A stretch of DNA of 64,000 nt from positions 2,356,001 through 2,420,000 of the forward strand of contig NZ_CP087184.1 of the NCBI RefSeq assembly GCF_024749045.1. Direction: 5' to 3'. Position numbers and translations under genes: made by a program. The notes under the pieces were generated by a model. It was not told the DNA's origin. It made no database searches and saw only the letters and a list, made by a program, of their open reading frames with translations. Source of the DNA: Pseudomonas sp. B21-028. GTDB lineage: Bacteria; Pseudomonadota; Gammaproteobacteria; Pseudomonadales; Pseudomonadaceae. Positions within the stretch are counted from its first letter, which is position 1. Each line of letters begins with the position of its first letter. Of this stretch, positions 1-64,000 are shown piece after piece.

Positions 1-2
1 GC

Positions 3-1160
3 AGCGCAAGTACCGACCAGAGTGCGGAGATCATGTTTTTCGATCCTGCAGACTTGCAAACCAGCTCTGTGAACTATGACCGCTACGGCTCGATCGCCTT
101 GCGCGAGCTGGAGCTGAACCTGGTACGGGCGATTGGATTTGACGGAGGGGCGCAGGCAGCCTTGTTGACATCAAGCGGGCAGGCCGCCTACTCGACACTG
201 GAAAGCTTTCTGTTGCGCGAGGTGTTCCCGAAGCACCCCGGAAAAGCCCGGGTCGCCAGGGTGCCGTACCTCTACTTCGAGGCGTTGGAACAGTTGGAGG
301 CATTACCCCAGGTTTGCGTCGCAACGGCACAGGACTGGGGTGTCGACGCGTTGATCGACTGCGTGGAGCGCACGGATAGCCAGGTAGTGTTTGTCGACCC
401 GATGGCCAATATCGGTGATCTGCCTTGCTTCGACTTCCAGGGCCTGGCCAGCGCTTTGCAAACGCGCCAATGGCAGGACCGGTGGCTGGTGATCGATGGC
501 ACGATGGTTTCCGGCGGCTTCAACCCGTTCACCTTGTTCGAGGCCCCCAACCATCCCCAGGTGCTTTACTACGAAAGCGGCAGTAAGTATCTGCAACTGG
601 GCCTGGACCTGCAGATGCTCGGCGTTATCGTCTGCAGCGAACAGCACGCGCCCGCGCTTGCCCGTCACCGACGAAATCTGGGGAGTGGGCTTTATCAGAG
701 TCAGGTGGCACGTGTTCCACTGTTCGACCGCGAACAGTTACTGCAGCGCATGCAGCGCCTCACGCGCAATGCCGAGTACCTGACTGCGGCCCTGCGTGCA
801 ATCGAGCATCCGCGCAGCCGATTGTGCGTGTCTTACCCCGACCATTGGCGGGATAGCCGATGGGCCCATGGCGGCGGGGTCGTTGCTATCACCTTCAGTG
901 AGCCTGGTCTCAACAACCGCCACTGCCTGGAAAGCCTGATCGAAATCATCATCACTCGCTGTCGTGCGGCAGACGTGGCCATCACCAAGGGGGTGAGCTT
1001 CGGCTTCGGCGTCACACGCGTTTCTGCGGCTGCGGCGATAGCTGAGTCGACTGATCCATTTCTACGGTTCTCGATGGGTGAAGAAACCGACCATCAACTG
1101 AAAAAACTGGTCAGCTGCATTGTCCAGTCGGTAGATATCTTTCTGGAGACTTTTGAATGA
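3..1160 (+). CDS. PLP-dependent Cys/Met-metabolism-type enzyme, 5' end outside window
   Basis: This looks like a fold-type I pyridoxal-phosphate enzyme of the cystathionine gamma-synthase / Cys-Met metabolism group. A putative PLP lysine lies in SGSKYLQLG, and an IDGTMVSGGF segment precedes it as expected for the Asp that holds the cofactor ring. An ATG is present at 33, but the frame is open to the window edge and the upstream codons read as plausible protein, so the true start is probably outside. The next gene overlaps it by ATGA, which points to translational coupling with a GNAT-type protein and a small biosynthetic or modification operon. The substrate cannot be told from the sequence. 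Confidence is good for the cofactor class and low for the exact reaction. Confidence 0.7.
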   Translation, partial: SASTDQSAEIMFFDPADLQTSSVNYDRYGSIALRELELNLVRAIGFDGGAQAALLTSSGQAAYSTLESFLLREVFPKHPGKARVARVPYLYFEALEQLEALPQVCVATAQDWGVDALIDCVERTDSQVVFVDPMANIGDLPCFDFQGLASALQTRQWQDRWLVIDGTMVSGGFNPFTLFEAPNHPQVLYYESGSKYLQLGLDLQMLGVIVCSEQHAPALARHRRNLGSGLYQSQVARVPLFDREQLLQRMQRLTRNAEYLTAALRAIEHPRSRLCVSYPDHWRDSRWAHGGGVVAITFSEPGLNNRHCLESLIEIIITRCRAADVAITKGVSFGFGVTRVSAAAAIAESTDPFLRFSMGEETDHQLKKLVSCIVQSVDIFLETFE

Positions 1161-1825
1161 ATGTCAATCCTCGGGATGATTCCCCGCTGATCCATGCCAG
1201 CCTGCCGATGCGCGCGGGCCTGGTAAGCCTTCGTTCCGCCTGCCCGGAAGATGCGGATGCCTTTGTCGAGTACTGGACCGAGAGCCCGCCCTCTTACTTG
1301 GCGACCTTGGGTGTGGATACGTCGCGCCTGGGCGACGCGGGGCAGATCCGTGAACGCTTCCTGCGCAACATGCCGTCATCTACGCTACTGGAGCAGACCA
1401 GCGTCATCTACTCACTCTATCTGGATGACGTCTTGATCGGTTACACCAACATCAATCGCTACGACGATTTGGAAAACTACGGGCACTTGCACACCTATCG
1501 CAAAGCATTGCGTCTTGCACTCGATAGACGGCCGGCATCGAAGAACGCAGGCGGTGGTATCGCCGCCTGCCTGATCGGTTTGATCGTCGCGCATCACTTC
1601 GAGACATTTGGCATGTCTCGTCAAGTGATCCAGACGCGTACCCGTAACCGCTCGATCAACCGCGCGCTGGACCTCTATCTTCCTGTGTCCGAAACCTGTC
1701 ACTTCGAGAAGCCCGATGGACTTTCGGCACCCGGAGAGTTTCATGTCCGATATGTCCGTCAGGAACAGCGTCACTATTTTCGGGAGCGGGCACGGGAGTT
1801 AGCAGCGTTCAGCGGCGAGACATAA
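1157..1825 (+). CDS. GNAT-like acyltransferase coupled to the PLP enzyme
   Basis: The 222-residue protein has the layout of a GNAT acetyltransferase that acts on a small molecule. An N-terminal VSLRSACPEDADAF strand-helix is followed by a YSLYLDDVLIGYTNI beta pair, a GGGIAACLIGLI segment resembling the acetyl-CoA loop, and an RTRNRSINRALDLY helix typical of the GNAT C-terminus. The start codon overlaps the stop of the preceding gene (ATGA), so the two proteins are probably made together and may act in one pathway. The next gene lies tail to tail 18 bp away. The acceptor substrate is unknown. The acyl-CoA loop is not a perfect Q/RxxGxG/A, so the assignment rests on overall layout. Confidence 0.6.
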   Translation: MNVNPRDDSPLIHASLPMRAGLVSLRSACPEDADAFVEYWTESPPSYLATLGVDTSRLGDAGQIRERFLRNMPSSTLLEQTSVIYSLYLDDVLIGYTNINRYDDLENYGHLHTYRKALRLALDRRPASKNAGGGIAACLIGLIVAHHFETFGMSRQVIQTRTRNRSINRALDLYLPVSETCHFEKPDGLSAPGEFHVRYVRQEQRHYFRERARELAAFSGET

Positions 1826-1843
1826 TCCTTCCAGCATGACCGT

Positions 1844-2722
1844 TCAAAGACCCGCCTTGCGCAAGCGTTCTGCATGTCGCACGTACAGCGCTACCGGGTC
1901 TGTACCCTTGGGCATCCGCCCGGCCGTTTGATCGATGGCTTCCATATGGTCCATCGGATAGTCGGAGCGGATGACCTTGCCCAGGTGCGAGCTGAAACGA
2001 CCCACCAGGCCATCGTTCTGTCCGGCTTCGGTGATGAAGTATTCGGAAAAGGCCCGGCAGAACCCCTGGAAGGAATCCGTTGCCTTGGGCCCTTCGCCAG
2101 GGGTGTCTTGCAGCGTGCCGCTCCAAGAGTAGTAGCGCACGCCGTTGACCAGCTCCCGCCCCTTGCTTCCCCAGCTCCTGGGCAAGCCTTGCGGGTACTT
2201 GTCGTTGAATGCGCCAACGCCTTCGGTGGTCAGTGCCGCCAGTGCGGCGATGGCGTTGTGTGGGAGTTGTGCCTGGCCGCTGAGCAACGAAATGAAGTCG
2301 ACAAACAATGTGGCGACCCTGCTTGCGACGTGCTCCGGCAGGCGTCCGGGCGTGAGGGCCTTGCGCAGGAAGTCGGCCAGCTCCGAGCCGTGGTTGGGCC
2401 CGCTGACCGAAGTCACCGAGGCGACCTTCCCGGGCGCCAGCGCAGCGGCATAGCGGGACGCCAATGCACCTTGGCCGTGCCCGATCAGGTTGACCCGGGT
2501 GGCCCCGGTTCCGCTCAGGACCCGATCGATCTGGAGCAGCAACTCTTCACCGCGAGCCTCATTGGCGTAGGTGGCCGACAGGTAGGGAATGAATGCCCGG
2601 GCGCCTGCGCTGCGTAGTGCCTGCCTGATGCCCAGGAAAAGTTCGGAGCCCGCGACCCTGTCAAACCCGAACAAACCATGTACCAACAGGATAGGAAATT
2701 GAGTGGTTGCATTCCGTTGCAT
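1844..2722 (-). CDS. Family I-like lipase with Ser-to-Gly at the nucleophile elbow
   Basis: The protein resembles the Pseudomonas triacylglycerol lipase family. It has an N-terminal PILLVHGLFGFDR oxyanion region, a VNLIGHGQGALASRYAAA elbow, a GQNDGLV segment with the likely catalytic Asp, and DHMEAID with the likely catalytic His. The elbow normally reads GHSQG; here it is GHGQG, so the nucleophile serine is replaced by glycine (codon GGC, one base from AGC). There is no secretion signal. The start at 2722 was chosen because AAGG lies seven bases upstream; an ATG at 2749 has no such site. Family lipases are about 290-310 residues, so length is normal (292). It could be a dead hydrolase, a binding protein, or a recent null allele. 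Confidence 0.75.
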   Translation of the reverse strand: MQRNATTQFPILLVHGLFGFDRVAGSELFLGIRQALRSAGARAFIPYLSATYANEARGEELLLQIDRVLSGTGATRVNLIGHGQGALASRYAAALAPGKVASVTSVSGPNHGSELADFLRKALTPGRLPEHVASRVATLFVDFISLLSGQAQLPHNAIAALAALTTEGVGAFNDKYPQGLPRSWGSKGRELVNGVRYYSWSGTLQDTPGEGPKATDSFQGFCRAFSEYFITEAGQNDGLVGRFSSHLGKVIRSDYPMDHMEAIDQTAGRMPKGTDPVALYVRHAERLRKAGL

Positions 2723-3045
2723 GTTCGTACCTTTTTCGAAGAGGTTCATGTTGAATTTGCGACACCACTGTAATGCAGCGTCCTGCGCCGGGGTGTAGGA
2801 AGAAACCGCTGTGGCCGACCGAAAACGGACTAGAGAAGGCAGGAAGAATCAGAAAAGTGGCCGAATGATGGGTTTGGTTTCGGGATGCGTCTGATAGGCC
2901 CGGCTGCATGCAGCTACAGCCTCAAGTGCAAGGGACCACCCGCGCTGTCGTCTTGTCTGACTGCGGGTTTGCGAGGAGCAAGGTTTAATGGCTCTATCGG
3001 GCGCCGTTACAGATGGCGCCTTCATCCAAGGACTGGAATCCATAC

Positions 3046-4149
3046 ATGACCACTGACCCATTTGGCCGGCGAGCCCGGCTCAGCGCTCGGACGAAACTCC
3101 GGGCTCCCATCCTGGCGGCGGCAAAGGGCGGGGTGATCAACCCCGCCTGGAGCAAGGTTGCCATCACTCTCAAACCCTATCCGATGATGACGTGCGGCGA
3201 TGAAGTGCTGCTGTTCTGGCATGGGCTCAATTCGGACGGCGAGCCGTACCGGCATGAGGTCCGCCGGTCCGTCACGCAGCGACAGGTCGACCGGGACGTC
3301 ATCTTCGTCGTGCGCGAGCCCCACATCGCCGAGCTGGATGGCGGCTCGCTGGAGGTCTTTTATCAAGTCACCGGTAAACGGCTTCCGGCCCCGATGCACT
3401 CGGAGCCCCTGCAATTGGTGATCGGTGATGCAGCGCCGCAACTGCTGCCGGCCATTGCCACCGATGCGGTGGGCGGTAGTCTTGATCCGAAGCGTGTCCC
3501 CGAGGGCACCTGCGTGAGCATCCGGCCGTATTCAAGAATGGCTGTCGGGGATCGGCTGATCCTGATCGGCAGCAGGGATTCCAAGGCGCTCTGGCGCGAT
3601 GTGCTGGACATCGAGGCCCATGCCGTCGGCCGCGAGGTCTCGTTCTGGATAGATCACGCGCAGATCGCCCCGCACCTGGGGCATCACCTGGACCTGGCTT
3701 ACGTCGTCAGGCGCGGACATTCCGTACGCCGCGCCGAATCCTTGTCGCTGCACATCGGCGCCCTGGTCCGCCCGCCGCTGAAGGCGCCCCGGATCCCGGG
3801 CCTGAAGGCGGGTGGACTGGACATCGACGAGCAGGAGAAAGGGGTGACCATTATCATCGACAATGCCGGATTCGAGGTTGGCGAGTTGGTCTGGCTACAA
3901 TGCGATGGCAGTTACGCCTATGTCGACGAGCGCGAAATCGTCCCGTCAAACGTCGGCCAGCCGATGACCTTCGTGATTCCGGCGGACTATTGGCAGAGTC
4001 AACGGGGCAGATCGGTGCGCGTCCGCTATCAGATCGAACGCCTGGATGACGTGAGCCAGCATTTTGCCGGGCTCGATGTTCATGTGCGCCCCAGGAACGC
4101 CCTCCCGAAGGAGGGCGCACACGACATTCAGGTGGCTGAGCGCAGTTGA
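3046..4149 (+). CDS. Hypothetical protein with repeated Ig-like beta segments
   Basis: No enzyme family is recognised. The protein appears to consist of about three repeats of roughly 110-120 residues. Each has a 'GD/GE-x-L/V-x-L-x-W/G/C' strand (CGDEVLLFWHG, VGDRLILIGSR, VGELVWLQCDG), and the first two repeats carry a later 'GR/DRxVxFxxxxxxIAxxLGxxLxxxYxV'-like strand. This is typical of beta-sandwich repeats in Pseudomonas surface or Ig-like proteins. There is no signal peptide. The start at 3046 is preferred because GGAAT lies about six bases upstream; an in-frame ATG at 3013 sits in a small inverted repeat and lacks a ribosome site. The 3' end overlaps the DAHP synthase gene by 22 bp, tail to tail. 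Confidence 0.55.
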   Translation: MTTDPFGRRARLSARTKLRAPILAAAKGGVINPAWSKVAITLKPYPMMTCGDEVLLFWHGLNSDGEPYRHEVRRSVTQRQVDRDVIFVVREPHIAELDGGSLEVFYQVTGKRLPAPMHSEPLQLVIGDAAPQLLPAIATDAVGGSLDPKRVPEGTCVSIRPYSRMAVGDRLILIGSRDSKALWRDVLDIEAHAVGREVSFWIDHAQIAPHLGHHLDLAYVVRRGHSVRRAESLSLHIGALVRPPLKAPRIPGLKAGGLDIDEQEKGVTIIIDNAGFEVGELVWLQCDGSYAYVDEREIVPSNVGQPMTFVIPADYWQSQRGRSVRVRYQIERLDDVSQHFAGLDVHVRPRNALPKEGAHDIQVAERS

Positions 4150-5198
4150 CGATGGGCCTGGCGCAGCAGTCGCTCGGTGGATTCCCAGCCAAGGCAGCCG
4201 TCGGTTACCGATACGCCGTAGCGCATCGACGGGCTGATGGGCTGGCAGCCTTCGAACAGGTGGCTCTCGATCATCATGCCGATCAGCGCGCGATTCCCTT
4301 GCAGCCGCTGCGCCAGCACATCGTTGAATACCTCCGGCTGACGCGAAGGATCCTTGCCGCTGTTGGCGTGACTGCAATCCACCATGATCCGGGCCGGTAT
4401 CTTCAAGCGGCTCAGATCATTGTGTATCTGCGCGACGCTCTGGCGGTCGTAGTTCGGGCCGCGGTGGCCACCCCGCAGCACCAGGTGGGTGTCGGGGTTG
4501 CCCTGGGTCTGGATGATTGCCGGATGCCCCTGGCTGTCGACACCGAAATGCCGGTGAGGGTGGGCGGCGGAGCGCATGGCGTCGCAGGCGATCCCGACGC
4601 CGCCGTCGGTGCCGTTCTTGAAGCCGACCGGCATGCCCAGGCCGCTGGCCATTTCCCGGTGGATCTGCGATTCGGTGGTACGTGCGCCGATGGCGACCCA
4701 ACTGAGCAGGTCGTCGAAGTAGTTGGCGGCCATGGGTTGCAACAGTTCGGTGGCGACGGGCAGGCCGAGCAGCAGCATCTCACGCATCAGTTCCCGGGAC
4801 AGCGTCAGGCCGCCCGCCATGTCATCGCTGCCATCCAGGTCGGGATCGTACGCCAGGCCTTTCCAGCCCACGGTGGTGCGGGGCTTTTCCACGTAGGCGC
4901 GCATCACCAGCAGCATGCTGTCGCTCACCTCGGGGGCCAGGCGCGCCAGGTTAGTGGCGTATTCAAGGGCGGATTTCGGATCGTGGAGGGAGCACGGGCC
5001 CACGATGACCAGCAGGCGAGCGTCCTCACCGTCGAGGATGGCGCGGATGGCCTGGCGATGAGCGTCGACTTGTTGGCTCAACGCATGGCTGAGGGGCAAT
5101 TGGTGTTTGAGCTGCAACGAGCTGGGCAGACGCAGGGTCAGGGCTTCATTGGCAGGGTTGAGCGTGGACAGCGGCAAAGCGGAGACGGACGAATTCAT
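4128..5198 (-). CDS. 3-deoxy-7-phosphoheptulonate (DAHP) synthase, type I (AroF/AroG class)
   Basis: DAHP synthase condenses phosphoenolpyruvate and erythrose 4-phosphate, the first step of the shikimate pathway, in the cytoplasm. Family landmarks are LLVIVGPCSLHD near residue 63 (metal-binding Cys), MRAYVEKPRTTVGWKG, WVAIGARTTESQIHRE, GFKNGTDG, LRGGHRGPNY and IMVDCSHANSGKD with metal and substrate residues. The length of 356 residues is typical of the E. coli AroF/G/H class. Upstream on the same strand lie a leader peptide, an intrinsic terminator and a second aromatic-rich small ORF. Expression is therefore probably controlled by attenuation in response to aromatic amino acids. Which amino acid inhibits the enzyme cannot be decided from sequence alone. 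Confidence 0.95.
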   Translation of the reverse strand: MNSSVSALPLSTLNPANEALTLRLPSSLQLKHQLPLSHALSQQVDAHRQAIRAILDGEDARLLVIVGPCSLHDPKSALEYATNLARLAPEVSDSMLLVMRAYVEKPRTTVGWKGLAYDPDLDGSDDMAGGLTLSRELMREMLLLGLPVATELLQPMAANYFDDLLSWVAIGARTTESQIHREMASGLGMPVGFKNGTDGGVGIACDAMRSAAHPHRHFGVDSQGHPAIIQTQGNPDTHLVLRGGHRGPNYDRQSVAQIHNDLSRLKIPARIMVDCSHANSGKDPSRQPEVFNDVLAQRLQGNRALIGMMIESHLFEGCQPISPSMRYGVSVTDGCLGWESTERLLRQAHRQLRSAT

Positions 5199-5243
5199 GA
5201 TCTGGCTTCCTGGACGAGCAGCGGGTTCGTTCCCGCGCCGGCC

Positions 5244-5393
5244 CTAGTGGGGTGTTCGACAGTTGGCCGTACTGGCCTTAAGTGTTGGCATGCCACCGAT
5301 AGGTGACCGATCGGAGGCGGCAGGCTGTCCCGAGCGGAGGCTGGTAAATCGCCAGGCGCAAAAGTCGTAACGGTAATAAGTGGCGTAGTTCAT
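5244..5393 (-). CDS. Aromatic-rich small ORF (49 aa) between attenuator and DAHP synthase
   Basis: This short frame starts 44 bases downstream of the terminator U-tract and ends 45 bases before the DAHP synthase ATG. It has a good ribosome site (GAGGA, seven bases from ATG). The first 16 codons include four Tyr, two Phe and one Trp (MNYATYYRYDFCAWRF), far more aromatic residues than chance; the remainder looks unconstrained. It could be a second control peptide whose translation rate senses charged Tyr/Phe tRNA, or coupling of ribosome flow into the enzyme gene. No homologue is recognised. Its position and composition support it; function is inferred. Confidence 0.45.
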   Translation of the reverse strand: MNYATYYRYDFCAWRFTSLRSGQPAASDRSPIGGMPTLKASTANCRTPH

Positions 5394-5436
5394 GGCTTGA
5401 TCCTCAAAGTTGTCGGTGTCGCAAAAATACAGGGCT

Positions 5437-5474
5437 GAAAAAACAAAACCCCCGGTCGGGAGGCCGACCGGGGG
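5437..5474 (-). terminator. Attenuator terminator upstream of DAHP synthase
   Basis: A perfect 11-bp stem (CCCCCGGTCGG / CCGACCGGGGG) with a four-base loop is followed on the minus strand by TTTTGTTTTTT. It lies 49 nt after the stop codon of the aromatic-rich leader peptide and before the second small ORF, the standard place for an amino-acid attenuator. On the plus strand only three T follow, so it is oriented toward the DAHP synthase transcript. Confidence 0.85.
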
Positions 5475-5523
5475 TTTATGAACTCTGGAAGGCGACCCGT
5501 TTAAAGTGGGCGCCGGTTGGGTA

Positions 5524-5652
5524 TCAGGCGCGCCAGTGGCTAAACCAATACCCAAAATAAAAGTTGACCGGGGCAGCAGCGCCGTTCGCCCGGACAGCCG
5601 CAACCGAGCGCGGGGCGCTGACGGATTGAAGCGGTGAGAGGGCGTTGAACAT
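5524..5652 (-). CDS. Leader peptide of the DAHP synthase attenuator (42 aa)
   Basis: This frame was read directly on the minus strand. It starts at an ATG with GGAGA five bases upstream and ends in TGA at 5524. Residues 30-41 read NFYFGYWFSHWR, with Phe x3, Tyr x2 and Trp x2 close to the stop codon, as in trpL/pheL-type leaders. Ribosome stalling at these codons would leave the following terminator unformed and allow read-through to the DAHP synthase. Seven aromatic residues within twelve are not expected by chance. The mixed Phe/Tyr/Trp content suggests it senses all three pathway end products. The mechanism is inferred from layout. Confidence 0.75.
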   Translation of the reverse strand: MFNALSPLQSVSAPRSVAAVRANGAAAPVNFYFGYWFSHWRA

Positions 5653-5820
5653 GGTCTGTCTCCGATGAATGGCTCCGAGCTTACTCGACGCTGGGGCACC
5701 GGTTCAATAAGAAGTTTCTATCAGCAGGATGCAATTGTTCGCGGCGTTGAATCCGGCTGGCATTATGACAAACTTCGGTTCTTGGCCTGATGTGGCGAGA
5801 GAGCCCACTCCCGCTCGGTT

Positions 5821-5919
5821 CTGTAGGAGCTGGCGAAGCCTGTGATCATTTGATTTTTCGCTCTCGATTCAGCTGGTAGCGGCAAATCGCAGTTTCGTTG
5901 TACTCGACAGCTCCTACAG
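5821..5919. repeat. Inverted REP-like pair (BIME)
   Basis: CTGTAGGAGCTG at 5821 and its reverse complement CAGCTCCTACAG at 5908 face each other across about 75 bp in the intergenic region before the GNAT gene. The TGTAGGAGC core is the usual head of Pseudomonas REP elements. The rest of the 5700-5941 gap shows no gene. Confidence 0.6.
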
Positions 5920-5941
5920 GCGTTGCTTTGACGAGGTATCC

Positions 5942-6376
5942 ATGAGCTTTCAGTGGCGTGCGGCCACGACCGCAGACATCGGTTTCGCCCGGCAACTGAC
6001 CTGTACCAACATGCTGCCGTACTACCTGCGCCATGATTTGCTCTGGCAGGACGAGGCGTTCGACCTGGCGTGGATCATTCGCCAGAACTGGGTCATCTGT
6101 CGCGAGGAACAGGTGCTGGGTTTTGTCAGCCTCAGCCGTGATGCCCGGGCGCTGTATATCCGGGAATTGCAGATCGATCAGGCATTCCGCGGGCAGGGCG
6201 CCGGTACCTGGGCAATCGGACAGGTCTGGGGCATGGTGACGCTGGAACGGCGTCCGGCATTGCGTCTGACGGTGTTCAAGGACAATCCGGCGAGGAAGCT
6301 CTATGAACGCATGGGGCTATACGTCGCGGGCGAGGATGAGTGTTTCCTGAGGATGCAGCGAGACGCCGATGCTTGA
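5942..6376 (+). CDS. GNAT family N-acetyltransferase
   Basis: A 144-residue single-domain GNAT. The motif-A region is IRELQIDQAFRGQGAGTWAIGQV, with the acetyl-CoA pyrophosphate loop R-G-Q-G-A-G near residues 83-88. The C-terminal LTVFKDNPARKLYERMGL is the classic GNAT beta5-alpha4 segment. GAGG lies seven bases before the ATG. It stands alone between a REP pair and gacA. It probably acetylates an amine on a small molecule or protein N-terminus; the substrate is unknown. Confidence 0.85.
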   Translation: MSFQWRAATTADIGFARQLTCTNMLPYYLRHDLLWQDEAFDLAWIIRQNWVICREEQVLGFVSLSRDARALYIRELQIDQAFRGQGAGTWAIGQVWGMVTLERRPALRLTVFKDNPARKLYERMGLYVAGEDECFLRMQRDADA

Positions 6377-6503
6377 GGCCTCGGATAGCTTGTCCCGGGA
6401 AGATTCGCTGTAACTTTTTAATGCCTCTTGGCGCTAGGTCTGCCGGAAGCTTTTTGCTAAGGTGTGGGGCAGTCCATATAAGACCAAATGGTGAGGTGTC
6501 TGC

Positions 6504-7145
6504 TTGATTAGGGTGTTGGTGGTCGATGACCATGATCTCGTTCGTACGGGCATTACACGAATGCTGGCTGACATCGACGGTCTGCAGGTGGTTGGCCAGG
6601 CCGAATCCGGGGAAGAATCCCTGATCAAGGCGCGTGAATTGAAACCCGACGTGGTCCTCATGGACGTGAAGATGCCTGGCATCGGCGGTCTTGAGGCCAC
6701 GCGCAAACTGCTGCGCAGTCACCCGGACATCAAGGTGGTCGCGGTAACCGTCTGTGAAGAAGATCCGTTTCCGACCCGGTTGTTGCAAGCGGGCGCGGCG
6801 GGTTATCTCACCAAGGGCGCCGGCTTGAACGAGATGGTCCAGGCCATTCGCCTGGTGTTCGCCGGGCAGCGCTACATCAGCCCACAGATTGCCCAGCAGC
6901 TGGCGATCAAATCATTCCAGCCGACCAATGAGTCGCCCTTCGATGCGTTGTCGGAGCGTGAAATCCAGATCGCCCTGATGATTGTCGGTTGTCAAAAGGT
7001 GCAGATCATCTCCGATAAGCTGTGCCTGTCGCCGAAAACCGTCAATACCTACCGTTACCGTATCTTCGAGAAGCTTTCGATCAGCAGTGATGTCGAGTTG
7101 ACGCTGCTGGCAGTGCGCCACGGCATGGTCGATGCCAGCGCCTGA
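6504..7145 (+). CDS. gacA: GacA/UvrY response regulator (NarL/FixJ type)
   Basis: GacA is the response regulator of the GacS/GacA system, which activates the Rsm small RNAs and so controls secondary metabolism and biofilm formation in Pseudomonas. The receiver domain has VVDDHD acidic residues and the phospho-acceptor Asp in VVLMDVKMP (about residue 54). The C-terminal LuxR-type helix-turn-helix is [12 protein letters not shown]...[16 protein letters not shown]. The start is a TTG at 6504, preceded by GAGGTG. The length of 213 is that of Pseudomonas GacA, and uvrC follows two bases later, the conserved gacA-uvrC arrangement of gammaproteobacteria. Functional impairment is not visible. Confidence 0.95.
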
Positions 7146-7147
7146 TA

Positions 7148-8971
7148 ATGACCGAACTGTTTGATCCCAGTGCTTTCCTGTCCACATGCAGTGGCCGTCC
7201 TGGCGTGTATCGCATGTTCGACGTCGACGCGCGCCTGTTGTACGTGGGCAAGGCCAAGAATCTCAAGAAGCGCCTGGCCAGCTACTTCCGCAAGACCGGC
7301 CTGGCCCCCAAGACCGCCGCGCTGGTGGGGCGCATCGCGCAGATCGAAACCACCATCACCGCCAATGAAACCGAAGCGCTGCTGCTCGAGCAGACGCTGA
7401 TCAAGGAATGGCGGCCGCCGTACAACATTCTGCTGCGGGATGACAAATCCTACCCCTACGTGTTCCTGTCCGATGGGGCGTTCCCGCGCCTGAGCATTCA
7501 CCGTGGCGCGAAAAAGGCCAAGGGTCGCTATTTCGGTCCTTACCCCAGCGCCGGTGCGATTCGTGAAAGCCTGAGCCTGCTGCAGAAGACCTTCTTCGTG
7601 CGCCAATGTGAAGACAGCTATTACAAAAACCGCACCCGACCCTGCCTGCAATACCAGATCAAACGCTGCAAGGCGCCTTGCGTGGGGTTTGTCGAGCCCG
7701 AAGTCTATGCAGAAGACGTGCGCCACTCGGTGATGTTCCTGGAAGGTCGCAGCAATGCGCTGACCGATGAATTGTCGACCGCGATGGAAGAGGCGGCGAT
7801 CAACCTCGAATTTGAAAAAGCCGCCGAGTTGCGCGACCAGATTGGTCTGTTGCGTCGTGTGCAGGACCAGCAGAGCATGGAAGGTGGCAGCGGTGACGTC
7901 GATGTGATCGCGTCGTTCATCAACCCGGGCGGTGCGTGCGTGCATCTGATCAGCGTGCGGGGCGGCCGCGTGCTCGGCAGCAAGAACTTCTTCCCCCAGG
8001 TGGGTATCGAGGAAGACGTGGCCGAGGTCATGTCGGCTTTTCTCGGCCAGTATTACGTCAGCAGTCCGGAACGCGACCTGCCGAGCGAATTGATCGTCAA
8101 CGTGGTCCACGAGGACTTCCCAACCCTGATTGAAGCCATCCATACGCTTCGCGGTCGCGAGCTGACCATCAGTCACCGCGTGCGCGGCACTCGCGCGCGC
8201 TGGCAACAACTGGCGGTCACCAATGCCGAACAGGCCCTGGGGGCGCGCTTGGCTAACCGCCAGCATGTTGCGGCGCGGTTCGATGCCTTGGCCGATGTCC
8301 TCAACCTGGACGAGCCACCGCAACGGCTGGAGTGCTACGACATCAGCCATTCCAGCGGCGAAGCCACCGTGGCGTCCTGCGTGGTGTTCGGTCCGGAAGG
8401 CCCGATCAAGTCCGATTACCGCCGCTATAACATCGAAGGCGTGACCGCCGGCGACGACTATGCGGCGATGCACCAGGCACTGATGCGACGCTTCGGCAAG
8501 TTGAAGGACGGGGAGGGCAAACTCCCGGATATCCTGCTGGTGGATGGTGGCAAGGGCCAGCTGTCCATGGCCCGCGACGTGCTCAATGAACTGATGGTTC
8601 CCGATCTGATCCTGCTGGGCGTGGCCAAGGGTGCCACGCGCAAGGCCGGTTTCGAGACCCTGTACCTGAACGATGCGGCCCATGAGTTCACCCTGAAAGG
8701 GGATTCCCCGGCGTTGCACCTGATCCAGCAAATCCGTGACGAAGCCCACCGGTTCGCCATCACCGGCCACCGCGCCCGCCGTGGCAAGACTCGCCGCACC
8801 TCCACCCTGGAAGGCGTGGCAGGGGTCGGGCCGACCCGGCGGCGCGATCTGTTGAAACATTTTGGTGGATTGCAGGAGCTGTCTCGTGCCAGCATCGAAG
8901 AGATCGCCAAAGCTCCCGGTATCAGTAAAAAGCTCGCAGAGTCGATTTATGCAAACCTGCATAGCGAGTAG
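7148..8971 (+). CDS. uvrC: UvrABC excinuclease subunit C
   Basis: UvrC makes both incisions around a lesion during nucleotide excision repair. The N-terminal GIY-YIG domain is visible ([25 protein letters not shown]), followed by the Cys-rich patch [16 protein letters not shown], the UvrB-binding UVR motif ([18 protein letters not shown]), the RNase H-like endonuclease half ([24 protein letters not shown]) and C-terminal helix-hairpin-helix motifs ([21 protein letters not shown]). The length of 607 matches the family. It is two bases downstream of gacA and 32 bases upstream of pgsA, so probably in one operon. Confidence 0.97.
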
Positions 8972-9003
8972 AATGCCCGTCAACCTCGCAGCCAGTTGTG
9001 CCG

Positions 9004-9564
9004 ATGAATATCCCAAATCTGCTTACCGTTCTACGCGTCCTGCTCATTCCGATCTTCATATTGCTGTTCTATTTGCCGTACCACTGGAGCTACGTGGCCT
9101 CTGCTTCAGTCTTTGCCATCGCCGCCGCGACGGACTGGCTGGACGGTTACCTGGCCCGCCGCCTGGAGCAGAGCACACCGTTCGGCGCGTTCCTCGATCC
9201 GGTGGCCGACAAGCTGATGGTCGCAGTGGCCCTGGTGCTGCTGGTGCAGGAACACGGCAACCTCTGGCTGACCTTGCCGGCGGCAGTGATCATCGGCCGT
9301 GAGATCGTCGTTTCGGCACTCCGTGAGTGGATGGCCGAGCTGGGTGCCCGTGCCCAGGTCGCGGTGTCGAACCTCGGCAAATGGAAAACCGCCGCCCAGA
9401 TGCTCGCCCTGGTCATCCTGCTGGCCAATCCCTCGGACTTCAGCTTCTGGGTGCTGTTGGGATATGCACTGCTGCTGATTTCCGCCGGCCTGACACTGTG
9501 GTCGATGGTCCAGTACCTGCGCGCCGCCTGGCCGCATCTGCGGACTGACGTGGAGCAGAAATAA
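9004..9564 (+). CDS. pgsA: CDP-diacylglycerol-glycerol-3-phosphate 3-phosphatidyltransferase
   Basis: PgsA makes phosphatidylglycerol phosphate in the inner membrane, the committed step to phosphatidylglycerol and cardiolipin. The CDP-alcohol phosphotransferase signature D-x2-DG-x2-AR-x8-G-x3-D-x3-D is present as [28 protein letters not shown]. Several hydrophobic membrane segments follow. The length of 186 fits. The start at 9004 gives the conserved [12 protein letters not shown]; a GTG at 8998 is possible, and neither has a strong ribosome site. Its place between uvrC and tRNA-Gly is typical of Pseudomonas. Confidence 0.95.
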
Positions 9565-9584
9565 AACTTTTTTGAATCAAGGGG

Positions 9585-9612
9585 TTGACGGCGTAATCTG
9601 AATCTATAGAAT
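9585..9612 (+). promoter_or_regulatory. Sigma70 promoter of tRNA-Gly
   Basis: TTGACG (9585-9590) and TAGAAT (9607-9612) are separated by 16 bp, 15 bp before the mature tRNA start. The position and sequence fit a stable-RNA promoter. Confidence 0.65.
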
Positions 9613-9627
9613 GCGCCACACCAAGAC

Positions 9628-9703
<76 letters not shown>

Positions 9704-9750
9704 AATATTGCGCTACAGAGTTCCACTGAATTCTGTAAGTGATTGAAATC

Positions 9751-9771
9751 AGGGCCTTTAGGCCCTTTTTT
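9751..9771 (+). terminator. Intrinsic terminator after tRNA-Gly
   Basis: AGGGCC-TTTA-GGCCCT followed by TTTTT. It stops tRNA transcription before the integrase gene and lies inside the ICE end, so integration supplies the terminator. Confidence 0.85.
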
Positions 9772-9925
9772 CGTTCCAGCGGGAACCACTGAAATCCAGC
9801 ACTATCCGGTGCGTTTAAGTCCAGAATTGAGTCCAGGATTCTGACGAGTACTGAATCGGTTTTATGCTGGAACAGATTGTGTAGCGAGACGAGCATCTGG
9901 CCCTGACTCTGTTCAGGAGCTCGCG

Positions 9926-11764
9926 ATGGCACTCTCAGAAATGACAGTTCGGCATGCCCGAATCACTGGTAACGACTACACCCTCGGTGACAGTGATGGT
10001 CTCACGCTCAACGTGACGGCCAGAGGTGGAAAAGTCTGGCTCTTCCGCTACTACTGGGCGGGCAAGCAGAAGCGCATGTCCTTGGGTTGTTACCCGCAAA
10101 TCTCCCTCAAAGATGCACGTACTCGACGTGACGAGGCGCGCGCCTTGGTTGCCCAGGGCATCAATCCCTATGAGCATCGTAAACAACAGCGACTTGCTGT
10201 TCATGCTGCGAAGGAGCACACCTTCGAGGCCGTGTTCAATCAGTGGGTAGAGTTCCGCAGGCTAAGCCTGAAGGAAGGGCGCCAGAGCACGCTCTCGCAG
10301 ATCTTGAGAATCTTCAATAAGGACGTCCTGCCCACGCTGGGCGGATGCTCCATCTACGATATCAATCGTCACGATCTATTGGATTTGCTGAGCAGGATCG
10401 AACAGCGCAAGGCCTTAACGACTGCCGAAAAATGCCGGACCTGGTTCAACCAATTGTTCCGCTATGCGCTGGTGAAGATCGAGGGGCTGGAACACAACCC
10501 AGCTTCAGACCTTGATGTAGTTGCACTACCCAAACCTCCGGTTACGCACAATCCGTTTCTCCGCATGGACGAGCTGCCGGCATTGATGGCTGCTCTTCGA
10601 AAATACGGTGGCGCCAACCAAACTCGGCTTGGCCTTCGGTTGTTGCTGCTGACCGGTGTCCGCACGGGCGAGCTGCGGCTGGCGACGCCCGACCAGTTCG
10701 ATCTGGCGAAGCGTTTGTGGGTCATACCGGCGGAGGTGGTGAAGCAGCTCCAGTTAGCGATGCGGAAGCCAGGTAAGCAGACCCAAAATGTACCGCCGTA
10801 CATTGTCCCGCTATCGGTCCAGGCGCTGGAGATCGTGCGTCACTTGCTGGACCAGGTGGTCCCTGCGCAACGCTACTTGTTTGCGCATCGAAGCGACCTG
10901 AGCAAGCGCATCAGCGAGAACACGCTGAATGGCGCGTTACGTCGGATGGGGTATGCCGATCAACTCACCGGTCATGGCATGAGGGCGACGATTTCGACGG
11001 CGCTGAACGAGATCGGATACCCGAAGGTGTGGGTGGATGCTCAGCTTTCTCATGCTGATCCAGATAAGGTGAGTGCGGCTTACAACCACGCGGAGTACGT
11101 TGAACAGCGCCGGACCATGATGCAGGACTGGGCGAATCGTCTGGACCTTTGGGGGCAGGGCCAACTGAAAGCGGCAAGTTCTCCGCTGACCATTCGTTTA
11201 GAGGGCGCAGCTTCGTTACCTTCGTTGGAAAGCGCGAATGCAAACGCCGTTCTGTACAGCAGTGGCTTCCCAGAGACGACGGTCCCAGCCTCCAAAACGT
11301 CCGTCAGCAACGAACCGGTCAACGCGGCTCAGTATTCACCTGTCCTACCTGTTCCAATGCAGACTGAACAGCTGCGCGAACCCCGAGTATCCGACATACA
11401 ACGCCAGCGCGCCGAGATGCTAGCCATCTATGAAGCTGCGAGTAATTTGCCACTGCTTATCTTCGCCAAACTGGCAGGCAAATCCCGAGATCAGATCAAT
11501 CGCGATATCAAGGCTCGGCGCCTGCTGTCCCTGAGTCTGGGGAATCGCGGTCAGCGCATTCCCGATTGGCAGCTTGATCCACTGCGGCACAAGTTGGTGC
11601 TAGCGGCGTTAGCGCAATTTCCAGATGTCGATGCGTGGAGGCTTTATCGGGCTGTCTGTGAGCCTCATGAACGACTGAAGGATCGTTCGCCAATCGATGT
11701 GCTCACACCGGAGAATTTCGACGTGACTGCACGAATCGTTTGCAGTGCGCTGGGTTCGAGCTAA
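9926..11764 (+). CDS. Tyrosine recombinase, P4/IntB13-type ICE integrase
   Basis: This site-specific recombinase integrates and excises the ICE at the tRNA-Gly 3' end. Residues 1-90 form the DUF4102-type arm-binding domain (LTLNVTARGGKVWLFRYYW). A core-binding region follows, then the catalytic domain with Arg in TGVRTGELR (about 246), HGMR (350-353), LSHAD His (about 376) and the likely nucleophile Tyr in AAYNHAEY (about 386). A C-terminal extension of about 200 residues follows the catalytic core, as in IntB13 of ICEclc (usual length about 650). The position directly after the tRNA is the normal one. All catalytic residues are present, so it appears intact. Confidence 0.93.
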   Translation: MALSEMTVRHARITGNDYTLGDSDGLTLNVTARGGKVWLFRYYWAGKQKRMSLGCYPQISLKDARTRRDEARALVAQGINPYEHRKQQRLAVHAAKEHTFEAVFNQWVEFRRLSLKEGRQSTLSQILRIFNKDVLPTLGGCSIYDINRHDLLDLLSRIEQRKALTTAEKCRTWFNQLFRYALVKIEGLEHNPASDLDVVALPKPPVTHNPFLRMDELPALMAALRKYGGANQTRLGLRLLLLTGVRTGELRLATPDQFDLAKRLWVIPAEVVKQLQLAMRKPGKQTQNVPPYIVPLSVQALEIVRHLLDQVVPAQRYLFAHRSDLSKRISENTLNGALRRMGYADQLTGHGMRATISTALNEIGYPKVWVDAQLSHADPDKVSAAYNHAEYVEQRRTMMQDWANRLDLWGQGQLKAASSPLTIRLEGAASLPSLESANANAVLYSSGFPETTVPASKTSVSNEPVNAAQYSPVLPVPMQTEQLREPRVSDIQRQRAEMLAIYEAASNLPLLIFAKLAGKSRDQINRDIKARRLLSLSLGNRGQRIPDWQLDPLRHKLVLAALAQFPDVDAWRLYRAVCEPHERLKDRSPIDVLTPENFDVTARIVCSALGSS

Positions 11765-11868
11765 TACCAGCGCAGCTTGCGCGTTACGAACCCACTGCCG
11801 TTAGGGTGTGGTCTTGAATCTGAGTTTATTAGTGAAAATTCGCCGGCGATTATGTTGGATAGCTTTGC

Positions 11869-11885
11869 GGGGGGGGGGAGGGGGG
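11869..11885. repeat. Poly-G tract (G10-A-G6)
   Basis: Ten G, one A and six G in a row in the gap (11765-11995) between the integrase and the defence operon. No gene is seen in that gap. The tract is prone to length change and sequencing error. Confidence 0.8.
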
Positions 11886-11995
11886 CAGCTTTTGCTGATT
11901 TCTGCCTCTCCGTTGTTGGCAAAAATCGGAATATCTTTGACGGATTCTAGAAAATTTAGGGCAATTGATATTCGACCAAACAGACGACAGCCAAG

Positions 11996-12883
11996 TCATT
12001 TGGCCTTCCGAATAAGGTCGGTCTGCTTCATCACAAAGACCGAGGCGACACCGGCAAGGTGGTTCACCGTCTGCGCCAGTTCAGGAGGATGTGCTACATA
12101 GCCCTCATCCTTTCCGTGTGAAGTTTCATTGCGTAGGGTACCGATTCCGTGAAACATCGTGCCTACACCTTGAAGCATTTCCGAAGCGGCTGGGCCAATG
12201 GTGGAGGAGTCACGAAGAACACCTAGCAATCGCTTCATCAATTTCTCAACTGGATAGCTATCGTAACCTTCCTCCCCAAGTATTTTTAGGCAACCTTTGA
12301 GCACGGTTTCGATATGCGTGCAGCTGAGAGAAATCGATTGGTCAGGATCTGGTAGCACCAGTCTCCGTGCTTTCAACCACGAATTCAGCAACGTAGAATT
12401 ATTACTGAACAGATTGTCGAGCTCTGCATCAATCTCAGCTTTCTCCACAGTCACGAATTGAGCAAGGGACTGAACCACAGAAGCAGTTTTCAAAAAATCC
12501 CTGTCGAGGCTCTGGAGCAAATCAGCTACCAGCGAATTCAATACTTTTGGATCACTGACGCGTCTCTGCATATCAGTGCCAGCTTCCTCCAACGAACATA
12601 GAGTCCAGTAGTCGTATTCGCTGGGACGAGGCACCTCTTTCCACCCAATCTTTAGCTCCCGACCGGTAAATGCGAGATAGCAAGCTGTGTGCCCAATTGG
12701 CACAGCTTCTTGGTCAAGAATCTCATCAAAAGCGATAGTTTCACTATTGCCACCACAGCCAAGACCTTCGACTAAATCTAAAAGCTTTTGCTCGAAAGCT
12801 CTTAACCCATGCAGTAACTGTAGGTTCTCATTTTTTACCCTTGCTGATCGAGCGGCCAGCTCTGCAAATCCATCTTCACTCAT
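11996..12883 (-). CDS. Abi_C-like (abortive infection C-terminal) protein
   Basis: The 295-residue protein has an N-terminal helical part of unknown fold and a C-terminal region matching the abortive-infection C-terminus (Abi_C) pattern. That region contains SLSCTHIETVLKGCLKILGE, then MFHGIGTLRNETSHGKDEG with the family's 'LRN...HG' signature, then ANHLAG-like helices. Such domains occur beside phage-defence genes. It lies 90 bp behind the SMC-like gene on the same strand, so it could be a fourth component of that operon or an independent Abi gene. Codon use is AT-richer than in the ICE backbone, consistent with acquired cargo. The biochemical activity of Abi_C is not established. Confidence 0.55.
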   Translation of the reverse strand: MSEDGFAELAARSARVKNENLQLLHGLRAFEQKLLDLVEGLGCGGNSETIAFDEILDQEAVPIGHTACYLAFTGRELKIGWKEVPRPSEYDYWTLCSLEEAGTDMQRRVSDPKVLNSLVADLLQSLDRDFLKTASVVQSLAQFVTVEKAEIDAELDNLFSNNSTLLNSWLKARRLVLPDPDQSISLSCTHIETVLKGCLKILGEEGYDSYPVEKLMKRLLGVLRDSSTIGPAASEMLQGVGTMFHGIGTLRNETSHGKDEGYVAHPPELAQTVNHLAGVASVFVMKQTDLIRKAK

Positions 12884-12973
12884 TTTCTGAACTCATCCGT
12901 TCTTTCAGATTTTCTAGAATGTAGATCACCATTCCAATTCTGTAAGCCTTCATTCAGCGGCATCACGCTTACG

Positions 12974-14764
12974 TTAAGGTGCTCCATTGATGGGAGGCTG
13001 ACCAACCTTGCCGAGATACATGGGCTGCTCGGCGCCAGCAAATGTTGGCAACCATTCCTTGTCTGTTTTGGTATCGATCTCATACTGATAGCTGGTGGTT
13101 GAGAAAATGACCTGGGCATTGTTACGTAGGGCAACAGCTTTTAGTGCCCTAATGTAGGCATCTAAATCCTCCCAGTGAATTTCCTGCTGGCGAGGTGTGT
13201 CGAACACCAGCACTCTGAAGGGAGAGAGTGGGTCGTTAGTGCACAGTTCAAATAGCGCAGCGTGGAACGCCAGCACTGTTCGAGCTTTTGAGCTGCCTTT
13301 GATGATTCCAAGCTTTTCAGTGCCCAATATGGGTTTGAGGTCCGAATCGATTCGGATGTCCCTCGAAATGTTCTTGGAGTTGAGGACGTCGAGCCACTCT
13401 GCCATTTTTTGTCCCAGCTCGATCCTGAACTGAAGAATGTCTGGGGATTGCTCACGTGACGTCTGTAGCGAATCCTCAAGCGTAAGAGCGATATCTCTTC
13501 TTCTTAATAAATCAAGGTGAATGTTTTTCTGCTGTTCGGATTTTTCTAGCTTGTTTTTTTCTAAGCCGAGTTCAAAAATGTCTGACGCAATTCTGCTGAT
13601 AGCTTCAATGAAAACTTCAATGCCAGCTTCCCTTTCTGCCAAACCTCTTTGCTGCGCTAGTTGAGCGATTTGCGACTCAATAAATTTTTTCTCGGTGGAT
13701 ATCGCTTCTGACTTCTGTATATTCGAGGCAGTGGATATTTCGAGATCCTTAATCTGGTCTTTTAGGTAAAGCAAGCTTTTTCCGTACGAGTCTGCGCTCA
13801 CCATGAATATTCCACACGATGGCGAGGTGCATATGTCAGAGAACGAAATAAAGGCTCGCTTGGCTTCTTCATTCAGATTGAGTGTCTCAATCTCGCTCTG
13901 TATCTCTTCACGTATTTGTGTTGCACTGGAAATTTTTGAGTCGAGTGCAGCCTCTTCCGATTGCAGTTCGCGATGCCTTCTTCTTAGGTTGCCAATAACA
14001 TGATCTAGGCTAGAAAGTGAATCGCTTTTTATGTCTTTGGATTTTTTAAGGTCTTCGAGGCGTGATTTTAATTCAGCAATGAGTCTATCAATATCTTCGA
14101 TCTTTCGAACCGGTGCTGGAAGCTCCTGAGCAATGCGCTCCATCAGTTTTCGGCTATCAACGATAGTGGTATCCAAATAGGCTAGGTCTTTTTTTACCTC
14201 AATCGCTTTTTTCTTTTTATCGTAAGAGTTCTGCGGAGGAAAATTAGCCGCTAGCCTGACCATCTCCGAAAATTGATTTTTTATGAAGCCTGGGCGAGGA
14301 GGGGCATAATATTCGGAATAGCCTTGATCCTGATCCAGATAAAAGAGAGGCAGCAGCGCGGAAAAATAGGGGGCGGTTGGGGTGTTGCCGTTTGTTACAA
14401 GCCTGTCACTTCGGAGATTGAGTGATTTCAGCATGAATTTTGAAAAAACATCTTCATTGTAAAAACGATCCTCGGTCTTATCGTCAACTCTCACCGTTAA
14501 ATCGAAAGAATCTCCCATCATTCGATCTAGGGTGAATCGTTTTCCGTTGATGAACAGTTTCAATCGCGCCATTTTGCAGTTTCGGACGATATCGTCTCTG
14601 AATTGAACATGCAGTCCAAGGCAGAACATCATCGCTTGGATCAAAGGGGTCTTGCCACTACCATTTTTTGCGTATAATTGAGTAATTACATTGCCGAACT
14701 CTAGCTCGCCTGAGCGCCAACCATCTGGGTTGTTCTGAATGATTTCAAGCGATTCAAATTTCAT
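12974..14764 (-). CDS. lmuB: Lamassu LmuB-like SMC/Rad50-type ATPase (ABC-three-component system)
   Basis: This is the DNA-sensing ATPase of a Lamassu-type defence operon. The Walker A is AKNGSGKT (residues 32-39), a coiled-coil spans about 180-440, the ABC signature is KGSSKAR (about 489-495) and the Walker B is RVLVFDTP (517-524). The middle of the coiled coil has Cys312 and Cys317 (CTSPSC), a possible zinc-hook or hinge equivalent. At 596 residues it is a short SMC, like other LmuB and RecF/Rad50-like proteins. It overlaps the middle-component gene by 11 bp. Known Lamassu systems use LmuB with LmuC to sense foreign DNA and release the LmuA effector; that role here is inferred from gene set and order. 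Confidence 0.8.
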   Translation of the reverse strand: MKFESLEIIQNNPDGWRSGELEFGNVITQLYAKNGSGKTPLIQAMMFCLGLHVQFRDDIVRNCKMARLKLFINGKRFTLDRMMGDSFDLTVRVDDKTEDRFYNEDVFSKFMLKSLNLRSDRLVTNGNTPTAPYFSALLPLFYLDQDQGYSEYYAPPRPGFIKNQFSEMVRLAANFPPQNSYDKKKKAIEVKKDLAYLDTTIVDSRKLMERIAQELPAPVRKIEDIDRLIAELKSRLEDLKKSKDIKSDSLSSLDHVIGNLRRRHRELQSEEAALDSKISSATQIREEIQSEIETLNLNEEAKRAFISFSDICTSPSCGIFMVSADSYGKSLLYLKDQIKDLEISTASNIQKSEAISTEKKFIESQIAQLAQQRGLAEREAGIEVFIEAISRIASDIFELGLEKNKLEKSEQQKNIHLDLLRRRDIALTLEDSLQTSREQSPDILQFRIELGQKMAEWLDVLNSKNISRDIRIDSDLKPILGTEKLGIIKGSSKARTVLAFHAALFELCTNDPLSPFRVLVFDTPRQQEIHWEDLDAYIRALKAVALRNNAQVIFSTTSYQYEIDTKTDKEWLPTFAGAEQPMYLGKVGQPPINGAP

Positions 14765-15239
14765 TTAACTTAACCTCAACTGCTCGTTCTTTACAGATGT
14801 TGCGGTAGGCGCGCTTTATCATCAGTAATGCAATACAGAGCCTGCTTTCATCTTTTAGGATATTATCGATAAGTTTTTTCCCGGAATCCGTTGCTTCAAT
14901 CCGGGAAGTGCTCTTGTCGATGATGATAAAACCCGTATTTTCCAAAAATGTAAAAGCCTTCACGGTGCGGATTCTCAGGTTTGCAGACCAGCCCAGTTCT
15001 TGGCTCGATCCCTTGAAACCTGCAAGGCTTTTTTCAAAGCAAGCGCCTACTAACATTCCGATCTCGTCTTGCTTGGGCTTGGCTCTGGAACGCGCGAGTA
15101 GAATGATGGTAAGCGCAATCAGCGGGGTATGGAATAGACTCTCATTCCCCAGTACATCCTGACGTCCCCGGGGGGTGCTTTCGGTCAACAACGCTATCGA
15201 TTCAGCCCTGGCGGTCGAGACGGCCTCGCGGAAATTCAT
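14754..15239 (-). CDS. lmuC: Lamassu LmuC-like / ABC-three-component middle component
   Basis: A 161-residue protein lying between nuclease and ATPase with overlaps on both sides (4 bp and 11 bp). It contains a central winged-helix-like segment (NLRIRTVKAFTFLENTGFIII...IEATDSGKKLI), as expected of the 'middle component' that bridges the SMC ATPase and the effector. Sequence conservation in this family is low, so the call depends strongly on gene order. Alternatives are any small wHTH adaptor. Confidence 0.7.
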   Translation of the reverse strand: MNFREAVSTARAESIALLTESTPRGRQDVLGNESLFHTPLIALTIILLARSRAKPKQDEIGMLVGACFEKSLAGFKGSSQELGWSANLRIRTVKAFTFLENTGFIIIDKSTSRIEATDSGKKLIDNILKDESRLCIALLMIKRAYRNICKERAVEVKLNEI

Positions 15240-16396
15240 TGGGCCTCTCCTTTCACCAATTCGGATAGCACTGCGCCGAAAGCCAGCTCTTCGGTGATGT
15301 CTGATCGCTCAAGGTCTTTGCTGATTTGGAATGCCAAGTTTGAAATTTCTTCGGTGATCAAGTTCATGTCGATCTGACCGATGGCAATCTTTCTCGCCAC
15401 TTGTATAATTTTGTTCTTTGCTACGGCCAAGCGAAACTCCAACAGCGCATGCCTATTGGTCCGGTACCAAGCTTCCCAGTTACATTTGAAACCCGCAAAT
15501 GTGTCCACTGTGCCGTCTGAGAAGCCTGAGCGTTTGAGCATTCGCTGTAGGATAGAAACCGATTTTATGGCTTTATCATCACCTCCTGTCTTGAGAACAT
15601 GATAGGCGGATCTGGAGATGCAGAGAATGTCTAGGATGTCATTTAGATTTACACTCGCTTTTGCATCCAGTTCTTTTTCGGTGATACCGCTGGAAAGCGG
15701 GACGGCAGATCTGTCCTCAATCAAAGACAGTAGCTGGATAATTATTTTCTTAACCTCAAGTGGGTTAAGATTGATCTCGCTGTACTTGAATATCTGGTTC
15801 GATGCCTGGGAAACGAAAACATCCTCTTCTTCATTGAGGATTTGCTTTCGAGGTGCCAATGCTAAGTGTGACAGGAAAGCCATCACATCGCCGTCACTTT
15901 TGGTGGCGAGAGAAGGTATCAGTTTCTTAGTCTCGTCGATCAGGCTTGCGGTATTTTTGGTTGGGCTTACATTGCCTTTAACTTCTTGGCAAATCTGCTC
16001 GACCTCATCGTCGAAGTTTACGTTTGTACAGATTTCAATTGAGCTGCAAGCTTCGCCAAATTCTTCAACGTGAAGTAGCAGTTTTCCTGCGAAGCTGCCT
16101 GCCAAGTCATGAACCGGGCTATTTTTCGGCTTTTTCTTCAGGCCGAAAATTTCCATTATGGTGTATTGATGATTGAGCTTGCTTTTAGTTTTTACTTGAA
16201 CAAACCGATACTTGGATTTTGAGTTGACTATGTGCTTGACGACATAGTCTTCGTGTACGTCGCAGTACACTCTATCTATTTCCCCATTTTCTAATAGAGC
16301 CAAGCTTTCTAAGCTGGCGGCTTTGAACTGTGCTCGGAAGCGGTCGATCGTATCTCGTCCGCTTTGTTCCCTAGGGCTGACTTCATGAAGTTTCAT
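15236..16396 (-). CDS. lmuA: Lamassu LmuA-like effector with Cap4-type dsDNA nuclease domain (DUF4297)
   Basis: The likely killing effector. Residues 1-70 resemble the Cap4/DUF4297 nuclease: GRDTIDRFRAQFKAA, then a Tyr/Cys-Asp strand (VYCDVHEDYVVKH), then RFVQVKTKS with the Q-x-K form of the PD-(D/E)xK core. The remaining 300 residues are helical and would hold the effector to the SMC complex. The length of 386 is typical of Cap4-type LmuA. It is first in the operon, and its start codon is separated from the divergent FRG gene by about 830 bp. The domain call is by motif; the operon organisation LmuA-LmuC-LmuB supports it. Confidence 0.75.
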   Translation of the reverse strand: MKLHEVSPREQSGRDTIDRFRAQFKAASLESLALLENGEIDRVYCDVHEDYVVKHIVNSKSKYRFVQVKTKSKLNHQYTIMEIFGLKKKPKNSPVHDLAGSFAGKLLLHVEEFGEACSSIEICTNVNFDDEVEQICQEVKGNVSPTKNTASLIDETKKLIPSLATKSDGDVMAFLSHLALAPRKQILNEEEDVFVSQASNQIFKYSEINLNPLEVKKIIIQLLSLIEDRSAVPLSSGITEKELDAKASVNLNDILDILCISRSAYHVLKTGGDDKAIKSVSILQRMLKRSGFSDGTVDTFAGFKCNWEAWYRTNRHALLEFRLAVAKNKIIQVARKIAIGQIDMNLITEEISNLAFQISKDLERSDITEELAFGAVLSELVKGEAQ

Positions 16397-17224
16397 TTGG
16401 ATTATCTTTGCATATGCTGAAATATGAGCGCCCTAGAGCACGCTGAGCTTCTAGATGTAATGCAGAAAAAATCTTTGCGTCGGGTACTGTCGAGCCGTTG
16501 AGCGATACGTTGGCGATAACGTGGATACATCTATTTGGTGGTAGATGGAATTTATGCCCGTTGCCAGCTTCTCTTTGGGACGCATGCTCACGTGCTACGC
16601 AACATGTCGCAGAGCGTTTGAATTGGTTGCGCGCGGGTGGCGGGCACGATGCTTTATCATTTTGGGTGATGCTGTCCATGCCACCTTCCATTGCCGTCTC
16701 TCGCCCGTGAGAGGATTCCTTTTTGGATTCCCTGATGGTGGCGGGAGGCCACTTATAATGCAAGTCAGATTTGAAGGATTTTCCTCGTTGTCTGGGCGAA
16801 GCTCAGGCGCAAACAGATAGCTCTCGGCTTGCCGAGGCATTCTCAAATGCTCAGTTATGCGTGGAGTTTCCTTGCTCTTGAGCCTTGCGATACAGCGATT
16901 GCAGGGTGTTGCGATGGAAATCTCTGCTGCACCTGATCTTGTTCTGTTGGCGCTGTGCGATTTTGACCCCGTCTTACGGAGTTCATTGACCTACCTCGAC
17001 GACCCAGAAATATGCTTTAACAGATACCGTCAAAGCAGAATGCCGGTCAGCGAAAACCAACACGCAGTGTCAAAACTGCAGATCGCTACCCTATTGATCA
17101 AAGACATCCGCGAAAAAACGATTGTTCATCTGCTGCTCCGACCATAGCGGACCGTACGTGGAAAATCAGAGGCGATTCAGATCTGATAGAATGCGTCGCT
17201 GATCCCTTCAGGATTTCCAGCCGT
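16397..17224. other. Gene-poor gap between Lamassu-type operon and FRG gene
   Basis: 828 bp without a convincing gene. Short frames occur on both strands; the best is at 16914-17147 on the plus strand (MEISAAPDLVLLALCDFD..., 77 codons), but it lacks a clear ribosome site and known motifs. The region should hold the divergent promoters for lmuA and the FRG gene. Confidence 0.5.
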
Positions 17225-18535
17225 ATGTTCAATTTCCTTGTTACTTCTTTAGACGGCGCCTGGGATTACCCCGGCTACGAATACGATAGAAGCCGCTTCC
17301 TCGAGTACACAAGCGATGACATTGCTGCGAGCTTTCAGGAGCTAAAGGAACCGCAGTTAAAGGCCCTGATGGAATTACCATGCCTGTTCGCCTATGAAGG
17401 TACCCAAGAGGCCATGCGTGTTGGCCGACTGAAGGTAAAATTGCGCAACGGTGGGCGATCGCTTTATGTCGAGCCGGTGTTCGATGAGAGCATAGCCCCC
17501 ATAGATTTCGAGCTGATTAAACCCCTGCAACCTGCTCTGGATATTCGCGACTGGGAGATCAATCGTACCCACTGGGCTATCAAGGACGAGGATCTCTTTG
17601 AGGTCTTAAGGCGGGCAAACCTCGCTCCAGCCCATGCAGAAAGCTCAAAGGTCGTCAAAGCTGACCTCCCGCCTGCGTCGTCCCCCGAAGTCCAGGCAAA
17701 CAGCGTTGGTGCATTTATTGAACACGTTTTCCGTCTTAACCATGGCGGAAGAGAGGTGTTCTATCGAGGTCATTCTAATAGTAAGAAATATCGGCTTGAG
17801 CCTTCGATTTTTCGAAAAGACGAGCGTGGAAATTTTATTTACCGAGATGCGGAAGACCGGATGTATAGGGAGCTACTAGTTTCCAACTCTGTGGACTTCG
17901 GTGGTGATATCTACACTCTTGATCGTCTCGTCCGGATGCAGCATTACTCTCTGCCGTCCAGACTGCTCGACATCACGTCCAACCCGTTGATCGGTTTATA
18001 TTTTGCCTGTAAGAGCCACCTTGACCAAGATGGGGAAGTCATCGTGTTCTCCATGGATCGAGATCAGATCAAGTATTTTGATTCAGATACTGCCAGCTGT
18101 ATTGCGAACCTAACTCGAGTTTCGAAGGGCTCGAAGGACACCATAGATTTTAGCACTAATGATATCCGTAAGTTTAACAAGCAGAAACCAATCAAACAAT
18201 TGTTGCATTTTATTAAAGAAGAGAAGCCTTTCTTTGAAGGACGGCTGGAACCCCGTCATCTGCGATCCGTTATATGCGTTAAAGGTAAGCACACCAATAG
18301 CCGCATCGCGTTTCAGTCCGGTGCATTCTTGCTTTTCGGAGATGAGGCTATTCTGGACGAGGGCGGGACACCTGACATTACGGTCAATCGCATCGCCGTG
18401 ACGAACAAACAGAAGGTGCTTCAGGAGCTAGATCAACTGAACATCAACGAGAGTACTGTGTTCCCCTATATTGAAAACTCAGCTAAGTACATCGCACAAA
18501 AATTTGCGTTTCGGGAAGCTGATCTGTTGCCGTAG
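17225..18535 (+). CDS. FRG-domain protein
   Basis: Residues about 160-340 form an FRG domain: EVFYRGHSNSKKYRLEPSIFR (FYRG at 179-182), then RMYRELLVSNS and MQHYSLPSRLLDITSNPLIGLYFA, the two most conserved blocks of the family. The N-terminal 140 residues are of unknown fold. FRG proteins often lie in phage-defence and mobile-element loci; a nucleotide-modifying or ADP-ribosyl-like activity has been suggested from fold comparison but is not proven. It is divergent from the Lamassu-type operon and AT-rich, so it is probably part of the same cargo island, possibly a second stand-alone defence gene. Confidence 0.8.
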   Translation: MFNFLVTSLDGAWDYPGYEYDRSRFLEYTSDDIAASFQELKEPQLKALMELPCLFAYEGTQEAMRVGRLKVKLRNGGRSLYVEPVFDESIAPIDFELIKPLQPALDIRDWEINRTHWAIKDEDLFEVLRRANLAPAHAESSKVVKADLPPASSPEVQANSVGAFIEHVFRLNHGGREVFYRGHSNSKKYRLEPSIFRKDERGNFIYRDAEDRMYRELLVSNSVDFGGDIYTLDRLVRMQHYSLPSRLLDITSNPLIGLYFACKSHLDQDGEVIVFSMDRDQIKYFDSDTASCIANLTRVSKGSKDTIDFSTNDIRKFNKQKPIKQLLHFIKEEKPFFEGRLEPRHLRSVICVKGKHTNSRIAFQSGAFLLFGDEAILDEGGTPDITVNRIAVTNKQKVLQELDQLNINESTVFPYIENSAKYIAQKFAFREADLLP

Positions 18536-18866
18536 TATATCTTCTGTCAATCCATGCTAAATATTGAATGCTGGATCTGCCTCGATCCGTTACTTGCACG
18601 ATACCATCGCAAACTAGTGATTTGGGGGAGGTCTAGCCCTGCTAATCCAATTGCGGTGGAGCTCATGGGACGTTGTCAGCCTTTGAGATCTGATCGTCTA
18701 TTTCTGACTGATTGGTGCCTGTCGCGAAGGAATTTTTTCGACCCAGGGGTGCCGTTGACGAACAGAAGGACAGCGCCTCAGGATGGATAATGAAGCGGTA
18801 AAGCAGCGAATGTAAACTTCAGAGTCATCTCTGCATTTCGATTCCCACCAAGGGGGCCGTTGAAAT
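18536..18866. other. Gap without genes before the relaxase 3' end
   Basis: 330 bp in which no supported gene, repeat or terminator was seen. It marks the border between the cargo island and the conserved ICE core. Confidence 0.5.
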
Positions 18867-20594
18867 TTAATTTTTTTCGATTCTAAGAAAAGGATTATCA
18901 AGTGGCGTCAATTCAAAAAATAGCTTCGGATCCTCAATCAAGTAGCCCTTCAAGGTTGTTTTCTTCCTAGGGCCTTGCACTTGGCATGTCCAGATATTCA
19001 GACCGTTGTCTCGCTTCCGGTGAATCTTCAGCTTCTCGAACTGCTTCTGCACCCATCGCCATTCCTCACCTGCGGAATCGGCCCCTAGTGAGATGCCCGG
19101 AAACTCCTGAACGTAGCGCTGAAAAAGGCCGGGCGTGACCAGAAATACAGTACCGCTCACCGTATGGATTTTGGCCTTGCTGTCATTGATGATCAGCTTG
19201 TGACTCAGGATGCCTTCCTTGACCCACTTCAGGAATTCCTGGCCTGGGTTATCCAATTGAAGCGTTGAAGTCTCGCCAGCATTTTCTGACGGTGCGTCAC
19301 CGGCCTCAGGCTCTTCCAACTCGAACATGTCCAGCAGCGTGCCGAGGTAATCGGCCTCCTCGAGCGCCATGAGATCCGGCTGCGGTTGGCTTTGAGCTGA
19401 TCCTGCACTGACTGTCTCGGGCGCAGGTGTTGGTATCTGGGTGTCAGTTGAGTGGTCATGGGCTGCAATGCTCACTGTTCCGCTGAAAGCCTCGGGCCGG
19501 TCTTTGTTCCCCCAAATCAACGCCGGTTGAAGGCGCAGAAAAGTGAAACTCTGCTGCCAGGTTCCCTGTGTCACAAGCGCGGTCCAGATGGCTTTACCTT
19601 CCGGCGTGGACTCAACCAATCCATGTGACTGCAGCTCGTCAAACACCGCGAGATTGGACGAGGGAATGCCTTCAATCGATTGCGACAGCAGATAGGCTCG
19701 CAGCTTGTCCGTGACCGTCTTGCTGACGAGCCAGAGCGCGTCCTGGGTCAGCCATCCCGCGGCACCTGGCTGGTTGAGTTTCAGTTCGTGCTGAACCAGA
19801 TGACGCAGTCCGCTGATCAAGTGATGTTGCAGCGAATGAATCGGTGCTTGCAGCACCTTGCTCGGGTTACCACCGATGTTCTGTGTGGTGGAAACGCGGT
19901 CGGCCTGCATCACCAACTCACCGAGCACGCCGGCACGTTCGTACTGGCCCGCCAGGACATAAAGCAGATTGGCCCACAGTGACGGAAATCCACTGAGCCA
20001 ATCGAGGATTGGACGGTCGAGAATTTGGGTGTAGAGCAAGCCTGCGGCGGCACCGTGCAGGTGGTAGTCACGGCCCTTGATGTAACGAAAACGGTAGGGC
20101 TGATCCAGGGCTCCCTGCCAAGGATGCCAAAGATGGCCGTCTTGGCGTTCGACCAGCAGGTCCACTGCGATCTTGCCGATGTCATGCAGCAGTGCACCAT
20201 AGGCGATGCCTGCGGACCAGGCATCGGTCTGGGCGGCTTGATCTTCGGGTGCGGCGCCGGTGGGAAGCAGATACGACTGACGCAACTTCAAACTACAAGC
20301 GACCAGCTCCAACCCATGGTCGAGCATGCCGCCAAGATAAGCATGGTGGTGCGTCTCGCTGGCTGGAAGCTGCTGGACCAGCTCGGCGTAGCGATGGATC
20401 GGATTTAAATAGAGCTGCCTGAACTGCTGATGGGAGAGGGCGGTGTACTGCCAGATGCGATCGAGCAACTGGCGGCGATGCTCGGCTGCTAACAAGCTCT
20501 GGGACGATTCGATGGGCAGGTACCCATCGGCGACGTTTACGGTTGGTGGCGGAGGAGGCTTTTGCCTTTTTTGCCGAAACAGACTGAGCATCAT
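18867..20594 (-). CDS. traI: MobH-family conjugative relaxase (TraI, PFGI-1 class)
   Basis: This relaxase nicks the element at oriT and leads the strand into the recipient. The N-terminal TraI_2 domain holds the HD-like metal centre: HHHAYLGGMLDHGLEL and GALLHDIGKIAVD, both diagnostic of MobH. The C-terminal part (about 450-575) is the DUF1528 region (LSHKLIINDSKAKIHTVSGTVFLVTPGLFQRY). The start at 20594 is chosen because GGGAGG lies five bases upstream of two consecutive ATGs. Length 575 is near the usual 600-650. It stands apart from the transfer cluster, next to cargo, as in other members of this ICE family. Confidence 0.9.
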   Translation of the reverse strand: MMLSLFRQKRQKPPPPPTVNVADGYLPIESSQSLLAAEHRRQLLDRIWQYTALSHQQFRQLYLNPIHRYAELVQQLPASETHHHAYLGGMLDHGLELVACSLKLRQSYLLPTGAAPEDQAAQTDAWSAGIAYGALLHDIGKIAVDLLVERQDGHLWHPWQGALDQPYRFRYIKGRDYHLHGAAAGLLYTQILDRPILDWLSGFPSLWANLLYVLAGQYERAGVLGELVMQADRVSTTQNIGGNPSKVLQAPIHSLQHHLISGLRHLVQHELKLNQPGAAGWLTQDALWLVSKTVTDKLRAYLLSQSIEGIPSSNLAVFDELQSHGLVESTPEGKAIWTALVTQGTWQQSFTFLRLQPALIWGNKDRPEAFSGTVSIAAHDHSTDTQIPTPAPETVSAGSAQSQPQPDLMALEEADYLGTLLDMFELEEPEAGDAPSENAGETSTLQLDNPGQEFLKWVKEGILSHKLIINDSKAKIHTVSGTVFLVTPGLFQRYVQEFPGISLGADSAGEEWRWVQKQFEKLKIHRKRDNGLNIWTCQVQGPRKKTTLKGYLIEDPKLFFELTPLDNPFLRIEKN

Positions 20595-20822
20595 GGTCCT
20601 CCCGGGAACTGGCAAAGTCAGTTGCCTTTTAGCCTTTTCGGATAGGGCTCTTACCCTTGACTCCCCATTCCCTTCCAACCCTTACCGGTCCTTTTGACGC
20701 GGTTCCCTTTGTGCGGCAATTGGAATATCGATTTGTCCTGGTGCCGTTTTGTTGGATGCGCATGCTGGTACGAAAAAGGAAAGTGTCGGTACACTGCGGT
20801 GCGAATTTTATTGGGTCTTGCC

Positions 20823-21017
20823 ATGAACCTCACTGACGCCACGCTCGTGCTGCTGCTCGCGGCACGTATCCATGGAACAGACGAAGCCGTCAGGGCCTCG
20901 GCGAAAAGCGTGGTCAAGAAGCTTCCGCGCAGCAAGCGTGATCTGATCTACAAGGTGATCGACAGCCGAAGTCCACTCGAGCTGGTGGATTACCTGGCTG
21001 AGAATCTGGATACGTAA
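20823..21017 (+). CDS. Small ICE hypothetical (64 aa)
   Basis: A short helical basic protein (MNLTDATLVLLLAARIHGTDEAV...VVKKLPRSKRDLIYKVID). It is divergent from traI and convergent with ardC. No family is recognised. The start at 20823 follows a run of non-coding-looking codons; there is no strong ribosome site. It is kept because the composition is protein-like and it fits cleanly between neighbours. Confidence 0.5.
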   Translation: MNLTDATLVLLLAARIHGTDEAVRASAKSVVKKLPRSKRDLIYKVIDSRSPLELVDYLAENLDT

Positions 21018-21094
21018 CGGTGTACTGCGGTTACGGGATTACCTCATGTTCTTTGCGTCAGAGCTCCGCAGTGTGGGGATTTTTCTGGGCACAG

Positions 21095-21121
21095 AAAAAG
21101 GGTCCAACTCGTGTTGGACCC
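21095..21121 (-). terminator. Terminator of the ardC operon
   Basis: A perfect 9-bp stem GGGTCCAAC/GTTGGACCC with loop of four, followed on the minus strand by TTTTTCT. It lies 30 bp after the ardC stop codon. Confidence 0.85.
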
Positions 21122-21151
21122 TGTGAAGCGATTGCAGCAGTGAGGTAACGA

Positions 21152-22114
21152 TCAAGCTCCATCGTTCATGCATCGCGAATTATCCATTACCGTCTGCTTC
21201 TGTTGCTGCTCCAGGTCGAGCACATACTCCGAGGCGCATCGGGCCTGGCCACTGGCGCGGAAAATCGCGCGGTTGTCAGACTTGAGCAGGCCGAGCCAGG
21301 AGTCGATATAGCCCTCGTGCCGAAGCTCTCCCCGTATACCGGCGTAGGCACATAAAAAAGCGGCGCCCATTTCGGCGATCAATTCTTCAAATGCATAGCC
21401 TGGCGAGCCAAATGGACACGGAGAGGTCACGCCTTCGCGCTGCAATCGAGAGCGGTGTCCGGTCCAGTGCGTCAGCTCGTGAAGTGCAGTGGCGTAGTAT
21501 CCACCTTGATCGTTGAATTGCGATTTTGTCGGCAGTTGGATGAGATCCCTGATCGGGTGGTAAAAGGCTTCGTCGGCAAATCGATGAATGATATTCGCGC
21601 CCGAACTTAGCAACAGGCTTTCGGCAGTACTGTTGGGGAAGAAGGGATCGCTCGATTCCGTATCGAGCACCGTTTCGTTGAGCGTTTCGAGCCCCTCCGT
21701 TTGCTCGATGTTGAACAGAAAATGCGTCCTGAGAATCCCGAAATGAGCAACCTTGGGTTGACCGTTTTCATCGAGTACGGGTTGGCCTGATTCGGTCTGT
21801 TCCTCGCGTTCCATCGGTTTGTAGAGCACTGCCAGGGTGCTGTGCTCACCCTTCCGGATGTGCCCGCCGGCTTTTTTGGCTTGGTTGAAGGTTAGCCAAC
21901 GATCTTGAGTGAACCCCTGCAATCGGGCCTCGGCCCAGAGCAACGGTAAATTGATGCCCGAATAGGGACGCTGCGTGATGGCGTTGATGGGATAGGGCTG
22001 ATGATGAGCGACGGCAGTTGAGCCATTTGAGGACCAGGGTTTGATCCAGGGCGCTACGCCTTGGTCTAACGCGGTAACGATCTTGTCTGTCACGTCTTGG
22101 TAGATATTGCGCAT
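21152..22114 (-). CDS. ardC: ArdC-like antirestriction protein (DUF1738 + zincin)
   Basis: ArdC-type proteins protect incoming single-stranded DNA from restriction in the recipient. The N-terminal ssDNA-binding DUF1738 domain begins IYQDVTDKIVTALDQGVAPW and includes NAITQRPYSGINLPLLW and HIRKGEHSTLAVLYKP. The C-terminal zincin-like part has HELTHWTGHRSRL (metal HExxH-like motif HELTH) and the downstream acidic YAFEELIAEMGAAFLC. The start at 22114 has GAGGGAAA upstream; a longer frame lacks support. Length 320 fits. It is second in a two-gene operon led by a structured RNA. A GGGG/CCCC hairpin sits 30 nt before its start. Confidence 0.9.
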   Translation of the reverse strand: MRNIYQDVTDKIVTALDQGVAPWIKPWSSNGSTAVAHHQPYPINAITQRPYSGINLPLLWAEARLQGFTQDRWLTFNQAKKAGGHIRKGEHSTLAVLYKPMEREEQTESGQPVLDENGQPKVAHFGILRTHFLFNIEQTEGLETLNETVLDTESSDPFFPNSTAESLLLSSGANIIHRFADEAFYHPIRDLIQLPTKSQFNDQGGYYATALHELTHWTGHRSRLQREGVTSPCPFGSPGYAFEELIAEMGAAFLCAYAGIRGELRHEGYIDSWLGLLKSDNRAIFRASGQARCASEYVLDLEQQQKQTVMDNSRCMNDGA

Positions 22115-22143
22115 GGCATTTCCCTCGAAAAACCGGAGGAACG

Positions 22144-22169
22144 CCTTGCCCGTCGGGGAGGGTTCCCCG
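22144..22169 (-). promoter_or_regulatory. G4/C4 leader hairpin 30 nt upstream of ardC
   Basis: On the minus strand CGGGG-AACCC-TCCCC-GA-CGGG-CAAGG. The layout (GGGG, 5-7 nt, CCCC, then another GGG) and the distance to the start codon match three other genes of the radC-RNA operons (22604-22632, 44523-44548, 45539-45565). A translational control role is inferred. Confidence 0.45.
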
Positions 22170-22244
22170 GTGGGTATTGATTGGATTGGTGCAGGACTGC
22201 GTATAGCCTGAGTTGGATCAGTGGCCGGGTATGGCCGTTTGCGT

Positions 22245-22574
22245 TTAGCGTTGCGGCTCTTCCGCAAGCGCTATCAGTAAGGCGTTAGGCTGGTCTGATG
22301 CCTGAAGCAGGCTGAGGCTCAGTCGCAGCAATGGTTCATGTTCTGCATTGCTCGCTGAGACGAACTTGACGACCTCAAACGCCACGTAGGGTGCGGTTGG
22401 ATCGGCCAGGTGAGCTTTGAAGGCTGCGCGTACGATGTTGCTCAGCCTATCGAGCTGCAGCTTTTCAGGATGACTTGAACCATCGAGCAATACTGCGTGT
22501 TGCCACGCGTCTGGAGTGAACACAACGGGCAAGCGCAGAGTGTTCAGTGCTTCGCTTGTGAGTGAGTCGGACAT
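22245..22574 (-). CDS. ICE hypothetical protein upstream of ardC (109 aa)
   Basis: The start at 22574 has GGAGG seven bases upstream, and the gene is the first in the ardC operon. The protein (MSDSLTSEALNTLRLPVVFTPDAW...) is small and soluble with a C-terminal helical part (EPLLRLSLSLLQASDQPNALLIALAEE). No domain is recognised. Its operon partner and the RNA leader suggest early expression in a new host, perhaps in antirestriction. Confidence 0.65.
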   Translation of the reverse strand: MSDSLTSEALNTLRLPVVFTPDAWQHAVLLDGSSHPEKLQLDRLSNIVRAAFKAHLADPTAPYVAFEVVKFVSASNAEHEPLLRLSLSLLQASDQPNALLIALAEEPQR

Positions 22575-22603
22575 GGTGTGCCTCCGTTTATAGCGCGAAG
22601 AAA

Positions 22604-22632
22604 CCTGCCCCATAGGGGAAAGAATTTCCCCG
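22604..22632 (-). promoter_or_regulatory. G4/C4 leader hairpin 30 nt upstream of the first ardC-operon gene
   Basis: Minus strand CGGGG-AAATTCTT-TCCCC-TAT-GGGG-CAGG. Same pattern and spacing as the element before ardC, radC and the DUF3577 gene. Confidence 0.45.
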
Positions 22633-22684
22633 CGGTGGTTGAAGAAAAACAAGATGGGTTAGGACGAGCCGAGCTCGAAAGACG

Positions 22685-22832
22685 CTTGGGGAGCAGTAGG
22701 CGTTCATCACCGTGAAGCGTGACCGTGCGAGCCACCGAACGCTAATCGCACTTGGGGCGAACCATCACCGGAGTGACGTAGCTTTGAAGGCTCTGGCTAC
22801 CTGGGAAGGTGCTGTTGATAACAGCGATCCGT
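22685..22832 (-). ncRNA. Structured 5' leader RNA, copy 1 (probable radC motif)
   Basis: This 148-nt stretch is closely related to 45689-45836. Shared blocks on the plus strand include CGTGCGAGCC, ATCGCACTTGGG, CGTAGC and GCTACCTGGG. Stems are kept by paired changes: TCAC-CGGA-GTGA here against CCACG-AAG-CGTGG there, and TCAC...GTGA against ACCGC-TGAA-GCGGT. It starts just after a -10 box and precedes an antirestriction operon. The radC RNA motif is known upstream of radC, antirestriction and integrase-type genes, so this is the likely identity; covariance search would settle it. Confidence 0.6.
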
Positions 22833-22838
22833 ACCCTC

Positions 22839-22867
22839 TATGTAGCTGGATGATGTGGATGGGTCAA
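22839..22867 (-). promoter_or_regulatory. Sigma70 promoter of leader RNA copy 1
   Basis: Minus strand TTGACC, 17 bp, TACATA, placed exactly as the promoter of copy 2 relative to the conserved RNA. Predicted start is near 22832. Confidence 0.65.
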
Positions 22868-23023
22868 CGGCCATACAGGCGCGGATGCACAAGCTGCGTC
22901 TTCTGTCTTCCAGTGAAGAGTTTTTCGACCGAGCAAGCTGATAAACGGTTAAGCAAGGGCGGTTTTCAGTAGTAGTCTGTAGTCTCGATTACCACAGAAA
23001 CACGCTCAGAGGAGGGCGCAATC

Positions 23024-23422
23024 ATGCCGGCTCAGCAGCCACTTCAAATCTCCCGCACACACCGCTGGGCATATGCATGCGGTATGTGCGCAAAACGTGG
23101 TTATCGCAAGTTAAAAGGGTTTGAGTCCCGCGTAGTTAAACGTGCGGTGGCGACAGGCATACCTGCAGGTGGGCTATTGGTTCGTGGGGGCTTTCTGGTT
23201 ACGAAGCTGGCATTGCTCCTTGGGTTGCTCTTTATCGGTTTCTGGTTGGTCGCTTCTGTGGTGACGATGATCGCTGTGATTGGACTTCTGGTGTCCAAGA
23301 CTACCATTGATGCGGATATTAAAGAGGCGGCACCCGGGCCAGACTACCTTGGTGCCGACCTCTACATCGGTGACTTCGACGACAACGGGCATTACATCGG
23401 CGACAGCAAATCATCTAATTGA
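23024..23422 (+). CDS. DUF3742-family ICE membrane protein
   Basis: The 132-residue protein has a basic N-terminus (HRWAYACGMCAKRGYRKLKGFE), one or two membrane segments around residues 62-92 (LALLLGLLFIGFWLVASVVTMIAVIGLLV) and an acidic C-terminus (YLGADLYIGDFDDNGHYIGD). This layout matches DUF3742, found beside TraG-N genes in this ICE family. GGAGG lies about nine bases upstream. It converges with and overlaps the TraG-N gene by 12 bp. Function is unknown; the envelope location is inferred. Confidence 0.75.
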   Translation: MPAQQPLQISRTHRWAYACGMCAKRGYRKLKGFESRVVKRAVATGIPAGGLLVRGGFLVTKLALLLGLLFIGFWLVASVVTMIAVIGLLVSKTTIDADIKEAAPGPDYLGADLYIGDFDDNGHYIGDSKSSN

Positions 23423-24952
23423 GCGGCTAGCCGCCCCCACTATTTGATCCGTACCTTTGCTTGCTGAATCACTTGCTGCTTTGCTGCCGTTCGCCAACAT
23501 GCCTTGAATCCCGTTTCCTATTGCATATCCTGTCCAGCTCATAGCTCCAAGGAACAGCATAGGCAGTACGATGAACATTGCCCCCATCACATACTCAATC
23601 ACCTGCGCCGTGACCGTTCCATCCATAAATCCGGATGTCGGCAGCGACAATAGCACCTGATTGGAAATCGACACTTGGTTGTACAAAGTGTCGAGCATGC
23701 TGGAGTCAACCCAACGGGCCAACTCCCACCAGAACGTCAGCATATGCAGCGTGAACAGCGCGAACGTCACCGTCATGACGGTCTTTAGCTGATAGGTACT
23801 CACGAGTAGGATTAGCGGCAAGCTGATGATGACACCCATGATCAGGAAAGCCTGCACCATCGGCAGAGCGGCGCGTAGCGCGTTCATCGCCGGGAAGTTG
23901 CTGAAGGAGCCGAGGGCCAGCCCAGTGTTGGTCGCCAGATTATTGAGCCCCTGATTGATCGACCCACCGCGAGCACTGGAGCCGTAGTCCTGATACACCT
24001 GTCCGGGCGACATGGACATCGATTGTTGGCGCGGGCTGACCAGTTCGCGCAGGGTGGCATCCTCAATCTCGTTACTCGAACGGCCAGTCAACCAACCTTT
24101 TAGCTGAGTCAGCAGCGAAGGATCGACTTGCTCGATCAAGCGCTCGCGCAACCCGACACCGTTGTCACTCCACCACTGTCTGCAAGTGGGGTAGCCCGCG
24201 CCATTCTCCAACCGTGGCAAGGAAGTATCTCGGGTTTCCTCATAGGGCCAACTGACTCGCGGTGTCCGTGAGCGATCAGTGTCGTAGTAGCCCGGAGTGT
24301 CTAGAAAATAGCTTGAGCCGATCCAGGACGCATCATGACTTTGTGCCTTGTCCAGCTGCGGACGATTGGTGAACAGCCGAGAGCGGGAATAGCCGTAGCA
24401 GTCGCGAGTAAAATCGGCGACTTCCTGTAGCAACACTTGGTTATCAATGCGAGAACTGTCGATCTCCATGCGCATCTGTCGGATGTCCGGTGCGCAGGGA
24501 ATGGAGGCGGTGGCCGCTGCAGTCACTCCTTTACTCAAGGCGTGCACCAGAAACCACCAGATTGGCACGTTGGCAGAGCGCTCTCCGATGGTGTTGAAAG
24601 TGGTACCCCAGGCGGTTTCCGCTGGCTTGGCCACGCTGACACCGCAGCGTTGGCTCGCTGCATCGTCGAACGCCATTGAAGCGAGGTTTAGCGGAAAGAC
24701 CGGCGCGCAGCCGAACAATACGACAATGTAGGCCAGCCAAAGCCGGTTCTCGATTCGAGGTACCGAGAGCAATCCTTTGTTGCCTTCATCAGCGCCTTGC
24801 TGACGGGCCGACAACCACTCTTGCAAGATGATCGCGCCGAAGGGCGCAGCGAATAGTCCAGTATCGGACATGACGTTCCAGATACCGTTGTTGATGATCC
24901 ATGCCAGCAGGGAGAGGTAAAACTCCAAGTAGCTGTTGGTGCTCATGAGCAT
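23411..24952 (-). CDS. TraG N-terminal-domain conjugative transfer protein
   Basis: An inner-membrane mating-pair protein. It starts with a membrane-associated segment (SYLEFYLSLLAWIINNGIWNVMSDTG), has another near 60-85 (LWLAYIVVLFGCAPVFPL), a large periplasmic part with Cys pairs, and C-terminal membrane helices (FLIMGVIISLPLILLVSTY, VTFALFTLHMLTFWWELA, YVMGAMFIVLPMLFLGAMS). This is the TraG_N layout of SXT/PFGI-1 elements, where the protein aids pilus assembly or mating-pair stabilisation. GAGGT precedes the ATG at 24952. It is last in the minus-strand cluster of five genes from 27610. Confidence 0.85.
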   Translation of the reverse strand: MLMSTNSYLEFYLSLLAWIINNGIWNVMSDTGLFAAPFGAIILQEWLSARQQGADEGNKGLLSVPRIENRLWLAYIVVLFGCAPVFPLNLASMAFDDAASQRCGVSVAKPAETAWGTTFNTIGERSANVPIWWFLVHALSKGVTAAATASIPCAPDIRQMRMEIDSSRIDNQVLLQEVADFTRDCYGYSRSRLFTNRPQLDKAQSHDASWIGSSYFLDTPGYYDTDRSRTPRVSWPYEETRDTSLPRLENGAGYPTCRQWWSDNGVGLRERLIEQVDPSLLTQLKGWLTGRSSNEIEDATLRELVSPRQQSMSMSPGQVYQDYGSSARGGSINQGLNNLATNTGLALGSFSNFPAMNALRAALPMVQAFLIMGVIISLPLILLVSTYQLKTVMTVTFALFTLHMLTFWWELARWVDSSMLDTLYNQVSISNQVLLSLPTSGFMDGTVTAQVIEYVMGAMFIVLPMLFLGAMSWTGYAIGNGIQGMLANGSKAASDSASKGTDQIVGAASRSIR

Positions 24953-24962
24953 GGTGGTGACC

Positions 24963-25271
24963 TCACAATCGAGTGAGCTCGACGCAGGTAAAGAGCAAGA
25001 GCCCTAATGTCCCGATGCGTTTCACGCGCAGTCGATCCTGGGGTCGATGTCGGTAGCCCCGAAGCAGATCCCACCAGAGCGCAAAGAGGGCGCCGTAGAG
25101 CAGGGCGCGCCACCACCGCAGATAAGATCGTACGGATTCGATTGCCTGCTGCCATGCCTCGAAACTACCCAGCGCAGTACGGCCGATCCAGGCCACCAGT
25201 GCGGCGGTCAGGATCATCAGCACGGCAATCCCCAGACTGGAAAGCAACGTGAATAGCGGTGAGCGCTTCAT
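24963..25271 (-). CDS. Small ICE membrane protein (102 aa)
   Basis: Two or three hydrophobic segments (LFTLLSSLGIAVLMILTAALVAWIG, ALLYGALFALWWDLL, LGLLLFTCVEL) and a basic loop. It sits between the PFL_4711-family and TraG-N genes with gaps of 3 and 10 bp, as conserved small membrane proteins do in this ICE family. No domain name can be given with certainty. A role in the transfer apparatus is inferred from position. Confidence 0.7.
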   Translation of the reverse strand: MKRSPLFTLLSSLGIAVLMILTAALVAWIGRTALGSFEAWQQAIESVRSYLRWWRALLYGALFALWWDLLRGYRHRPQDRLRVKRIGTLGLLLFTCVELTRL

Positions 25272-25274
25272 GGC

Positions 25275-26657
25275 TCACTTGCGCCGGGCGTCAGCGTCGT
25301 TGAGTCGGCCGGGCTCGGGGTCGCCTTGCTCGACGGTGCGCGAAGCATCGGCACCACCGGCATGCCGATCAAGCACCAGGCTGGCAGTATTGGTGGCCAG
25401 TATCTGCCGGACCTGCAACTCGGTCTGCAGCAGGCGTATTTCGCGCTCCAGAACGTCGATGTTTTTCGTCAAGGCGGTCTGAGCCGGCTCAGCGGAAGCG
25501 ATGTTCGGTTCGTGGCTGCCTGCCAGCAGCGTGCGCAATAGCAGGAGCGCTTTGTCGAGCACGCTGGACAGGGCCGTCTCACTGGCCAGGCGCCGCGCCA
25601 GGAGTTCCTGATCAGGATCGTCGCGCAGGGCTTCGATCACACCGCGGGTGACCGGCAGCATCGGGCTGGAGGCTTTCGCCAGGTTGTCTGGGGTAGGCGG
25701 TAGTGAACCCGACAGCAGCCCTTGCAGGGCCTGGAGGCGTTCGCTGTAGGCCTCCTGGATCAACGGCGTCAACCCGCTGCCTGCGGTCGCACGCAGGGTT
25801 TCGCAGGTGTCGCAGGTCGCGACTTCGCTTTCGCCCAATACCCGAACGGCCCATTCGGACTCCTCCTGGGGCGAAGCCCAGGTCTGGCAAATAGCCCCGC
25901 CTAAGCAGTCGCTGCTACTAATCGAGGAGTTGTCATCCACCGTACGGTTATGCAGCAGGTTATAGCCGGCGCGCACCACGTCGGAAGTCACCCTAATGGG
26001 CGTCTGCCCGTTACCTCCGGCCTTTGAGCCACCAACCCAGGACACCCCATTGTTGCCGTTATGGGCCTCGGTGTTTTTCACCGCGGCCACCGCATCACCG
26101 CCGGTCTGCTCCAGGTTGCCCTGCATCTCCTGGTTCTTGGCCAGCGCGCCCCAGCCGGCTTGACCGACCTTGTCAGCCATCTTCTCGGCCATGGCCTGGC
26201 AGGTCAGTTTGGAACGGTCGAAGTCGATGCGCCCTTGCATCACCCCGTTACTCAACAGCTCATAAAGCCCGGGGTTGGCGCGCTGGATGATCAACGCAGG
26301 CAGCGACATCACCGCTTGGGTCGCGTTCTGCACAATGCTGCCCATGATCTGCTGGAACCCTTCGGTGACGCCGTTCAACTGGTTTTGCAAGGTGTTGGTG
26401 AGGCTCATGTTTCCGCACATCATGTTCGCCTGCCAGGACCCGCCGACACCGAGTCCGTTGGGGCGATAGAGCGAGCTCGGCGAGCCCGCTGCCGCGCCGC
26501 CACCGATGGTGTACATCACCCGGTCGTCGAGCACTTCGCCTTGAGTGCCTAGACGGTAATCGTCCTCGGCGGCATGGGCATGCGTGGCCACGGCGAGCAG
26601 CCCGCAGAGCAACAAGCTCATCGGGCCCAACCATGATCCTGCGAGAAGTCGACTCAT
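25275..26657 (-). CDS. Integrating conjugative element protein, PFL_4711 family (TraH-like)
   Basis: A secreted or periplasmic protein of the type IV mating apparatus. The N-terminal signal peptide is MSRLLAGSWLGPMSLLLCGLLAVATHAHA. The mature part has the YRLGTQGEVLDDRVMYTIGGG start and CGNMSLTNTLQNQLNG typical of the TIGR03755 family, with several Cys. Length 460 fits. It overlaps the PFL_4710-family gene by 4 bp, so translation is coupled. A TraH-like role in the outer-membrane pilus assembly is inferred from family and place. Confidence 0.85.
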   Translation of the reverse strand: MSRLLAGSWLGPMSLLLCGLLAVATHAHAAEDDYRLGTQGEVLDDRVMYTIGGGAAAGSPSSLYRPNGLGVGGSWQANMMCGNMSLTNTLQNQLNGVTEGFQQIMGSIVQNATQAVMSLPALIIQRANPGLYELLSNGVMQGRIDFDRSKLTCQAMAEKMADKVGQAGWGALAKNQEMQGNLEQTGGDAVAAVKNTEAHNGNNGVSWVGGSKAGGNGQTPIRVTSDVVRAGYNLLHNRTVDDNSSISSSDCLGGAICQTWASPQEESEWAVRVLGESEVATCDTCETLRATAGSGLTPLIQEAYSERLQALQGLLSGSLPPTPDNLAKASSPMLPVTRGVIEALRDDPDQELLARRLASETALSSVLDKALLLLRTLLAGSHEPNIASAEPAQTALTKNIDVLEREIRLLQTELQVRQILATNTASLVLDRHAGGADASRTVEQGDPEPGRLNDADARRK

Positions 26658-27610
26658 GACGTACCACCTTCGAAGTCGATGCTGAACAGGAGGGTCTGTC
26701 CCTCACGCTTGCAGCAACTATAGGGACGCCACAGCGACCAGGAGTAGCCGCCATCCACGCTCTGCACCGGTTCACTGGGGAAGATGGCACATGTGGGTTG
26801 AACCCGGGGGGAGAGCAATTGCCATTTGTGGGTCGAAGCGTCATTTTCCATGATCGGACCGGGCGGCCAGTATCCGTCGCGTGGAACAGGTGTGAGCGGT
26901 AAGTACGCATGTGGCTGCCAGTTGCGAGTAATGAAATCACCCGCCCGTTGCGCCATCACCGCAGCGGCTTTGAAGTCGTCGGGTTGTACCAGAAATCCTT
27001 GCCGGGGATAGACGTTGCCCCACATGTTTCCCGCGATCTGATGACCGATCTCACGGACCCCCGGTATCAGCGACTCGGGGTAAAGGCTTTCCGGTATGCC
27101 CAGGCGCCAGGCCAGCGAGTCCAGAGTGCTCAGGTAGTAGGGCATGAACGCAGTAGCGCCGCTGGCGCAGGCGTAGCCGGATTGCGAAGCCAGTTGTGTG
27201 GCGACCCAGCCACCAGGGTGACCGATGCCATCGATGTTCTTGAAGCGGGGTAGGTTGTCGCGCTGGGTGTTCGGCGTGATCAGGTTACCGCCACCTTCCG
27301 CACCATTGATGGGAACGGAGAGGGTGGCCATCTCGGTCCATGGATTATTGCCGGTAGTGGCGTAGCTCGAAACCACCAGCTCAGGAATGAAATGACGCAC
27401 CTTGGTCGAGGTTTTGACTGTGCAGCCGAGGGGTGTGCACAGGAGCCAGAAACAAATAGCGACGACCCTGTATTCGAGACAGCTTGGCGAAAGTGCAGAG
27501 GACGTAATGCTACCGGTGTCCAGCGCCATGCTTGGGCCGCACGCTAGCAGCACGCTCAGCGCCAATGGCCGTAGCTTTGTGGGCGGGATGGACGAGCAGG
27601 CAACGGGCAT
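26654..27610 (-). CDS. Integrating conjugative element protein, PFL_4710 family (TraU-like)
   Basis: A signal-peptide protein of 318 residues related to TraU (TIGR03756). The N-terminus has hydrophobic LALSVLLACGPSMALD. Diagnostic stretches are CFWLLCTPLGCTVKTSTKVRHFIPELVVSSYA near residues 50-85 and the C-terminal YSWSLWRPYSCCKREGQTLLFSIDFE with paired Cys. TraU-like proteins are periplasmic and needed for DNA transfer. Normally a TIGR03757-family gene precedes it in this ICE family; here there is a 105-bp gap and then an XRE regulator, so that partner appears lost or moved. Confidence 0.85.
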   Translation of the reverse strand: MPVACSSIPPTKLRPLALSVLLACGPSMALDTGSITSSALSPSCLEYRVVAICFWLLCTPLGCTVKTSTKVRHFIPELVVSSYATTGNNPWTEMATLSVPINGAEGGGNLITPNTQRDNLPRFKNIDGIGHPGGWVATQLASQSGYACASGATAFMPYYLSTLDSLAWRLGIPESLYPESLIPGVREIGHQIAGNMWGNVYPRQGFLVQPDDFKAAAVMAQRAGDFITRNWQPHAYLPLTPVPRDGYWPPGPIMENDASTHKWQLLSPRVQPTCAIFPSEPVQSVDGGYSWSLWRPYSCCKREGQTLLFSIDFEGGTS

Positions 27611-27715
27611 GATCCAGGCTCTCGGTGTATGGCCTGGGCAGGTTCGGTTAGGGACTGAAGAATGTCAGCGGGTATTATGAAGGCGGATCTGCCGGATTTG
27701 TGAGACGTGAGACTA

Positions 27716-27970
27716 TTATTTGACGTGAAGGGTGCTGCGCAGGATATCGGGTTCTACAAGTAGCTGATCTGCGGTAACTTCGAAAATATTGGCGAGTTTG
27801 CATAGGACCAGCAATGACGGATTGCCCGTGCATCGTTCGATTTGACTGACGTAGGTACGATCCAGCTCGGCCATGAGCGCCAATTGCTCTTGGGTCAGGT
27901 TTTTCACGCGTCGCATCAAGCGGATGTTTTCCGCCAACTGCAGACGGAGCTGTTCGAAGTCTTGAGTCAT
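27716..27970 (-). CDS. XRE-family helix-turn-helix regulator (84 aa)
   Basis: A single HTH_3 domain: LRLQLAENIRLMRRVKNLTQEQLALMAELDRTYVSQIERCTGNPSLLVLCKLANIF. It has the SXT/Cro-type fold and no other domain. It is the first gene after a module border and divergent from the 28139 gene. It probably represses its own or the neighbouring transfer promoter. A phage-like C2 repressor is another reading. Confidence 0.85.
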   Translation of the reverse strand: MTQDFEQLRLQLAENIRLMRRVKNLTQEQLALMAELDRTYVSQIERCTGNPSLLVLCKLANIFEVTADQLLVEPDILRSTLHVK

Positions 27971-28138
27971 GCGCGCAAATTGCGCCTTGAGGGACTCTCA
28001 ATCCACGGGATATAGTCTACATTGGCATTGATCTAGGCTATTTGATGCCCTTGCCTGTTATCGAGCGCTCATTTGGTGTCGTTAAGATTTCGAGGCTGGA
28101 CTGCGCGTCTAACAATAAATCAGAAATCTAGGGTGTGT

Positions 28139-28411
28139 ATGGACGAAAACTACGTTTCAATTCCTGCGGCGGATGGTTGCTCGAGTCTTCTGACACCTTG
28201 GGGCAACGAATTTGCCCCAATGATCGAACGTGGCGTGCAATGCGCCCAGGCTTGGCTTGATACGTCCGGCGAGATTCCACTGTGGTGGGAATTGGCGCAA
28301 ACGCGCAAAACCTTTCCTGTCGGTGACTGCCAGGATGCTTTTGAAGCAGGTTTTTTGTTGAGGATTCAGCAGCGGCTAAGCAGTGTGCCACCCAGCCCAA
28401 ATCAAGGCTGA
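28139..28411 (+). CDS. Small protein resembling LasR antiactivator QslA
   Basis: A 90-residue acidic protein. Conserved-looking pieces are IERGVQCAQAWLDTSGEIPLWWEL and FEAGFLLRIQQRLSS, which recall the Pseudomonas QslA family (a small antiactivator that binds LasR). The similarity is from memory and weak. It is divergent from the XRE regulator and convergent with HU, in a small insert inside the transfer cluster. The start at 28139 is the only sensible ATG. If right, the ICE would carry a quorum-sensing modulator. Confidence 0.4.
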   Translation: MDENYVSIPAADGCSSLLTPWGNEFAPMIERGVQCAQAWLDTSGEIPLWWELAQTRKTFPVGDCQDAFEAGFLLRIQQRLSSVPPSPNQG

Positions 28412-28490
28412 AAAGAACTTCCCTAAAGACGCGTTCAAACACAAAGCTCGAACCGCTCCCAGAGTTCAGCCAGCGTTTCGGCTGCTGAAA

Positions 28491-28526
28491 CCCCAATACC
28501 AGCGCTCTTGCAGAGTTGGTATTGGG
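28491..28526 (-). terminator. Hairpin after the HU gene
   Basis: CCCAATACCA ... TGGTATTGGG, a 10-bp perfect stem with a 15-nt loop. On the minus strand it is followed by GTTTC, so termination is plausible but weak. The stem also faces the convergent 28139 gene. Confidence 0.45.
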
Positions 28527-28542
28527 TAATCGCCACCAGCGT

Positions 28543-28815
28543 CTAGTTAACCGCGTCTTTCAGCGATTTACCGGCTTTGAAACTAGGCGTCTTCGAGGCC
28601 GCGATCTTGAGGGTGGCGCCCGTTTGAGGGTTACGTCCGTCGCGCGCTGCGCGCGCCTTGACCGCAAAGGTACCAAATCCAACCAAAGTGACGTTTTCAC
28701 CGCCTTTCAACGCAGTGGATATGATGGTTGTGAGGGCATCCAGTGCGCGTCCGGCGGTGGACTTCGGCAGGTCGGCGGAGCTCGCTATGGCCTCGATTAG
28801 ATCGTTTTTGTTCAT
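28543..28815 (-). CDS. HU-family DNA-binding protein
   Basis: A full-length HU/IHF subunit of 90 residues: [28 protein letters not shown], the conserved [26 protein letters not shown]-binding arm and [23 protein letters not shown] bends DNA without sequence preference. It is not the chromosomal copy by context, since it lies between ICE transfer genes. With the MvaT-like gene at 36707 the ICE carries two nucleoid proteins, which may silence or shape the element. Confidence 0.92.
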
Positions 28816-28934
28816 GTGTGACTCCTTCCGCTTGGCTGAGTGTCGACGAGTAATCTACTCAGATAGTCCTTGGATATCTACCACAAAACCGCACTCCAGC
28901 CCTGCGCAGACGTAACGCTATTTGGTCTTCAAGT

Positions 28935-31691
28935 CTATCCTAACGTCCCGATTCCTCGGGCCTGGTCAATACGCTCAGCTACCTGGAAAGCCGCTTCCAA
29001 CTCCGAGCAACCGTTCTCCTGCATCAACCTCCAGCGCTCGGCTTTTTCCTCCGGCTCCGTCATGGCCAAGGCGAGATAGAGGCTGGGTGGTACGGCTCGA
29101 AACAGCGTTTCGAGTTTTTTCGACAGCACGACCCCCTCAGTGTATTTCCCGGGCTCCTTACTGGCGGAGAGCAACAAAGCTATCTGTGCCGGCGTGAGCT
29201 TCTTGAAGCGGGCGATTTCCTCTATTTCCGCAGGTGGCATGTTCAAACAAATCCACCATTCGATCATGTTGAGCATGGTCTGCGCGGCAGTGGGGAAGTC
29301 GGCAAGGTTTTGCGTCGCCAGCCAGAACCAGGCCCCGAGCTTGCGCCACATCTTCGTCCCCTTGACTACAAATGGCGCCAGTAGCGGGTTCTTGGTGATG
29401 ATATGGCCTTCGTCGGTGACCATGATGATTGGTCGACCCAAGTACTGGTCGCGCTCGGCAAGGTTGTTCACGGTGTTCATCAGGCTGATGTAGCTGATGG
29501 ACATCTGGGCTTCATAGCCTTCGCGAGCGTACGTGGCCAGATCGACAACGGTCACATCGCTTTCGGGCCAAGGCGTACCCTCGCGATCGAACAGTTCGCC
29601 CTCGAATCCCTGGCAAAACAGGTCGATGGACTCGCCCATTTCCTGGGCACGTTCACGACGCTTCTCCGGTAAGTGCAAGTCGACGGCGGTGCGCAGCAAG
29701 GCGTCACGCACATCGCGGGTCAGTACCTGGCGACCCGCCGCGACACATGCCTGTGCCGCATCGAAAATGCACTCGCGGATCAGGCTGCGATCAGCCCGGC
29801 TCAGACGAGCTTCTTCCTTGGCCTCGCCGCCGGTGATCATCAGGCGAGCGGTGATTTCCAATTCGCCAAGCACATCGCGTTGGTCTTCGCGACTGGCTAC
29901 CGCCTCATCGTCCCACTCATCAATCGACAGGTTCGCCACTTGATCCGGCTGCTCGACAAGGCGCCGGGCATCGGCGAACGGGGCGAGGCTGATCGAGGTG
30001 CCAGGTTTCAGTTGGACCTTGTTGACCGACAGATCCTGTGTTGCGAAGTAGTCGCCCTGCAAACCAAACGAATTGCCGGCCTCGACGATAAACAGGCGAG
30101 GGCGGTACACCGCCATGACCTGCATCAGCAGGGTGACCAGGGTGGCCGACTTGCCGGCACCGGTCGGACCGAACAAGAGCAGATGACCGTTCATGGCCCG
30201 GTCCAGGCGTGACAGCGGATCAAAGCTCAACGGCGAGCCACCACGATTGAACAGGGTGATACCCGGGTGACCGGTGCCGGTGCTGCGGCCCCACACCGGA
30301 ACCAGGTTCGCCAGGTGCTGGGCGAACATCAGGCGGGTGTACCAGTTGCGCGTGTCGCGGGCCGGGTTATAGGCCATCGGCAACCAACGCAGGTAGCTGT
30401 TGCAGGCGGCGACTTCATCGCCTTCGCGTACCGGTTGTAGCCCCGCGCCCAACAGCGCGTTGGCCAGGCTGACCGAGCGCTGGTGCAGTTGCTGTTCATC
30501 GTGGCCGCGCACGTAGAACGCCAGGGTGCCGCGGTACAGCTTGTGCTGGCGACCGATGATCGCGCGAGCCTCTTCGACATCCTGACGGGTCTGGGTCGAG
30601 GCTAGGTTTTCACCGATGGCTTTGCGCGCCAATCGGTTTAACTGATCTTCGAGCACATCCTGCGGGTTGACCACCAAGGTCAGACTCATCACCGTGCCTT
30701 CGGGTAACTGGTCGAACAGGGCATTGACTGCATCACCCTTACGGGTTTCTCCGGTGAGTTGACCAATCGACGGTGCCCGTCGCAGTTTGTCCACCACCAT
30801 GACCCGATGGGGTTGCCCATCGAAGTACCAGAGTCCTCGTTGCACATCCGAACACGGTTCGTTGAAGAACAACCGTTCGGCGAAGTCGTGATCGAAGGGC
30901 AATTCCAGCGACCCGCCATCAGCAGGCTCTGGATAGGCAACACGTTGGTAAAAGCCCTCGGGCGTTTCATTCGTGAGCCTGGGTGCCGGATTGAACCAGG
31001 GCAATAACCAGGCATACAAACTGCGGCCATCAACGCGTGCCGATTGCACGCCGCACGCCTGCAACGAAGCCGCAATACGTTCGCAAGCCTGCTGCAGGGA
31101 TTGAACAGGGGGGAGTCCCGTCTCGTCGGCGCCAGACTCAAGCCAGCGATAGACCACCAGGCGCACCCGGCGGTTATTGCCACGCCAGGGTAGGCGCGTG
31201 ACCACCTTATCTTCGAACAGGCCACCGGGTTTGGCGATGGCCTGCATATGGCGGCGGCTGAGTTCCAGGTAAGCTTCGGTGAAGACCGTGCCTCGCGCGC
31301 TGTCCTGAATATGATTGGTGAGCTGGGTCAGGTAGGGGATGAAGTCGTTGTCGTCCTGGCAGAAAAACTGCGCCACCCAAGGCGCTTGATCGAGCTCGTC
31401 AAAGCTATCCTGCAGGGCGTCCTCAAGGGCATCGCGGGCGGCCATCAACCAATCGGGTTCGCGCCCTTCGGTGCCGATGGGCAGTAGTTCAAACACCGCG
31501 CCCACTGAGCGATTGTCATCAAGCAGAAAACACTGCTCGGTATCGAGGTATTCGACCCAAGGCAGGTGATCAGTGAAGCTGGGATTGTGCGTATAGAGTG
31601 CAGCTTCATCGGCCAAGGTGGCGCGAGGGCGCGCTGAGTGGCGCCAGGCCTTCCACGCGGCAGTGCAGTTGCCCGAATTGTGGGTACGCAC
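28935..31691 (-). CDS. Conjugative transfer ATPase, PFL_4706 family (VirB4/TraC)
   Basis: The cytoplasmic ATPase that powers pilus assembly and substrate transfer. The Walker A is LLFGPTGAGKSATLV in the middle of the protein and the Walker B is near IIMVTDEGHIITKNP, followed by the conserved LGAWFWLATQNLADFP. The N-terminal TraC-like half includes FLLDDNRSVGAVFELLP. Length 918 matches TIGR03744. It starts with GTG at 31691, overlapping by one base the TAG of the lipoprotein gene, so the two are coupled. It appears intact. Confidence 0.93.
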   Translation of the reverse strand: MRTHNSGNCTAAWKAWRHSARPRATLADEAALYTHNPSFTDHLPWVEYLDTEQCFLLDDNRSVGAVFELLPIGTEGREPDWLMAARDALEDALQDSFDELDQAPWVAQFFCQDDNDFIPYLTQLTNHIQDSARGTVFTEAYLELSRRHMQAIAKPGGLFEDKVVTRLPWRGNNRRVRLVVYRWLESGADETGLPPVQSLQQACERIAASLQACGVQSARVDGRSLYAWLLPWFNPAPRLTNETPEGFYQRVAYPEPADGGSLELPFDHDFAERLFFNEPCSDVQRGLWYFDGQPHRVMVVDKLRRAPSIGQLTGETRKGDAVNALFDQLPEGTVMSLTLVVNPQDVLEDQLNRLARKAIGENLASTQTRQDVEEARAIIGRQHKLYRGTLAFYVRGHDEQQLHQRSVSLANALLGAGLQPVREGDEVAACNSYLRWLPMAYNPARDTRNWYTRLMFAQHLANLVPVWGRSTGTGHPGITLFNRGGSPLSFDPLSRLDRAMNGHLLLFGPTGAGKSATLVTLLMQVMAVYRPRLFIVEAGNSFGLQGDYFATQDLSVNKVQLKPGTSISLAPFADARRLVEQPDQVANLSIDEWDDEAVASREDQRDVLGELEITARLMITGGEAKEEARLSRADRSLIRECIFDAAQACVAAGRQVLTRDVRDALLRTAVDLHLPEKRRERAQEMGESIDLFCQGFEGELFDREGTPWPESDVTVVDLATYAREGYEAQMSISYISLMNTVNNLAERDQYLGRPIIMVTDEGHIITKNPLLAPFVVKGTKMWRKLGAWFWLATQNLADFPTAAQTMLNMIEWWICLNMPPAEIEEIARFKKLTPAQIALLLSASKEPGKYTEGVVLSKKLETLFRAVPPSLYLALAMTEPEEKAERWRLMQENGCSELEAAFQVAERIDQARGIGTLG

Positions 31692-32107
31692 TACAGGTCT
31701 TCCTGTCGTTCACCAGGCAGTGCGTATTGCACCCGTTGGTAGAACGGAAAGACAGTTGAGTAACCCGGCACCGGTGCCTGCTCGGTACCGCTCAAATGTG
31801 GGTATACGTACAGTACCAGATCGGGATTGGGCAGGCGAGGGAACAGGCTGTGGATCTCGTTCGCTGCGGTGCGCGTATACGGTTCCTGGAGAGAAGCGGA
31901 GAAGTCTGCCTGAGCCAGCGGACGGCGTAGCTGCTGCCGAGCATTCAGCAGTTGCTGCTGGGTTCCTTGCGAACCGGCACCGTTCCAGATGTCCAGCATG
32001 GTTTGCTCGCCATGGGGCAGAAGCGTCTCCTTGTCGGTGGAACACCCCGCCAGGCCCCAGCAGAACAGGCTAATCCAGGTCAGGCAAAGAGGCATGGTCT
32101 TTTTCAT
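31691..32107 (-). CDS. Conjugal transfer lipoprotein, TIGR03751 family
   Basis: A 138-residue lipoprotein with the signal KKTMPLCLTWISLFCWGLAGCS; the lipobox is LAGC. The mature part (LLPHGEQTMLDIWNGAG... YTRTAANEIHSLFPRLPNPDLVLYVYPHL) is typical of the TIGR03751 family in ICE transfer operons and is probably a VirB7-like outer-membrane component. It overlaps the 3' end of the PFL_4705-family gene by 38 bp. Confidence 0.85.
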   Translation of the reverse strand: MKKTMPLCLTWISLFCWGLAGCSTDKETLLPHGEQTMLDIWNGAGSQGTQQQLLNARQQLRRPLAQADFSASLQEPYTRTAANEIHSLFPRLPNPDLVLYVYPHLSGTEQAPVPGYSTVFPFYQRVQYALPGERQEDL

Positions 32108-33587
32108 GGCGAACGCTCCGGCCCTTGGGCTCGTAGTCGATGGTGATCTCATGGTCGAGGTGCAGCGCGACTTGGGCGGCCGGCGGCACGTATACGGCAG
32201 CAAAGGCTTCGCCGTAGAGTTTGTTGATCCACTCACGGATGTCGCTGACCCCGCCACTGAGAATTGAATTCAGCGCGCTATTACCACTGCTGCTGGTGAT
32301 TCCGAGCGTACTGCCGCCCGAACTGATCACGCTGCTGTTGTTCTGTCCATCCCCGAGCAAGGAGGCGACACCGGCGCCAGCTGCCGTGATCAGACTTTGG
32401 CTGCCGAGGTACTGCTGAGCGTTTGAGCGGCGCTCACCGGCAATGCAAGGAATGCCATACGGATCGGACAGGTAACCGAGTCCACCGCGGATCTTGTCGG
32501 TGTTCGAGCTTTGGGTGGTGGAGGCATTGCGGCTGGCTACCGCCTTCGGCTGAGGCACTGTGCGAATGGTGCCGTTTGTGAACACGAAAGTGATCGACTC
32601 GACTTGCCCGCGAACGCAGGATAGCGTCCAGTCACCGGACGCTGTGCCACTCATCACGGCGCCCGCGACGTCTGGCAGGTCGATGCCGTTAGCCGTCAGG
32701 TTCTCCGGACCAACCAGTACCTTGAAGGGGTAGGGATCATTCACGGTGCCGTCCACTGGGACTCGGCCGATCAACGCAGTCATGGCGACCGAACCCATCA
32801 ATGTCGCGTTTTCGGGAATGGTGTAGATCGGCTTCGCGCCTTCGGCACGATCGACGGATCGCGCCAGGTCGTGCTTATTGTTGGTGACCGCACCTAGCGG
32901 CTTCTGGCTGCGATCAATAACGTTATCTTTCAAACCTTCCAATGAGTCGAAGGCGGTAGGCAGACTCAGTGCGGAGGAGGTCTTGGTTTTGCCTCGGCCG
33001 TCGGTGGACGGAGTATCCGAGGGCTCAATCCACTGCAGCGCATCATCGGCAGAATGCTGCCCTTCGAACTGAGCACCGTCGCTTGGCTCAAGCCCCAATC
33101 CGATCGGCATGTCCTTGTCTTTGCCGGTCAGCCCCGAGAGCTGTTCCTGCAATTGTGTCAGCAGACCACGGGCCTGGCGACTGTCCTGTTCCGCTTTGAG
33201 TCGCGCTTCGTTGGCTTGGCGCCGGCCTTCATCGACCTGCTGGGTTACGCTGCCAAGCGCGGTCTGGATGCGCGAATCGACACTGTTTTCCCGCTCGCGA
33301 AGGCGGTTGTTCTCCGTCTGCAGCGAGTCGTTATGTTTTTTCAGACCGAGCATGTCGGTGCGCATGGCCTTCACCTGGCCGACCAAGGTGGCAACCGTGT
33401 CACGTGGGGTATCACCCGCAATGCCGAGCGACTTGGCCTGCTCGGCGGATAACTGGAGGTTGTCCTGAGCAGGCAGACTGTCTGACGAAGGCGAGGTACC
33501 ACCCGCAACCCAAGTTTTCAGGATGATGAACACCACGCCTAGCAGCACAGCCGGTACCAGCCATTTGAGCAAGGCGTTAGCTTTCAT
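32070..33587 (-). CDS. Integrating conjugative element protein, PFL_4705 family (TraB/VirB10-like)
   Basis: A bitopic inner-membrane protein that reaches toward the outer membrane. It has an N-terminal anchor (ALLKWLVPAVLLGVVFIILKTWVA), a long coiled-coil around residues 80-150, then a C-terminal beta domain (PENATLMGSVAMTALIGRVPVDG...). The family is TIGR03752 with length about 500. The true start is at 33587 (MKANALLKW) rather than at upstream ATGs that fall within the next gene. It overlaps the PFL_4704-family gene by 11 bp. Confidence 0.88.
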   Translation of the reverse strand: MKANALLKWLVPAVLLGVVFIILKTWVAGGTSPSSDSLPAQDNLQLSAEQAKSLGIAGDTPRDTVATLVGQVKAMRTDMLGLKKHNDSLQTENNRLRERENSVDSRIQTALGSVTQQVDEGRRQANEARLKAEQDSRQARGLLTQLQEQLSGLTGKDKDMPIGLGLEPSDGAQFEGQHSADDALQWIEPSDTPSTDGRGKTKTSSALSLPTAFDSLEGLKDNVIDRSQKPLGAVTNNKHDLARSVDRAEGAKPIYTIPENATLMGSVAMTALIGRVPVDGTVNDPYPFKVLVGPENLTANGIDLPDVAGAVMSGTASGDWTLSCVRGQVESITFVFTNGTIRTVPQPKAVASRNASTTQSSNTDKIRGGLGYLSDPYGIPCIAGERRSNAQQYLGSQSLITAAGAGVASLLGDGQNNSSVISSGGSTLGITSSSGNSALNSILSGGVSDIREWINKLYGEAFAAVYVPPAAQVALHLDHEITIDYEPKGRSVRHEKDHASLPDLD

Positions 33588-34389
33588 CGTCAGCACCTCG
33601 TGCAACGGGCGGGAGCGGCACGGCGTGTTCGAGGCCGGCACCGTGGGTGACGAGGTAGGCAACCGTGGTGTCTTCAGGGCTGCCGACAGGCCCGAGGAAA
33701 GCATGCTGGAAGGACGCGGCGAACAACTTGGCCTGAAGCTGACGCGGGTCGAGTTGCACCATCGCTACACCACGGTTGCGTAACTTCACCGCCGTTACCC
33801 AGTAATCACCGAGTCGCCATGCGGCGATGGGCGTGCTGGACACGTTTTCAGTCGGAAGCAGGGTCGACAGTGCGGTGCGCAGCTTGAGCGGGACGCGACG
33901 TATGCCGGGCAGAGGCTCAACGGTACGTAGAGGTGCGTACAGGCTTTGTGCGGCGTAGCGCGTCAAAGCGACCGGGATCGGCGTACGTTCTGGAACAGGG
34001 GCGGTGCTAGATTCAGCCTCGGTAGCTTGCACCTGAGCATTCTTGAGAATACGCACGGGCTCCAGAGGCTGATCGCCGGGCGTGGCCGCGATATCCAGGA
34101 GGATAATCTCTCCCGTCGAGACCGATTGCAGTTGCAGGCGGGTCGGAGCAATGGCTTCCGACGCTCGCAGGTACAGCGTGCCGCCGGTTGATTGCACGCG
34201 CAGCTTGCCCGTCAGGGTTGAGGGCACACCGACTCGAACAGCCTCATCGACAAAGACCACTCGCTCCTGATTGATAACCAGCGGGACCGCAAGGGGAAGG
34301 CGCTCCCAGTGCATCAGCTCGACGGCCTGCGCTGAAACTCCCCATAGCATCAGTGCGATGGTGAGCCCCAGGGTAGAAACCCGCGTCAT
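33577..34389 (-). CDS. Integrating conjugative element protein, PFL_4704 family (TraK/VirB9-like)
   Basis: A secreted protein of 270 residues with the signal TLGLTIALMLWGVSAQAVELMHWERLPL. The family TIGR03749 pattern includes PLVINQERVVFVDEAVRVGVP and LRVQSTGGTLYLRASEAI. It should form the periplasmic/outer-membrane ring with the PFL_4705 protein. It overlaps both neighbours by a few bases (4 and 11), so the cluster is one operon. Confidence 0.88.
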   Translation of the reverse strand: MTRVSTLGLTIALMLWGVSAQAVELMHWERLPLAVPLVINQERVVFVDEAVRVGVPSTLTGKLRVQSTGGTLYLRASEAIAPTRLQLQSVSTGEIILLDIAATPGDQPLEPVRILKNAQVQATEAESSTAPVPERTPIPVALTRYAAQSLYAPLRTVEPLPGIRRVPLKLRTALSTLLPTENVSSTPIAAWRLGDYWVTAVKLRNRGVAMVQLDPRQLQAKLFAASFQHAFLGPVGSPEDTTVAYLVTHGAGLEHAVPLPPVARGADDES

Positions 34390-35027
34390 GGCTCACCTCC
34401 AGGCAGAGCAATTTTTTGCGGCGTGCCCTGATAACAGTCCAGTGCCAGCCCCCACTTATTGCGCTCGGGATCCAGATCAAAACGCACCACGCGCAGTGGA
34501 TAACGCACCACCACCCGTTTCACCGGTTCGGCCGCGTAGTACTCGTCGGCGTTGAGGTCGAGGGTGACCAGCCAGCTATCGCGATCGAGTTGCTTGACCC
34601 TGAGCTCCGGATCTTCGCTGTAGCCTCGGCCCAGAATTTCGTAGACACCACGTACCCGCTGGCGCAGTTCGCCAGCGGCCTTGCGGTACTCGTAGTCGCC
34701 GTCGAGGAAGGCTTTGCAGGCGGGTGTCAGGTAGGACTGCAAGCTGTAGATAGCGCGGCGGTAATCCTGTTCGCCATCCGAAGGCCAGCGGTTAAGTTGA
34801 CCGAAGATGTATAGGGCGAAGGCATAGACATTCTCTGAGGGGATATCCCACCACTTGCGCGTGCTGCCCGAGCGCAGATCCGGCGGGACATGCACAGTCA
34901 GATCGGTCGGTGCCGAGCGCCAGCCATACCAGAGTCCGGCACAGAGCAAGGCAAGGATCATTACCGCTAGACGTAGGCTGAAAATGTGGGCCTGTTGGGC
35001 GTCCACCTTGTTTCGAAAGCGACTCAT
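34386..35027 (-). CDS. Integrating conjugative element protein, PFL_4703 family (TraE/VirB8-like)
   Basis: A 213-residue inner-membrane protein with one N-terminal anchor (FSLRLAVMILALLCAGLWYGW) and a periplasmic domain (DLTVHVPPDLRSGSTRKWWDIPSENVYAF...). The family is TIGR03746. The start at 35027 overlaps the TIGR03750 gene by ATGA. It is the scaffold between inner-membrane and periplasmic parts of the secretion channel by analogy with VirB8. Confidence 0.88.
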   Translation of the reverse strand: MSRFRNKVDAQQAHIFSLRLAVMILALLCAGLWYGWRSAPTDLTVHVPPDLRSGSTRKWWDIPSENVYAFALYIFGQLNRWPSDGEQDYRRAIYSLQSYLTPACKAFLDGDYEYRKAAGELRQRVRGVYEILGRGYSEDPELRVKQLDRDSWLVTLDLNADEYYAAEPVKRVVVRYPLRVVRFDLDPERNKWGLALDCYQGTPQKIALPGGEP

Positions 35028-35437
35028 TGTTGCCACCGGGACAGGGCAGGGCGCGGCCGATGCGAACGGCGAACCGTCCAAGCGCCGGAATGGAGAATTA
35101 AACTTCCGCGACCCAGGTGCCAGCGGCTGGCGAGTATCCACTCCAGCTTGCGGTACAACCAGGTCTCGGGGCGGGCGCGTTTGGCCCGACGCAGTAGCGC
35201 GCCACCGGCAAATAACACCACCGCCATGCCTGCGATCATGCTGGTCGGCGCCACAGCAATGGAGGAGGTGGCAATCGCCAAAGGGACACCCAGCACCAAG
35301 CCGATGAATGCGCCGACACCGAGCGCTACCCACATCTCATCATTGGTCAAACCGCGCAACACGGCGGGATCACGATTGAGTCGCTCGGGCAGAAAAACCA
35401 AGGTGCCATCGACAAGGCGTTCGATAGTGTCGTTCAT
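35024..35437 (-). CDS. Conjugative transfer protein, TIGR03750 family (TraL-like)
   Basis: A 137-residue membrane protein. VFLPERLNRDPAVLRGLTNDEMW precedes two hydrophobic helices (VALGVGAFIGLVLGVPLAIATSS, MIAGMAVVLFAGGALL) and a basic C-terminus. This is the TIGR03750 layout. It lies between the PFL_4703 and PFL_4702 family genes in the conserved order. Confidence 0.88.
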   Translation of the reverse strand: MNDTIERLVDGTLVFLPERLNRDPAVLRGLTNDEMWVALGVGAFIGLVLGVPLAIATSSIAVAPTSMIAGMAVVLFAGGALLRRAKRARPETWLYRKLEWILASRWHLGRGSLILHSGAWTVRRSHRPRPALSRWQQ

Positions 35438-35444
35438 GTCGACC

Positions 35445-35816
35445 TCACAGAATTGCGGCAGCCTTCGTCAGGAACCAGATGATGATCACCACCAGCAGGG
35501 CTCCGATGCCGACTACGGCGCCGAGGTCTTTCCAAGTCTTGCGCTGGTTTTGCACGTCGGCGTATACGGTCAACGAATGCCAAGCCACACCAAGAAAAGC
35601 GAGCAGGGCGATCAGCAGACCGAGCAAGATGCCGCCGTCGTAAGCGTAGTTTTTGATCGTCTCGATCAATCCGGAACCTTCGCCACGTGAAGGAGCTTCC
35701 ATGGTGGGAAGCTCGGCAAAAGCCAGGCTTGGACCTAGTACCAACAGCAGACCGATCAAGCGCTGACTCGCACGATCACGCAGGTTGTTTTTCAGGGGGG
35801 CAAGGCACTTGAGCAT
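35445..35816 (-). CDS. Integrating conjugative element protein, PFL_4702 family (pilin-like)
   Basis: A 123-residue protein with a cleavable signal (LIGLLLVLGPSLAFAELPTM), a second membrane helix (YAYDGGILLGLLIALLAFLGVAWH) and a third (VVGIGALLVVIIIWFL). TIGR03745 proteins have this size and pattern and may be the pilin subunit. The start at 35816 is preferred over a longer frame that runs into the neighbouring gene. Confidence 0.85.
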   Translation of the reverse strand: MLKCLAPLKNNLRDRASQRLIGLLLVLGPSLAFAELPTMEAPSRGEGSGLIETIKNYAYDGGILLGLLIALLAFLGVAWHSLTVYADVQNQRKTWKDLGAVVGIGALLVVIIIWFLTKAAAIL

Positions 35817-35833
35817 GGCGGCGATCTCCTGGT

Positions 35834-36073
35834 TTAGGAAAGGGTGAAGAACATCAGAACCAACAACGCGAGCAACACGCGTGCAGTGCTGCCACCGAAG
35901 GCACCGAAGCGCACACTGCCCGCGGCCCAACCCCGGTAAGCCGTCCACATCACCCAGGCACACCACAGCAAAGCCAGGACCAGAACCATGGAGATCCACA
36001 GCGTCGAGCTGCTCTGTGCCGAAAAGCCGGAGGCGTTATGGAAGGCAGCCGTTTGAGCGTCAGTCATGCTCAT
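35834..36073 (-). CDS. Integrating conjugative element protein, PFL_4701 family
   Basis: A 79-residue protein with two membrane helices (WISMVLVLALLWCAWVMWTAYRGW and ARVLLALLVLMFFTL), matching TIGR03758. It overlaps the RAQPRD gene by 4 bp. It is probably a small inner-membrane component of the secretion channel. Confidence 0.85.
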   Translation of the reverse strand: MSMTDAQTAAFHNASGFSAQSSSTLWISMVLVLALLWCAWVMWTAYRGWAAGSVRFGAFGGSTARVLLALLVLMFFTLS

Positions 36074-36402
36074 GGCGAAGCCTCCGCTTGCGGGGTATCA
36101 AGGCGGTAATCGCCGACCATTTCATGGGGATCGCGGGGCTGGGCACGGGACGGGGATAGGTAACTTCGCACACCTTGGCGGATGCGCTGGATGTCTTGAG
36201 TTAGGCGGGGATAGTCGAAGCGATAGCGATCGTCGGGTTCAGCCGTGCGGGCTACCTCAGCTCGCGTCGCAAGACGTTCGATAGTGTCGAGTTGCCGCTG
36301 GATAAGGCTGAAATGATCCTGCTCATGAGCCGAGGCGGCATCGCTGCTGCCGTGAACGATAGCTAGCGAGAGTAGTAAGCAGCGAAAGACGGTAGTCGGC
36401 AT
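36070..36402 (-). CDS. RAQPRD-family integrative conjugative element protein
   Basis: A 110-residue secreted protein with a signal peptide (FRCLLLSLAIVHGSSDAASA) and the diagnostic SRAQPRDPHE near the C-terminus. It is the first gene of the operon that runs to 28935. The family function is unknown; it is periplasmic by its signal. Confidence 0.9.
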   Translation of the reverse strand: MPTTVFRCLLLSLAIVHGSSDAASAHEQDHFSLIQRQLDTIERLATRAEVARTAEPDDRYRFDYPRLTQDIQRIRQGVRSYLSPSRAQPRDPHEMVGDYRLDTPQAEASP

Positions 36403-36706
36403 GATGTTGTCCCGTATGGAGCTGGGAACAGAATCAAGTCAGCGGGCGAATTATTCAGCATTAAACGCGAGGTGGGACGTATCGCTTTTTTGGAGGAGAA
36501 CCGAATAGGTTTACACGCATATACATAGGCAATCGATTCGGTGCAAAAGAAGGCTCAGACAGCTCTCAGTCCAAAAAAGATGTGTTTTTCATGAGGCAAT
36601 GAGTGGGTCGGCTCATGCATGAGGCAGTATGGGTGACGAAGAGCGAATCATCGCTTAGCATTGGAATGTTCGTTTCTCAATAATCTCTCCTGAAGGAAGT
36701 TTTCAT
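36403..36706. other. Divergent promoter region between RAQPRD and mvaT-like genes
   Basis: About 300 bp, AT-richer than its surroundings, with no gene. It must hold the start of the transfer operon on the minus strand and the mvaT-like promoter on the plus strand. AT-rich DNA next to an H-NS-type gene is a plausible self-binding site. Confidence 0.5.
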
Positions 36707-37078
36707 ATGTCTCGTTTGGCTGAATTTCGTAAGCTTGAGCAACAACTCGCCGAACAGCTCGCAGAGCTTGAGTCGATGAAAAGTGATTCCGGCTTGAAAA
36801 AAGAAATGGAATTTGAGAGCAAATTGCGGGCGTTGCTTGGCGAGTACGGCTTCAGCTTGAAGAACATTATCAGCATCCTGGACCTAGAGGCTGGCCGTCG
36901 TTCCTCGGCACCGATAGCAGCCCCTGTAAAAGCAGCCCGTAAAGCTCGCGATGTAAAAATTTACAAAAAACCGGACTCTGGTGAGCTGATCGAAACCAAG
37001 GGAGGTAACCATCGGCAGTTGAAAGAATGGAAAGTCGAGTTTGGCGCGGACGTTGTAGAGTCGTGGCGTACTCAGTAA
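36707..37078 (+). CDS. MvaT/MvaU-type H-NS-like silencer
   Basis: MvaT proteins are the Pseudomonas H-NS analogues: they polymerise on AT-rich DNA and silence foreign genes. The N-terminal coiled coil is RLAEFRKLEQQLAEQLAELESMK, the linker spans about 60-85, and the C-terminal DNA-binding domain is KPDSGELIETKGGNHRQLKEWKVEFGADVVESW, with the AT-hook-like 'GGN' loop. Length 123 is typical. A good ribosome site (GAAGGAAG) and its own terminator follow it. Its place inside the transfer region shows it is ICE-borne, like Pmr of plasmid pCAR1. Confidence 0.92.
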   Translation: MSRLAEFRKLEQQLAEQLAELESMKSDSGLKKEMEFESKLRALLGEYGFSLKNIISILDLEAGRRSSAPIAAPVKAARKARDVKIYKKPDSGELIETKGGNHRQLKEWKVEFGADVVESWRTQ

Positions 37079-37091
37079 GATCGGCTTGACG

Positions 37092-37115
37092 AGGGCTTTG
37101 CAAGGGCCCTTTTTT
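37092..37115 (+). terminator. Terminator of the mvaT-like gene
   Basis: AGGGC-TTTGCAAGG-GCCCT followed by TTTTT, 14 bp after the stop codon. Confidence 0.7.
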
Positions 37116-37172
37116 GCTACTGAGGATGCTGAATTCTCAGTGCGAATCTTGATCCCACTTCTTCACCAATCC

Positions 37173-37904
37173 TCAAAGATACTTCTTAAATGTAGTTGCC
37201 GTGATTGCTACTGTAATACCAAGCATTACGGCACAAGGCAAAAATACGACCATAGGATTGAGTGAAAAGGGCAGGGATAGGTAAATAATCCAGGGCGCAA
37301 GCAATAGCGGTATCACTCCTCGTTTAGCGCGGTGATAGACGAAGCTACTCTCTCGTCCAGCACCAAATTTGCGCAGGTCGCGACGCATCAGACCATCGAT
37401 AAAACCGGTGAGAGAGGCCAGCAGAAACAAGGGTGTGGCCAGAGCCAGAATGGTCAGGCGCACCACGAAGGTAAAGGCCACATACACAGCGGCCATTACG
37501 AAGTCCTCGATGCTTACGTAGAGCTGGTTGATCCAGCTCCAGAAGCCGTTGCCCTGGCTCGACACCCGCGCCTGCCGTGCGAAGTCCGCGAAGCCAGTCT
37601 TGACCAATAACCATTGATTGAGAAAATCCAGCCACTGGACAATCGTCTGTCCAGGTTGTTGGAGGATTAGAGAAGATTTGAAGTGCTCACTCAGCCAGCC
37701 CAGTTCGTTCGCCAACATGGCTTGGCTGTGCCGACAACCCTGATCGCCCCAGAACAGCAGCAAACCGGCGTACTCAATGAGTATCGAGAACAGCAACGAG
37801 GCGATCAGCAAACCGATAATGCGTAAGACCAAGCCAATAACCGAGACGATCAATCCCGGGCGCTGGATCGGTTGTGGCGGCGTGTTCTGTACGGAAGTCG
37901 CCAT
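37173..37904 (-). CDS. Integrating conjugative element membrane protein, PFL_4697 family
   Basis: A 243-residue inner-membrane protein with at least four hydrophobic segments (IVSVIGLVLRIIGLLIASLLFSILIEYAGLLLFW; FVMAAVYVAFTFVVRLTILALATPLFLLASLTG; LLLAPWIIYLSLPFS; VVFLPCAVMLGITVAIT) and the central FIDGLMRRDLRKFGAGRESSFVYHRAKR loop that marks TIGR03747. It lies just after traD in the conserved order. Function is unknown. Confidence 0.87.
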   Translation of the reverse strand: MATSVQNTPPQPIQRPGLIVSVIGLVLRIIGLLIASLLFSILIEYAGLLLFWGDQGCRHSQAMLANELGWLSEHFKSSLILQQPGQTIVQWLDFLNQWLLVKTGFADFARQARVSSQGNGFWSWINQLYVSIEDFVMAAVYVAFTFVVRLTILALATPLFLLASLTGFIDGLMRRDLRKFGAGRESSFVYHRAKRGVIPLLLAPWIIYLSLPFSLNPMVVFLPCAVMLGITVAITATTFKKYL

Positions 37905-37993
37905 CCTTTACTCCATTGCGCACCGTTAAGTTGATGCTGCCACGGCGCCTGCCGAATACCTGTTTGCTGAATCAAAACCTGTAACGGGGCGGG

Positions 37994-40096
37994 CTACCCC
38001 ACCTGATCCAGATCGAAGTTGGTTGTTGGGCCGCTTCCGCTCGCGCTCCACCATTGCCCTGCTTGTTCGTTATAAGTGGCTCGCATCCGCTGAGTGAGCT
38101 CCTGCAGGTCCTTGGGCATGGCATCGTTGTTGGAGGGTTTTGGCAATGGCATGCGGACTTTCCAGAGCTGGCCGCCGGCCTGGAAGGAGAACATCTGCCC
38201 CTTTGGCAAACTGACGATACTCGCTGGTTCGATCAGTGGCACACTGGTGCTGCTGACGCGATCCTGCGAAGACGAAGTGAAGTCTGTATTGGCCTCAGGA
38301 TCGGAGGTGTCTGTAGCGCCTGAGACCAGAGTCTTGGTCAGAACGTTGACCTTGGGTAACTGCTGGGTGAGTAACTCCGCGGTAGCGGTTTCACGCACGC
38401 GTAGCATCTGCAGGGTGTTGAAATTGCCGATCACCTGGCCGGCCTTGGCCCGGTTACCGATTCGCGCTTCGATGTCGCTGAGGGTCTGGGTGTAGGCCGT
38501 CACCTGAATGCCGGCGCCACCTCCCTTGTTTATAAGCGGGATGAACTCGTCGCCCATCAACTCGTTGAACTCATCGGCGTGCAGGTTGATCGGTAGCTTC
38601 TCACTGCTGCTGCCTGCGGGCAGGCCGTGGTCAATGCCATGTTTGTAGATGTGGCCCGCAACCGAGACCAAGTCGGCGAACATGGAATTGCCCACGGCGG
38701 CGGCCACCTCTGCATCGGTCAGCGCATCCAGGCCGACGTAAACGATGCCGCGTTTTCGGATGATTTGCATCCAGTCGAAGATCGGCCGCGGATCATCTAA
38801 ATCGGTGTAGTTGGGCGCCAGTAATTGGGCGGTCTTGCCGGTGGTGAGTTTCTCCAGCAGCGGCAGTAGCGAGGCAACGATTTTGTCGAAGTAAGTACGG
38901 TCGTAGCGCACCGCTGAGCGCAATCCGTCCAGCACCGGGTCAAATACTCGTTTCGCCGCCAGGTATTGTTCGATGGCGACCACGCGCTTTTCTCGTCCCA
39001 CCATATGCCGGGGGATGTTCTTCTCGGTGAGCTTGCTTTCAAGCTGGACAATCACTTCCCACGCTTTTGGGTCGATCTTGGCGAAAAACTGCTGGGCGTA
39101 TTCTATAAACAGCGCGTCGATGTTGACCACATGTCGCTGAATTTGCAGGTAGTCCGGACGTCGGCCCAACTCGATTAGGGCGCGGGCGATGATGTTGACG
39201 AAACGCCAGGCGAACTCGCGAAACGCCGCCGAGTTACCTTCACCACTGAGCTGCCCAGCGATGCGCGACGCCACTTCCGAGATGCGCCCGAAACGTCCCA
39301 CGGCGTTGTAGCGGGCGGAGATCTCCGGCCAGCCTAGATGGAAAACATAGAACTCCTTTTGCCGACCAGCGCGTTTGGCTTCTACGTACATGCGTTTGAG
39401 CAAATCGGCATCGCCCTTCGGATCGAAGACGATGACCACTTCATGTTCGACGCGGTGAATGTCCTGGGTGATGTACACCTCGGCGAGCCGCGTCTTGCCA
39501 ACACGGGTCGTGCCCAGCACGAGGGTATGTCCGACTCGTTCACCCAACGGCAGACTGACTTCCGTTTCGTCGGGCTCAACCCCATGCAACAGCGGTGAGC
39601 CACCGACTGGAGGTAAAGGGCGCAACGGATTAAAGGCGCTGTTCCAGGCCGTGATACGGGCCAGTGTCGAGAGCGGAAACGGTGCATGTTCCAGGCGTCG
39701 TTCGAGTTCACGGGCCAGACGATAGCTGGTCGATTGGTCGACATAGTGGGCGACGGTCGGATCCTGGGCCTCGACCAAGCGCTGGGTGTGCAGGCGGGTC
39801 CAGCGAAAGCCGCGGCCCATGAACAGACGTTTGCGGCTCACCGGAATCTGCCGGCTGGTCAGCTCGTAGCGAGGCAGCCGGCGGATATTGCGCCGATAGC
39901 GCAACACCTCCCAGGCTTGTCGCAGGCGGATCAAACCGAACAGGGCATAGGCCAGCGCCGCAATCAGTCCGATCTCGGGTGATAGGGCCACGGCCCAGGG
40001 CGAATACACGCATAACACCGCCGCGGCGACGCAGATCGCCACGGTATACAGTTCAACTGCTGGCCGGAGTTTGGACTCCATCGCATGCTCGGCCAT
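37994..40096 (-). CDS. traD: Conjugative coupling factor TraD (SXT/TOL subfamily)
   Basis: The coupling ATPase links the relaxosome to the secretion channel. N-terminal membrane segments (LYTVAICVAAAVLCVYSPWAVALSPEIGLIAALAYALFGLI) precede the Walker A (LVLGTTRVGKTRLAE, about residue 196) and the Walker B (EVVIVFDPKGDADLLKRMY is the partner strand; LHADEFNELMGDEF carries the conserved acidic pair). TQTLSDIEARIGN is the family's sensor region. Length 700 is that of TIGR03743. It is intact. Confidence 0.93.
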   Translation of the reverse strand: MAEHAMESKLRPAVELYTVAICVAAAVLCVYSPWAVALSPEIGLIAALAYALFGLIRLRQAWEVLRYRRNIRRLPRYELTSRQIPVSRKRLFMGRGFRWTRLHTQRLVEAQDPTVAHYVDQSTSYRLARELERRLEHAPFPLSTLARITAWNSAFNPLRPLPPVGGSPLLHGVEPDETEVSLPLGERVGHTLVLGTTRVGKTRLAEVYITQDIHRVEHEVVIVFDPKGDADLLKRMYVEAKRAGRQKEFYVFHLGWPEISARYNAVGRFGRISEVASRIAGQLSGEGNSAAFREFAWRFVNIIARALIELGRRPDYLQIQRHVVNIDALFIEYAQQFFAKIDPKAWEVIVQLESKLTEKNIPRHMVGREKRVVAIEQYLAAKRVFDPVLDGLRSAVRYDRTYFDKIVASLLPLLEKLTTGKTAQLLAPNYTDLDDPRPIFDWMQIIRKRGIVYVGLDALTDAEVAAAVGNSMFADLVSVAGHIYKHGIDHGLPAGSSSEKLPINLHADEFNELMGDEFIPLINKGGGAGIQVTAYTQTLSDIEARIGNRAKAGQVIGNFNTLQMLRVRETATAELLTQQLPKVNVLTKTLVSGATDTSDPEANTDFTSSSQDRVSSTSVPLIEPASIVSLPKGQMFSFQAGGQLWKVRMPLPKPSNNDAMPKDLQELTQRMRATYNEQAGQWWSASGSGPTTNFDLDQVG

Positions 40097-40105
40097 GACC
40101 CAGAC

Positions 40106-40621
40106 TCACTGTTCCAGTGAGGTGGCTGTGATTAAGACAGGGTAGTGCTCAATTTTCAGGCGAGCGGCGATGTCGTTGCCGTTGACCGGTAGGATGGTAA
40201 TGCCCGGCGCGGCTGCTCGAATTCGGGCCAGGGCTTCAGTATCGGTCACTTCGACGGCGAGGCCGGCCGCCCCCATTTCTTGCAGTTCAGTCGCGCGCTG
40301 ATGCAGCCAAGCCAACGATTGGGGATCCTCCCCGACAAGGAAAAATGGCTGCAAGCCCGGCATGTCCAGGGTACGAGTTGTGATTTGGCCTGGGCTCAAG
40401 TGAGAGCTGCGCACGGGCAGTATCCAGGTTTCATCGGCAAATGCAGATAGGTCTGCATGTATGGCCCGAGTAGGCTGGGTCTTGTTGTTTATTGGCGGCC
40501 TGGAAGCTTCAAACTGGGGGCGGGTGACACCGCCAGGCTGAACTTCTGCAAACGACAGTCCCGGCTCGGCGAGCGCAGCCAAGAGCACGGCGAAGTAATA
40601 CGCACTGGGAATTCGCTTCAT
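40106..40621 (-). CDS. Integrating conjugative element protein, PFL_4695 family
   Basis: A secreted 171-residue protein: signal YYFAVLLAALAEPGLSFAEV, then ILPVRSSHLSPGQITTRTLDMPGLQPFFLVGEDPQSLAWLHQRATEL and a C-terminal HYPVLITATSLEQ. This matches TIGR03765. It overlaps the transglycosylase gene by 4 bp and precedes traD by 9 bp. Confidence 0.85.
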   Translation of the reverse strand: MKRIPSAYYFAVLLAALAEPGLSFAEVQPGGVTRPQFEASRPPINNKTQPTRAIHADLSAFADETWILPVRSSHLSPGQITTRTLDMPGLQPFFLVGEDPQSLAWLHQRATELQEMGAAGLAVEVTDTEALARIRAAAPGITILPVNGNDIAARLKIEHYPVLITATSLEQ

Positions 40622-41166
40622 GGTGGTGTGCCCTGTTTAAAGGAAACCTGCAGTCGTTCGAGTTGTTGAGAAAAGCCGGCGCGGTAACGCGCGGCCGGCG
40701 TTCCTCCTGCCGGGCGGTGATATCGGCCAGCAGCTGACACCCAATCACCGGTGACGGCGTGATGCTCTTGCAGCAGCGCGGCAGTTACGGCCAGATTGCG
40801 GTAGGGTTCGAGGGCTTCGCAGGGACTGGAAAAATGCTGTCCGTGATAACCCAGGTTGATTTGCCCAAGCCCGGCATCGACGCGCTTGGCGTCATACCGA
40901 GCAAGCGCCTGAAGCAAGGCGTGACAGGCGGTCTGATGATTGGCGAAACGGTAAGGGCTACCGGCAATATTCAGCGTCCAGGGCCAGGGCAGCAGTCGAC
41001 CACGGAGGCGGGCGCCACTCTCCTGCAGGGCAATCGCGAACAACACCGTGGAAGGTACGTTGGCGTCATGCGCTGCCAGTTGATAAGCCGGAGGCGGAAG
41101 TTCGTCTGCCCGGACGGCGTGCACCGTCAGCAGGAGCGCAATAGCAATCAATCGAGACGTTGCCAT
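40618..41166 (-). CDS. Lytic transglycosylase (SLT domain) of the transfer apparatus
   Basis: The 182-residue protein has a signal peptide (LIAIALLLTVHAVRADE) and one SLT domain: VPSTVLFAIALQESGAR with the catalytic Glu, then GLGQINLGYHG. It opens peptidoglycan for assembly of the mating channel, like VirB1. It overlaps both neighbours. Confidence 0.88.
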   Translation of the reverse strand: MATSRLIAIALLLTVHAVRADELPPPAYQLAAHDANVPSTVLFAIALQESGARLRGRLLPWPWTLNIAGSPYRFANHQTACHALLQALARYDAKRVDAGLGQINLGYHGQHFSSPCEALEPYRNLAVTAALLQEHHAVTGDWVSAAGRYHRPAGGTPAARYRAGFSQQLERLQVSFKQGTPP

Positions 41167-41867
41167 TGTCCGTTCACCTGCTGAAATGTGACGGGTAACG
41201 GTCTCGGGGCTCCCAGGCTGAACCAGCGCCCGCGATCATGGTTCAGGGTGATTTGCCGGTGTTGGACCTTGCTCGCATCAATGCCTGCTTGCCGCGCCCA
41301 GCCACGGACATGTTCATCCTCACCTTGGCTACCCACCAGGTAGATATCGAACGCTGTATCACTGCTTTGCAGACGCTGCGCTTCAGCGGTGCACGCAGGG
41401 CAATGGTCTTCGACAAACAGAGCGCGGCGCGGCTCTACCGGTGAGCTAGCAGTGGGCGGGGATGCCATACCCTGAATCGGCAACAGCCCAGGAAACAGCT
41501 TGGCCCAAGCTGCGGTGTAGGCGTTTTGGTAAGCCAACTCGCGCTCGGCGCGTTTGGCTTCCAGCGCTACTTGTAATTCGGCATAGCGCTGGCGCTCTTG
41601 GTCGTTCTCGGCTTCGACTCCGAGTGCGGTCAATGGATCGAGATTCGGGCTCCAGAAACCACGTGGGCCGGCTTGGATCTGTTCGAAGCGTGTCCACTCC
41701 TGCTCCGTCAGACCCCAGCTTGCCGCCTGTTCAGAGTGCGAACGCTCCAGCGGAGCAGACTGCGTGTCCTGGGTCCGTGACGGTGTCGTGACGGGGTTGC
41801 CCAGCGCAGCGCCCGTGCTCAGCAATGAAATGAAACAGACGATGGGGTTCAGCGGAGCTCTGTTCAT
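41148..41867 (-). CDS. Integrating conjugative element protein, PFL_4693 family
   Basis: A 239-residue secreted protein. After a signal (FISLLSTGAALGNP) the family pattern ASWGLTEQEWTRFEQIQAGPRGFWSPNLDPLTALGVEA is clear. A C-terminal thioredoxin-like part follows with DHCPACTAEAQRL (CPAC) and VQHRQITLNHDRGRWF. The CxxC suggests a role in disulfide handling. This is TIGR03759. It overlaps the transglycosylase gene by 19 bp. Confidence 0.87.
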   Translation of the reverse strand: MNRAPLNPIVCFISLLSTGAALGNPVTTPSRTQDTQSAPLERSHSEQAASWGLTEQEWTRFEQIQAGPRGFWSPNLDPLTALGVEAENDQERQRYAELQVALEAKRAERELAYQNAYTAAWAKLFPGLLPIQGMASPPTASSPVEPRRALFVEDHCPACTAEAQRLQSSDTAFDIYLVGSQGEDEHVRGWARQAGIDASKVQHRQITLNHDRGRWFSLGAPRPLPVTFQQVNGQWQRLD

Positions 41868-41876
41868 GATCGCTTC

Positions 41877-42548
41877 TCAAGGGAGGTGCACGGTCTGGTC
41901 TGGGTGAGCGGTCACCGCGAAGATAGCCGCGTTCGGCTCCAGCACCTTCAGTTGCCATGTGCCGAACTGCTCGCCGTTGTGCAGCAACTGGATATCATTG
42001 AGCGAGCGACTGTCAGGAGGTGCGACCGCCAGAAAGCGCTCGCCACCGCGGTACTCGACGCTCAACACTGAAAATGGCGGCAGGAGCGGGGCAGGCTTGG
42101 GCTGAGCGGTTTTTTTCGGCTTGGCCGAGGAAGGCGTCGGTGGTGGGAGTGGTGGCTGGCTCTTGAGTTCCAGAAGTTGCTGCTCGACGTGCTCGAGTCG
42201 TGCGCGTAGCGCGATCATGTCGGCTTCGGTAGCACGGGCTGCCAGACCATCGCGCAGTTCCTGTATCTCCTGCGCCCATTGATCCAACATCGGATCGAGG
42301 GTATTGGCCTGTTGCTCACCGGAATCGACCATCTGCTTCAGGTCTTTCAGTGCGTACTGCAGCTTCTCCTGTGCATCCAAGAGGGTGCTTGAATCACGTT
42401 GCAGGGTATCCAGGGTTTGTAGGCGTTGGGCGTTCGCATTTTCCAGCTCGGTCACGCGTTGATACTGGTTATACAAACCACCACTCAGCCCGGAGACCGC
42501 CAGGCAAAGTGAGCCGACAATGAGGGTTTGAAACGTCGTGGCTTTCAT
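41877..42548 (-). CDS. ICE coiled-coil periplasmic protein (223 aa)
   Basis: An N-terminal anchor (FQTLIVGSLCLAVSGLSGGLYNQY) is followed by a coiled coil over about residues 30-130 with Gln/Leu heptads, a Pro/Lys linker (PPPTPSSAKPKKTAQPKPAPLLPPF) and a C-terminal domain (FSVLSVEYRGGERFLAVAPPDSRSLNDIQLLHNGEQFGTWQL). It overlaps pilL by 4 bp. It is a conserved member of this operon; no specific family is recognised. Confidence 0.75.
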   Translation of the reverse strand: MKATTFQTLIVGSLCLAVSGLSGGLYNQYQRVTELENANAQRLQTLDTLQRDSSTLLDAQEKLQYALKDLKQMVDSGEQQANTLDPMLDQWAQEIQELRDGLAARATEADMIALRARLEHVEQQLLELKSQPPLPPPTPSSAKPKKTAQPKPAPLLPPFSVLSVEYRGGERFLAVAPPDSRSLNDIQLLHNGEQFGTWQLKVLEPNAAIFAVTAHPDQTVHLP

Positions 42549-43087
42549 GGGCGTGCCTCCGGCTGATGGGCCGCGCTGGGTGCGAGCCGCACGACGACAG
42601 CATCTTTTTTTAGCCGTTCGAAGCAGACCGAACGGCTGACCTCATCGATCGTGAGTTGCCAGGCGGGGCCAGCCAGTACTTGTAGCGCGTTGCGTAGTGA
42701 GATCGGGCCGAGCCGGTAATGGGCGGCGGGCAGAGGCCGGGTAAACAATACCTTTACTGGTTCGGTGGCGGGGCAGAGCGAATAACCTGAGCGCTGCAGC
42801 ACGTAGTGCATCGCCTCCTGTACCGAAGGATTCAGGTTGGACGGAATGTTCACGTCAATGATTTGAGCGAGAAGATCACGTTGATCCGGGGTGGGCTCGG
42901 TGCTGACCAGCGTATAGCGGTCATAGCGGAGCTCTGACGGATGACTCTCTTCGGCTGTACTCCTCGAAAGCTGGGCCCGATTGGAACCACCGGCATTCTC
43001 TGGACTAGTCGGCAATGGGGTTGGGATGTGCGCGGTGCAGGCACTCAACAAGCCCAGCAGACAGACAGGCGTGAAAAAACGCTCCAT
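42545..43087 (-). CDS. pilL: Integrating conjugative element protein PilL, PFGI-1 class
   Basis: A 180-residue lipoprotein (lipobox LSAC) with the PilL_N pattern: RYTLVSTEPTPDQRDLLAQIIDVNIP, VQEAMHYVLQRSGYSLC and LGPISLRNALQVLAGPAWQLTIDEVSRSVCF. It is the first gene of the pilL-to-traD operon. Its ribosome site (GAGG) lies inside the 3' arm of a strong terminator-like hairpin, so expression may depend on that structure opening. Confidence 0.88.
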   Translation of the reverse strand: MERFFTPVCLLGLLSACTAHIPTPLPTSPENAGGSNRAQLSRSTAEESHPSELRYDRYTLVSTEPTPDQRDLLAQIIDVNIPSNLNPSVQEAMHYVLQRSGYSLCPATEPVKVLFTRPLPAAHYRLGPISLRNALQVLAGPAWQLTIDEVSRSVCFERLKKDAVVVRLAPSAAHQPEARP

Positions 43088-43089
43088 GG

Positions 43090-43132
43090 AAAAAACCTCA
43101 TGTCAGATTCAGTGCAGAACCTGACATGAGGT
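43090..43132 (-). terminator. Terminator-like hairpin covering the pilL ribosome site
   Basis: A 12-bp perfect stem (ACCTCATGTCAG / CTGACATGAGGT, loop 14 nt) is followed on the minus strand by TTTTTT and then CC-ATG of pilL. The 3' arm contains the only good ribosome site (GAGG). It separates the radC operon from the transfer operon and can block both read-through and pilL translation. Confidence 0.75.
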
Positions 43133-43176
43133 GAAGGAGCGATTCAGTGAGTAAGTTGATTCAAGACGGGTCGTGT

Positions 43177-43941
43177 TTAAGTTGAACGCGTTGCTATTTC
43201 GTCATAAATGGCGAGCCCATCCAAGACGGCAGCGTCGGGGTCGAAAATCAACAACCTCACATCCGCCAATGCCGCCAGATACAGTACGTTGACCAGGGCT
43301 TCCGGTGTGCCAGCGTCGAGCTGCTCCTGCCTCAGCGATGTGTAAAGACCGCCCTCAATCTTCATCAGATTTTCGTCGGTCCAGGGCGTGCCGATCAGCT
43401 TACATCCGAGGCCATTGCCGTCTGTCAGGGCGAAGGGTTCAAACAGCAGACCGGTTGGTCCGGAGTTGAAATCGCTAGCCCGGCGTTCCAAGTAGCGCAA
43501 CGCCTCTTCAGTGAGGTGTGCGGTACTGATCTCCCAGGCTCGACTGTAGTGTCCTGTGTCGAAGTTCAAGCGATGGATCATGACTTGGGCTTCTTCCAGG
43601 GAGTACAGGTCACCGACGTGATGTCGCTCGTTGAGCATTTCGCCAGTCACGGCATAGGTCACTTGCCGCACCAGTCCGGTGGATTGGAAGCGTTCATCCA
43701 ATTCATCCGGGATGGACTGACCCTCGCTAATCAGAGCGAAATCGTCATTGAACAGGCACGGGTACAGTTCTAACGCATCGTCGGGCAGATGAGTTTGTGA
43801 GTCGTGTACGGAGCGAAAACAGGGAGGGCAGTCGTTCGCGTAGGTGATCAGCAGCAGCCGTTCGATAGATAGATTGTCATAGCCGCGAACGAATGGGTTT
43901 GAGGCCCCCAGCATCGCTGGGGTTTGGGTAGTGGAATTCAT
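43177..43941 (-). CDS. ICE hypothetical protein (254 aa), radC operon
   Basis: Soluble protein with no recognised domain: VRGYDNLSIERLLLITYANDCPPCFRSVHDS near the start and LLFEPFALTDGNGLGCKLIGTPW later, and a C-terminal ALADVRLLIFDPDAAVLDGLAIYDE strand. The start at 43941 has GGAGAA upstream. It is last in the radC-RNA operon. Conserved hypothetical proteins are common at this place in the family. Confidence 0.65.
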   Translation of the reverse strand: MNSTTQTPAMLGASNPFVRGYDNLSIERLLLITYANDCPPCFRSVHDSQTHLPDDALELYPCLFNDDFALISEGQSIPDELDERFQSTGLVRQVTYAVTGEMLNERHHVGDLYSLEEAQVMIHRLNFDTGHYSRAWEISTAHLTEEALRYLERRASDFNSGPTGLLFEPFALTDGNGLGCKLIGTPWTDENLMKIEGGLYTSLRQEQLDAGTPEALVNVLYLAALADVRLLIFDPDAAVLDGLAIYDEIATRST

Positions 43942-43996
43942 GAGTATTCTCCAGGATGAAAATGAACAAGGCGCCCGAAGGTGCCTATTGAGGGGA

Positions 43997-44491
43997 TTAA
44001 AGCCAGCCATGCTCAGCAAGGGAGAGAGGACGACCTTCGCCGACGATGAAGTGATCCAGTACGCGCACTTCGATCAAGTCCAACGCCTCTTTCAACCGTG
44101 CGGTCAAGGCGCGATCCGTCAGGCTGGGGTCCGTGCAACCGGAGGGGTGGTTGTGAACGACAATCACAGCAGCTGCGTTATGTGCGAGGGAGCGCTTGAC
44201 GACTTGGCGAGGGTAAACACTGGCGCCATCGATGCTTCCGTGAAAAAGGATCTCGAATGCCAGAACGCGATGGCGAGCATCGAGAAAAATTACACCGAAA
44301 ACCTCATGCTCTTGAGGTGCAATATGCAGTTTTAGGTATGAGGCCACGACGTCAGGTGACGTCAGGTTGGGTCCGCGGGTGAACAGCCGACGATCCAGAA
44401 TGTGCAGCGCTTCGTCGATCACCTGGTTTTCCTGGGCGATACGACCGGCCTCGACATCCGAGGTTTCAATCAGGGTGAGTTGGGTGCTCAT
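43997..44491 (-). CDS. radC: RadC-family JAB/MPN-domain protein
   Basis: RadC proteins on mobile elements are JAMM-fold proteins of unsettled function, probably in DNA processing or antirestriction. The JAMM metal motif is [16 protein letters not shown] with the preceding Glu in [10 protein letters not shown]. Length 164 and the lack of an N-terminal helix-hairpin-helix are typical of ICE-borne short RadC. The start at 44491 has CGGAGG upstream; a hairpin of the G4/C4 type lies 32 nt before it. Confidence 0.92.
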
Positions 44492-44522
44492 GGGTACCTC
44501 CGAAGGGAACAATCCGGGGGTA

Positions 44523-44548
44523 CACACCCGAGGGGAGTGGTGTCCCCG
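44523..44548 (-). promoter_or_regulatory. G4/C4 leader hairpin 32 nt upstream of radC
   Basis: Minus strand CGGGG-ACACCAC-TCCCC-TCGGG-TGTG. It matches the elements before ardC, the 22574 gene and the DUF3577 gene. Confidence 0.45.
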
Positions 44549-44590
44549 AGGTGGATATAGAGTCAGGGACATTGCCCGATGACGCGCTGT

Positions 44591-44848
44591 TTACAGCCGA
44601 GTGAATCGGTGTCGTTGTCCGTGCAGGTGTGAATCACAACCGTCGCAGGTCAATGGGGAGCAGGTTCGTATTCCACGGCCAGTTTCGGGGTCGAAGTCGG
44701 CACTGATGGGCATTAGCCGAACCAGCCCGCGATGGAGACCGGCGATGCGTTTCTCGATGTCATCCGTCGTGTAGAAGAGCGATAACGTGCTGTAGTCCTC
44801 GTAAGCCGCAGCGAACAGGCAATCGTCGCAAAGCCAGAAGGATTCCAT
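44591..44848 (-). CDS. ICE hypothetical Cys-rich protein (85 aa)
   Basis: A short protein with two CxxC pairs (LCDDC near the start, CDGC near the end), so a zinc-binding fold is likely. The start at 44848 has AGGAGA eight bases upstream. A GGCGCTC/GAGCGCC hairpin lies 28 nt before the start. Second gene of the radC operon. No family recognised. Confidence 0.65.
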   Translation of the reverse strand: MESFWLCDDCLFAAAYEDYSTLSLFYTTDDIEKRIAGLHRGLVRLMPISADFDPETGRGIRTCSPLTCDGCDSHLHGQRHRFTRL

Positions 44849-44920
44849 GTGGGTTCTCCTGTTCGGATTGAAGAAAGGCGCTCGATTGAGCGCCTTGATG
44901 TAAAACATCGGGGATTGTGT

Positions 44921-45502
44921 TCAGGCGGACTGAACAGTACGTGTGGTAACACGGCGGGCTGTGCGGGGAGTGGGTGCAGATTCAGGTTTGTTCCTGGTCT
45001 CTGTTGGGTTGTCGGTATCCTCAGCTTCGGCATCAGCCGACGTTGGGGATGGCTCACTGTTTGGCGTTTGCTCAGCAGGTGCTGTTGCCTCCTGCCTGGC
45101 AGGCGCTTTGTATTCGAACGTGCCGTTGACCTTGATCCAGTCGATGTACAGCAGACGACCTTTCAGGCTGGCACCCGGCTGGCCTTGTTTATCGCCTTTC
45201 TCATAGAGAAATGGGTCAATCCACAGATCGCCGATACGGAACGACAGCAAGACCTTTTTCTCGGCTCTGACGGCGTCCATATAGAGACGAATCAAGCGTT
45301 CAGCTTCGCCTCCAGCGACTTTGCAGTCGAAGCGGGTGTACTCGACCGCATCAGTGGCACCGTGCAGAGCCGCGATATCGCAGGCCATGAACGGCTGACC
45401 GCGGCGGACTTGTACTTCACGAACACGGTTGAGGTAGCCGATACCGGCAGTGTGCAGATTGAAGTAAGTGGTCGCTTCTTGGGATTGGTTGGCGTGGGCC
45501 AT
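44921..45502 (-). CDS. STY4534-family ICE replication protein (DUF3577)
   Basis: The N-terminal 130 residues match DUF3577: YFNLHTAGIGYLNRVREVQVRRGQPFMACDIAALHGA, VEYTRFDCKVAGGEAERLI and VLLSFRIGDLWIDPF. The C-terminal 60 residues are low-complexity (Ala/Pro/Glu/Thr). Members are conserved in ICEs of this type and annotated as replication-related; the fold recalls ssDNA-binding OB-like proteins, which is inference. It is first in the operon behind the second structured RNA. Confidence 0.88.
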   Translation of the reverse strand: MAHANQSQEATTYFNLHTAGIGYLNRVREVQVRRGQPFMACDIAALHGATDAVEYTRFDCKVAGGEAERLIRLYMDAVRAEKKVLLSFRIGDLWIDPFLYEKGDKQGQPGASLKGRLLYIDWIKVNGTFEYKAPARQEATAPAEQTPNSEPSPTSADAEAEDTDNPTETRNKPESAPTPRTARRVTTRTVQSA

Positions 45503-45538
45503 GGTGGTTCTCCTATTTCACGGGAAAACGGCGACGCA

Positions 45539-45565
45539 CAGCCCCTGACGGGGAAGTGAGCCCCG
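45539..45565 (-). promoter_or_regulatory. G4/C4 leader hairpin 37 nt upstream of the DUF3577 gene
   Basis: Minus strand CGGGG-CTCACT-TCCCC-GTCAGGGG-CTG. The stem extends to 11 bp (CCCTGACGGGG/CCCCGTCAGGG). Fourth member of the recurrent leader element. Confidence 0.45.
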
Positions 45566-45688
45566 TCAGGGTGGGTAAGATGAAGGCGAGCGATGAAAGA
45601 CACGCCACCGGCAAGCCGATGACCATCAGATCGATGCGCCTGGGGAATAGCGATGCAGCAGAAGAGAATCTGCAGCAGTGATTTGCGG

Positions 45689-45836
45689 ACTTGGGGTAGT
45701 GGGCATTCATCACCGCTGAAGCGGTAATCGTGCGAGCCTCCGAATGCTGATCGCACTTGGGTAAACCACCACGAAGCGTGGCGTAGCCTTGAAGGTTCAA
45801 GCTACCTGGGCTGGGCTGTCAACGACAGCGAACCAC
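45689..45836 (-). ncRNA. Structured 5' leader RNA, copy 2 (probable radC motif)
   Basis: Counterpart of 22685-22832 with the same length and the same block order. Stems visible: CTGTC..GACAG, GTAGC..GCTAC, CCACG-AAG-CGTGG, ACCGC-TGAA-GCGGT. Sequence differs from copy 1 at many stem positions while pairing is kept. The downstream operon contains radC, which strengthens the radC-motif reading. Transcription starts at its upstream edge according to the promoter. Confidence 0.65.
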
Positions 45837-45842
45837 GCCCTT

Positions 45843-45871
45843 TATATAAGCCTGTCACAGGGGAGCGTCAA
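45843..45871 (-). promoter_or_regulatory. Sigma70 promoter of leader RNA copy 2
   Basis: Minus strand TTGACG, exactly 17 bp, TATATA. Near consensus. Predicted start is about 45836, the first base of the conserved RNA. Confidence 0.8.
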
Positions 45872-46371
45872 GGCGCCGCAACCCGATTTTTTATGGCCGG
45901 AATTCAGTGGCAGTCACTGGACGGAAGAAAGTGAAGAGTGGGCCTGGCGGGGTGCCAGGCGAGGAATAGAAAAGCCACCTTAGGCGGTCTGACGCAGTCG
46001 ACAAGCTCCTCGCAAAACTTGGTTTGACTGCGCCATGATTCGCCAACCGACCCTTGTCGTGGCCTGGATCGGAACATGCTGGCACGCATCCGCGCACAAA
46101 GGGTGCCCAGTGTTTCCCCGGCGGGCTCCGGGACTGAATGCGATCGCCGTAGCGGATGACCGCTGCTACCTGGCAGAGGCAACAGTGGTCATCCGCCACA
46201 TTGATCCGGTCGAGCACAAAGCGGGAATGAAATTCCGCAGAAGAGAAGGTCCCGAACTCTAGGAGTCCGACCGAGCTGCCCGGAGCGAATCGGTCTTGGG
46301 TCGCCGTAAGCGATGATCCTGAGGCACTACAGCAGAGGGGGGGGAGGACGTCAAGCCAGTGTGCTAAGAGG
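45872..46371. other. Intergenic region with a long hairpin (46152-46196)
   Basis: 500 bp without a supported gene. At 46152-46196 a perfect 10-bp pair GCGGATGACC/GGTCATCCGC encloses a further imperfect stem (GCTGCTACC / GGCAACAGT), giving about 18 bp with a 7-nt loop. It has no U-tract. It could be an operator, a nick-region stem or part of another RNA. Confidence 0.5.
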
Positions 46372-46734
46372 TTATTTGCTACTGAGATGAGCGGCCAGCT
46401 GTTCGACGGTCGTCAGGATAAAGGCACGGTCGCTTTCTTGAAGGCCGCTCAGCAGGCCCGCGATCATCTGGCCCTGGTCGTTGGGGCGACTGCTCGACTC
46501 CGTCAGCAGTTCATCCATCCGGCAGTCGAAGATGTCCGCCAGTTGCATCAGCTTGACCACGGAAAGCTCCACCACACCCCGCTCAAGGCGGGAAATGGCT
46601 TCGCTGCCGATCCCCAGGCGTTCAGCCACCTCTTCCTGGGTCAGATTACGCTGAGTGCGGTGCTTCGCGATCATGCGCCCAATTTGGGCTTGGGTTGGAT
46701 GTTTATGTGCCAAGTGATGAGTTCTCCAATTCAA
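46372..46734 (-). CDS. XRE-family helix-turn-helix regulator (120 aa)
   Basis: HTH_3 domain at about residues 20-75 (IGRMIAKHRTQRNLTQEEVAERLGIGSEAISRLERGVVELSVVKLMQLADIF) and a C-terminal helical tail that may dimerise. It is divergent from the FecR-N-like gene. It may repress the 46922 promoter or the radC-RNA promoter. The protein is close in style to regulators of ICE maintenance genes. Confidence 0.85.
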   Translation of the reverse strand: MNWRTHHLAHKHPTQAQIGRMIAKHRTQRNLTQEEVAERLGIGSEAISRLERGVVELSVVKLMQLADIFDCRMDELLTESSSRPNDQGQMIAGLLSGLQESDRAFILTTVEQLAAHLSSK

Positions 46735-46921
46735 CCCGAATGGTTGAGCAAAGACCCATTGACATGAACATCCTTAACGGTTGAGTATCGACTTATGGGG
46801 TTGTTATATTGACTGAAATAGCTGTTTGTCGCGACGTGATATCTATTCCTCCAGGAATCAGAGGCCGAGTGAGCAGCGAGACTGAGCGGCCTGATAGGGC
46901 CAGAGGGAGTTAAGGTTGACC

Positions 46922-47179
46922 ATGGATGAGCCGCGCGAGAACGTCATGGACCTGATCTGGGATCGAACACTGGAGCTGTTCATCAAGATCCATGACTGCC
47001 CTGATAACCCCGAACACCGCGACGACCTTGTTCATTGGCTCAACGAAGATCCTGCTCACCTGAAAGCGTTCAATGAACTGGGGCAGATATGGATCGCGAC
47101 AGGTATCGCCTTGGCCCGTGAAATCGGACAGCCGCTAGACAACTTGGATAAGGATCAGGCGCCGTTGATGACGCACTGA
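46922..47179 (+). CDS. FecR N-terminal-like (DUF4880) small protein
   Basis: An 85-residue protein. DLIWDRTLELFIKIHDCPDNPEHRDDLVHWLNEDPAHLKAFNELGQIWIATG resembles the N-terminal DUF4880 domain of FecR-type anti-sigma factors, which have a similar 'W..d.p.H..A...l..lW' pattern. The periplasmic FecR domain and membrane helix are absent. The ATG at 46922 has AAGG six bases upstream; a TTG at 46916 is also possible. It could modulate an ECF sigma factor without a membrane signal. The call is by pattern only. Confidence 0.5.
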   Translation: MDEPRENVMDLIWDRTLELFIKIHDCPDNPEHRDDLVHWLNEDPAHLKAFNELGQIWIATGIALAREIGQPLDNLDKDQAPLMTH

Positions 47180-47210
47180 CCCTGTACATCAACTCCAAGA
47201 TTTTGATGAT

Positions 47211-47232
47211 CACCCATGACGCGTCATGGGTG
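47211..47232. repeat. 22-bp perfect palindrome at the topB 3' end
   Basis: CACCCATGACGC and its exact reverse complement meet with no spacer, overlapping the topB stop codon and lying between convergent genes. No U-tract, so a protein-binding site is as likely as a terminator. Confidence 0.7.
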
Positions 47233-49191
47233 TCGCGTACCTTTGCTGATCGGCACAGTGCCTTTGCAGTCCGGGTAGTGGGAACATGACCAGAACGGTC
47301 CTGATTTTCCCTTCCGCCTAAGCATTGAGGCGTTGCAAATGGGGCAGACAGGCCCGGCTTCGACCGGTACCGACAAGCTGAGCGCTCCGCAGTTTGCGAT
47401 CAACTGCGTAATCCAATGCGCCTGCTTGGCAACAAATGCATCCAAAGTCAGACGTCCTGCTTCGATTTCATCCAGAGCTTGCTCCCAGATTGCTGTCATA
47501 CCCGGATCGGCGACTGCAGCGGGTACGGCTTCGATCAGGGTATGGGCCGCTGCGGAGGCCGTTAAGGCACGCTTTTTCTTCAACAAATAACCGCGATCAA
47601 TCAATCCCTTGATGATGCCGGCTCGCGTGGCTTCGGTGCCGATACCGGTGGTGTCCCGAAGTTTCTGTTTCAGGCGCGGGTCGTTGACCAGCTTGGCCAC
47701 ATTTTTCATCGCCTTGATCAGATCGCCCTCGGTGAGCGGTTTGGGAGCAGTGGTGCGCATGGACTTGAGTTCGACGTCGTCCACTGCGCACTGTGTACCC
47801 TGTTGTAGGACGGGCAATACCTGGGACTTTTGACTGGGTTCATCGTCTTCGGCGTTGTCGGAGAGTAAGCCTTTCCAGCCTTGAGCCAGGATCTGTTTGC
47901 CAACAGCGGTTAACCGTTCTTCGCCGCACTCCAGTTCGACCTCGGTTCGATCAAACCCGTGATGCGGCAGGAATTGTACGAGGTAGTGGCTACGAATCAG
48001 TTCGTAGACTTGGCGCTCTTGTTCTGACATCCGCCCAAGGTTCGCCGGCTCGGTGGTGGGGATGATGGCGTGGTGCGCGGTGATCTTGGCATCGTTCCAT
48101 GCTCGTGAGCGCAATGATCGATCGATGCTTCCGAGCGCTGGGCGTAACGCGGGATCCATTCTGAGCAGGGCATCGAATACCGCGGCTACCTCGTTAAACA
48201 TGCTCTCTGGCAAATAGCGGCAATCGCTGCGCGGATAGCTGGTGGCTTTGTGGGTTTCATACAATGCTTGAGCGATGTTCAGCGTTTCCTGAGCGCCGAG
48301 TCCCAACTTGCGTGAACAGACTTGTTGCAGTGTGCTCAGGTCGAAGGGCAGGGGTGGCGCTTCGCGCAAATGCTCAGTCTGCAGCGAGGCTACGGTGGCG
48401 GTCTTGCTGCTAGAAATCGCTTGGACGGTCTGGCTGGCAAGCGCCTGCTGCAGGCAGCGACCGGCTTCGTCACGTCCTGAGCTTGGCGGTATCCACGACG
48501 CGATGAAGGATTGCCCCATTGAAGACAGGTGCACCTCCACCACCCAGTACGGCACAGAGACGAAGCTGGCAATCGCGCGGTCTCGTTCAACCACCAAACG
48601 CAAAGTAGGCGTTTGGACGCGTCCAACCGACAGCACGCCGTCATAGCCCGCCCGCCGTCCTAGGAGGGTAAACAAACGACTGAGATTCATACCAATCAGC
48701 CAATCGGCGCGGCTGCGGGCGAGGGCTGAGTGATAGAGCGGGAAGGTCTCCTGACCAGACTTCAGCGAGGACAGTGCTTTGCGAATCGACGCCTCGTTGA
48801 GTGCGGATAACCAAAGGCGCTCAACAGAACCACGATAGTTGCAGAGCTCTAACAACTCGCGGGCAATCATTTCACCTTCTCGATCGGCGTCGGTGGCGAT
48901 GACGACGGTGGTGGCTTCGTTGAGCAGCTGTTTGATGATTTTGAACTGCACGACAGTCTTGGGTTTGACCTCAACCCTCCACTGCGCGGGAATGATCGGT
49001 AGATGATCCAACGACCAGGTTTTGTACTGATCCCCATAGGCTTCAGGTGGGGCCGTTTCCAGTAGGTGACCGATACACCAGGTGACGGTTGTCTCGCGTC
49101 CGATCAAGCAACCATCGCCACGTCGGCTGGCTCCGAGAACCTTGGCGATGTCACGACCTTGGGAGGGTTTCTCGCAGAGAAAGAGACGCAT
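47224..49191 (-). CDS. topB: DNA topoisomerase III, ICE-borne
   Basis: Type IA topoisomerase that decatenates and relaxes negatively supercoiled DNA. The TOPRIM domain begins MRLFLCEKPSQGRDIAKVLG and contains VIATDADREGEMIARELLE. The active-site Tyr is in YPRSDCRYLP (about residue 320). The C-terminal zinc ribbon CPICNASMLRRKGKSGPFWSCSHYPDC is present. Length 655 is typical of plasmid/ICE TopB. It is followed by a perfect palindrome. It likely helps replicate or resolve the excised circle. Confidence 0.95.
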   Translation of the reverse strand: MRLFLCEKPSQGRDIAKVLGASRRGDGCLIGRETTVTWCIGHLLETAPPEAYGDQYKTWSLDHLPIIPAQWRVEVKPKTVVQFKIIKQLLNEATTVVIATDADREGEMIARELLELCNYRGSVERLWLSALNEASIRKALSSLKSGQETFPLYHSALARSRADWLIGMNLSRLFTLLGRRAGYDGVLSVGRVQTPTLRLVVERDRAIASFVSVPYWVVEVHLSSMGQSFIASWIPPSSGRDEAGRCLQQALASQTVQAISSSKTATVASLQTEHLREAPPLPFDLSTLQQVCSRKLGLGAQETLNIAQALYETHKATSYPRSDCRYLPESMFNEVAAVFDALLRMDPALRPALGSIDRSLRSRAWNDAKITAHHAIIPTTEPANLGRMSEQERQVYELIRSHYLVQFLPHHGFDRTEVELECGEERLTAVGKQILAQGWKGLLSDNAEDDEPSQKSQVLPVLQQGTQCAVDDVELKSMRTTAPKPLTEGDLIKAMKNVAKLVNDPRLKQKLRDTTGIGTEATRAGIIKGLIDRGYLLKKKRALTASAAAHTLIEAVPAAVADPGMTAIWEQALDEIEAGRLTLDAFVAKQAHWITQLIANCGALSLSVPVEAGPVCPICNASMLRRKGKSGPFWSCSHYPDCKGTVPISKGTRHP

Positions 49192-49245
49192 AGAACTGCT
49201 CCGTATTGAGTTCGGAGCAGCGTTGTTGGAAACAGCAGTGGCGAG

Positions 49246-49278
49246 ATATGAGAAACCTGAATGACAGGTTCCTCATAT
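49246..49278 (-). repeat. Hairpin between ssb and topB
   Basis: ATATGAGAAACCTG / CAGGTTCCTCATAT: 14-bp arms with one mismatch around a 5-nt loop. It lies 55 nt before the topB start; no U-run, so it may protect or regulate the topB message. The rest of 49192-49410 shows no gene. Confidence 0.55.
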
Positions 49279-49410
49279 TAGTCGGTGAGCGCGGTCTTGA
49301 ATGGGGGCGAGGCCACCCTGTCGTCGCGTGGACGACGGTGCTTCACGAGCAGCGAGTAATGACAGGCCAGGCACTTCGCGCAAAGGCGCAATATTTATGC
49401 CTCAAGTTAG

Positions 49411-49881
49411 TCATGCCGATGGTGGCTGCCCTCTGCGCTTTTTGGACTTCGACGCAGGCGAGCTGGCCTGGTCTGTAACCTGCCCGACGGGAGCCGCAGA
49501 CGAGGCTGATTCACTGGAGCGCTCCCGCATGACCACGTTCTGCACGCGATGAGGCAGGATGCCGACACGACGCGCCTCGATCTTGAAGGTCACCCGCGCA
49601 TTGTCTTCACTGTCCTCCCACTCATCGCGCACGGTGCGGCCTTCGACCAACACGCGCATGCCTTTCTGATACAGCGTGCTCCAGTGCTCAGCCTCGCGGT
49701 GCCAGAGTTCGACCGGCGCCCAATAGCCGCCTCGATCCTCATAGCTGCCATCGCGTGGCACGGGGTTGTCGAAGTACACATTCAGGCGCAGCAAACGCCG
49801 TGGCTCGTCATTACCTGATGGGAACTCCTGGAACTCTGGCGCACTGCCGATGTTGCCTTCGCCGACGAAAAAGGTACTCAT
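49411..49881 (-). CDS. ssb: Single-stranded DNA-binding protein, ICE type
   Basis: OB-fold SSB of 156 residues: MSTFFVGEGNIGSAPEFQEFPSG, LRLNVYFDNPVPRDG, GYWAPVELWHREAEHWSTLYQKGMRVLVEGRTVRDEWED. The C-terminal tail is basic (SKKRRGQPPSA) rather than the acidic DDDIPF tip of the chromosomal SSB, as in ICE copies. It overlaps the DUF3158 gene by one base (TGATG). It probably coats transferred strands. Confidence 0.9.
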   Translation of the reverse strand: MSTFFVGEGNIGSAPEFQEFPSGNDEPRRLLRLNVYFDNPVPRDGSYEDRGGYWAPVELWHREAEHWSTLYQKGMRVLVEGRTVRDEWEDSEDNARVTFKIEARRVGILPHRVQNVVMRERSSESASSAAPVGQVTDQASSPASKSKKRRGQPPSA

Positions 49882-50396
49882 CACGATATCTCCACTGCTG
49901 GTGTGAACGGACGCAGCAGCCGTTCGGCGCTGGCCATTTTGATCGCGCAGGTTGAAGCCTGACGGTAGAGCGAATGCACCACGCTCATCTGCAAGTTCAG
50001 TGCGATACGCTCGCATTCGAAACGGTGCAATTCCTCGCGTACGGCTTGGGGCAAGGCCTTGTTGGAGACCTGGCGTTCCCAGACCGCAACGCCCATACGG
50101 GCGAAGTCTCGGGTGCGCCATCGCAAAAAGGTGCTACCCGCACTGGTGTTCTGCAGCACCAGTCGAATATCCAGCAGTGAGTAAGGGGGCTGTCCGGCCT
50201 GCTGCGCCGCAGCCTCCATCAGCTGACATAACTGCGCCTCGATTTCCCTCGCCACCTGCGCCAGGTATTCCAGCTCCCCCTTACCCTTAAAAGGTTTTAA
50301 AAGGCCTTTTAGGGAGGCAGCGTGTTCGAGCTGTCGATAGGCATCCGGTGTGAGTGTTTCGAGGGGCATTGGTTGAGTCGGGATTAGGGGCCTCAT
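49881..50396 (-). CDS. DUF3158-family ICE protein
   Basis: A 171-residue, largely helical protein: YRQLEHAASLKGLLKPFKGKGELEYLAQVAREIEAQL, LQNTSAGSTFLRWRTRDFARMGVAVWE and ERIALNLQMSVVHSLYRQ. This fits DUF3158, found between ssb and the PFL_4669-family gene in this ICE family. Function unknown; overlaps with both neighbours show one operon. Confidence 0.8.
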   Translation of the reverse strand: MRPLIPTQPMPLETLTPDAYRQLEHAASLKGLLKPFKGKGELEYLAQVAREIEAQLCQLMEAAAQQAGQPPYSLLDIRLVLQNTSAGSTFLRWRTRDFARMGVAVWERQVSNKALPQAVREELHRFECERIALNLQMSVVHSLYRQASTCAIKMASAERLLRPFTPAVEIS

Positions 50397-51334
50397 ACTT
50401 CGTCCTCCGGTTCATCGACTGTTGCAGATGGCTCGACCGCTTCCTCTGCCAACGCGCCAGCGCCATCCACTGCCACAGCACCACGACGAACGATGGGTGG
50501 TGCGAACTGGGAGCGGCGATGCCCCTCAAGGATGTCCATAGGAGGGAGACCAAACTTCTCCATGGCCGCCAGAGCACGAGCGTTGTTCGCCGCCATGTCA
50601 TCACGGGTGACGCCAGCATGCCGATAACGCTGGGCCTGGCCGAACAGGCTGCGCAGCAGATGGGCTCCGTCGTCGATCCAGGCTTCCATGTCTCGGCGAC
50701 CGATCAAGGCGGTGTGATGGGCCAACAGGGTATGCCGCACCAGCGTGTCGTAGTCAGTCAGCAGGTAGACGGCCAGGAAGCCCAGCTGGCTGCCGATGTA
50801 CAACGGTAAGGTGACGGGATGGATGTTGAGGTTGTCGCCCATGTCGATCTGCGTCGGCAGCTCTTGTCTGATCCGGTCCAACTGCTGGGTCAGTTCCAGC
50901 ATCCCAGCCTTGGCCTGCATCAATTTTTCTTCAAGCTGCACGATCGCCCAGTCGGCATAGGGATCGTCCTGCGCTGCGGCTTGTTTGATCAGGTTAGTGA
51001 CGCTGATGTAACCGGCCATACCCATAATCGAATGGACGCCTTCGCGTGCGGTCCGGCCTTGCCAGATCCGGGCGGCGTGGTGGGTGTGCAGGGTCAGCGT
51101 GATGCTGCTGCGCAATGAACCCAGGTTGAGCTGATAGTGATCGGCCACGGTGTTGTCCTCGCATAGGCTTGGACGGAAACGTTGCGACAGATGATGGTCA
51201 AGGACAGCCGAAAAGCTGAATGCGGTCTGTTCGGTTTGGTTTGATGGTTGAATTTCGATACGCTTGACAATGATGCCAGTGGCATCAAATCTACTGACGT
51301 CCAGGGCGTTTGCTACGCAGCTGGCGCAGTTCAT
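50393..51334 (-). CDS. Integrating conjugative element protein, PFL_4669 family
   Basis: TIGR03761-like protein. Diagnostic segments are LGSLRSSITLTLHTHHAARIWQGRTA, IMGMAGYISVTNLIKQAAAQDDPYADWAIVQLEEKL and LPLYIGSQLGFLAVYLLTDYDTLVR. The start is uncertain. ATG at 51334 gives 313 residues but lies within the previous gene and lacks a strong ribosome site; an alternative start near 51303 would begin at LDVSRF. It is likely involved in ICE replication or maintenance by its neighbours. Confidence 0.82.
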   Translation of the reverse strand: MNCASCVANALDVSRFDATGIIVKRIEIQPSNQTEQTAFSFSAVLDHHLSQRFRPSLCEDNTVADHYQLNLGSLRSSITLTLHTHHAARIWQGRTAREGVHSIMGMAGYISVTNLIKQAAAQDDPYADWAIVQLEEKLMQAKAGMLELTQQLDRIRQELPTQIDMGDNLNIHPVTLPLYIGSQLGFLAVYLLTDYDTLVRHTLLAHHTALIGRRDMEAWIDDGAHLLRSLFGQAQRYRHAGVTRDDMAANNARALAAMEKFGLPPMDILEGHRRSQFAPPIVRRGAVAVDGAGALAEEAVEPSATVDEPEDEV

Positions 51335-52478
51335 CCAGGCACGCTTGGGCGAGGGCAGAGGCGGGTTCGCCCTTTTTCCTAAGCCGGCGCGGGGGAGCGG
51401 GTGGCGGTTCTGCAATGGGTAACGATTCAGCCTGACCTGCCCAAGGGTGGAAATCGCCTTTCAGCGCCCGCTGGATCAGGCCCATCAGATACGCCGCGGG
51501 TTTGCGGACGCGTCCTGCCGCACAGCGTGCGCCCGCTTCGTTGAGCACCGCCTGCCGATCTGCTGGTTTAAGCTTGTTCAGCGCTACGGTGACGGCTTGC
51601 CGCTCGCTCGGACTCAGGTGCAGCGGATCAGGCCAGTGCAGGTTATCCACCGCCGGGGTCGCGCGCGGTACAGTACATATACTTTCTTTTAATACAGTAC
51701 AGGCGGCATTCGGATTCCGAACGCTGCCGGAAACATGGGCGTTCAGACCCGGTTCGGATTCCGAACTAGGCCCCGCACGATTCCGAACGCGGTGGGCGCC
51801 ACCCAGTTCGGAATCGTGTAACGCTTCATCGGTTGCGAGATCCAATCCTTGCTGCGTCCAATGGTCGCCCCAACTGTCGAGCCGGGTGGGGAGTCGATCC
51901 AAATCGATATCGGTGTCCTGACGAATTTCTTCCAAAACATGCCGAGCGACAATTCGCACCGCCTTGGTCGCGTGAGAGAGGGCATGTCCGACCAGCTCCA
52001 GATAATCCTGATCCAGCTCCATGGCTTCGGCGGGCGTTAACGGTTCATCGTGCAGGACGTACAGAGAACCTTGTAAGCGCCCGCTGAGATGATCGCGGCC
52101 ACGACTCACCAAACTGAGCCAGCGCGTCAACCTGAGCATCGTCAAGACGCGAGCGATGGTTTCACGGGAGGCTGACGCACCGTAGGGCACGCTCGACAAG
52201 TAAGGCTGCAGATCTTCATAGCGCGGCGTGACCACGCCCTGACCTTGCAGCATGAGTCGAAATACTTGCCAGGCATTCCGTTCCAATGGCGTCAGCCGAC
52301 TATCCAGCAGCAGCCGACGCGGCACGACTTCGTGAGATTGGCCACTGAACAAAAAGCCCGCCTGCAGGGCCTGGTTGGAAGGAGGTTCAATGGTGGGGCG
52401 TGCGGGCCAACGTTCACTTAGTTGTTGGGTGCATTGCTGCAGAACACGCTGCCAGCGACTGGAAGGGGCAGTGTTCAT
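51291..52478 (-). CDS. STY4528-family pathogenicity-island replication protein
   Basis: A 395-residue protein. The N-terminal third (LLLDSRLTPLERNAWQVFRLML...SRETIARVLTMLRLTRWLSLVSRGRD) has a winged-helix arrangement like replication initiators. The middle is variable, and the C-terminus is Lys/Arg rich with PAAYLMGLIQRALKGDFHPWA. Family members are conserved in PFGI-1/ICEclc-type islands. The start at 52478 makes an ATGA overlap with the DUF2857 gene. Binding to an internal origin is inferred. Confidence 0.82.
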   Translation of the reverse strand: MNTAPSSRWQRVLQQCTQQLSERWPARPTIEPPSNQALQAGFLFSGQSHEVVPRRLLLDSRLTPLERNAWQVFRLMLQGQGVVTPRYEDLQPYLSSVPYGASASRETIARVLTMLRLTRWLSLVSRGRDHLSGRLQGSLYVLHDEPLTPAEAMELDQDYLELVGHALSHATKAVRIVARHVLEEIRQDTDIDLDRLPTRLDSWGDHWTQQGLDLATDEALHDSELGGAHRVRNRAGPSSESEPGLNAHVSGSVRNPNAACTVLKESICTVPRATPAVDNLHWPDPLHLSPSERQAVTVALNKLKPADRQAVLNEAGARCAAGRVRKPAAYLMGLIQRALKGDFHPWAGQAESLPIAEPPPAPPRRLRKKGEPASALAQACLDELRQLRSKRPGRQ

Positions 52479-53023
52479 GTTCCGTTGCTGTAATGGTCGA
52501 TCTGCTGCCAAACGATGGTCAAGCTGATCTGTTGCTCCTCGGCCAGCATCATCATGGCGTCAAGCTGATCCTCAGCACCTTCCTGATCGCGTAATTGGCA
52601 CCAACGCTGCCAGAGCGCATGTTCCTGCGCTTCGCTCAAGTTCTGAGGGCGGCCCTTACGGGTTTCTATCTTGAGCAACCGTCGGCGCAGGGCGGTTTCC
52701 GAATGCGCCAAGCCGAAGCACTGATACATGATGGTACTGCTGGCACCGAGCTTGAGCGCTCGGTTGATCAGGCGCTCGTTCTGTTCGTCGCGTTCGGCCT
52801 GGTCGATCAACCGATGCAGCACCGGCGAATCAATCTTGACTTCAACCCAGGGGACGGTGGCATGGGCCAGACGTGACAGTGTGGTGGGTGGTAAGGATTG
52901 CAACAGGTAGATGTCGTCTTCACCCAGTCCGAGTGCTTTGCAGCGTTGCAGATTACCCAGACGCAACTCGTGAAGGACTTGAGTCAGCATGGCCTGGTTG
53001 AGCACATTGAAGGACAGGTTCAT
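52475..53023 (-). CDS. DUF2857-domain protein (BisC-like position)
   Basis: A 182-residue protein: NLSFNVLNQAMLTQVLHELRLGNLQRCKALGLGEDDIYLLQSLP, then ALKLGASSTIMYQCFGLAHSETALRRRLLKIETRKGRPQNLSE. DUF2857 proteins resemble FlhC remotely. In ICEclc the gene after parB/bisD is bisC, which with BisD activates the transfer-competence genes. Here it follows parB with a 4-bp overlap, so BisC-like function is inferred from position and domain. Confidence 0.78.
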   Translation of the reverse strand: MNLSFNVLNQAMLTQVLHELRLGNLQRCKALGLGEDDIYLLQSLPPTTLSRLAHATVPWVEVKIDSPVLHRLIDQAERDEQNERLINRALKLGASSTIMYQCFGLAHSETALRRRLLKIETRKGRPQNLSEAQEHALWQRWCQLRDQEGAEDQLDAMMMLAEEQQISLTIVWQQIDHYSNGT

Positions 53024-54599
53024 GGCAACTCCTTCATTGAATCGTCTTCATGAGTAAGCGTTAGGTCAATCAGACGCCGGGCTAAGCGAATGAGGCGATA
53101 CAGTTTGATCAACAGATAATCAGGCAGTCGCTCCAGCCCTACGTCCACGGCGGGACGATCTGTCAGCGGGAGTTGATAGACCCCCAACAACAGCTGCCCG
53201 AACAGAGCTGAGGGCAATTGCTTGCGATCCTCCCAGTTCACTTCGTCTTGGGCACGCAGCAGGGCCAAGAGCAACAGGTGAACGCCGGCCGCCCGAGGGG
53301 CTGCAAGATCAAGTTGCTCGATGCTGAGGGCGAAACCCAGGCCGTGCTTTTGGTCGATGATGCTCTCGGGATGTCCGGCATAGGCCGCCATTTCCCGAGC
53401 CAAGCCGGCAATGGCTAAACGCAGTTGTTCGGGGGTATCCAGTGTCGGTGCGATGATCCAGATGTCGTCGATCGGGCAGGTTGCGACGGTCTGTCCTGGT
53501 TCGGATGCAGTGGCGCGATCAATCTGTTCGCGGATCTGCTGGACACGTGACGGAGGGCTGGCTGCAGATACCAGGGTCGTTTCGGGCAGCGTGAGCTGCT
53601 CCTCTCGCTCTGTTCCGGTCTGCGTCCTAGTTTCAGCTGATTTGGAATGCGGCTCGGAAGGGGGAGGCTCGTCCGTGGGCTCATCGACGCTCGGCAGAAG
53701 GTTGTTCTGCGGCGGCGTGACGACCGCGCCGGGCGTCTGGATAACCCGTTGGGTATCGCCCAACTCCAGGGCCAACATGCGGTAGGTCTGTCCGAGTAAG
53801 CGACTCATGCGTTCGAGCAGTTCATCCTGGACTTGCTCAAGGTCGAAGGACTCTGGGGCGGCATCAAATTGCCCTAAGGTGTCGAGCCAAAACTCGGGAA
53901 AAGCGATGGCGTCGGTTGGATAACGATTCCAGGTTCGTTCAGCCTGGCTACGCAGACCGATCAGGCGTTCTATTTTGGGTTTGCCCCGGCGTATAGGGTT
54001 TGTGGAATGGCGGGCAGTAAATGTTCAAGGGTGTCCAGCATCCGGCTGATGTGCGACTGCGAAATCGGATAGCCTCCAGCGGCAAGACGTCGTGCCAGCT
54101 CACGTTGCGAGAGTGGTGCTCCATCTGATTCGAGCATGGCCTTGAGTTTGGTCACTGCCAGAGCACGCTCGATGAAGGTGAGTTGGCCGTGCAGATCGCT
54201 TTCAGCCAGATGGCCGAGTAGGGCGCTGATTTCATCGGTCCAGGGTCGGAACAGGCAATGGATGCGGAAGAATCGCTCGTCGCGGGTTTCCTGCCACAGC
54301 TCGCCGAGAATTGCCAAGCGCGTATTGCCGCCGTTGCGGATGATGAAGTGGGTTTCACCCGGGCGGCGGGTAATCGGTGGAGGTTGGTCCAGCCCGCGTT
54401 CACGGATGGAGGCCTTTATGTCGTCATAAAGCGGATTGCGAATGAAGCGTGGGTTGTGTTCGTAGGGTCGCAGCTGCTCCAGAGTGACCAACATGGGTGT
54501 GTCGATGAGTGGATCTGACAGGCTCTCTAGCCCTGGACCTTGAGGAAAGTGGTCCTGGTGCAGCTTGTCGGTAATCTCCTGCTGGCTGAGCTTCTTCAT
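53020..54599 (-). pseudogene. parB: ParB-family protein (PFGI-1 class / BisD-like), split by a frame change at about 53978
   Basis: The first frame (54599-53970, 209 residues) has the ParB N-domain: LEQLRPYEHNPRFIRNPLYDDIKASIRERGLDQPPPI, RNGGNTRLAILGELW and the HTH SQRELARRLAAGGYPISQSHISRMLDTLEHLLPA. It ends ...YAGANPK-stop. The C-terminal part continues in the -1 frame without interruption (IERLIGLRS... to 53020, about 319 more residues), as in intact relatives. The change is at CCCAAAATAG: one A too few, or a -1 shift at the heptamer C-CCA-AAA right before the stop. ParB/BisD relatives are about 550 residues and may control ICE transfer. Real mutation, sequencing error and programmed shift remain open. 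Confidence 0.85.
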
Positions 54600-54609
54600 T
54601 GGAACAACC

Positions 54610-54822
54610 TCAGCAACGCCGGTTACGCAAATGGTCACCAACCTCGAATTTTACGATCTCGGCAGTTCCCGAACATTCGAAATACCGACACAGTTCCGCG
54701 AGAAACCAACCCATGGCCGAGCGTCCACGCTGCAGGCGAAAGACCACGGTGCAGTATTCCTCGCTAGTTGGATGATCTTGTCGAATGGATGGCTGAACGA
54801 CGATGGGAAACCGATCCAACAT
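54610..54822 (-). CDS. Shi-like small protein between parA and parB (70 aa)
   Basis: A compact frame with an excellent ribosome site (GAGGAG six bases from ATG). The protein reads MLDRFPIVVQPSIRQDHPTS...FRLQRGRSAMGWFLAELCRYF. It ends 10 bases before the parB ATG. In ICEclc the small gene shi occupies this place (parA-shi-parB) and, with ParA, arrests division of transfer-competent cells. Identity with Shi is inferred from size and position; no sequence comparison was possible. Confidence 0.6.
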   Translation of the reverse strand: MLDRFPIVVQPSIRQDHPTSEEYCTVVFRLQRGRSAMGWFLAELCRYFECSGTAEIVKFEVGDHLRNRRC

Positions 54823-54905
54823 CAAAGACTCCTCGCCAAACGCTGTTGGCCTCAAGGTTGAACAACAAAATGACTTGGCGCGAAATACCGTCTACGGAAT
54901 TCGCC

Positions 54906-55748
54906 TCATCGGACCTCTGCGTATCTGCTCGCCCTAGAAATCGCTTCGCGCCATTCCGGAAACAACTCGATGGCCAGCGCTTGCATGGTTTCCATTGCTG
55001 AGTGCGAGCGTCGTTCACGTGACTGGCGAGTCTCGATTCGGTGGGCTGGTAGACCAAGGGAGGCGGCATTGGGATAAGCCACTCGGTCTGGAACTACGGT
55101 TTCTAGAACTGAGATGTTGGGAGCCCCAGCGAAGGCCTCGTGCAGGCCACGGATAATCATTCGCGTGTCTACTCGGATGCTATTTACCTGGTTCAGCAGC
55201 AGTCTCAACGGTGGCGGTGCAATACCCAGGTGACGAAATGGTTCGAGTTCACTGAACAGCCTCAAAGTGCCGCGGCGCAGTTCGCGGGCGGCGAGCATTT
55301 CCGGTGTGATGGGGGAGAGGGCAGTATCGCAAGCGAGGATGGCCATCTCCAGCAGCACGCTGCGTGCGCCTTGGGTGTCGATCAAAAGCAGGTCATAACG
55401 GGGGCGGAAATCGTCGAGTAGACTGCGCAGCCGTAATCGTCCGTCAGGGGCATGCAGCAGCAACGTATTCAACTGGCCTTGAGCGTCGTTGGAGATGATC
55501 AGGTCGAGCCCAGCGATCACGGTCCTGGATACTATCTGTGTAGGCGTTGTTAAGTTGAGTGCAATGAGCTCGTACGCCCCAGCAACAGCTTTCTGGCTCA
55601 AGTCGTAATAGCTGGAGAGGGTGGGTTGGCTATCCAGATCGAGCAGTAGGACGCGTAGACCAGCGTCCGCCAGCAGACCGCCGAGATTGGCGGCTACTGT
55701 GGTTTTGCCTACGCCACCTTTCGTGGAAACCACCGATAACACATGCAT
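54906..55748 (-). CDS. parA: ParA/Soj-family ATPase
   Basis: A 280-residue Walker-type ATPase: MHVLSVVSTKGGVGKTTVAANLGGLLADAGLRVLLLDLDSQPTLSSYYD with the deviant Walker A KGGVGKTT, and DLLLIDTQGARSVLLEMAILACD as the Walker A'/B region. Length fits. ParA stabilises the excised circular ICE and, in ICEclc, acts with Shi on cell division. The start at 55748 follows the AlpA stop by four bases. Intact. Confidence 0.93.
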   Translation of the reverse strand: MHVLSVVSTKGGVGKTTVAANLGGLLADAGLRVLLLDLDSQPTLSSYYDLSQKAVAGAYELIALNLTTPTQIVSRTVIAGLDLIISNDAQGQLNTLLLHAPDGRLRLRSLLDDFRPRYDLLLIDTQGARSVLLEMAILACDTALSPITPEMLAARELRRGTLRLFSELEPFRHLGIAPPPLRLLLNQVNSIRVDTRMIIRGLHEAFAGAPNISVLETVVPDRVAYPNAASLGLPAHRIETRQSRERRSHSAMETMQALAIELFPEWREAISRASRYAEVR

Positions 55749-55752
55749 GGCA

Positions 55753-55983
55753 TCAGGCCTGTTGGCCCAAGCGCTCAACGACCCACTGCTCGATTTCCAG
55801 CGAGTCCCAACCTACAGCACGCAATCCAATGCGCTTGGCTTGCGGAAATTTCCCTTGCTTCATCAGGTTGTAAATGTGCGCACGTTTAAAGCCGGTTTTT
55901 CGCTCTACCTCATCGCGCCGCATGACGTGGCGTTCGGTATATGGTTGAGAAACTTCAACGATGGGAAAGGATTGATTGGGCAT
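55753..55983 (-). CDS. alpA: AlpA-family regulator
   Basis: A 76-residue MerR-like helix-turn-helix protein: MRRDEVERKTGFKRAHIYNLMKQGKFPQAKRIGLRAVGWDSLEIEQWVVERL is the full AlpA pattern. The ATG at 55983 has AGGAGT seven bases upstream. It heads the alpA-parA-shi-parB-DUF2857 operon, as in ICEclc, where AlpA is part of the on-switch of the transfer module. Confidence 0.93.
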   Translation of the reverse strand: MPNQSFPIVEVSQPYTERHVMRRDEVERKTGFKRAHIYNLMKQGKFPQAKRIGLRAVGWDSLEIEQWVVERLGQQA

Positions 55984-56400
55984 GTTGGTCACTCCTAGCG
56001 CTAATTGGCACGTGGTGGGAAGTGAGGTGCATTGAAAAACAGAAATTTAGATTAGTCATTGCAATGCAATCGCTCGTATTGCAGTGCAACAATATTCGGT
56101 GATTGGCAACGCACGTTTTCCAGCGGCGAATGGGATGTCCAATAGATGCTATGGAATGCCAGTCAGGTAAGAAAGGAGCTGATGCATTGCGACTCGATGA
56201 GCTTACCCAACGAGGCACTCCTTCATATATTGTCGAGCAGAAGCTAATTTTCGTTCTGCTGATCGCGATTGGATGTGGCATTTTTGATAATTTCTGTGGT
56301 TGGCTACGCACCATGTCTTGAAATTTAATGGGCATGAAGCCAATGGCTTACACCCACTAACAGGCTAGGGGAAATCACCCAGATGAGCGGAATGCAGAGT
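55984..56400. other. Promoter region of the alpA operon
   Basis: 417 bp without a convincing gene. TATTGCAGTGCAACAATA-type inverted sequences are seen near 56055-56095 (GCAATGCAATC...GTATTGCAGTGCAACAATA), candidate operator sites for the alpA operon. A short plus-strand frame at 56103-56321 has no ribosome site or known motif. Confidence 0.5.
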
Positions 56401-57153
56401 TTATTGCTTCGCTTGGGAAAGACTGCGTCTACCGGCCGCGAATTTTTCGTCCAATGAGCGTTTGCTTAGACCGGCGACGCCGCTGTAGTGCGCGGTAATA
56501 GAGTTGACGATGGACGCTTGGCTATCAAATATCGAATGCTTTCGTCCGGATTCGGACGAACCTAGTAAAGTATTAACTAGAGCGCCTATCACGTTCAGAA
56601 AGCTGGCTTTGCTTTGATCAGTGAGTTGTTTTTGGCCTTCGACTAGGCTGCGTAAATTTTCGCGATCCAAACCTGCTGCGGTGAGTTCGTTTGTAAGAGT
56701 TCGGAGCGCTGCCTCGGACGCTTTCAGCTGTATTTGCAATGCATCCCTGTCTGCTTGCAATGCCAGGTAGGTTTCGTAGCAGATACTTCCCACGTCGGAA
56801 GAGGTGCCAAAAAGAAACGCAGGTCGCTGGTCCGGCCAGTACTGAGCCATCCATTGTTTCAAATCTGAATGTCTAACCGTAAGTATATTGATATCAATGG
56901 GTGTGCCTGGAGCAACCGACTTGCCGAAGACGCCATATCGCAGTTCGTTATTGCGGATAGCGTCTAGTATTTTTTCAGTACTGGTATATAGACAAGGCCA
57001 TTGAGGGAACATAGTGGGAAGCAGGTCTACGTGGTCCCATATCGATTCAAGTATTTGGGCTTCGAAAGCAATTAAATTGCACCAGCGGATTGCTGCTTCA
57101 ATTGGCCTGTAGAATAGTTTTGCTACTGAACTAAAATCATTATTAGCATCCAT
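56401..57153 (-). CDS. ICE-end hypothetical protein (250 aa)
   Basis: A soluble protein: IEAAIRWCNLIAFEAQILESIWDHVDLL, VFGKSVAPGTPIDINILTVRHSDLKQWMAQYWPDQRPAFLFG, then a coiled coil (YLALQADRDALQIQLKASEAALRTLTNELTAAG) and a C-terminal IVNSITAHYSGVAGLSKRSLDEKFAAGRRSL. Such C-terminal repeats occur in conserved proteins near ICE ends that look like DNA-binding helpers. No family name can be given. The ATG at 57153 is followed upstream by AT-rich DNA. It is the last gene that looks like ICE backbone. Confidence 0.65.
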   Translation of the reverse strand: MDANNDFSSVAKLFYRPIEAAIRWCNLIAFEAQILESIWDHVDLLPTMFPQWPCLYTSTEKILDAIRNNELRYGVFGKSVAPGTPIDINILTVRHSDLKQWMAQYWPDQRPAFLFGTSSDVGSICYETYLALQADRDALQIQLKASEAALRTLTNELTAAGLDRENLRSLVEGQKQLTDQSKASFLNVIGALVNTLLGSSESGRKHSIFDSQASIVNSITAHYSGVAGLSKRSLDEKFAAGRRSLSQAKQ

Positions 57154-57902
57154 GTGGGGTAGCCTTTGTTAGAGACATGCCCGCTAGGTGATTAATTACT
57201 GTCGATCAATCACATAGCTTCCGTATTGTTATTCAACGTTCAACGATTGGGTGAACCGGATCTGAACAGATTTGCATCATTAATCTCCTATCGCTTCATC
57301 TTGTTTTTCCAGGTTAAGGTACCTTGACCTTCGCTGAGAGTTCGTCGCCATCGCAGTAAATCCTAGATGATCCTGTAGCCGCAACTGTCAAATTCGAATG
57401 GTTCAAATGCCCGTAAAGCGTTGGTTTGAGTGATGAAATAAAACCCGCTTTAAGTCAATTTATAGCTTTCAAATCGGATTCGCAAGTCTTCCTATGAAAC
57501 AGGTCGATGGATGATGGGCTTGAAGACCTTTCTATCGGTGCTTTAGACGCTCGACACGTAACAAACCAGCTCTTCTGGGATGGGCTTGCGAGAAGACCCT
57601 TAGGACACAGTGGAAGAGTAGTGTCGACTTTGCCTCCAAAGCGATGCTCAGAAAGCCATTGCTCATGAGCGCTTAAGCTCCAGATGGGCGCCGCCTTCAG
57701 CTTACTGATCCAGTTTCCATCAGCATGAACGTGTTTGCTCACATCGGATCCCTCAACCGCCAAATGGCGGTGCGTGATGTGATAACCCTCCTCTAAAATT
57801 GACTTACGTCAGATTTTGGGTGAGTCTGGTTCTTGTATTCACCGACAGTTTCGAGGCCGTATCTATAGGCGTTTTGGCTAGATCTCAAGAAAGGAGACAG
57901 GT
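57154..57902. other. Gap without a supported gene
   Basis: About 750 bp. A minus-strand frame at 57455-57763 (102 codons) contains no motif and no clear ribosome site. The stretch may include the ICE end, but no match to the 18-bp att core was seen. Confidence 0.4.
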
Positions 57903-57905
57903 GTG

Positions 57906-58529
57906 ATGACTAAAACCGAGGTGGAATCTCCTGAGGCGATATTCGCTGATCGGTCCGGCCTAGAGCTGTTCTATAGAGATTACGTATCCCAGGGAGTAGG
58001 ATCGGCAGTCCTCTGTTTACATGGATTTATGCGTAACTCTCGGGATTTTGAAGAGCTCGCTCCTCGGCTGGCTGTGGGTCGACGTGTCATTGCTTCCGAC
58101 CTCCATGGGCATGGTCACTCCGCTCGAATGACGAAGGCGACTGATTACCACTTTGACTTATTGATCAGCGATATGTGGGCGCTTCTCGATCATCTGCATA
58201 TCGAACGCGTGGTGGTCATCGGGACAACTTTAGGTGGCTTGATGGCTATTGAAATGGCAGGCAAGGAACCCGAACGAGTCGCTGGAATTGTTGTAAATGA
58301 CATTGGGGCAGGAATTCCATTGCCGGCGCTTAAGCGGACGGCCGGTCATGCAGGGAACGCGGATTACTCATTTGAGGAGGCTGTCGCACGGGTTAAGGAG
58401 CACAACGAAACGATCTATCCGGGATTTGGTAAAGATGATTGGATTTGTCTGATGCTTCGTGCTTATCGGAAAATTAGGCCTGGTCGATACGCCCGGGAAT
58501 TGTCCGCTGGTGACTTTAAAAGTAACTGA
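57906..58529 (+). pseudogene. Truncated alpha/beta hydrolase with altered nucleophile
   Basis: N-terminal two thirds of an alpha/beta hydrolase: AVLCLHGFMRNSRDFEELAPRL (oxyanion HG), VIASDLHGHGHSARM and VVVIGTTLGGLMAIEMAGKEPE, where the nucleophile elbow GxSxGG reads GTTLGG (Thr for Ser, one base from TCT). After PGRYARELSAGDF the frame stops at residue 207, about 70 residues short, so the catalytic His region is missing. The ATG at 57906 has GGAG nine bases upstream. It is most likely a decayed gene left at a recombination border. Confidence 0.7.
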
Positions 58530-59045
58530 TCTTTTTAGTCTCTCGGATTGGTGGTTATAAAATAATAACAATTATTATAAGTGATTGGTTGGAGGGTTGG
58601 TCAGTGCGTCCAAGTATAAAGCGCCAAAAAAATAGACCTATATTTTGCAGTAATTTATTTTCGAAGAAAATAGCCGGCGGAGCGAATCAAGTAGGGGACT
58701 GGATATGTTGCATATTGGTTGTACTAACTGGGGTTGGCGGATGGGCGATTGTTTGGTTATTGGGTATTTGGTGGGTAGATTTTTGATTGTTTTTGGTTGG
58801 GTGCATTTATTTCCTTGTAATGTGGGGGTAGTACTTCAGCGCTTGATTGACCAGGTGTAGAGACTGCATTGATGAATCCAGATCGGTCAGCAATTGTTTC
58901 TCCTTTTCGGAAAGCGTCTTCACGGTGTCGGTTATGGAGGACGGTGCGCCGGTTACAGGTGCGCCTCGCCGGTCTCCCGGCACCGATGCCGCAGCGTTTA
59001 GTACGACGGGGCCAGTGAGCAGCCGGCTAGCATGCCAACCGGCAG
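58530..59045. other. Gap without genes before the IS remnant
   Basis: About 500 bp, AT-rich in its first half, with no supported gene or repeat. Confidence 0.4.
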
Positions 59046-59640
59046 CTATAGTACATCGAGGTGGTAGGGCAGCTTGATAGGCTTGGATAGTGTGTGTTGG
59101 TCGGCATAGGATCGCTTCGCGGAAGCCAGGCGTAGGGCGATACGTGCCAAGGTCTGACGAGGGATATCGATGCCGTGCCGGCCCAGCACGGTTTCAAGCT
59201 GCTCGCTGGCTTCCTCGCCAATGGTGTCTTTGCGGCCGTGAAGTGGCTGCAGGCCCCGCCGCAGCGTTTGAAAACGACGACTTTGTTGAGGTGGCAACAC
59301 ACTCGTACCGTCATCGTTTCGGATTGTTGAAGGAGATCCAGCCTATCGAAGCATAAAATCTCGGCTTGCCGCACAACCGAGGATCGCTATGCCTTCATTG
59401 GTTCTGGAGGGTCGGGCGGATGCAGTCGATCCACCTTCCAAGGACGACCCGTTCGCACGTCATTTTACCGGGCCGTATCGCCGAGAGATCTTGGAAAGCG
59501 TTGGCCATAACCTGCCCCAAGAGGCCCCAGGAAAATTTGCCGGCGGGATCTTGAGCCTCGGTGGTTGAGGCCATAAGAGTTGCACAACCGCTTGCGCCCG
59601 CCAGCCAAATACCGACGCCGTCATGCACCAGCACCTTCAA
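59046..59640 (-). mobile_element. IS66-family insertion sequence remnant (tnpB-tnpC fragments)
   Basis: Minus-strand pieces in the order of IS66. At 59590-59640, MKVLVHDGVGIWLAG matches the conserved core of the IS66 TnpB accessory protein. At 59046-59230, a frame with LGRHGIDIPRQTLARIALRL resembles the IS66 TnpC transposase 'RHGi.i.RstLA' region. Frames shift and stop between the pieces, so the element is dead. No inverted terminal repeats were identified. The first motif is the stronger evidence. Confidence 0.55.
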
Positions 59641-60569
59641 GCAGATCCGGCTGCAGCTTCCTGAAAAGAATGAATGATGGCTTCAAGCATCAGACTGGCT
59701 GTTCGACTCGATCCTTGCGTTTCCCGCGCAACGACAAACACCGGCCGTTCCACGATGAACTCCGGCAACGGCAGGCGAAACAAGGCGCCGCGCTCCACCC
59801 AGGGTTGGGCAATATGGTCAGGCACGATGCCGACAAAGCCGCCGCTGAGCAACAGCTGTACCGTGCCTTCGACATGATGGGCGAGGGCACTGGCGTTTTG
59901 CAGGAAGTTGGCCGGCGCAGTGTCCTGTACTAGGTAGCCACGACGCACATAATGCGCTGTCTGCTCAACAATCCGGCGGGCTTGTGCTTCGCTTTTGCCG
60001 AACGCTTCATGATCCCGGCCGCAGTATAGGGCCGAGGCTTCGGAGCCGATCACCTGATAGCTCAGAGAAGGCAGGTCGGACTTGCAAATAGTCACGCCCA
60101 CGCCAGCTTTTTTTTCGGCAACAGCACGTTCCACCGCATCCGGTGGCGCAACCCCGATACTAAGGTTGACCAACGGATAGTTGTGACGAAAATTTTGCAG
60201 CGCGTTGGCGATCGGGTTGCTGGGCGTGAAGGCGCTGTGATCGATAAGCCACAGGCTCAGATCACCTTTGATCTCTGCTTTCGAGCTAGCCAGAGTGTCG
60301 CGAAACTCATCGATCGAATCGAGCAGACGCAGCACCGCCGTGTAGGCGACCTGTCCTTCCTCGGTCAATTGGAAACCACTGCGCCCACGATGGCAGAGTT
60401 GGCTGCCGAAACGACTCTCCAAGTCGGACAATTGCCGGCTGATGGCCGAAATACCCATCCCCGTGGCCTCTTCGGCGGCTGACAGCCCCCCGCACTCGAC
60501 AACGGCCTTGAACAGTCGCCAGTGTTTCAAATCTATATCGTGCAAGGGTGGAACCGATGCTGTGTTCAA
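59637..60569 (-). CDS. LysR-family transcriptional regulator
   Basis: A 310-residue LysR protein: HWRLFKAVVECGGLSAAEEATGMGISAISRQLSDLESRFGSQLCHRGRSGFQLTEEG is the wHTH domain, and the remainder is the effector-binding domain (RHNYPLVNLSIGVAPPDAVERAVAEKKAGVGVTI...). It lies last in the minus-strand order amidohydrolase cluster, 91 bp behind the carbamoylase gene. It likely controls the cluster in response to a pathway intermediate. Its 3' end abuts the IS66 remnant. Confidence 0.9.
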   Translation of the reverse strand: MNTASVPPLHDIDLKHWRLFKAVVECGGLSAAEEATGMGISAISRQLSDLESRFGSQLCHRGRSGFQLTEEGQVAYTAVLRLLDSIDEFRDTLASSKAEIKGDLSLWLIDHSAFTPSNPIANALQNFRHNYPLVNLSIGVAPPDAVERAVAEKKAGVGVTICKSDLPSLSYQVIGSEASALYCGRDHEAFGKSEAQARRIVEQTAHYVRRGYLVQDTAPANFLQNASALAHHVEGTVQLLLSGGFVGIVPDHIAQPWVERGALFRLPLPEFIVERPVFVVARETQGSSRTASLMLEAIIHSFQEAAAGSA

Positions 60570-60660
60570 TGCATGTACTCCAGGTGCGGGGAGTAGCGCG
60601 CGTGACTCGGTTTGGCGGTGCGCGCTCAGTTCTAGCAGTGTTTTACACCAAGTCGTTGGT

Positions 60661-61920
60661 TCAGCCGAGCTGATCGTCCAAATAGATCAAGGTTTGTGCC
60701 AGCACACGAGTGCCGTCAAGCAACTGTTGCGGTTCCAGCCATTCTTCGGGGCAGTGGCTGCGGCCGTTAAGGCAGGGGATGAACACCATGCCCATGGGGC
60801 CGGTGGCACCGACATAGACGGCGTCGTGCCCGGCGCCGCTGGGCATGGTCATGTGCGGTAAGCCTAAACTTTCAGCCACTGCACTGATGGCCTCAATGAC
60901 TGTTTTCGAGCAGTCCGTAGGATCGGCGTACGTCAAGGGTACTGAGCAAGTAGTCAGTCTTAGCTCCGTCAGCACAGGCGCGCAGCGCTCCAGCAAGTTT
61001 TCCGGGAAATCGAGCAGTACCTGTTTTGAATCGCTGCGCACTTCGAGCACCATTTCAACCTTGCCGGGCACGGCGTTGGGCACATTAGGGCACACATCCA
61101 GACGGCCAACCGTCGCTACGACATAGTGCGGGTTACCGCTCATGTCGGCCGCTAAGCTGCGTGCTTCGCGAATAAGCTCCGCCGCACCGACCAGGGCATC
61201 TCGCCGCAGGTCCATGGGCGTAGTGCCCGCATGATCCGGCAAGCCATGCACGGTGATTCCGACTCGGCGAATACCTACGATGTTGGTGACTGATCCAATA
61301 GGCAGGCCACGACTTTCCAGAACCGGCCCCTGCTCAATGTGCAGCTCAACGAACGCTGCGGTGCTGCCGGGTTCTCGCAGAGCCTGGCCGAGGGCCGTCG
61401 GGTCGCCCCCGATACGGGTCATCGCCTGTGCCAGGCTTTCACCTGCTCTGTTTTGTGATGCGAGCATCTGCGCAGTCAGGAGCCCTGGAAATGCCCGGCT
61501 GCCGACACAGGAAATGCCATAGTCACTCGGTTCTTCCGAGAGAAAGTCGATCACCTGGAGCGGATGGCGCAAGCGTTGGCCGGCGTCTTTCAAGGCATGG
61601 GCGACTTCCAGCGCTGCCAGCACCCCTATGATGCCGTCGAACCGGCCGCCACCGACCACCGTATCGCAGTGTGAGCCACTGATCAGCGGTTTCAGACCAG
61701 GTTCGCTGCCATTGAGCTGACCAATCAGATTGCCACCGGCGTCCAGCGTGACGCTTAGCCCTGCCGACTCGAATTCAGACCTTAACCACAGCCTTGCCTG
61801 CTCAAACTCGGGTGAGAAGGCCCGTCGGGTCCATGGCACGTCTGGCAGCGTAAAGCTCGACAGCGTACTGACCCGATTCCACAGTCGTTCAATGTTCAAT
61901 TGCAGCAGGGGGGCGCTCAT
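60661..61920 (-). CDS. M20-family N-carbamoyl-L-amino-acid / allantoate-type amidohydrolase
   Basis: Binuclear-metal hydrolase that removes CO2 and ammonia from N-carbamoyl amino acids (hydantoinase-pathway second step) or related ureido acids. Metal-binding blocks are SGSHCDTVVGGGRFDGIIGVLAALE (His, Asp), FLSEEPSDYGISCVGSRAF (Glu pair) and VELHIEQGPVLESRGLPIGSV (His). GLPDHAGTTPMDLRRDAL is the dimerisation/substrate loop and GAGHDAVYVGATGPMGMVFIPCLNGRSH the last metal site. Length 419 is typical. The start at 61920 is one base after the hydantoinase stop. The context suggests N-carbamoyl-glutamate as a candidate substrate. Confidence 0.85.
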   Translation of the reverse strand: MSAPLLQLNIERLWNRVSTLSSFTLPDVPWTRRAFSPEFEQARLWLRSEFESAGLSVTLDAGGNLIGQLNGSEPGLKPLISGSHCDTVVGGGRFDGIIGVLAALEVAHALKDAGQRLRHPLQVIDFLSEEPSDYGISCVGSRAFPGLLTAQMLASQNRAGESLAQAMTRIGGDPTALGQALREPGSTAAFVELHIEQGPVLESRGLPIGSVTNIVGIRRVGITVHGLPDHAGTTPMDLRRDALVGAAELIREARSLAADMSGNPHYVVATVGRLDVCPNVPNAVPGKVEMVLEVRSDSKQVLLDFPENLLERCAPVLTELRLTTCSVPLTYADPTDCSKTVIEAISAVAESLGLPHMTMPSGAGHDAVYVGATGPMGMVFIPCLNGRSHCPEEWLEPQQLLDGTRVLAQTLIYLDDQLG

Positions 61921-61921
61921 T

Positions 61922-63292
61922 TCAATTCGTACCTGTTGTCGGTGCGCGAGGGCGCAGGAAGTGGCCGTAGCCCGGCTCGTTGAGAATTTGGCCCTGATCG
62001 AGGACACACTGGCCTCGGCAGTAGGTTGCCTTGACCCTTCCAGTGAAGGCCATGCCTTCAAATGAACTCCACTTCACGGCGCTCAGGCTGGTGGAAGGGT
62101 CGTAGCAATAGCGCTCGTCAGCCAGTACTACAAAATCGGCGTCCAGACCGACTGCAAAGTCGCCTTTACGGTCGTCGAGTAAAAAGTGCCTTGCCGGGTT
62201 GCGGCTGAGTTGCCGAACCACCAGCGACGGTGCCAGGCTCCTGGCCATAGAGCCGGTCCAGAATGCTGGCAGCAGCGTCTCCAACCCCGGCCCTCCCGAT
62301 GAATTGCGAAACACATTGGAATGTCCTTTGCGCTCCAGCCCCCAACTGACGTGGTCGGAGGACACAAAGGTGCACTGGTCCCTGGCGATGTGCTCCCAAA
62401 GTTTTTCGGTCTCGGCCTTGGGCCTGATCGGCGGGTAGTGCTTGGTTTTGGCGCCGAATCGTCGGGTGTGCTCTTCATGGTTGAGCATCAGGTACTGAAT
62501 GCACGTCTCGATGCTCGCCGGGTGTCCGGCTTGTCGATACATTTCGCACAACTGGAAACCACGGCTCGTCGACACGTGAACCGGGTGTGCCCGCGCACCG
62601 GTCTGTGCGCCGATTTCATAAATCAATGCAGTCGCCAAGTCCTCGACCAGCGGCGGATGGGCGCGTAGGAACGCATCCCACCCGGTGTCATTGGCCTCGA
62701 TCAGGCGGGTGATGTTTTTGCGTGTCAATTCCTGCATTTGATTGTGCACGCCACACACCAGGCCCGACGGTTTGATCAAGCTGAACAGCTCGGCCAGCAC
62801 GTCCTCTTCTATGCGTGGGAAGCGACCCGGTGCGGCTTCAAAGGTCGAGAACTTGAAGGCACACGCGCCGGCCTGGATCAATCCAGGGATGGCTGCCAGG
62901 CCGTGGGTTTCATTGACCGTCGCAAACAGGCCGACATCGACGTGGCAGTTGTCCTCGACCTCCTGAGCCTTGCGCAGCAGCTGTTCAGCGCAGGCCACGG
63001 GTTCCGGATCGTCGTAGGGCATGTCCACCATCACGGTGACCCCTCCCGCGGCGGCGGCACGGCTGGCCCAACCCAGACCTTCCTGGTTGGCCTGGCTTCC
63101 CGAATGCACTTGACCGTCGATCACCCCCGGTAAAATCCACTGCCCGCGCTCGTCACGCGTGTTTTTGGCCGCAGGTGGCTCGCCGGTGCCGCGCGCGGCG
63201 ATGCGTCCATCACGTATGGCAAGCCAACCGTTTTCGGTGGTCTTCTCGCTGTCGACGATGCGTCCCCGCACCACCAGATCGAAATCACTCAT
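61922..63292 (-). CDS. Cyclic amidohydrolase (hydantoinase / allantoinase / dihydroorotase family)
   Basis: A 456-residue TIM-barrel amidohydrolase that should open a hydantoin or related ring. It has WILPGVIDGQVHSGS where the usual metal motif DxHxH reads DxQxH (first His replaced by Gln), GACAFKFSTF with the carbamylated Lys, CGVHNQMQ, AHPVHVSTSRG and FVSSDHVSWG (metal Asp). Q-for-H in this position is known in some dihydroorotase-family members, so it need not be dead. It is first in the minus-strand operon and divergent from the urocanase-like gene. A hydantoin-5-propionate substrate is inferred from neighbours. Confidence 0.82.
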   Translation of the reverse strand: MSDFDLVVRGRIVDSEKTTENGWLAIRDGRIAARGTGEPPAAKNTRDERGQWILPGVIDGQVHSGSQANQEGLGWASRAAAAGGVTVMVDMPYDDPEPVACAEQLLRKAQEVEDNCHVDVGLFATVNETHGLAAIPGLIQAGACAFKFSTFEAAPGRFPRIEEDVLAELFSLIKPSGLVCGVHNQMQELTRKNITRLIEANDTGWDAFLRAHPPLVEDLATALIYEIGAQTGARAHPVHVSTSRGFQLCEMYRQAGHPASIETCIQYLMLNHEEHTRRFGAKTKHYPPIRPKAETEKLWEHIARDQCTFVSSDHVSWGLERKGHSNVFRNSSGGPGLETLLPAFWTGSMARSLAPSLVVRQLSRNPARHFLLDDRKGDFAVGLDADFVVLADERYCYDPSTSLSAVKWSSFEGMAFTGRVKATYCRGQCVLDQGQILNEPGYGHFLRPRAPTTGTN

Positions 63293-63488
63293 CTATCAGC
63301 CTCGTCATCGGGTGAATAAGCATGGAGCGAGTATCGACGGCGGGTATGGCGTCATCCATGCAGTGAATGACAACCTCACTTGCCATTTCTTGCATGGTTC
63401 CCCTCGGGGCAGGCCCGAATAATTCGAGCCATACCAGGGGAAGCCTTTCGACAGGCTTTCGCATTAACCTCAGCGAGAGTGGCCTTAC
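63293..63488. promoter_or_regulatory. Divergent promoter region of the catabolic cluster
   Basis: 196 bp between the hydantoinase-like and urocanase-like genes. It should hold both promoters and LysR-type sites. No clean -35/-10 pair or T-N11-A site was assigned with confidence by eye. Confidence 0.5.
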
Positions 63489-64000
63489 ATGACTCAGCAA
63501 AAAGCCAAACAAATCACGGCTGCGCGTGGCAGTACCTTGCGGTGTCGGGGGTGGAAGCAGGAAACCATTCTGCGCATGCTGGAAAACAATCTGGAGAACG
63601 CTGAGGACGCTTCGCGCCTGACCGTCTACGGCGGCATCGGCAAGGCGGCGCGCAACTGGGAAAGTTATGACGCGATCGTAGAGTCACTCAAGAACCTAGA
63701 AAATGATGAGACGCTGGCGATTCAATCGGGCATGCCAGTTGCCATTTTCAAGACCCACCGGCTCGCGCCACGGGTGGTCATGGCCAACAGCAACGTCATC
63801 AAGGCCGATTGGCCTAAATTCTATGACCTGAGCGCACAGAACCTGACGGCGTTTGCGTCCTACACCGCAGGGCCATGGCAGTACATCGGCAGCCAGGGAG
63901 TGATCGAAGGTACCTTCGAAACCCTTGCCTTGGTCGCCGATCGTCATTTCAACGGTGAACTGAAGGGCCGCATTTTCTTCACCGCGGGTCTCGGCGGCAT
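63489..64000 (+). CDS. Urocanate hydratase family protein (HutU-like, divergent), 3' end outside window
   Basis: The first 170 residues of a urocanase: ITAARGSTLRCRGWKQETILRMLENNLENAED, VYGGIGKAARNWESYDAIVESLKNLENDETLAIQSGMPVAIFKTH, APRVVMANSNVI, YTAGPWQYIGSQGVIEGTFETL and GRIFFTAGLGG. This is the NAD-dependent urocanase fold, but it differs from usual Pseudomonas HutU (for example RGxxLxxxxWxxEAPLRMLMNNLDPEVAE and ANSNLVPxW). It lies beside a hydantoinase and a carbamoylase, not beside hutHI. A thiourocanate hydratase or other urocanase paralogue is therefore as likely as histidine degradation. The active-site region is outside the window. Confidence 0.85.
   Translation, partial: MTQQKAKQITAARGSTLRCRGWKQETILRMLENNLENAEDASRLTVYGGIGKAARNWESYDAIVESLKNLENDETLAIQSGMPVAIFKTHRLAPRVVMANSNVIKADWPKFYDLSAQNLTAFASYTAGPWQYIGSQGVIEGTFETLALVADRHFNGELKGRIFFTAGLGG

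Follow-up and report, generated by a model that had tools for sequence, protein, structure and literature searches.

The divergent operon pair and its mobile carrier

The window, a stretch of 64,000 nucleotides from Pseudomonas sp. B21-028, ends within a pair of divergent operons whose features are given below, with extended numbering for those beyond its last position.

59637..60569, minus strand: LysR-family regulator, in third place in the leftward operon (PF00126 and PF03466)
60661..61920, minus strand: ErtE-type N-carbamoyl-L-glutamate amidohydrolase (NF058540, 610.8 bits, cut-off 520)
61922..63292, minus strand: ErtD-type hydantoin-5-propionate amidohydrolase (NF058538, 682.8 bits, cut-off 600)
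63293..63488, no strand: divergent promoter region of both operons, 196 bp between the divergent starts
63489..65180 (63489..64000 in the window), plus strand: UroL, urocanase family, 563 aa
65193-66716: ATZ/TRZ amidohydrolase
66754-68280: HutH-like lyase, starting 2.8 kb past the window end
68378-69151: HisJ-like SBP
69241-69930: HisQ
69927-70691: HisM, assigned by position and ORF only
70688-71446: HisP ATPase
71443-72687: M20 hydrolase
72746-73138: ACT protein

The window end falls inside the UroL gene, of which the first 170 of 563 residues are covered, and the start of ErtE is an internal ATG at 61920 that adjoins the ErtD stop, the listed ORF extending to 62061. The LysR, carbamoylase, hydantoinase and urocanase homologs match their families far above cut-off, and these profile matches bear out the original prediction of a LysR regulator, carbamoylase-like and hydantoinase-like enzymes and a urocanase at these places. 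The cluster had also been thought to lack hutH and hutI neighbors, which is correct for hutI, as there is no HutI-type gene among the scanned operon proteins (HutG is likewise absent from the operon), but not for hutH, a member of whose family is the lyase at 66754-68280. Of the genes looked for past 64000, a transporter is present (HisJQMP type), while neither an ergothionase nor a thiohydantoin desulfurase was found. The region at 63293..63488 is probably the site of LysR control. It contains the motif AATAATT in 10 of the 10 sequences aligned (eight Pseudomonas loci and two plasmids), and a LysR homolog occupies the same place in seven Pseudomonas loci (86-93%) and two plasmids (66-67%).

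The carriage on mobile DNA that had been suspected is supported by conjugative Burkholderiaceae plasmids elsewhere and, in this genome, by the genes of an integrative and conjugative element (ICE), which has the integrase at a tRNA, the MobH relaxase, TraD and TraC of the PFGI-1 class.

9628..9703, plus strand: tRNA-Gly(gcc), the last 18 bp of which form the left att repeat of the cluster-bearing element
9926..11764, plus strand: tyrosine integrase of the ICE, adjoining the tRNA (PF13356, PF22022, PF00589)
18867..20678, minus strand: MobH relaxase of the ICE, PFGI-1 class (NF041494, 351 > 200; TIGR03760, 301 > 161)
28935..31691, minus strand: conjugative transfer ATPase of the ICE, TraC type (TIGR03744, 1473 > 521)
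37994..40096, minus strand: TraD coupling protein of the ICE (TIGR03754, 1124 > 648)

The 18-bp direct repeats occur in the same orientation at C1:2365686, C1:2604259 and C1:2664181, and we infer a right end of the ICE such that the cluster lies between direct repeats of the element at tRNA-Gly. The left flank is present in 13 of the 13 same-genus genomes sampled, own included; the right flank is not conserved in that sample, and in the DNA 3' of the tRNA in four genomes the two flanks are not joined.

A 13.5-kb block that holds the cluster is found in seven loci from six named Pseudomonas species, where DNA identity is 82.4-83.0% over at least 13.5 kb and the block is also kept gene by gene, so that the cluster genes are not a chance finding. 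The two conjugative Burkholderiaceae plasmids carry it without M20, with genes named 'urocanate hydratase', 'hutH' and 'amidohydrolase family protein' in both annotated copies. Burkholderia sp. L27 (locus L013) likewise lacks M20 and has LysR, UroL, ATZ, lyase and ACT genes, with no ErtD or ErtE within 10 kb. Each of the 11 Pseudomonas/Burkholderiaceae-type copies, own included, has the ATZ gene placed between those for UroL and the lyase. ErtD and ErtE are beside UroL in Pseudomonas, in the two plasmids, in Mesorhizobium (L014; ErtD 669 > 600 bits, ErtE 553 > 520 bits) and in a gammaproteobacterial MAG (L015), the ATZ relatives of L014 and L015 being just 30-35% identical. At least 12 source records are common to the UroL and ATZ homologs among the matches listed (120 each). 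A UroL query of 394 genomes of the same family, run without a positive control, gave no match and carries no weight, and a literature search with most subscription journals outside its reach found no description of this gene cluster.

UroL belongs to a separate clade of urocanases

In the tree, UroL and its relatives are split by a 100/100 branch from HutU, the thiourocanate hydratases (TUH) and the S-methyl thiourocanate hydratases (SMTUH), in agreement with the expectation of a divergent urocanase. UroL passes the broad cut-off of the hutU model (629 > 375 bits) with a score some 400 bits under that of the genome's own HutU (1027 bits, the second HutU reaching 1023). As it lies outside the HutU clade despite passing this loose cut-off, it is not a HutU ortholog. 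The refutation originally named, hutHI genes directly downstream in a normal hut operon and a urocanase of the HutU group, holds only by half: a hutH-like gene does lie downstream, but the operon lacks hutI and its urocanase does not group with HutU. UroL also fails the TUH model NF058530 (601 < 930 bits; the reference of locus L120 reaches 1061) and the SMTUH model NF058531 (624 < 880 bits), on which the genome's HutU proteins reach 709 and which has members above cut-off in eight genomes of another family. This score and its position outside that clade rule out an S-methyl thiourocanate hydratase.

The urocanase-family ORFs in the loci (135) were grouped by neighbors and identity, 11 of them being left outside the counts and 124 assigned. 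Position 124 of UroL separates HutU and a far clade from TUH, SMTUH and the near clade. Two columns separate these sets at the first threshold, and at the second there are four versus six for a control regrouping; because the control gives more columns, convergence of the UroL active site with the thiourocanate hydratases at position 124 is only suggestive and by column count not above chance. All 18 near and mid UroL rows have Arg at position 173, as do 5 of 66 far rows but no HutU, TUH or SMTUH row. The seven mid loci have S124 and R173 as in the near clade, no ErtD or ErtE nearby and a single weak ATZ-type match (26%, L023).

The far loci come from the best 80 (76 distinct loci) of 473 confirmed stretches and include 59 clusters (among L021-L082; Bacilli, Clostridia, Desulfobacterota, Chloroflexota and others) whose UroL is of the same clade and 58-65% identical. 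In contrast to the Pseudomonas cluster, 55 of these 59 loci have a HutI match close by; in those scanned, HutI of L048 (381 > 298 bits) and FtcD of L025 (422 > 221 bits) pass their cut-offs. At position 83, all 43 of their lyases counted have Asp (30) or Cys (13), whereas the Pseudomonas lyase has His. A search turned up no solved structure for the clade, and no study of this type of urocanase was found in the literature within reach, which excluded most subscription journals. The analysis thus delimits a large clade of urocanases, with records from Pseudomonadota, Bacillota, Desulfobacterota and Chloroflexota, members of which should not be named HutU.

A predicted route from a 2-substituted histidine to glutamate

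The HutH-like lyase passes the hutH model (618.8 > 539 bits) and keeps the ASG triad of MIO and 11 of the 11 HutH catalytic-site positions examined, which suggests that its substrate is a primary amine. Its ring pocket differs from that of HutH, in a comparison that leaves out one far row without MIO (L066), and the L014 lyase has just one of six cited pocket changes in common with it. HAL is reported to accept 2-fluoro-histidine (PMC11432326), and MIO lyases with specificity beyond His, Phe and Tyr are called undiscovered in the literature. In the ATZ/TRZ enzyme the metal and catalytic site (H65/H67/H238/E241/H275/D326) is invariant in 28 relatives, and the folds nearest to the AF2 model of a 90% homolog (P0121, pLDDT 92) are adenosine deaminases, isocytosine deaminase, TrzN and AtzA. 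Isocytosine is the six-ring analog of 2-amino-imidazol-4-one, and triazine hydrolases displace chloride and methylthio groups.

Judging from the genes, the LysR-controlled, mobile operon pair would import a histidine with a free amine and a group X on ring C2 and convert it to glutamate, a reading to which we assign a probability of about 0.55. Following ABC import of the HisJQMP type, the MIO-type lyase would remove ammonia to give 2-X-urocanate, which UroL would hydrate to 2-X-imidazol-4-one-5-propionate. The ATZ/TRZ-type metal hydrolase would then exchange X for water, giving hydantoin-5-propionate, whose ring would be opened by ErtD to N-carbamoyl-glutamate, from which ErtE would generate glutamate, CO2 and ammonia. 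Hydantoin-5-propionate is the likely hub because both here and in L014 the ErtD and ErtE scores exceed curated equivalog cut-offs, and to this extent the original prediction, that glutamate is reached via hydantoin-5-propionate and N-carbamoyl-glutamate, is supported. A hydantoin needs C2 at the carbonyl oxidation level and no oxidase able to oxidize C2 was seen in the operon; therefore, C2 should already bear a heteroatom. For X, an amino or substituted amino group is favored over a sulfonate, sulfinate or thioether. Against the proposal, UroL and the lyase pass the hutU and hutH cut-offs, ErtD and ErtE are absent near the mid loci and L013, and L014 and L015 have only distant ATZ relatives. 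We know of no abundant natural 2-substituted histidine with a free amine except 2-oxohistidine, for which the ATZ step would be needless. In a more specific version, tentative and rather unlikely, the operon would be a mobile module for the complete catabolism of 2-amino-histidine or an N-substituted relative. It would comprise an MIO lyase of new specificity, a urocanase of a fourth kind and an enzyme resembling isocytosine deaminase that converts 2-amino-imidazol-4-one-5-propionate to hydantoin-5-propionate; 2-amino-histidine is, to our knowledge, not a natural nutrient.

Sulfur-bearing histidines (2-thio-, S-methyl-thio- or 2-sulfo-, related to ergothioneine) are an unlikely substrate, though the least so among the rivals, with ATZ taking over from the known desulfurases and freeing sulfide, methanethiol or sulfite. 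The thiourocanate route also has ErtD and ErtE, and one S-methyl thiourocanate locus (L116) has ErtE; triazine hydrolases are among the nearest modeled folds of ATZ, Arg173 of near and mid UroL could bind an anion, and Yan et al. 2022 reportedly reconstituted an ergothioneine sulfonate catabolic pathway. However, UroL fails both thio-urocanase models (with an S-methyl score under that of the genome's HutU), the genome has no PF06032 desulfurase, no operon family indicates sulfur, and an MIO lyase makes it less likely that trimethylammonium is the leaving group, as it is in ergothioneine and its sulfonate. Ergothioneine itself, the substrate originally suggested, was rejected, as the search revealed neither an ergothionase nor a thiourocanate hydratase or thiohydantoin desulfurase. 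An L120-type ergothionase query gave five places in the genome at 26-28% identity, four of them HutH-family genes and the other at C1:501238, and the desulfurase search (PF06032/NF058529) gave no PF06032 match in the genome, with two of 14 control genomes positive.

The ordinary histidine or N-methylhistidine route, in which lyase, UroL and ATZ act as HutH, HutU and HutI-HutF and ErtD/ErtE salvage autoxidized imidazolone propionate, is improbable. Imidazolone propionate does autoxidize to hydantoin propionate, and both the hutU and hutH matches and the HutI matches near far UroL relatives point this way. Yet a normal hut operon lies at C1:402-417 kb (HutF, HutC, HutU, HutH, HutI and HutG, each above curated cut-off), and HutU and HutH occur together once more at C1:2626-2630 kb; ATZ is 23% identical to HutF and reaches 65 bits on hutI (cut-off 298), and ErtD and ErtE adjoin UroL at several loci. 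A plain hut operon is thus not favored, and the plain urocanate route that had been offered as an alternative to ergothioneine fits poorly, as no operon gene seen would oxidize C2 and two other HutU genes are present in the genome. Slightly less probable still is 2-oxohistidine from oxidized protein histidine, which lyase and UroL would take straight to hydantoin-5-propionate, ATZ acting elsewhere, for example in precursor processing. The chemistry would work without a separate C2 step, the Pseudomonas copies contain an M20 hydrolase, and 2-oxo-imidazole dipeptides exist (PMC8466808). Against this, M20 is missing from three copies, and the invariant position of ATZ between UroL and the lyase suggests that the ATZ step is essential.

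Comparison with the hut and ert routes

If a 2-substituted histidine is the substrate, current gene names hide a pathway resembling neither histidine nor ergothioneine breakdown, which would point to a modified histidine common enough to merit carriage on conjugative plasmids and an ICE in some soil and plant bacteria, and a handful of purified enzymes would make this substrate findable. As in the hut system, the cluster has a lyase and a urocanase passing the hutH and broad hutU cut-offs and a histidine-type ABC importer, but it lacks HutI and HutG and is predicted to proceed via N-carbamoyl-glutamate rather than formimino- or formyl-glutamate. The ATZ/TRZ amidohydrolases (isocytosine deaminase, SAH/MTA deaminase, TrzN, AtzA) appear from the model of P0121 to have the same fold and mononuclear metal site at 24-29% identity, whereas the enzyme here is the operon partner of a urocanase.

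The S-methyl thiourocanate route (L116-L119, L124) likewise has a urocanase-family hydratase, with ErtE above cut-off in L116 (560 > 520) and an MIO lyase in L117, but UroL lies outside its clade and the operon lacks the S-methyl thiohydantoin desulfurase; in each reference route (thiourocanate, L120; S-methyl, L117) a PF06032/PF20906 desulfurase is near the hydratase. A second ErtD model, NF058539, which we guess belongs to the ergothioneine sulfonate pathway, is failed by the ErtD here (351 < 650), and matched none of 394 genomes, controls included, in a search that had no positive control there and carries no weight. The ert route (ergothionase, thiourocanate hydratase, thiohydantoin desulfurase, ErtD and ErtE; reference L120) also has the ErtD and ErtE equivalogs, and it too clusters a urocanase-family hydratase with an enzyme of the aromatic-lyase family. 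The L120 lyase has the solved ergothionase 6s7j as its best match, and ergothionase is said to lack MIO. In contrast, the Pseudomonas cluster has an MIO lyase, a hydratase of another clade, an ATZ/TRZ hydrolase for the desulfurase and an importer of the HisJQMP type.

Gene content and family assignments

The window covers C1:2356001-2420000 of a genome assembled as a single contig of 6.49 Mb. The cluster has its closest named loci in Pseudomonas and is organized as two divergent operons (extended numbering continues past the right end of the window):

59637-63292, leftward: LysR regulator, M20-type carbamoylase and amidohydrolase-family hydantoinase, from family matches
63489-65180 (extended numbering), rightward: UroL, a urocanase-family protein of 563 residues, its gene cut by the window end
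65193-66716 (extended numbering), rightward: ATZ/TRZ amidohydrolase
66754-68280 (extended numbering), rightward: HutH-like lyase
after the lyase to 73138, rightward, in this order: HisJ-like binding protein, HisQ, HisM, HisP, M20 hydrolase, ACT-domain protein

The absence of hutH in the original prediction was thus an artefact of the window edge, since the HutH-like lyase lies just beyond it. With 682.8 bits on NF058538 (cut-off 600) the hydantoinase is assigned as ErtD, and with 610.8 bits on NF058540 (cut-off 520) the carbamoylase as ErtE; these two assignments, together with the gene content, are firm. UroL scores 629 bits on hutU (cut-off 375), where the host's own HutU proteins reach 1027 and 1023; it falls below the cut-offs for thiourocanate hydratase (601 bits, cut-off 930) and S-methyl thiourocanate hydratase (624 bits, cut-off 880), and on the latter model the host's two HutU proteins score higher, at 709. 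The cluster lyase gives 619 bits on hutH (cut-off 539), compared with 722 and 726 for the host's two closest HutH proteins, and for the ATZ-type protein none of the matches listed (25 of 29) reaches its cut-off.

Distribution and carriage on mobile DNA

That the cluster is carried on mobile DNA is firm. The window ICE is of the PFGI-1 class, with its integrase adjoining tRNA-Gly; its MobH relaxase, TraC, TraD and ICE-family proteins all exceed their cut-offs. The 18-bp tRNA-Gly end recurs in direct orientation at contig positions C1:2604259 and C1:2664181, and these direct repeats place the cluster inside a 239-kb segment. Relatives do not share its putative right end, and no empty site was identified in them. 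A search of 316 kb turned up no further homologue of the integrase, TraC or TraD. A second att-bounded segment of 60 kb at the same tRNA-Gly holds an additional HutU/HutH pair (L006, C1:2621000-2638000), its HutH 90% identical to that of the hut operon, with a HutC-type repressor over its cut-off; inspection by eye adds a HisJQMP-type transporter and an aminotransferase. The integrase-relaxase interval of the window (11996-18535) has ATPase-like (12974-14764) and FRG-domain-like (17225-18535) ORFs, recognized by eye, which are possible defence cargo.

Seven loci, spread over six named Pseudomonas species, share the block with 82.4-83.0% DNA identity; the matching stretch extends from about 59.65 to 73.14 kb (as far as 74.08 in P. 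brassicacearum), and all 12 genes are found in each of the seven. Outside the block there is no other match longer than 200 bases in 20-22 kb per Pseudomonas locus, ICE ParA-region DNA at two loci excepted. P. salomonii has two copies of the block; in strain ICMP 14252 these whole-cluster copies (L009, L011) are on separate contigs, one of them 1.5 kb from tRNA-Leu. Conjugative plasmids in Burkholderia ambifaria CF3 and Paraburkholderia graminis PHS1 carry the same gene order without M20, and UroL occurs in three of the 298 genomes of the genus sample, the host included.

The UroL clade and its active site

Judged by its sequence, UroL is a kind of its own. In an unrooted tree of 72 urocanase-family sequences, for which the program flagged long branches separating UroL from HutU, 46 UroL-type rows are split at 100/100 from HutU (12), thiourocanate hydratases (6) and S-methyl thiourocanate hydratases (8). 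A 99/97 branch sets off the near and mid groups of UroL loci (20 rows), and a 100/98 branch sets off the far group (26 sampled of 66).

Position 124 of UroL is Gln in 26/26 HutU, Gln or Asn in 66/66 far UroL, Gly in both sulfur-route hydratases (14/14) and Ser in near (11/11) and mid (7/7) UroL. This pattern would fit a bulkier C2 group. As above-chance evidence the position was rejected, because four columns separate these groupings and a control with near and far swapped separates six. Near-clade residues also mark the seven mid UroL genes (L016-L020, L023, L027), around which no recognized partner genes were found apart from isolated matches to HutU, HutH, ATZ (weak) and HisP.

Far loci were drawn from the best 80 of 473 confirmed stretches. 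A HutI match lies nearby in 55/59 of them, and among the far proteins scanned the HutI of L048 and the FtcD of L025 exceed their cut-offs, which makes formimino-glutamate the apparent end point of these clusters. Lyase position 83 is D or C in 43/43 far rows, and H in HutH and in eight of nine near lyases, the ninth ORF being cut there. The widespread UroL-HutI-lyase pathway of L021-L082, whose lyases are without the SH motif said to recognize histidine, is perhaps one of N-methylhistidine breakdown. Near lyases differ from HutH in the loop past the SH motif and at 381, 383, 386, 387, 410 and 411, among 15 such columns; the Mesorhizobium lyase (L014) has only 386 of these six in common. In P. 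kitaguniensis the lyase ORF (L065:13482-14789) is without its first ~70 codons, perhaps through a frameshift or assembly error.

A candidate route to hydantoin-5-propionate and its known counterparts

The chain likely leads from a C2-substituted urocanate, derived from imported histidine with a group X on ring carbon 2, to hydantoin-5-propionate, the predicted substrate of ErtD; the explanation as stated is given a probability of about 0.55. In the reference ergothioneine-type cluster (L120), the corresponding scores are 1061 bits for thiourocanate hydratase, 602 for thiohydantoin desulfurase (cut-off 440), 788 for ErtD and 620 for ErtE. The desulfurases of known sulfur routes belong to PF06032/PF20906, and no PF06032 desulfurase was found in the whole host genome (E 0.001). 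Nor was an ergothionase found there, the L120 query, whose nearest solved structure is ergothionase 6s7j, matching five places at 26-28% identity. PMC13405746 describes ergothionase as lacking the MIO cofactor; the ASG triad is absent in the L120 protein and present in the cluster lyase, which also keeps the remaining HutH catalytic residues looked at. Among the S-methyl thiourocanate reference loci, L116 has two hydratase copies and a molybdopterin oxidoreductase (L116:1561-3912) within its cluster. L117 has a MIO lyase with HutH active-site residues (L117:4538-6112) four genes from S-methyl thiohydantoin desulfurase, a hint that 2-methylthio-histidine with a free amine may be degraded somewhere too.

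In the candidate route the ATZ-type protein would take over the step that the desulfurases perform in the known ones. Remoter relatives of the ATZ-type protein (37-41%) are on rhizobial and Comamonadaceae plasmids, where their neighbours are RidA with a racemase, a nucleoside deaminase, or a nucleoside hydrolase. Those on rhizobial plasmids at L160 (beside RidA and an Asp/Glu-type racemase) and L162 (beside a nucleoside hydrolase) may mark nucleobase or hydantoin pathways that have escaped annotation. The HxH, H, E, H and D residues of the ATZ-type protein are invariant across the 28 aligned relatives. For P0121, a homologue with 90% identity, the AlphaFold2 model (mean pLDDT 92) most closely resembles adenosine deaminases, isocytosine deaminase Vcz, TrzN and AtzA. 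Such deaminases and hydrolases substitute water for a group on a ring carbon adjoining nitrogen. Conversion of 2-amino-imidazol-4-one to hydantoin would be the five-ring analogue of isocytosine deamination, and by this analogy an amino-type group is the preferred candidate for X.
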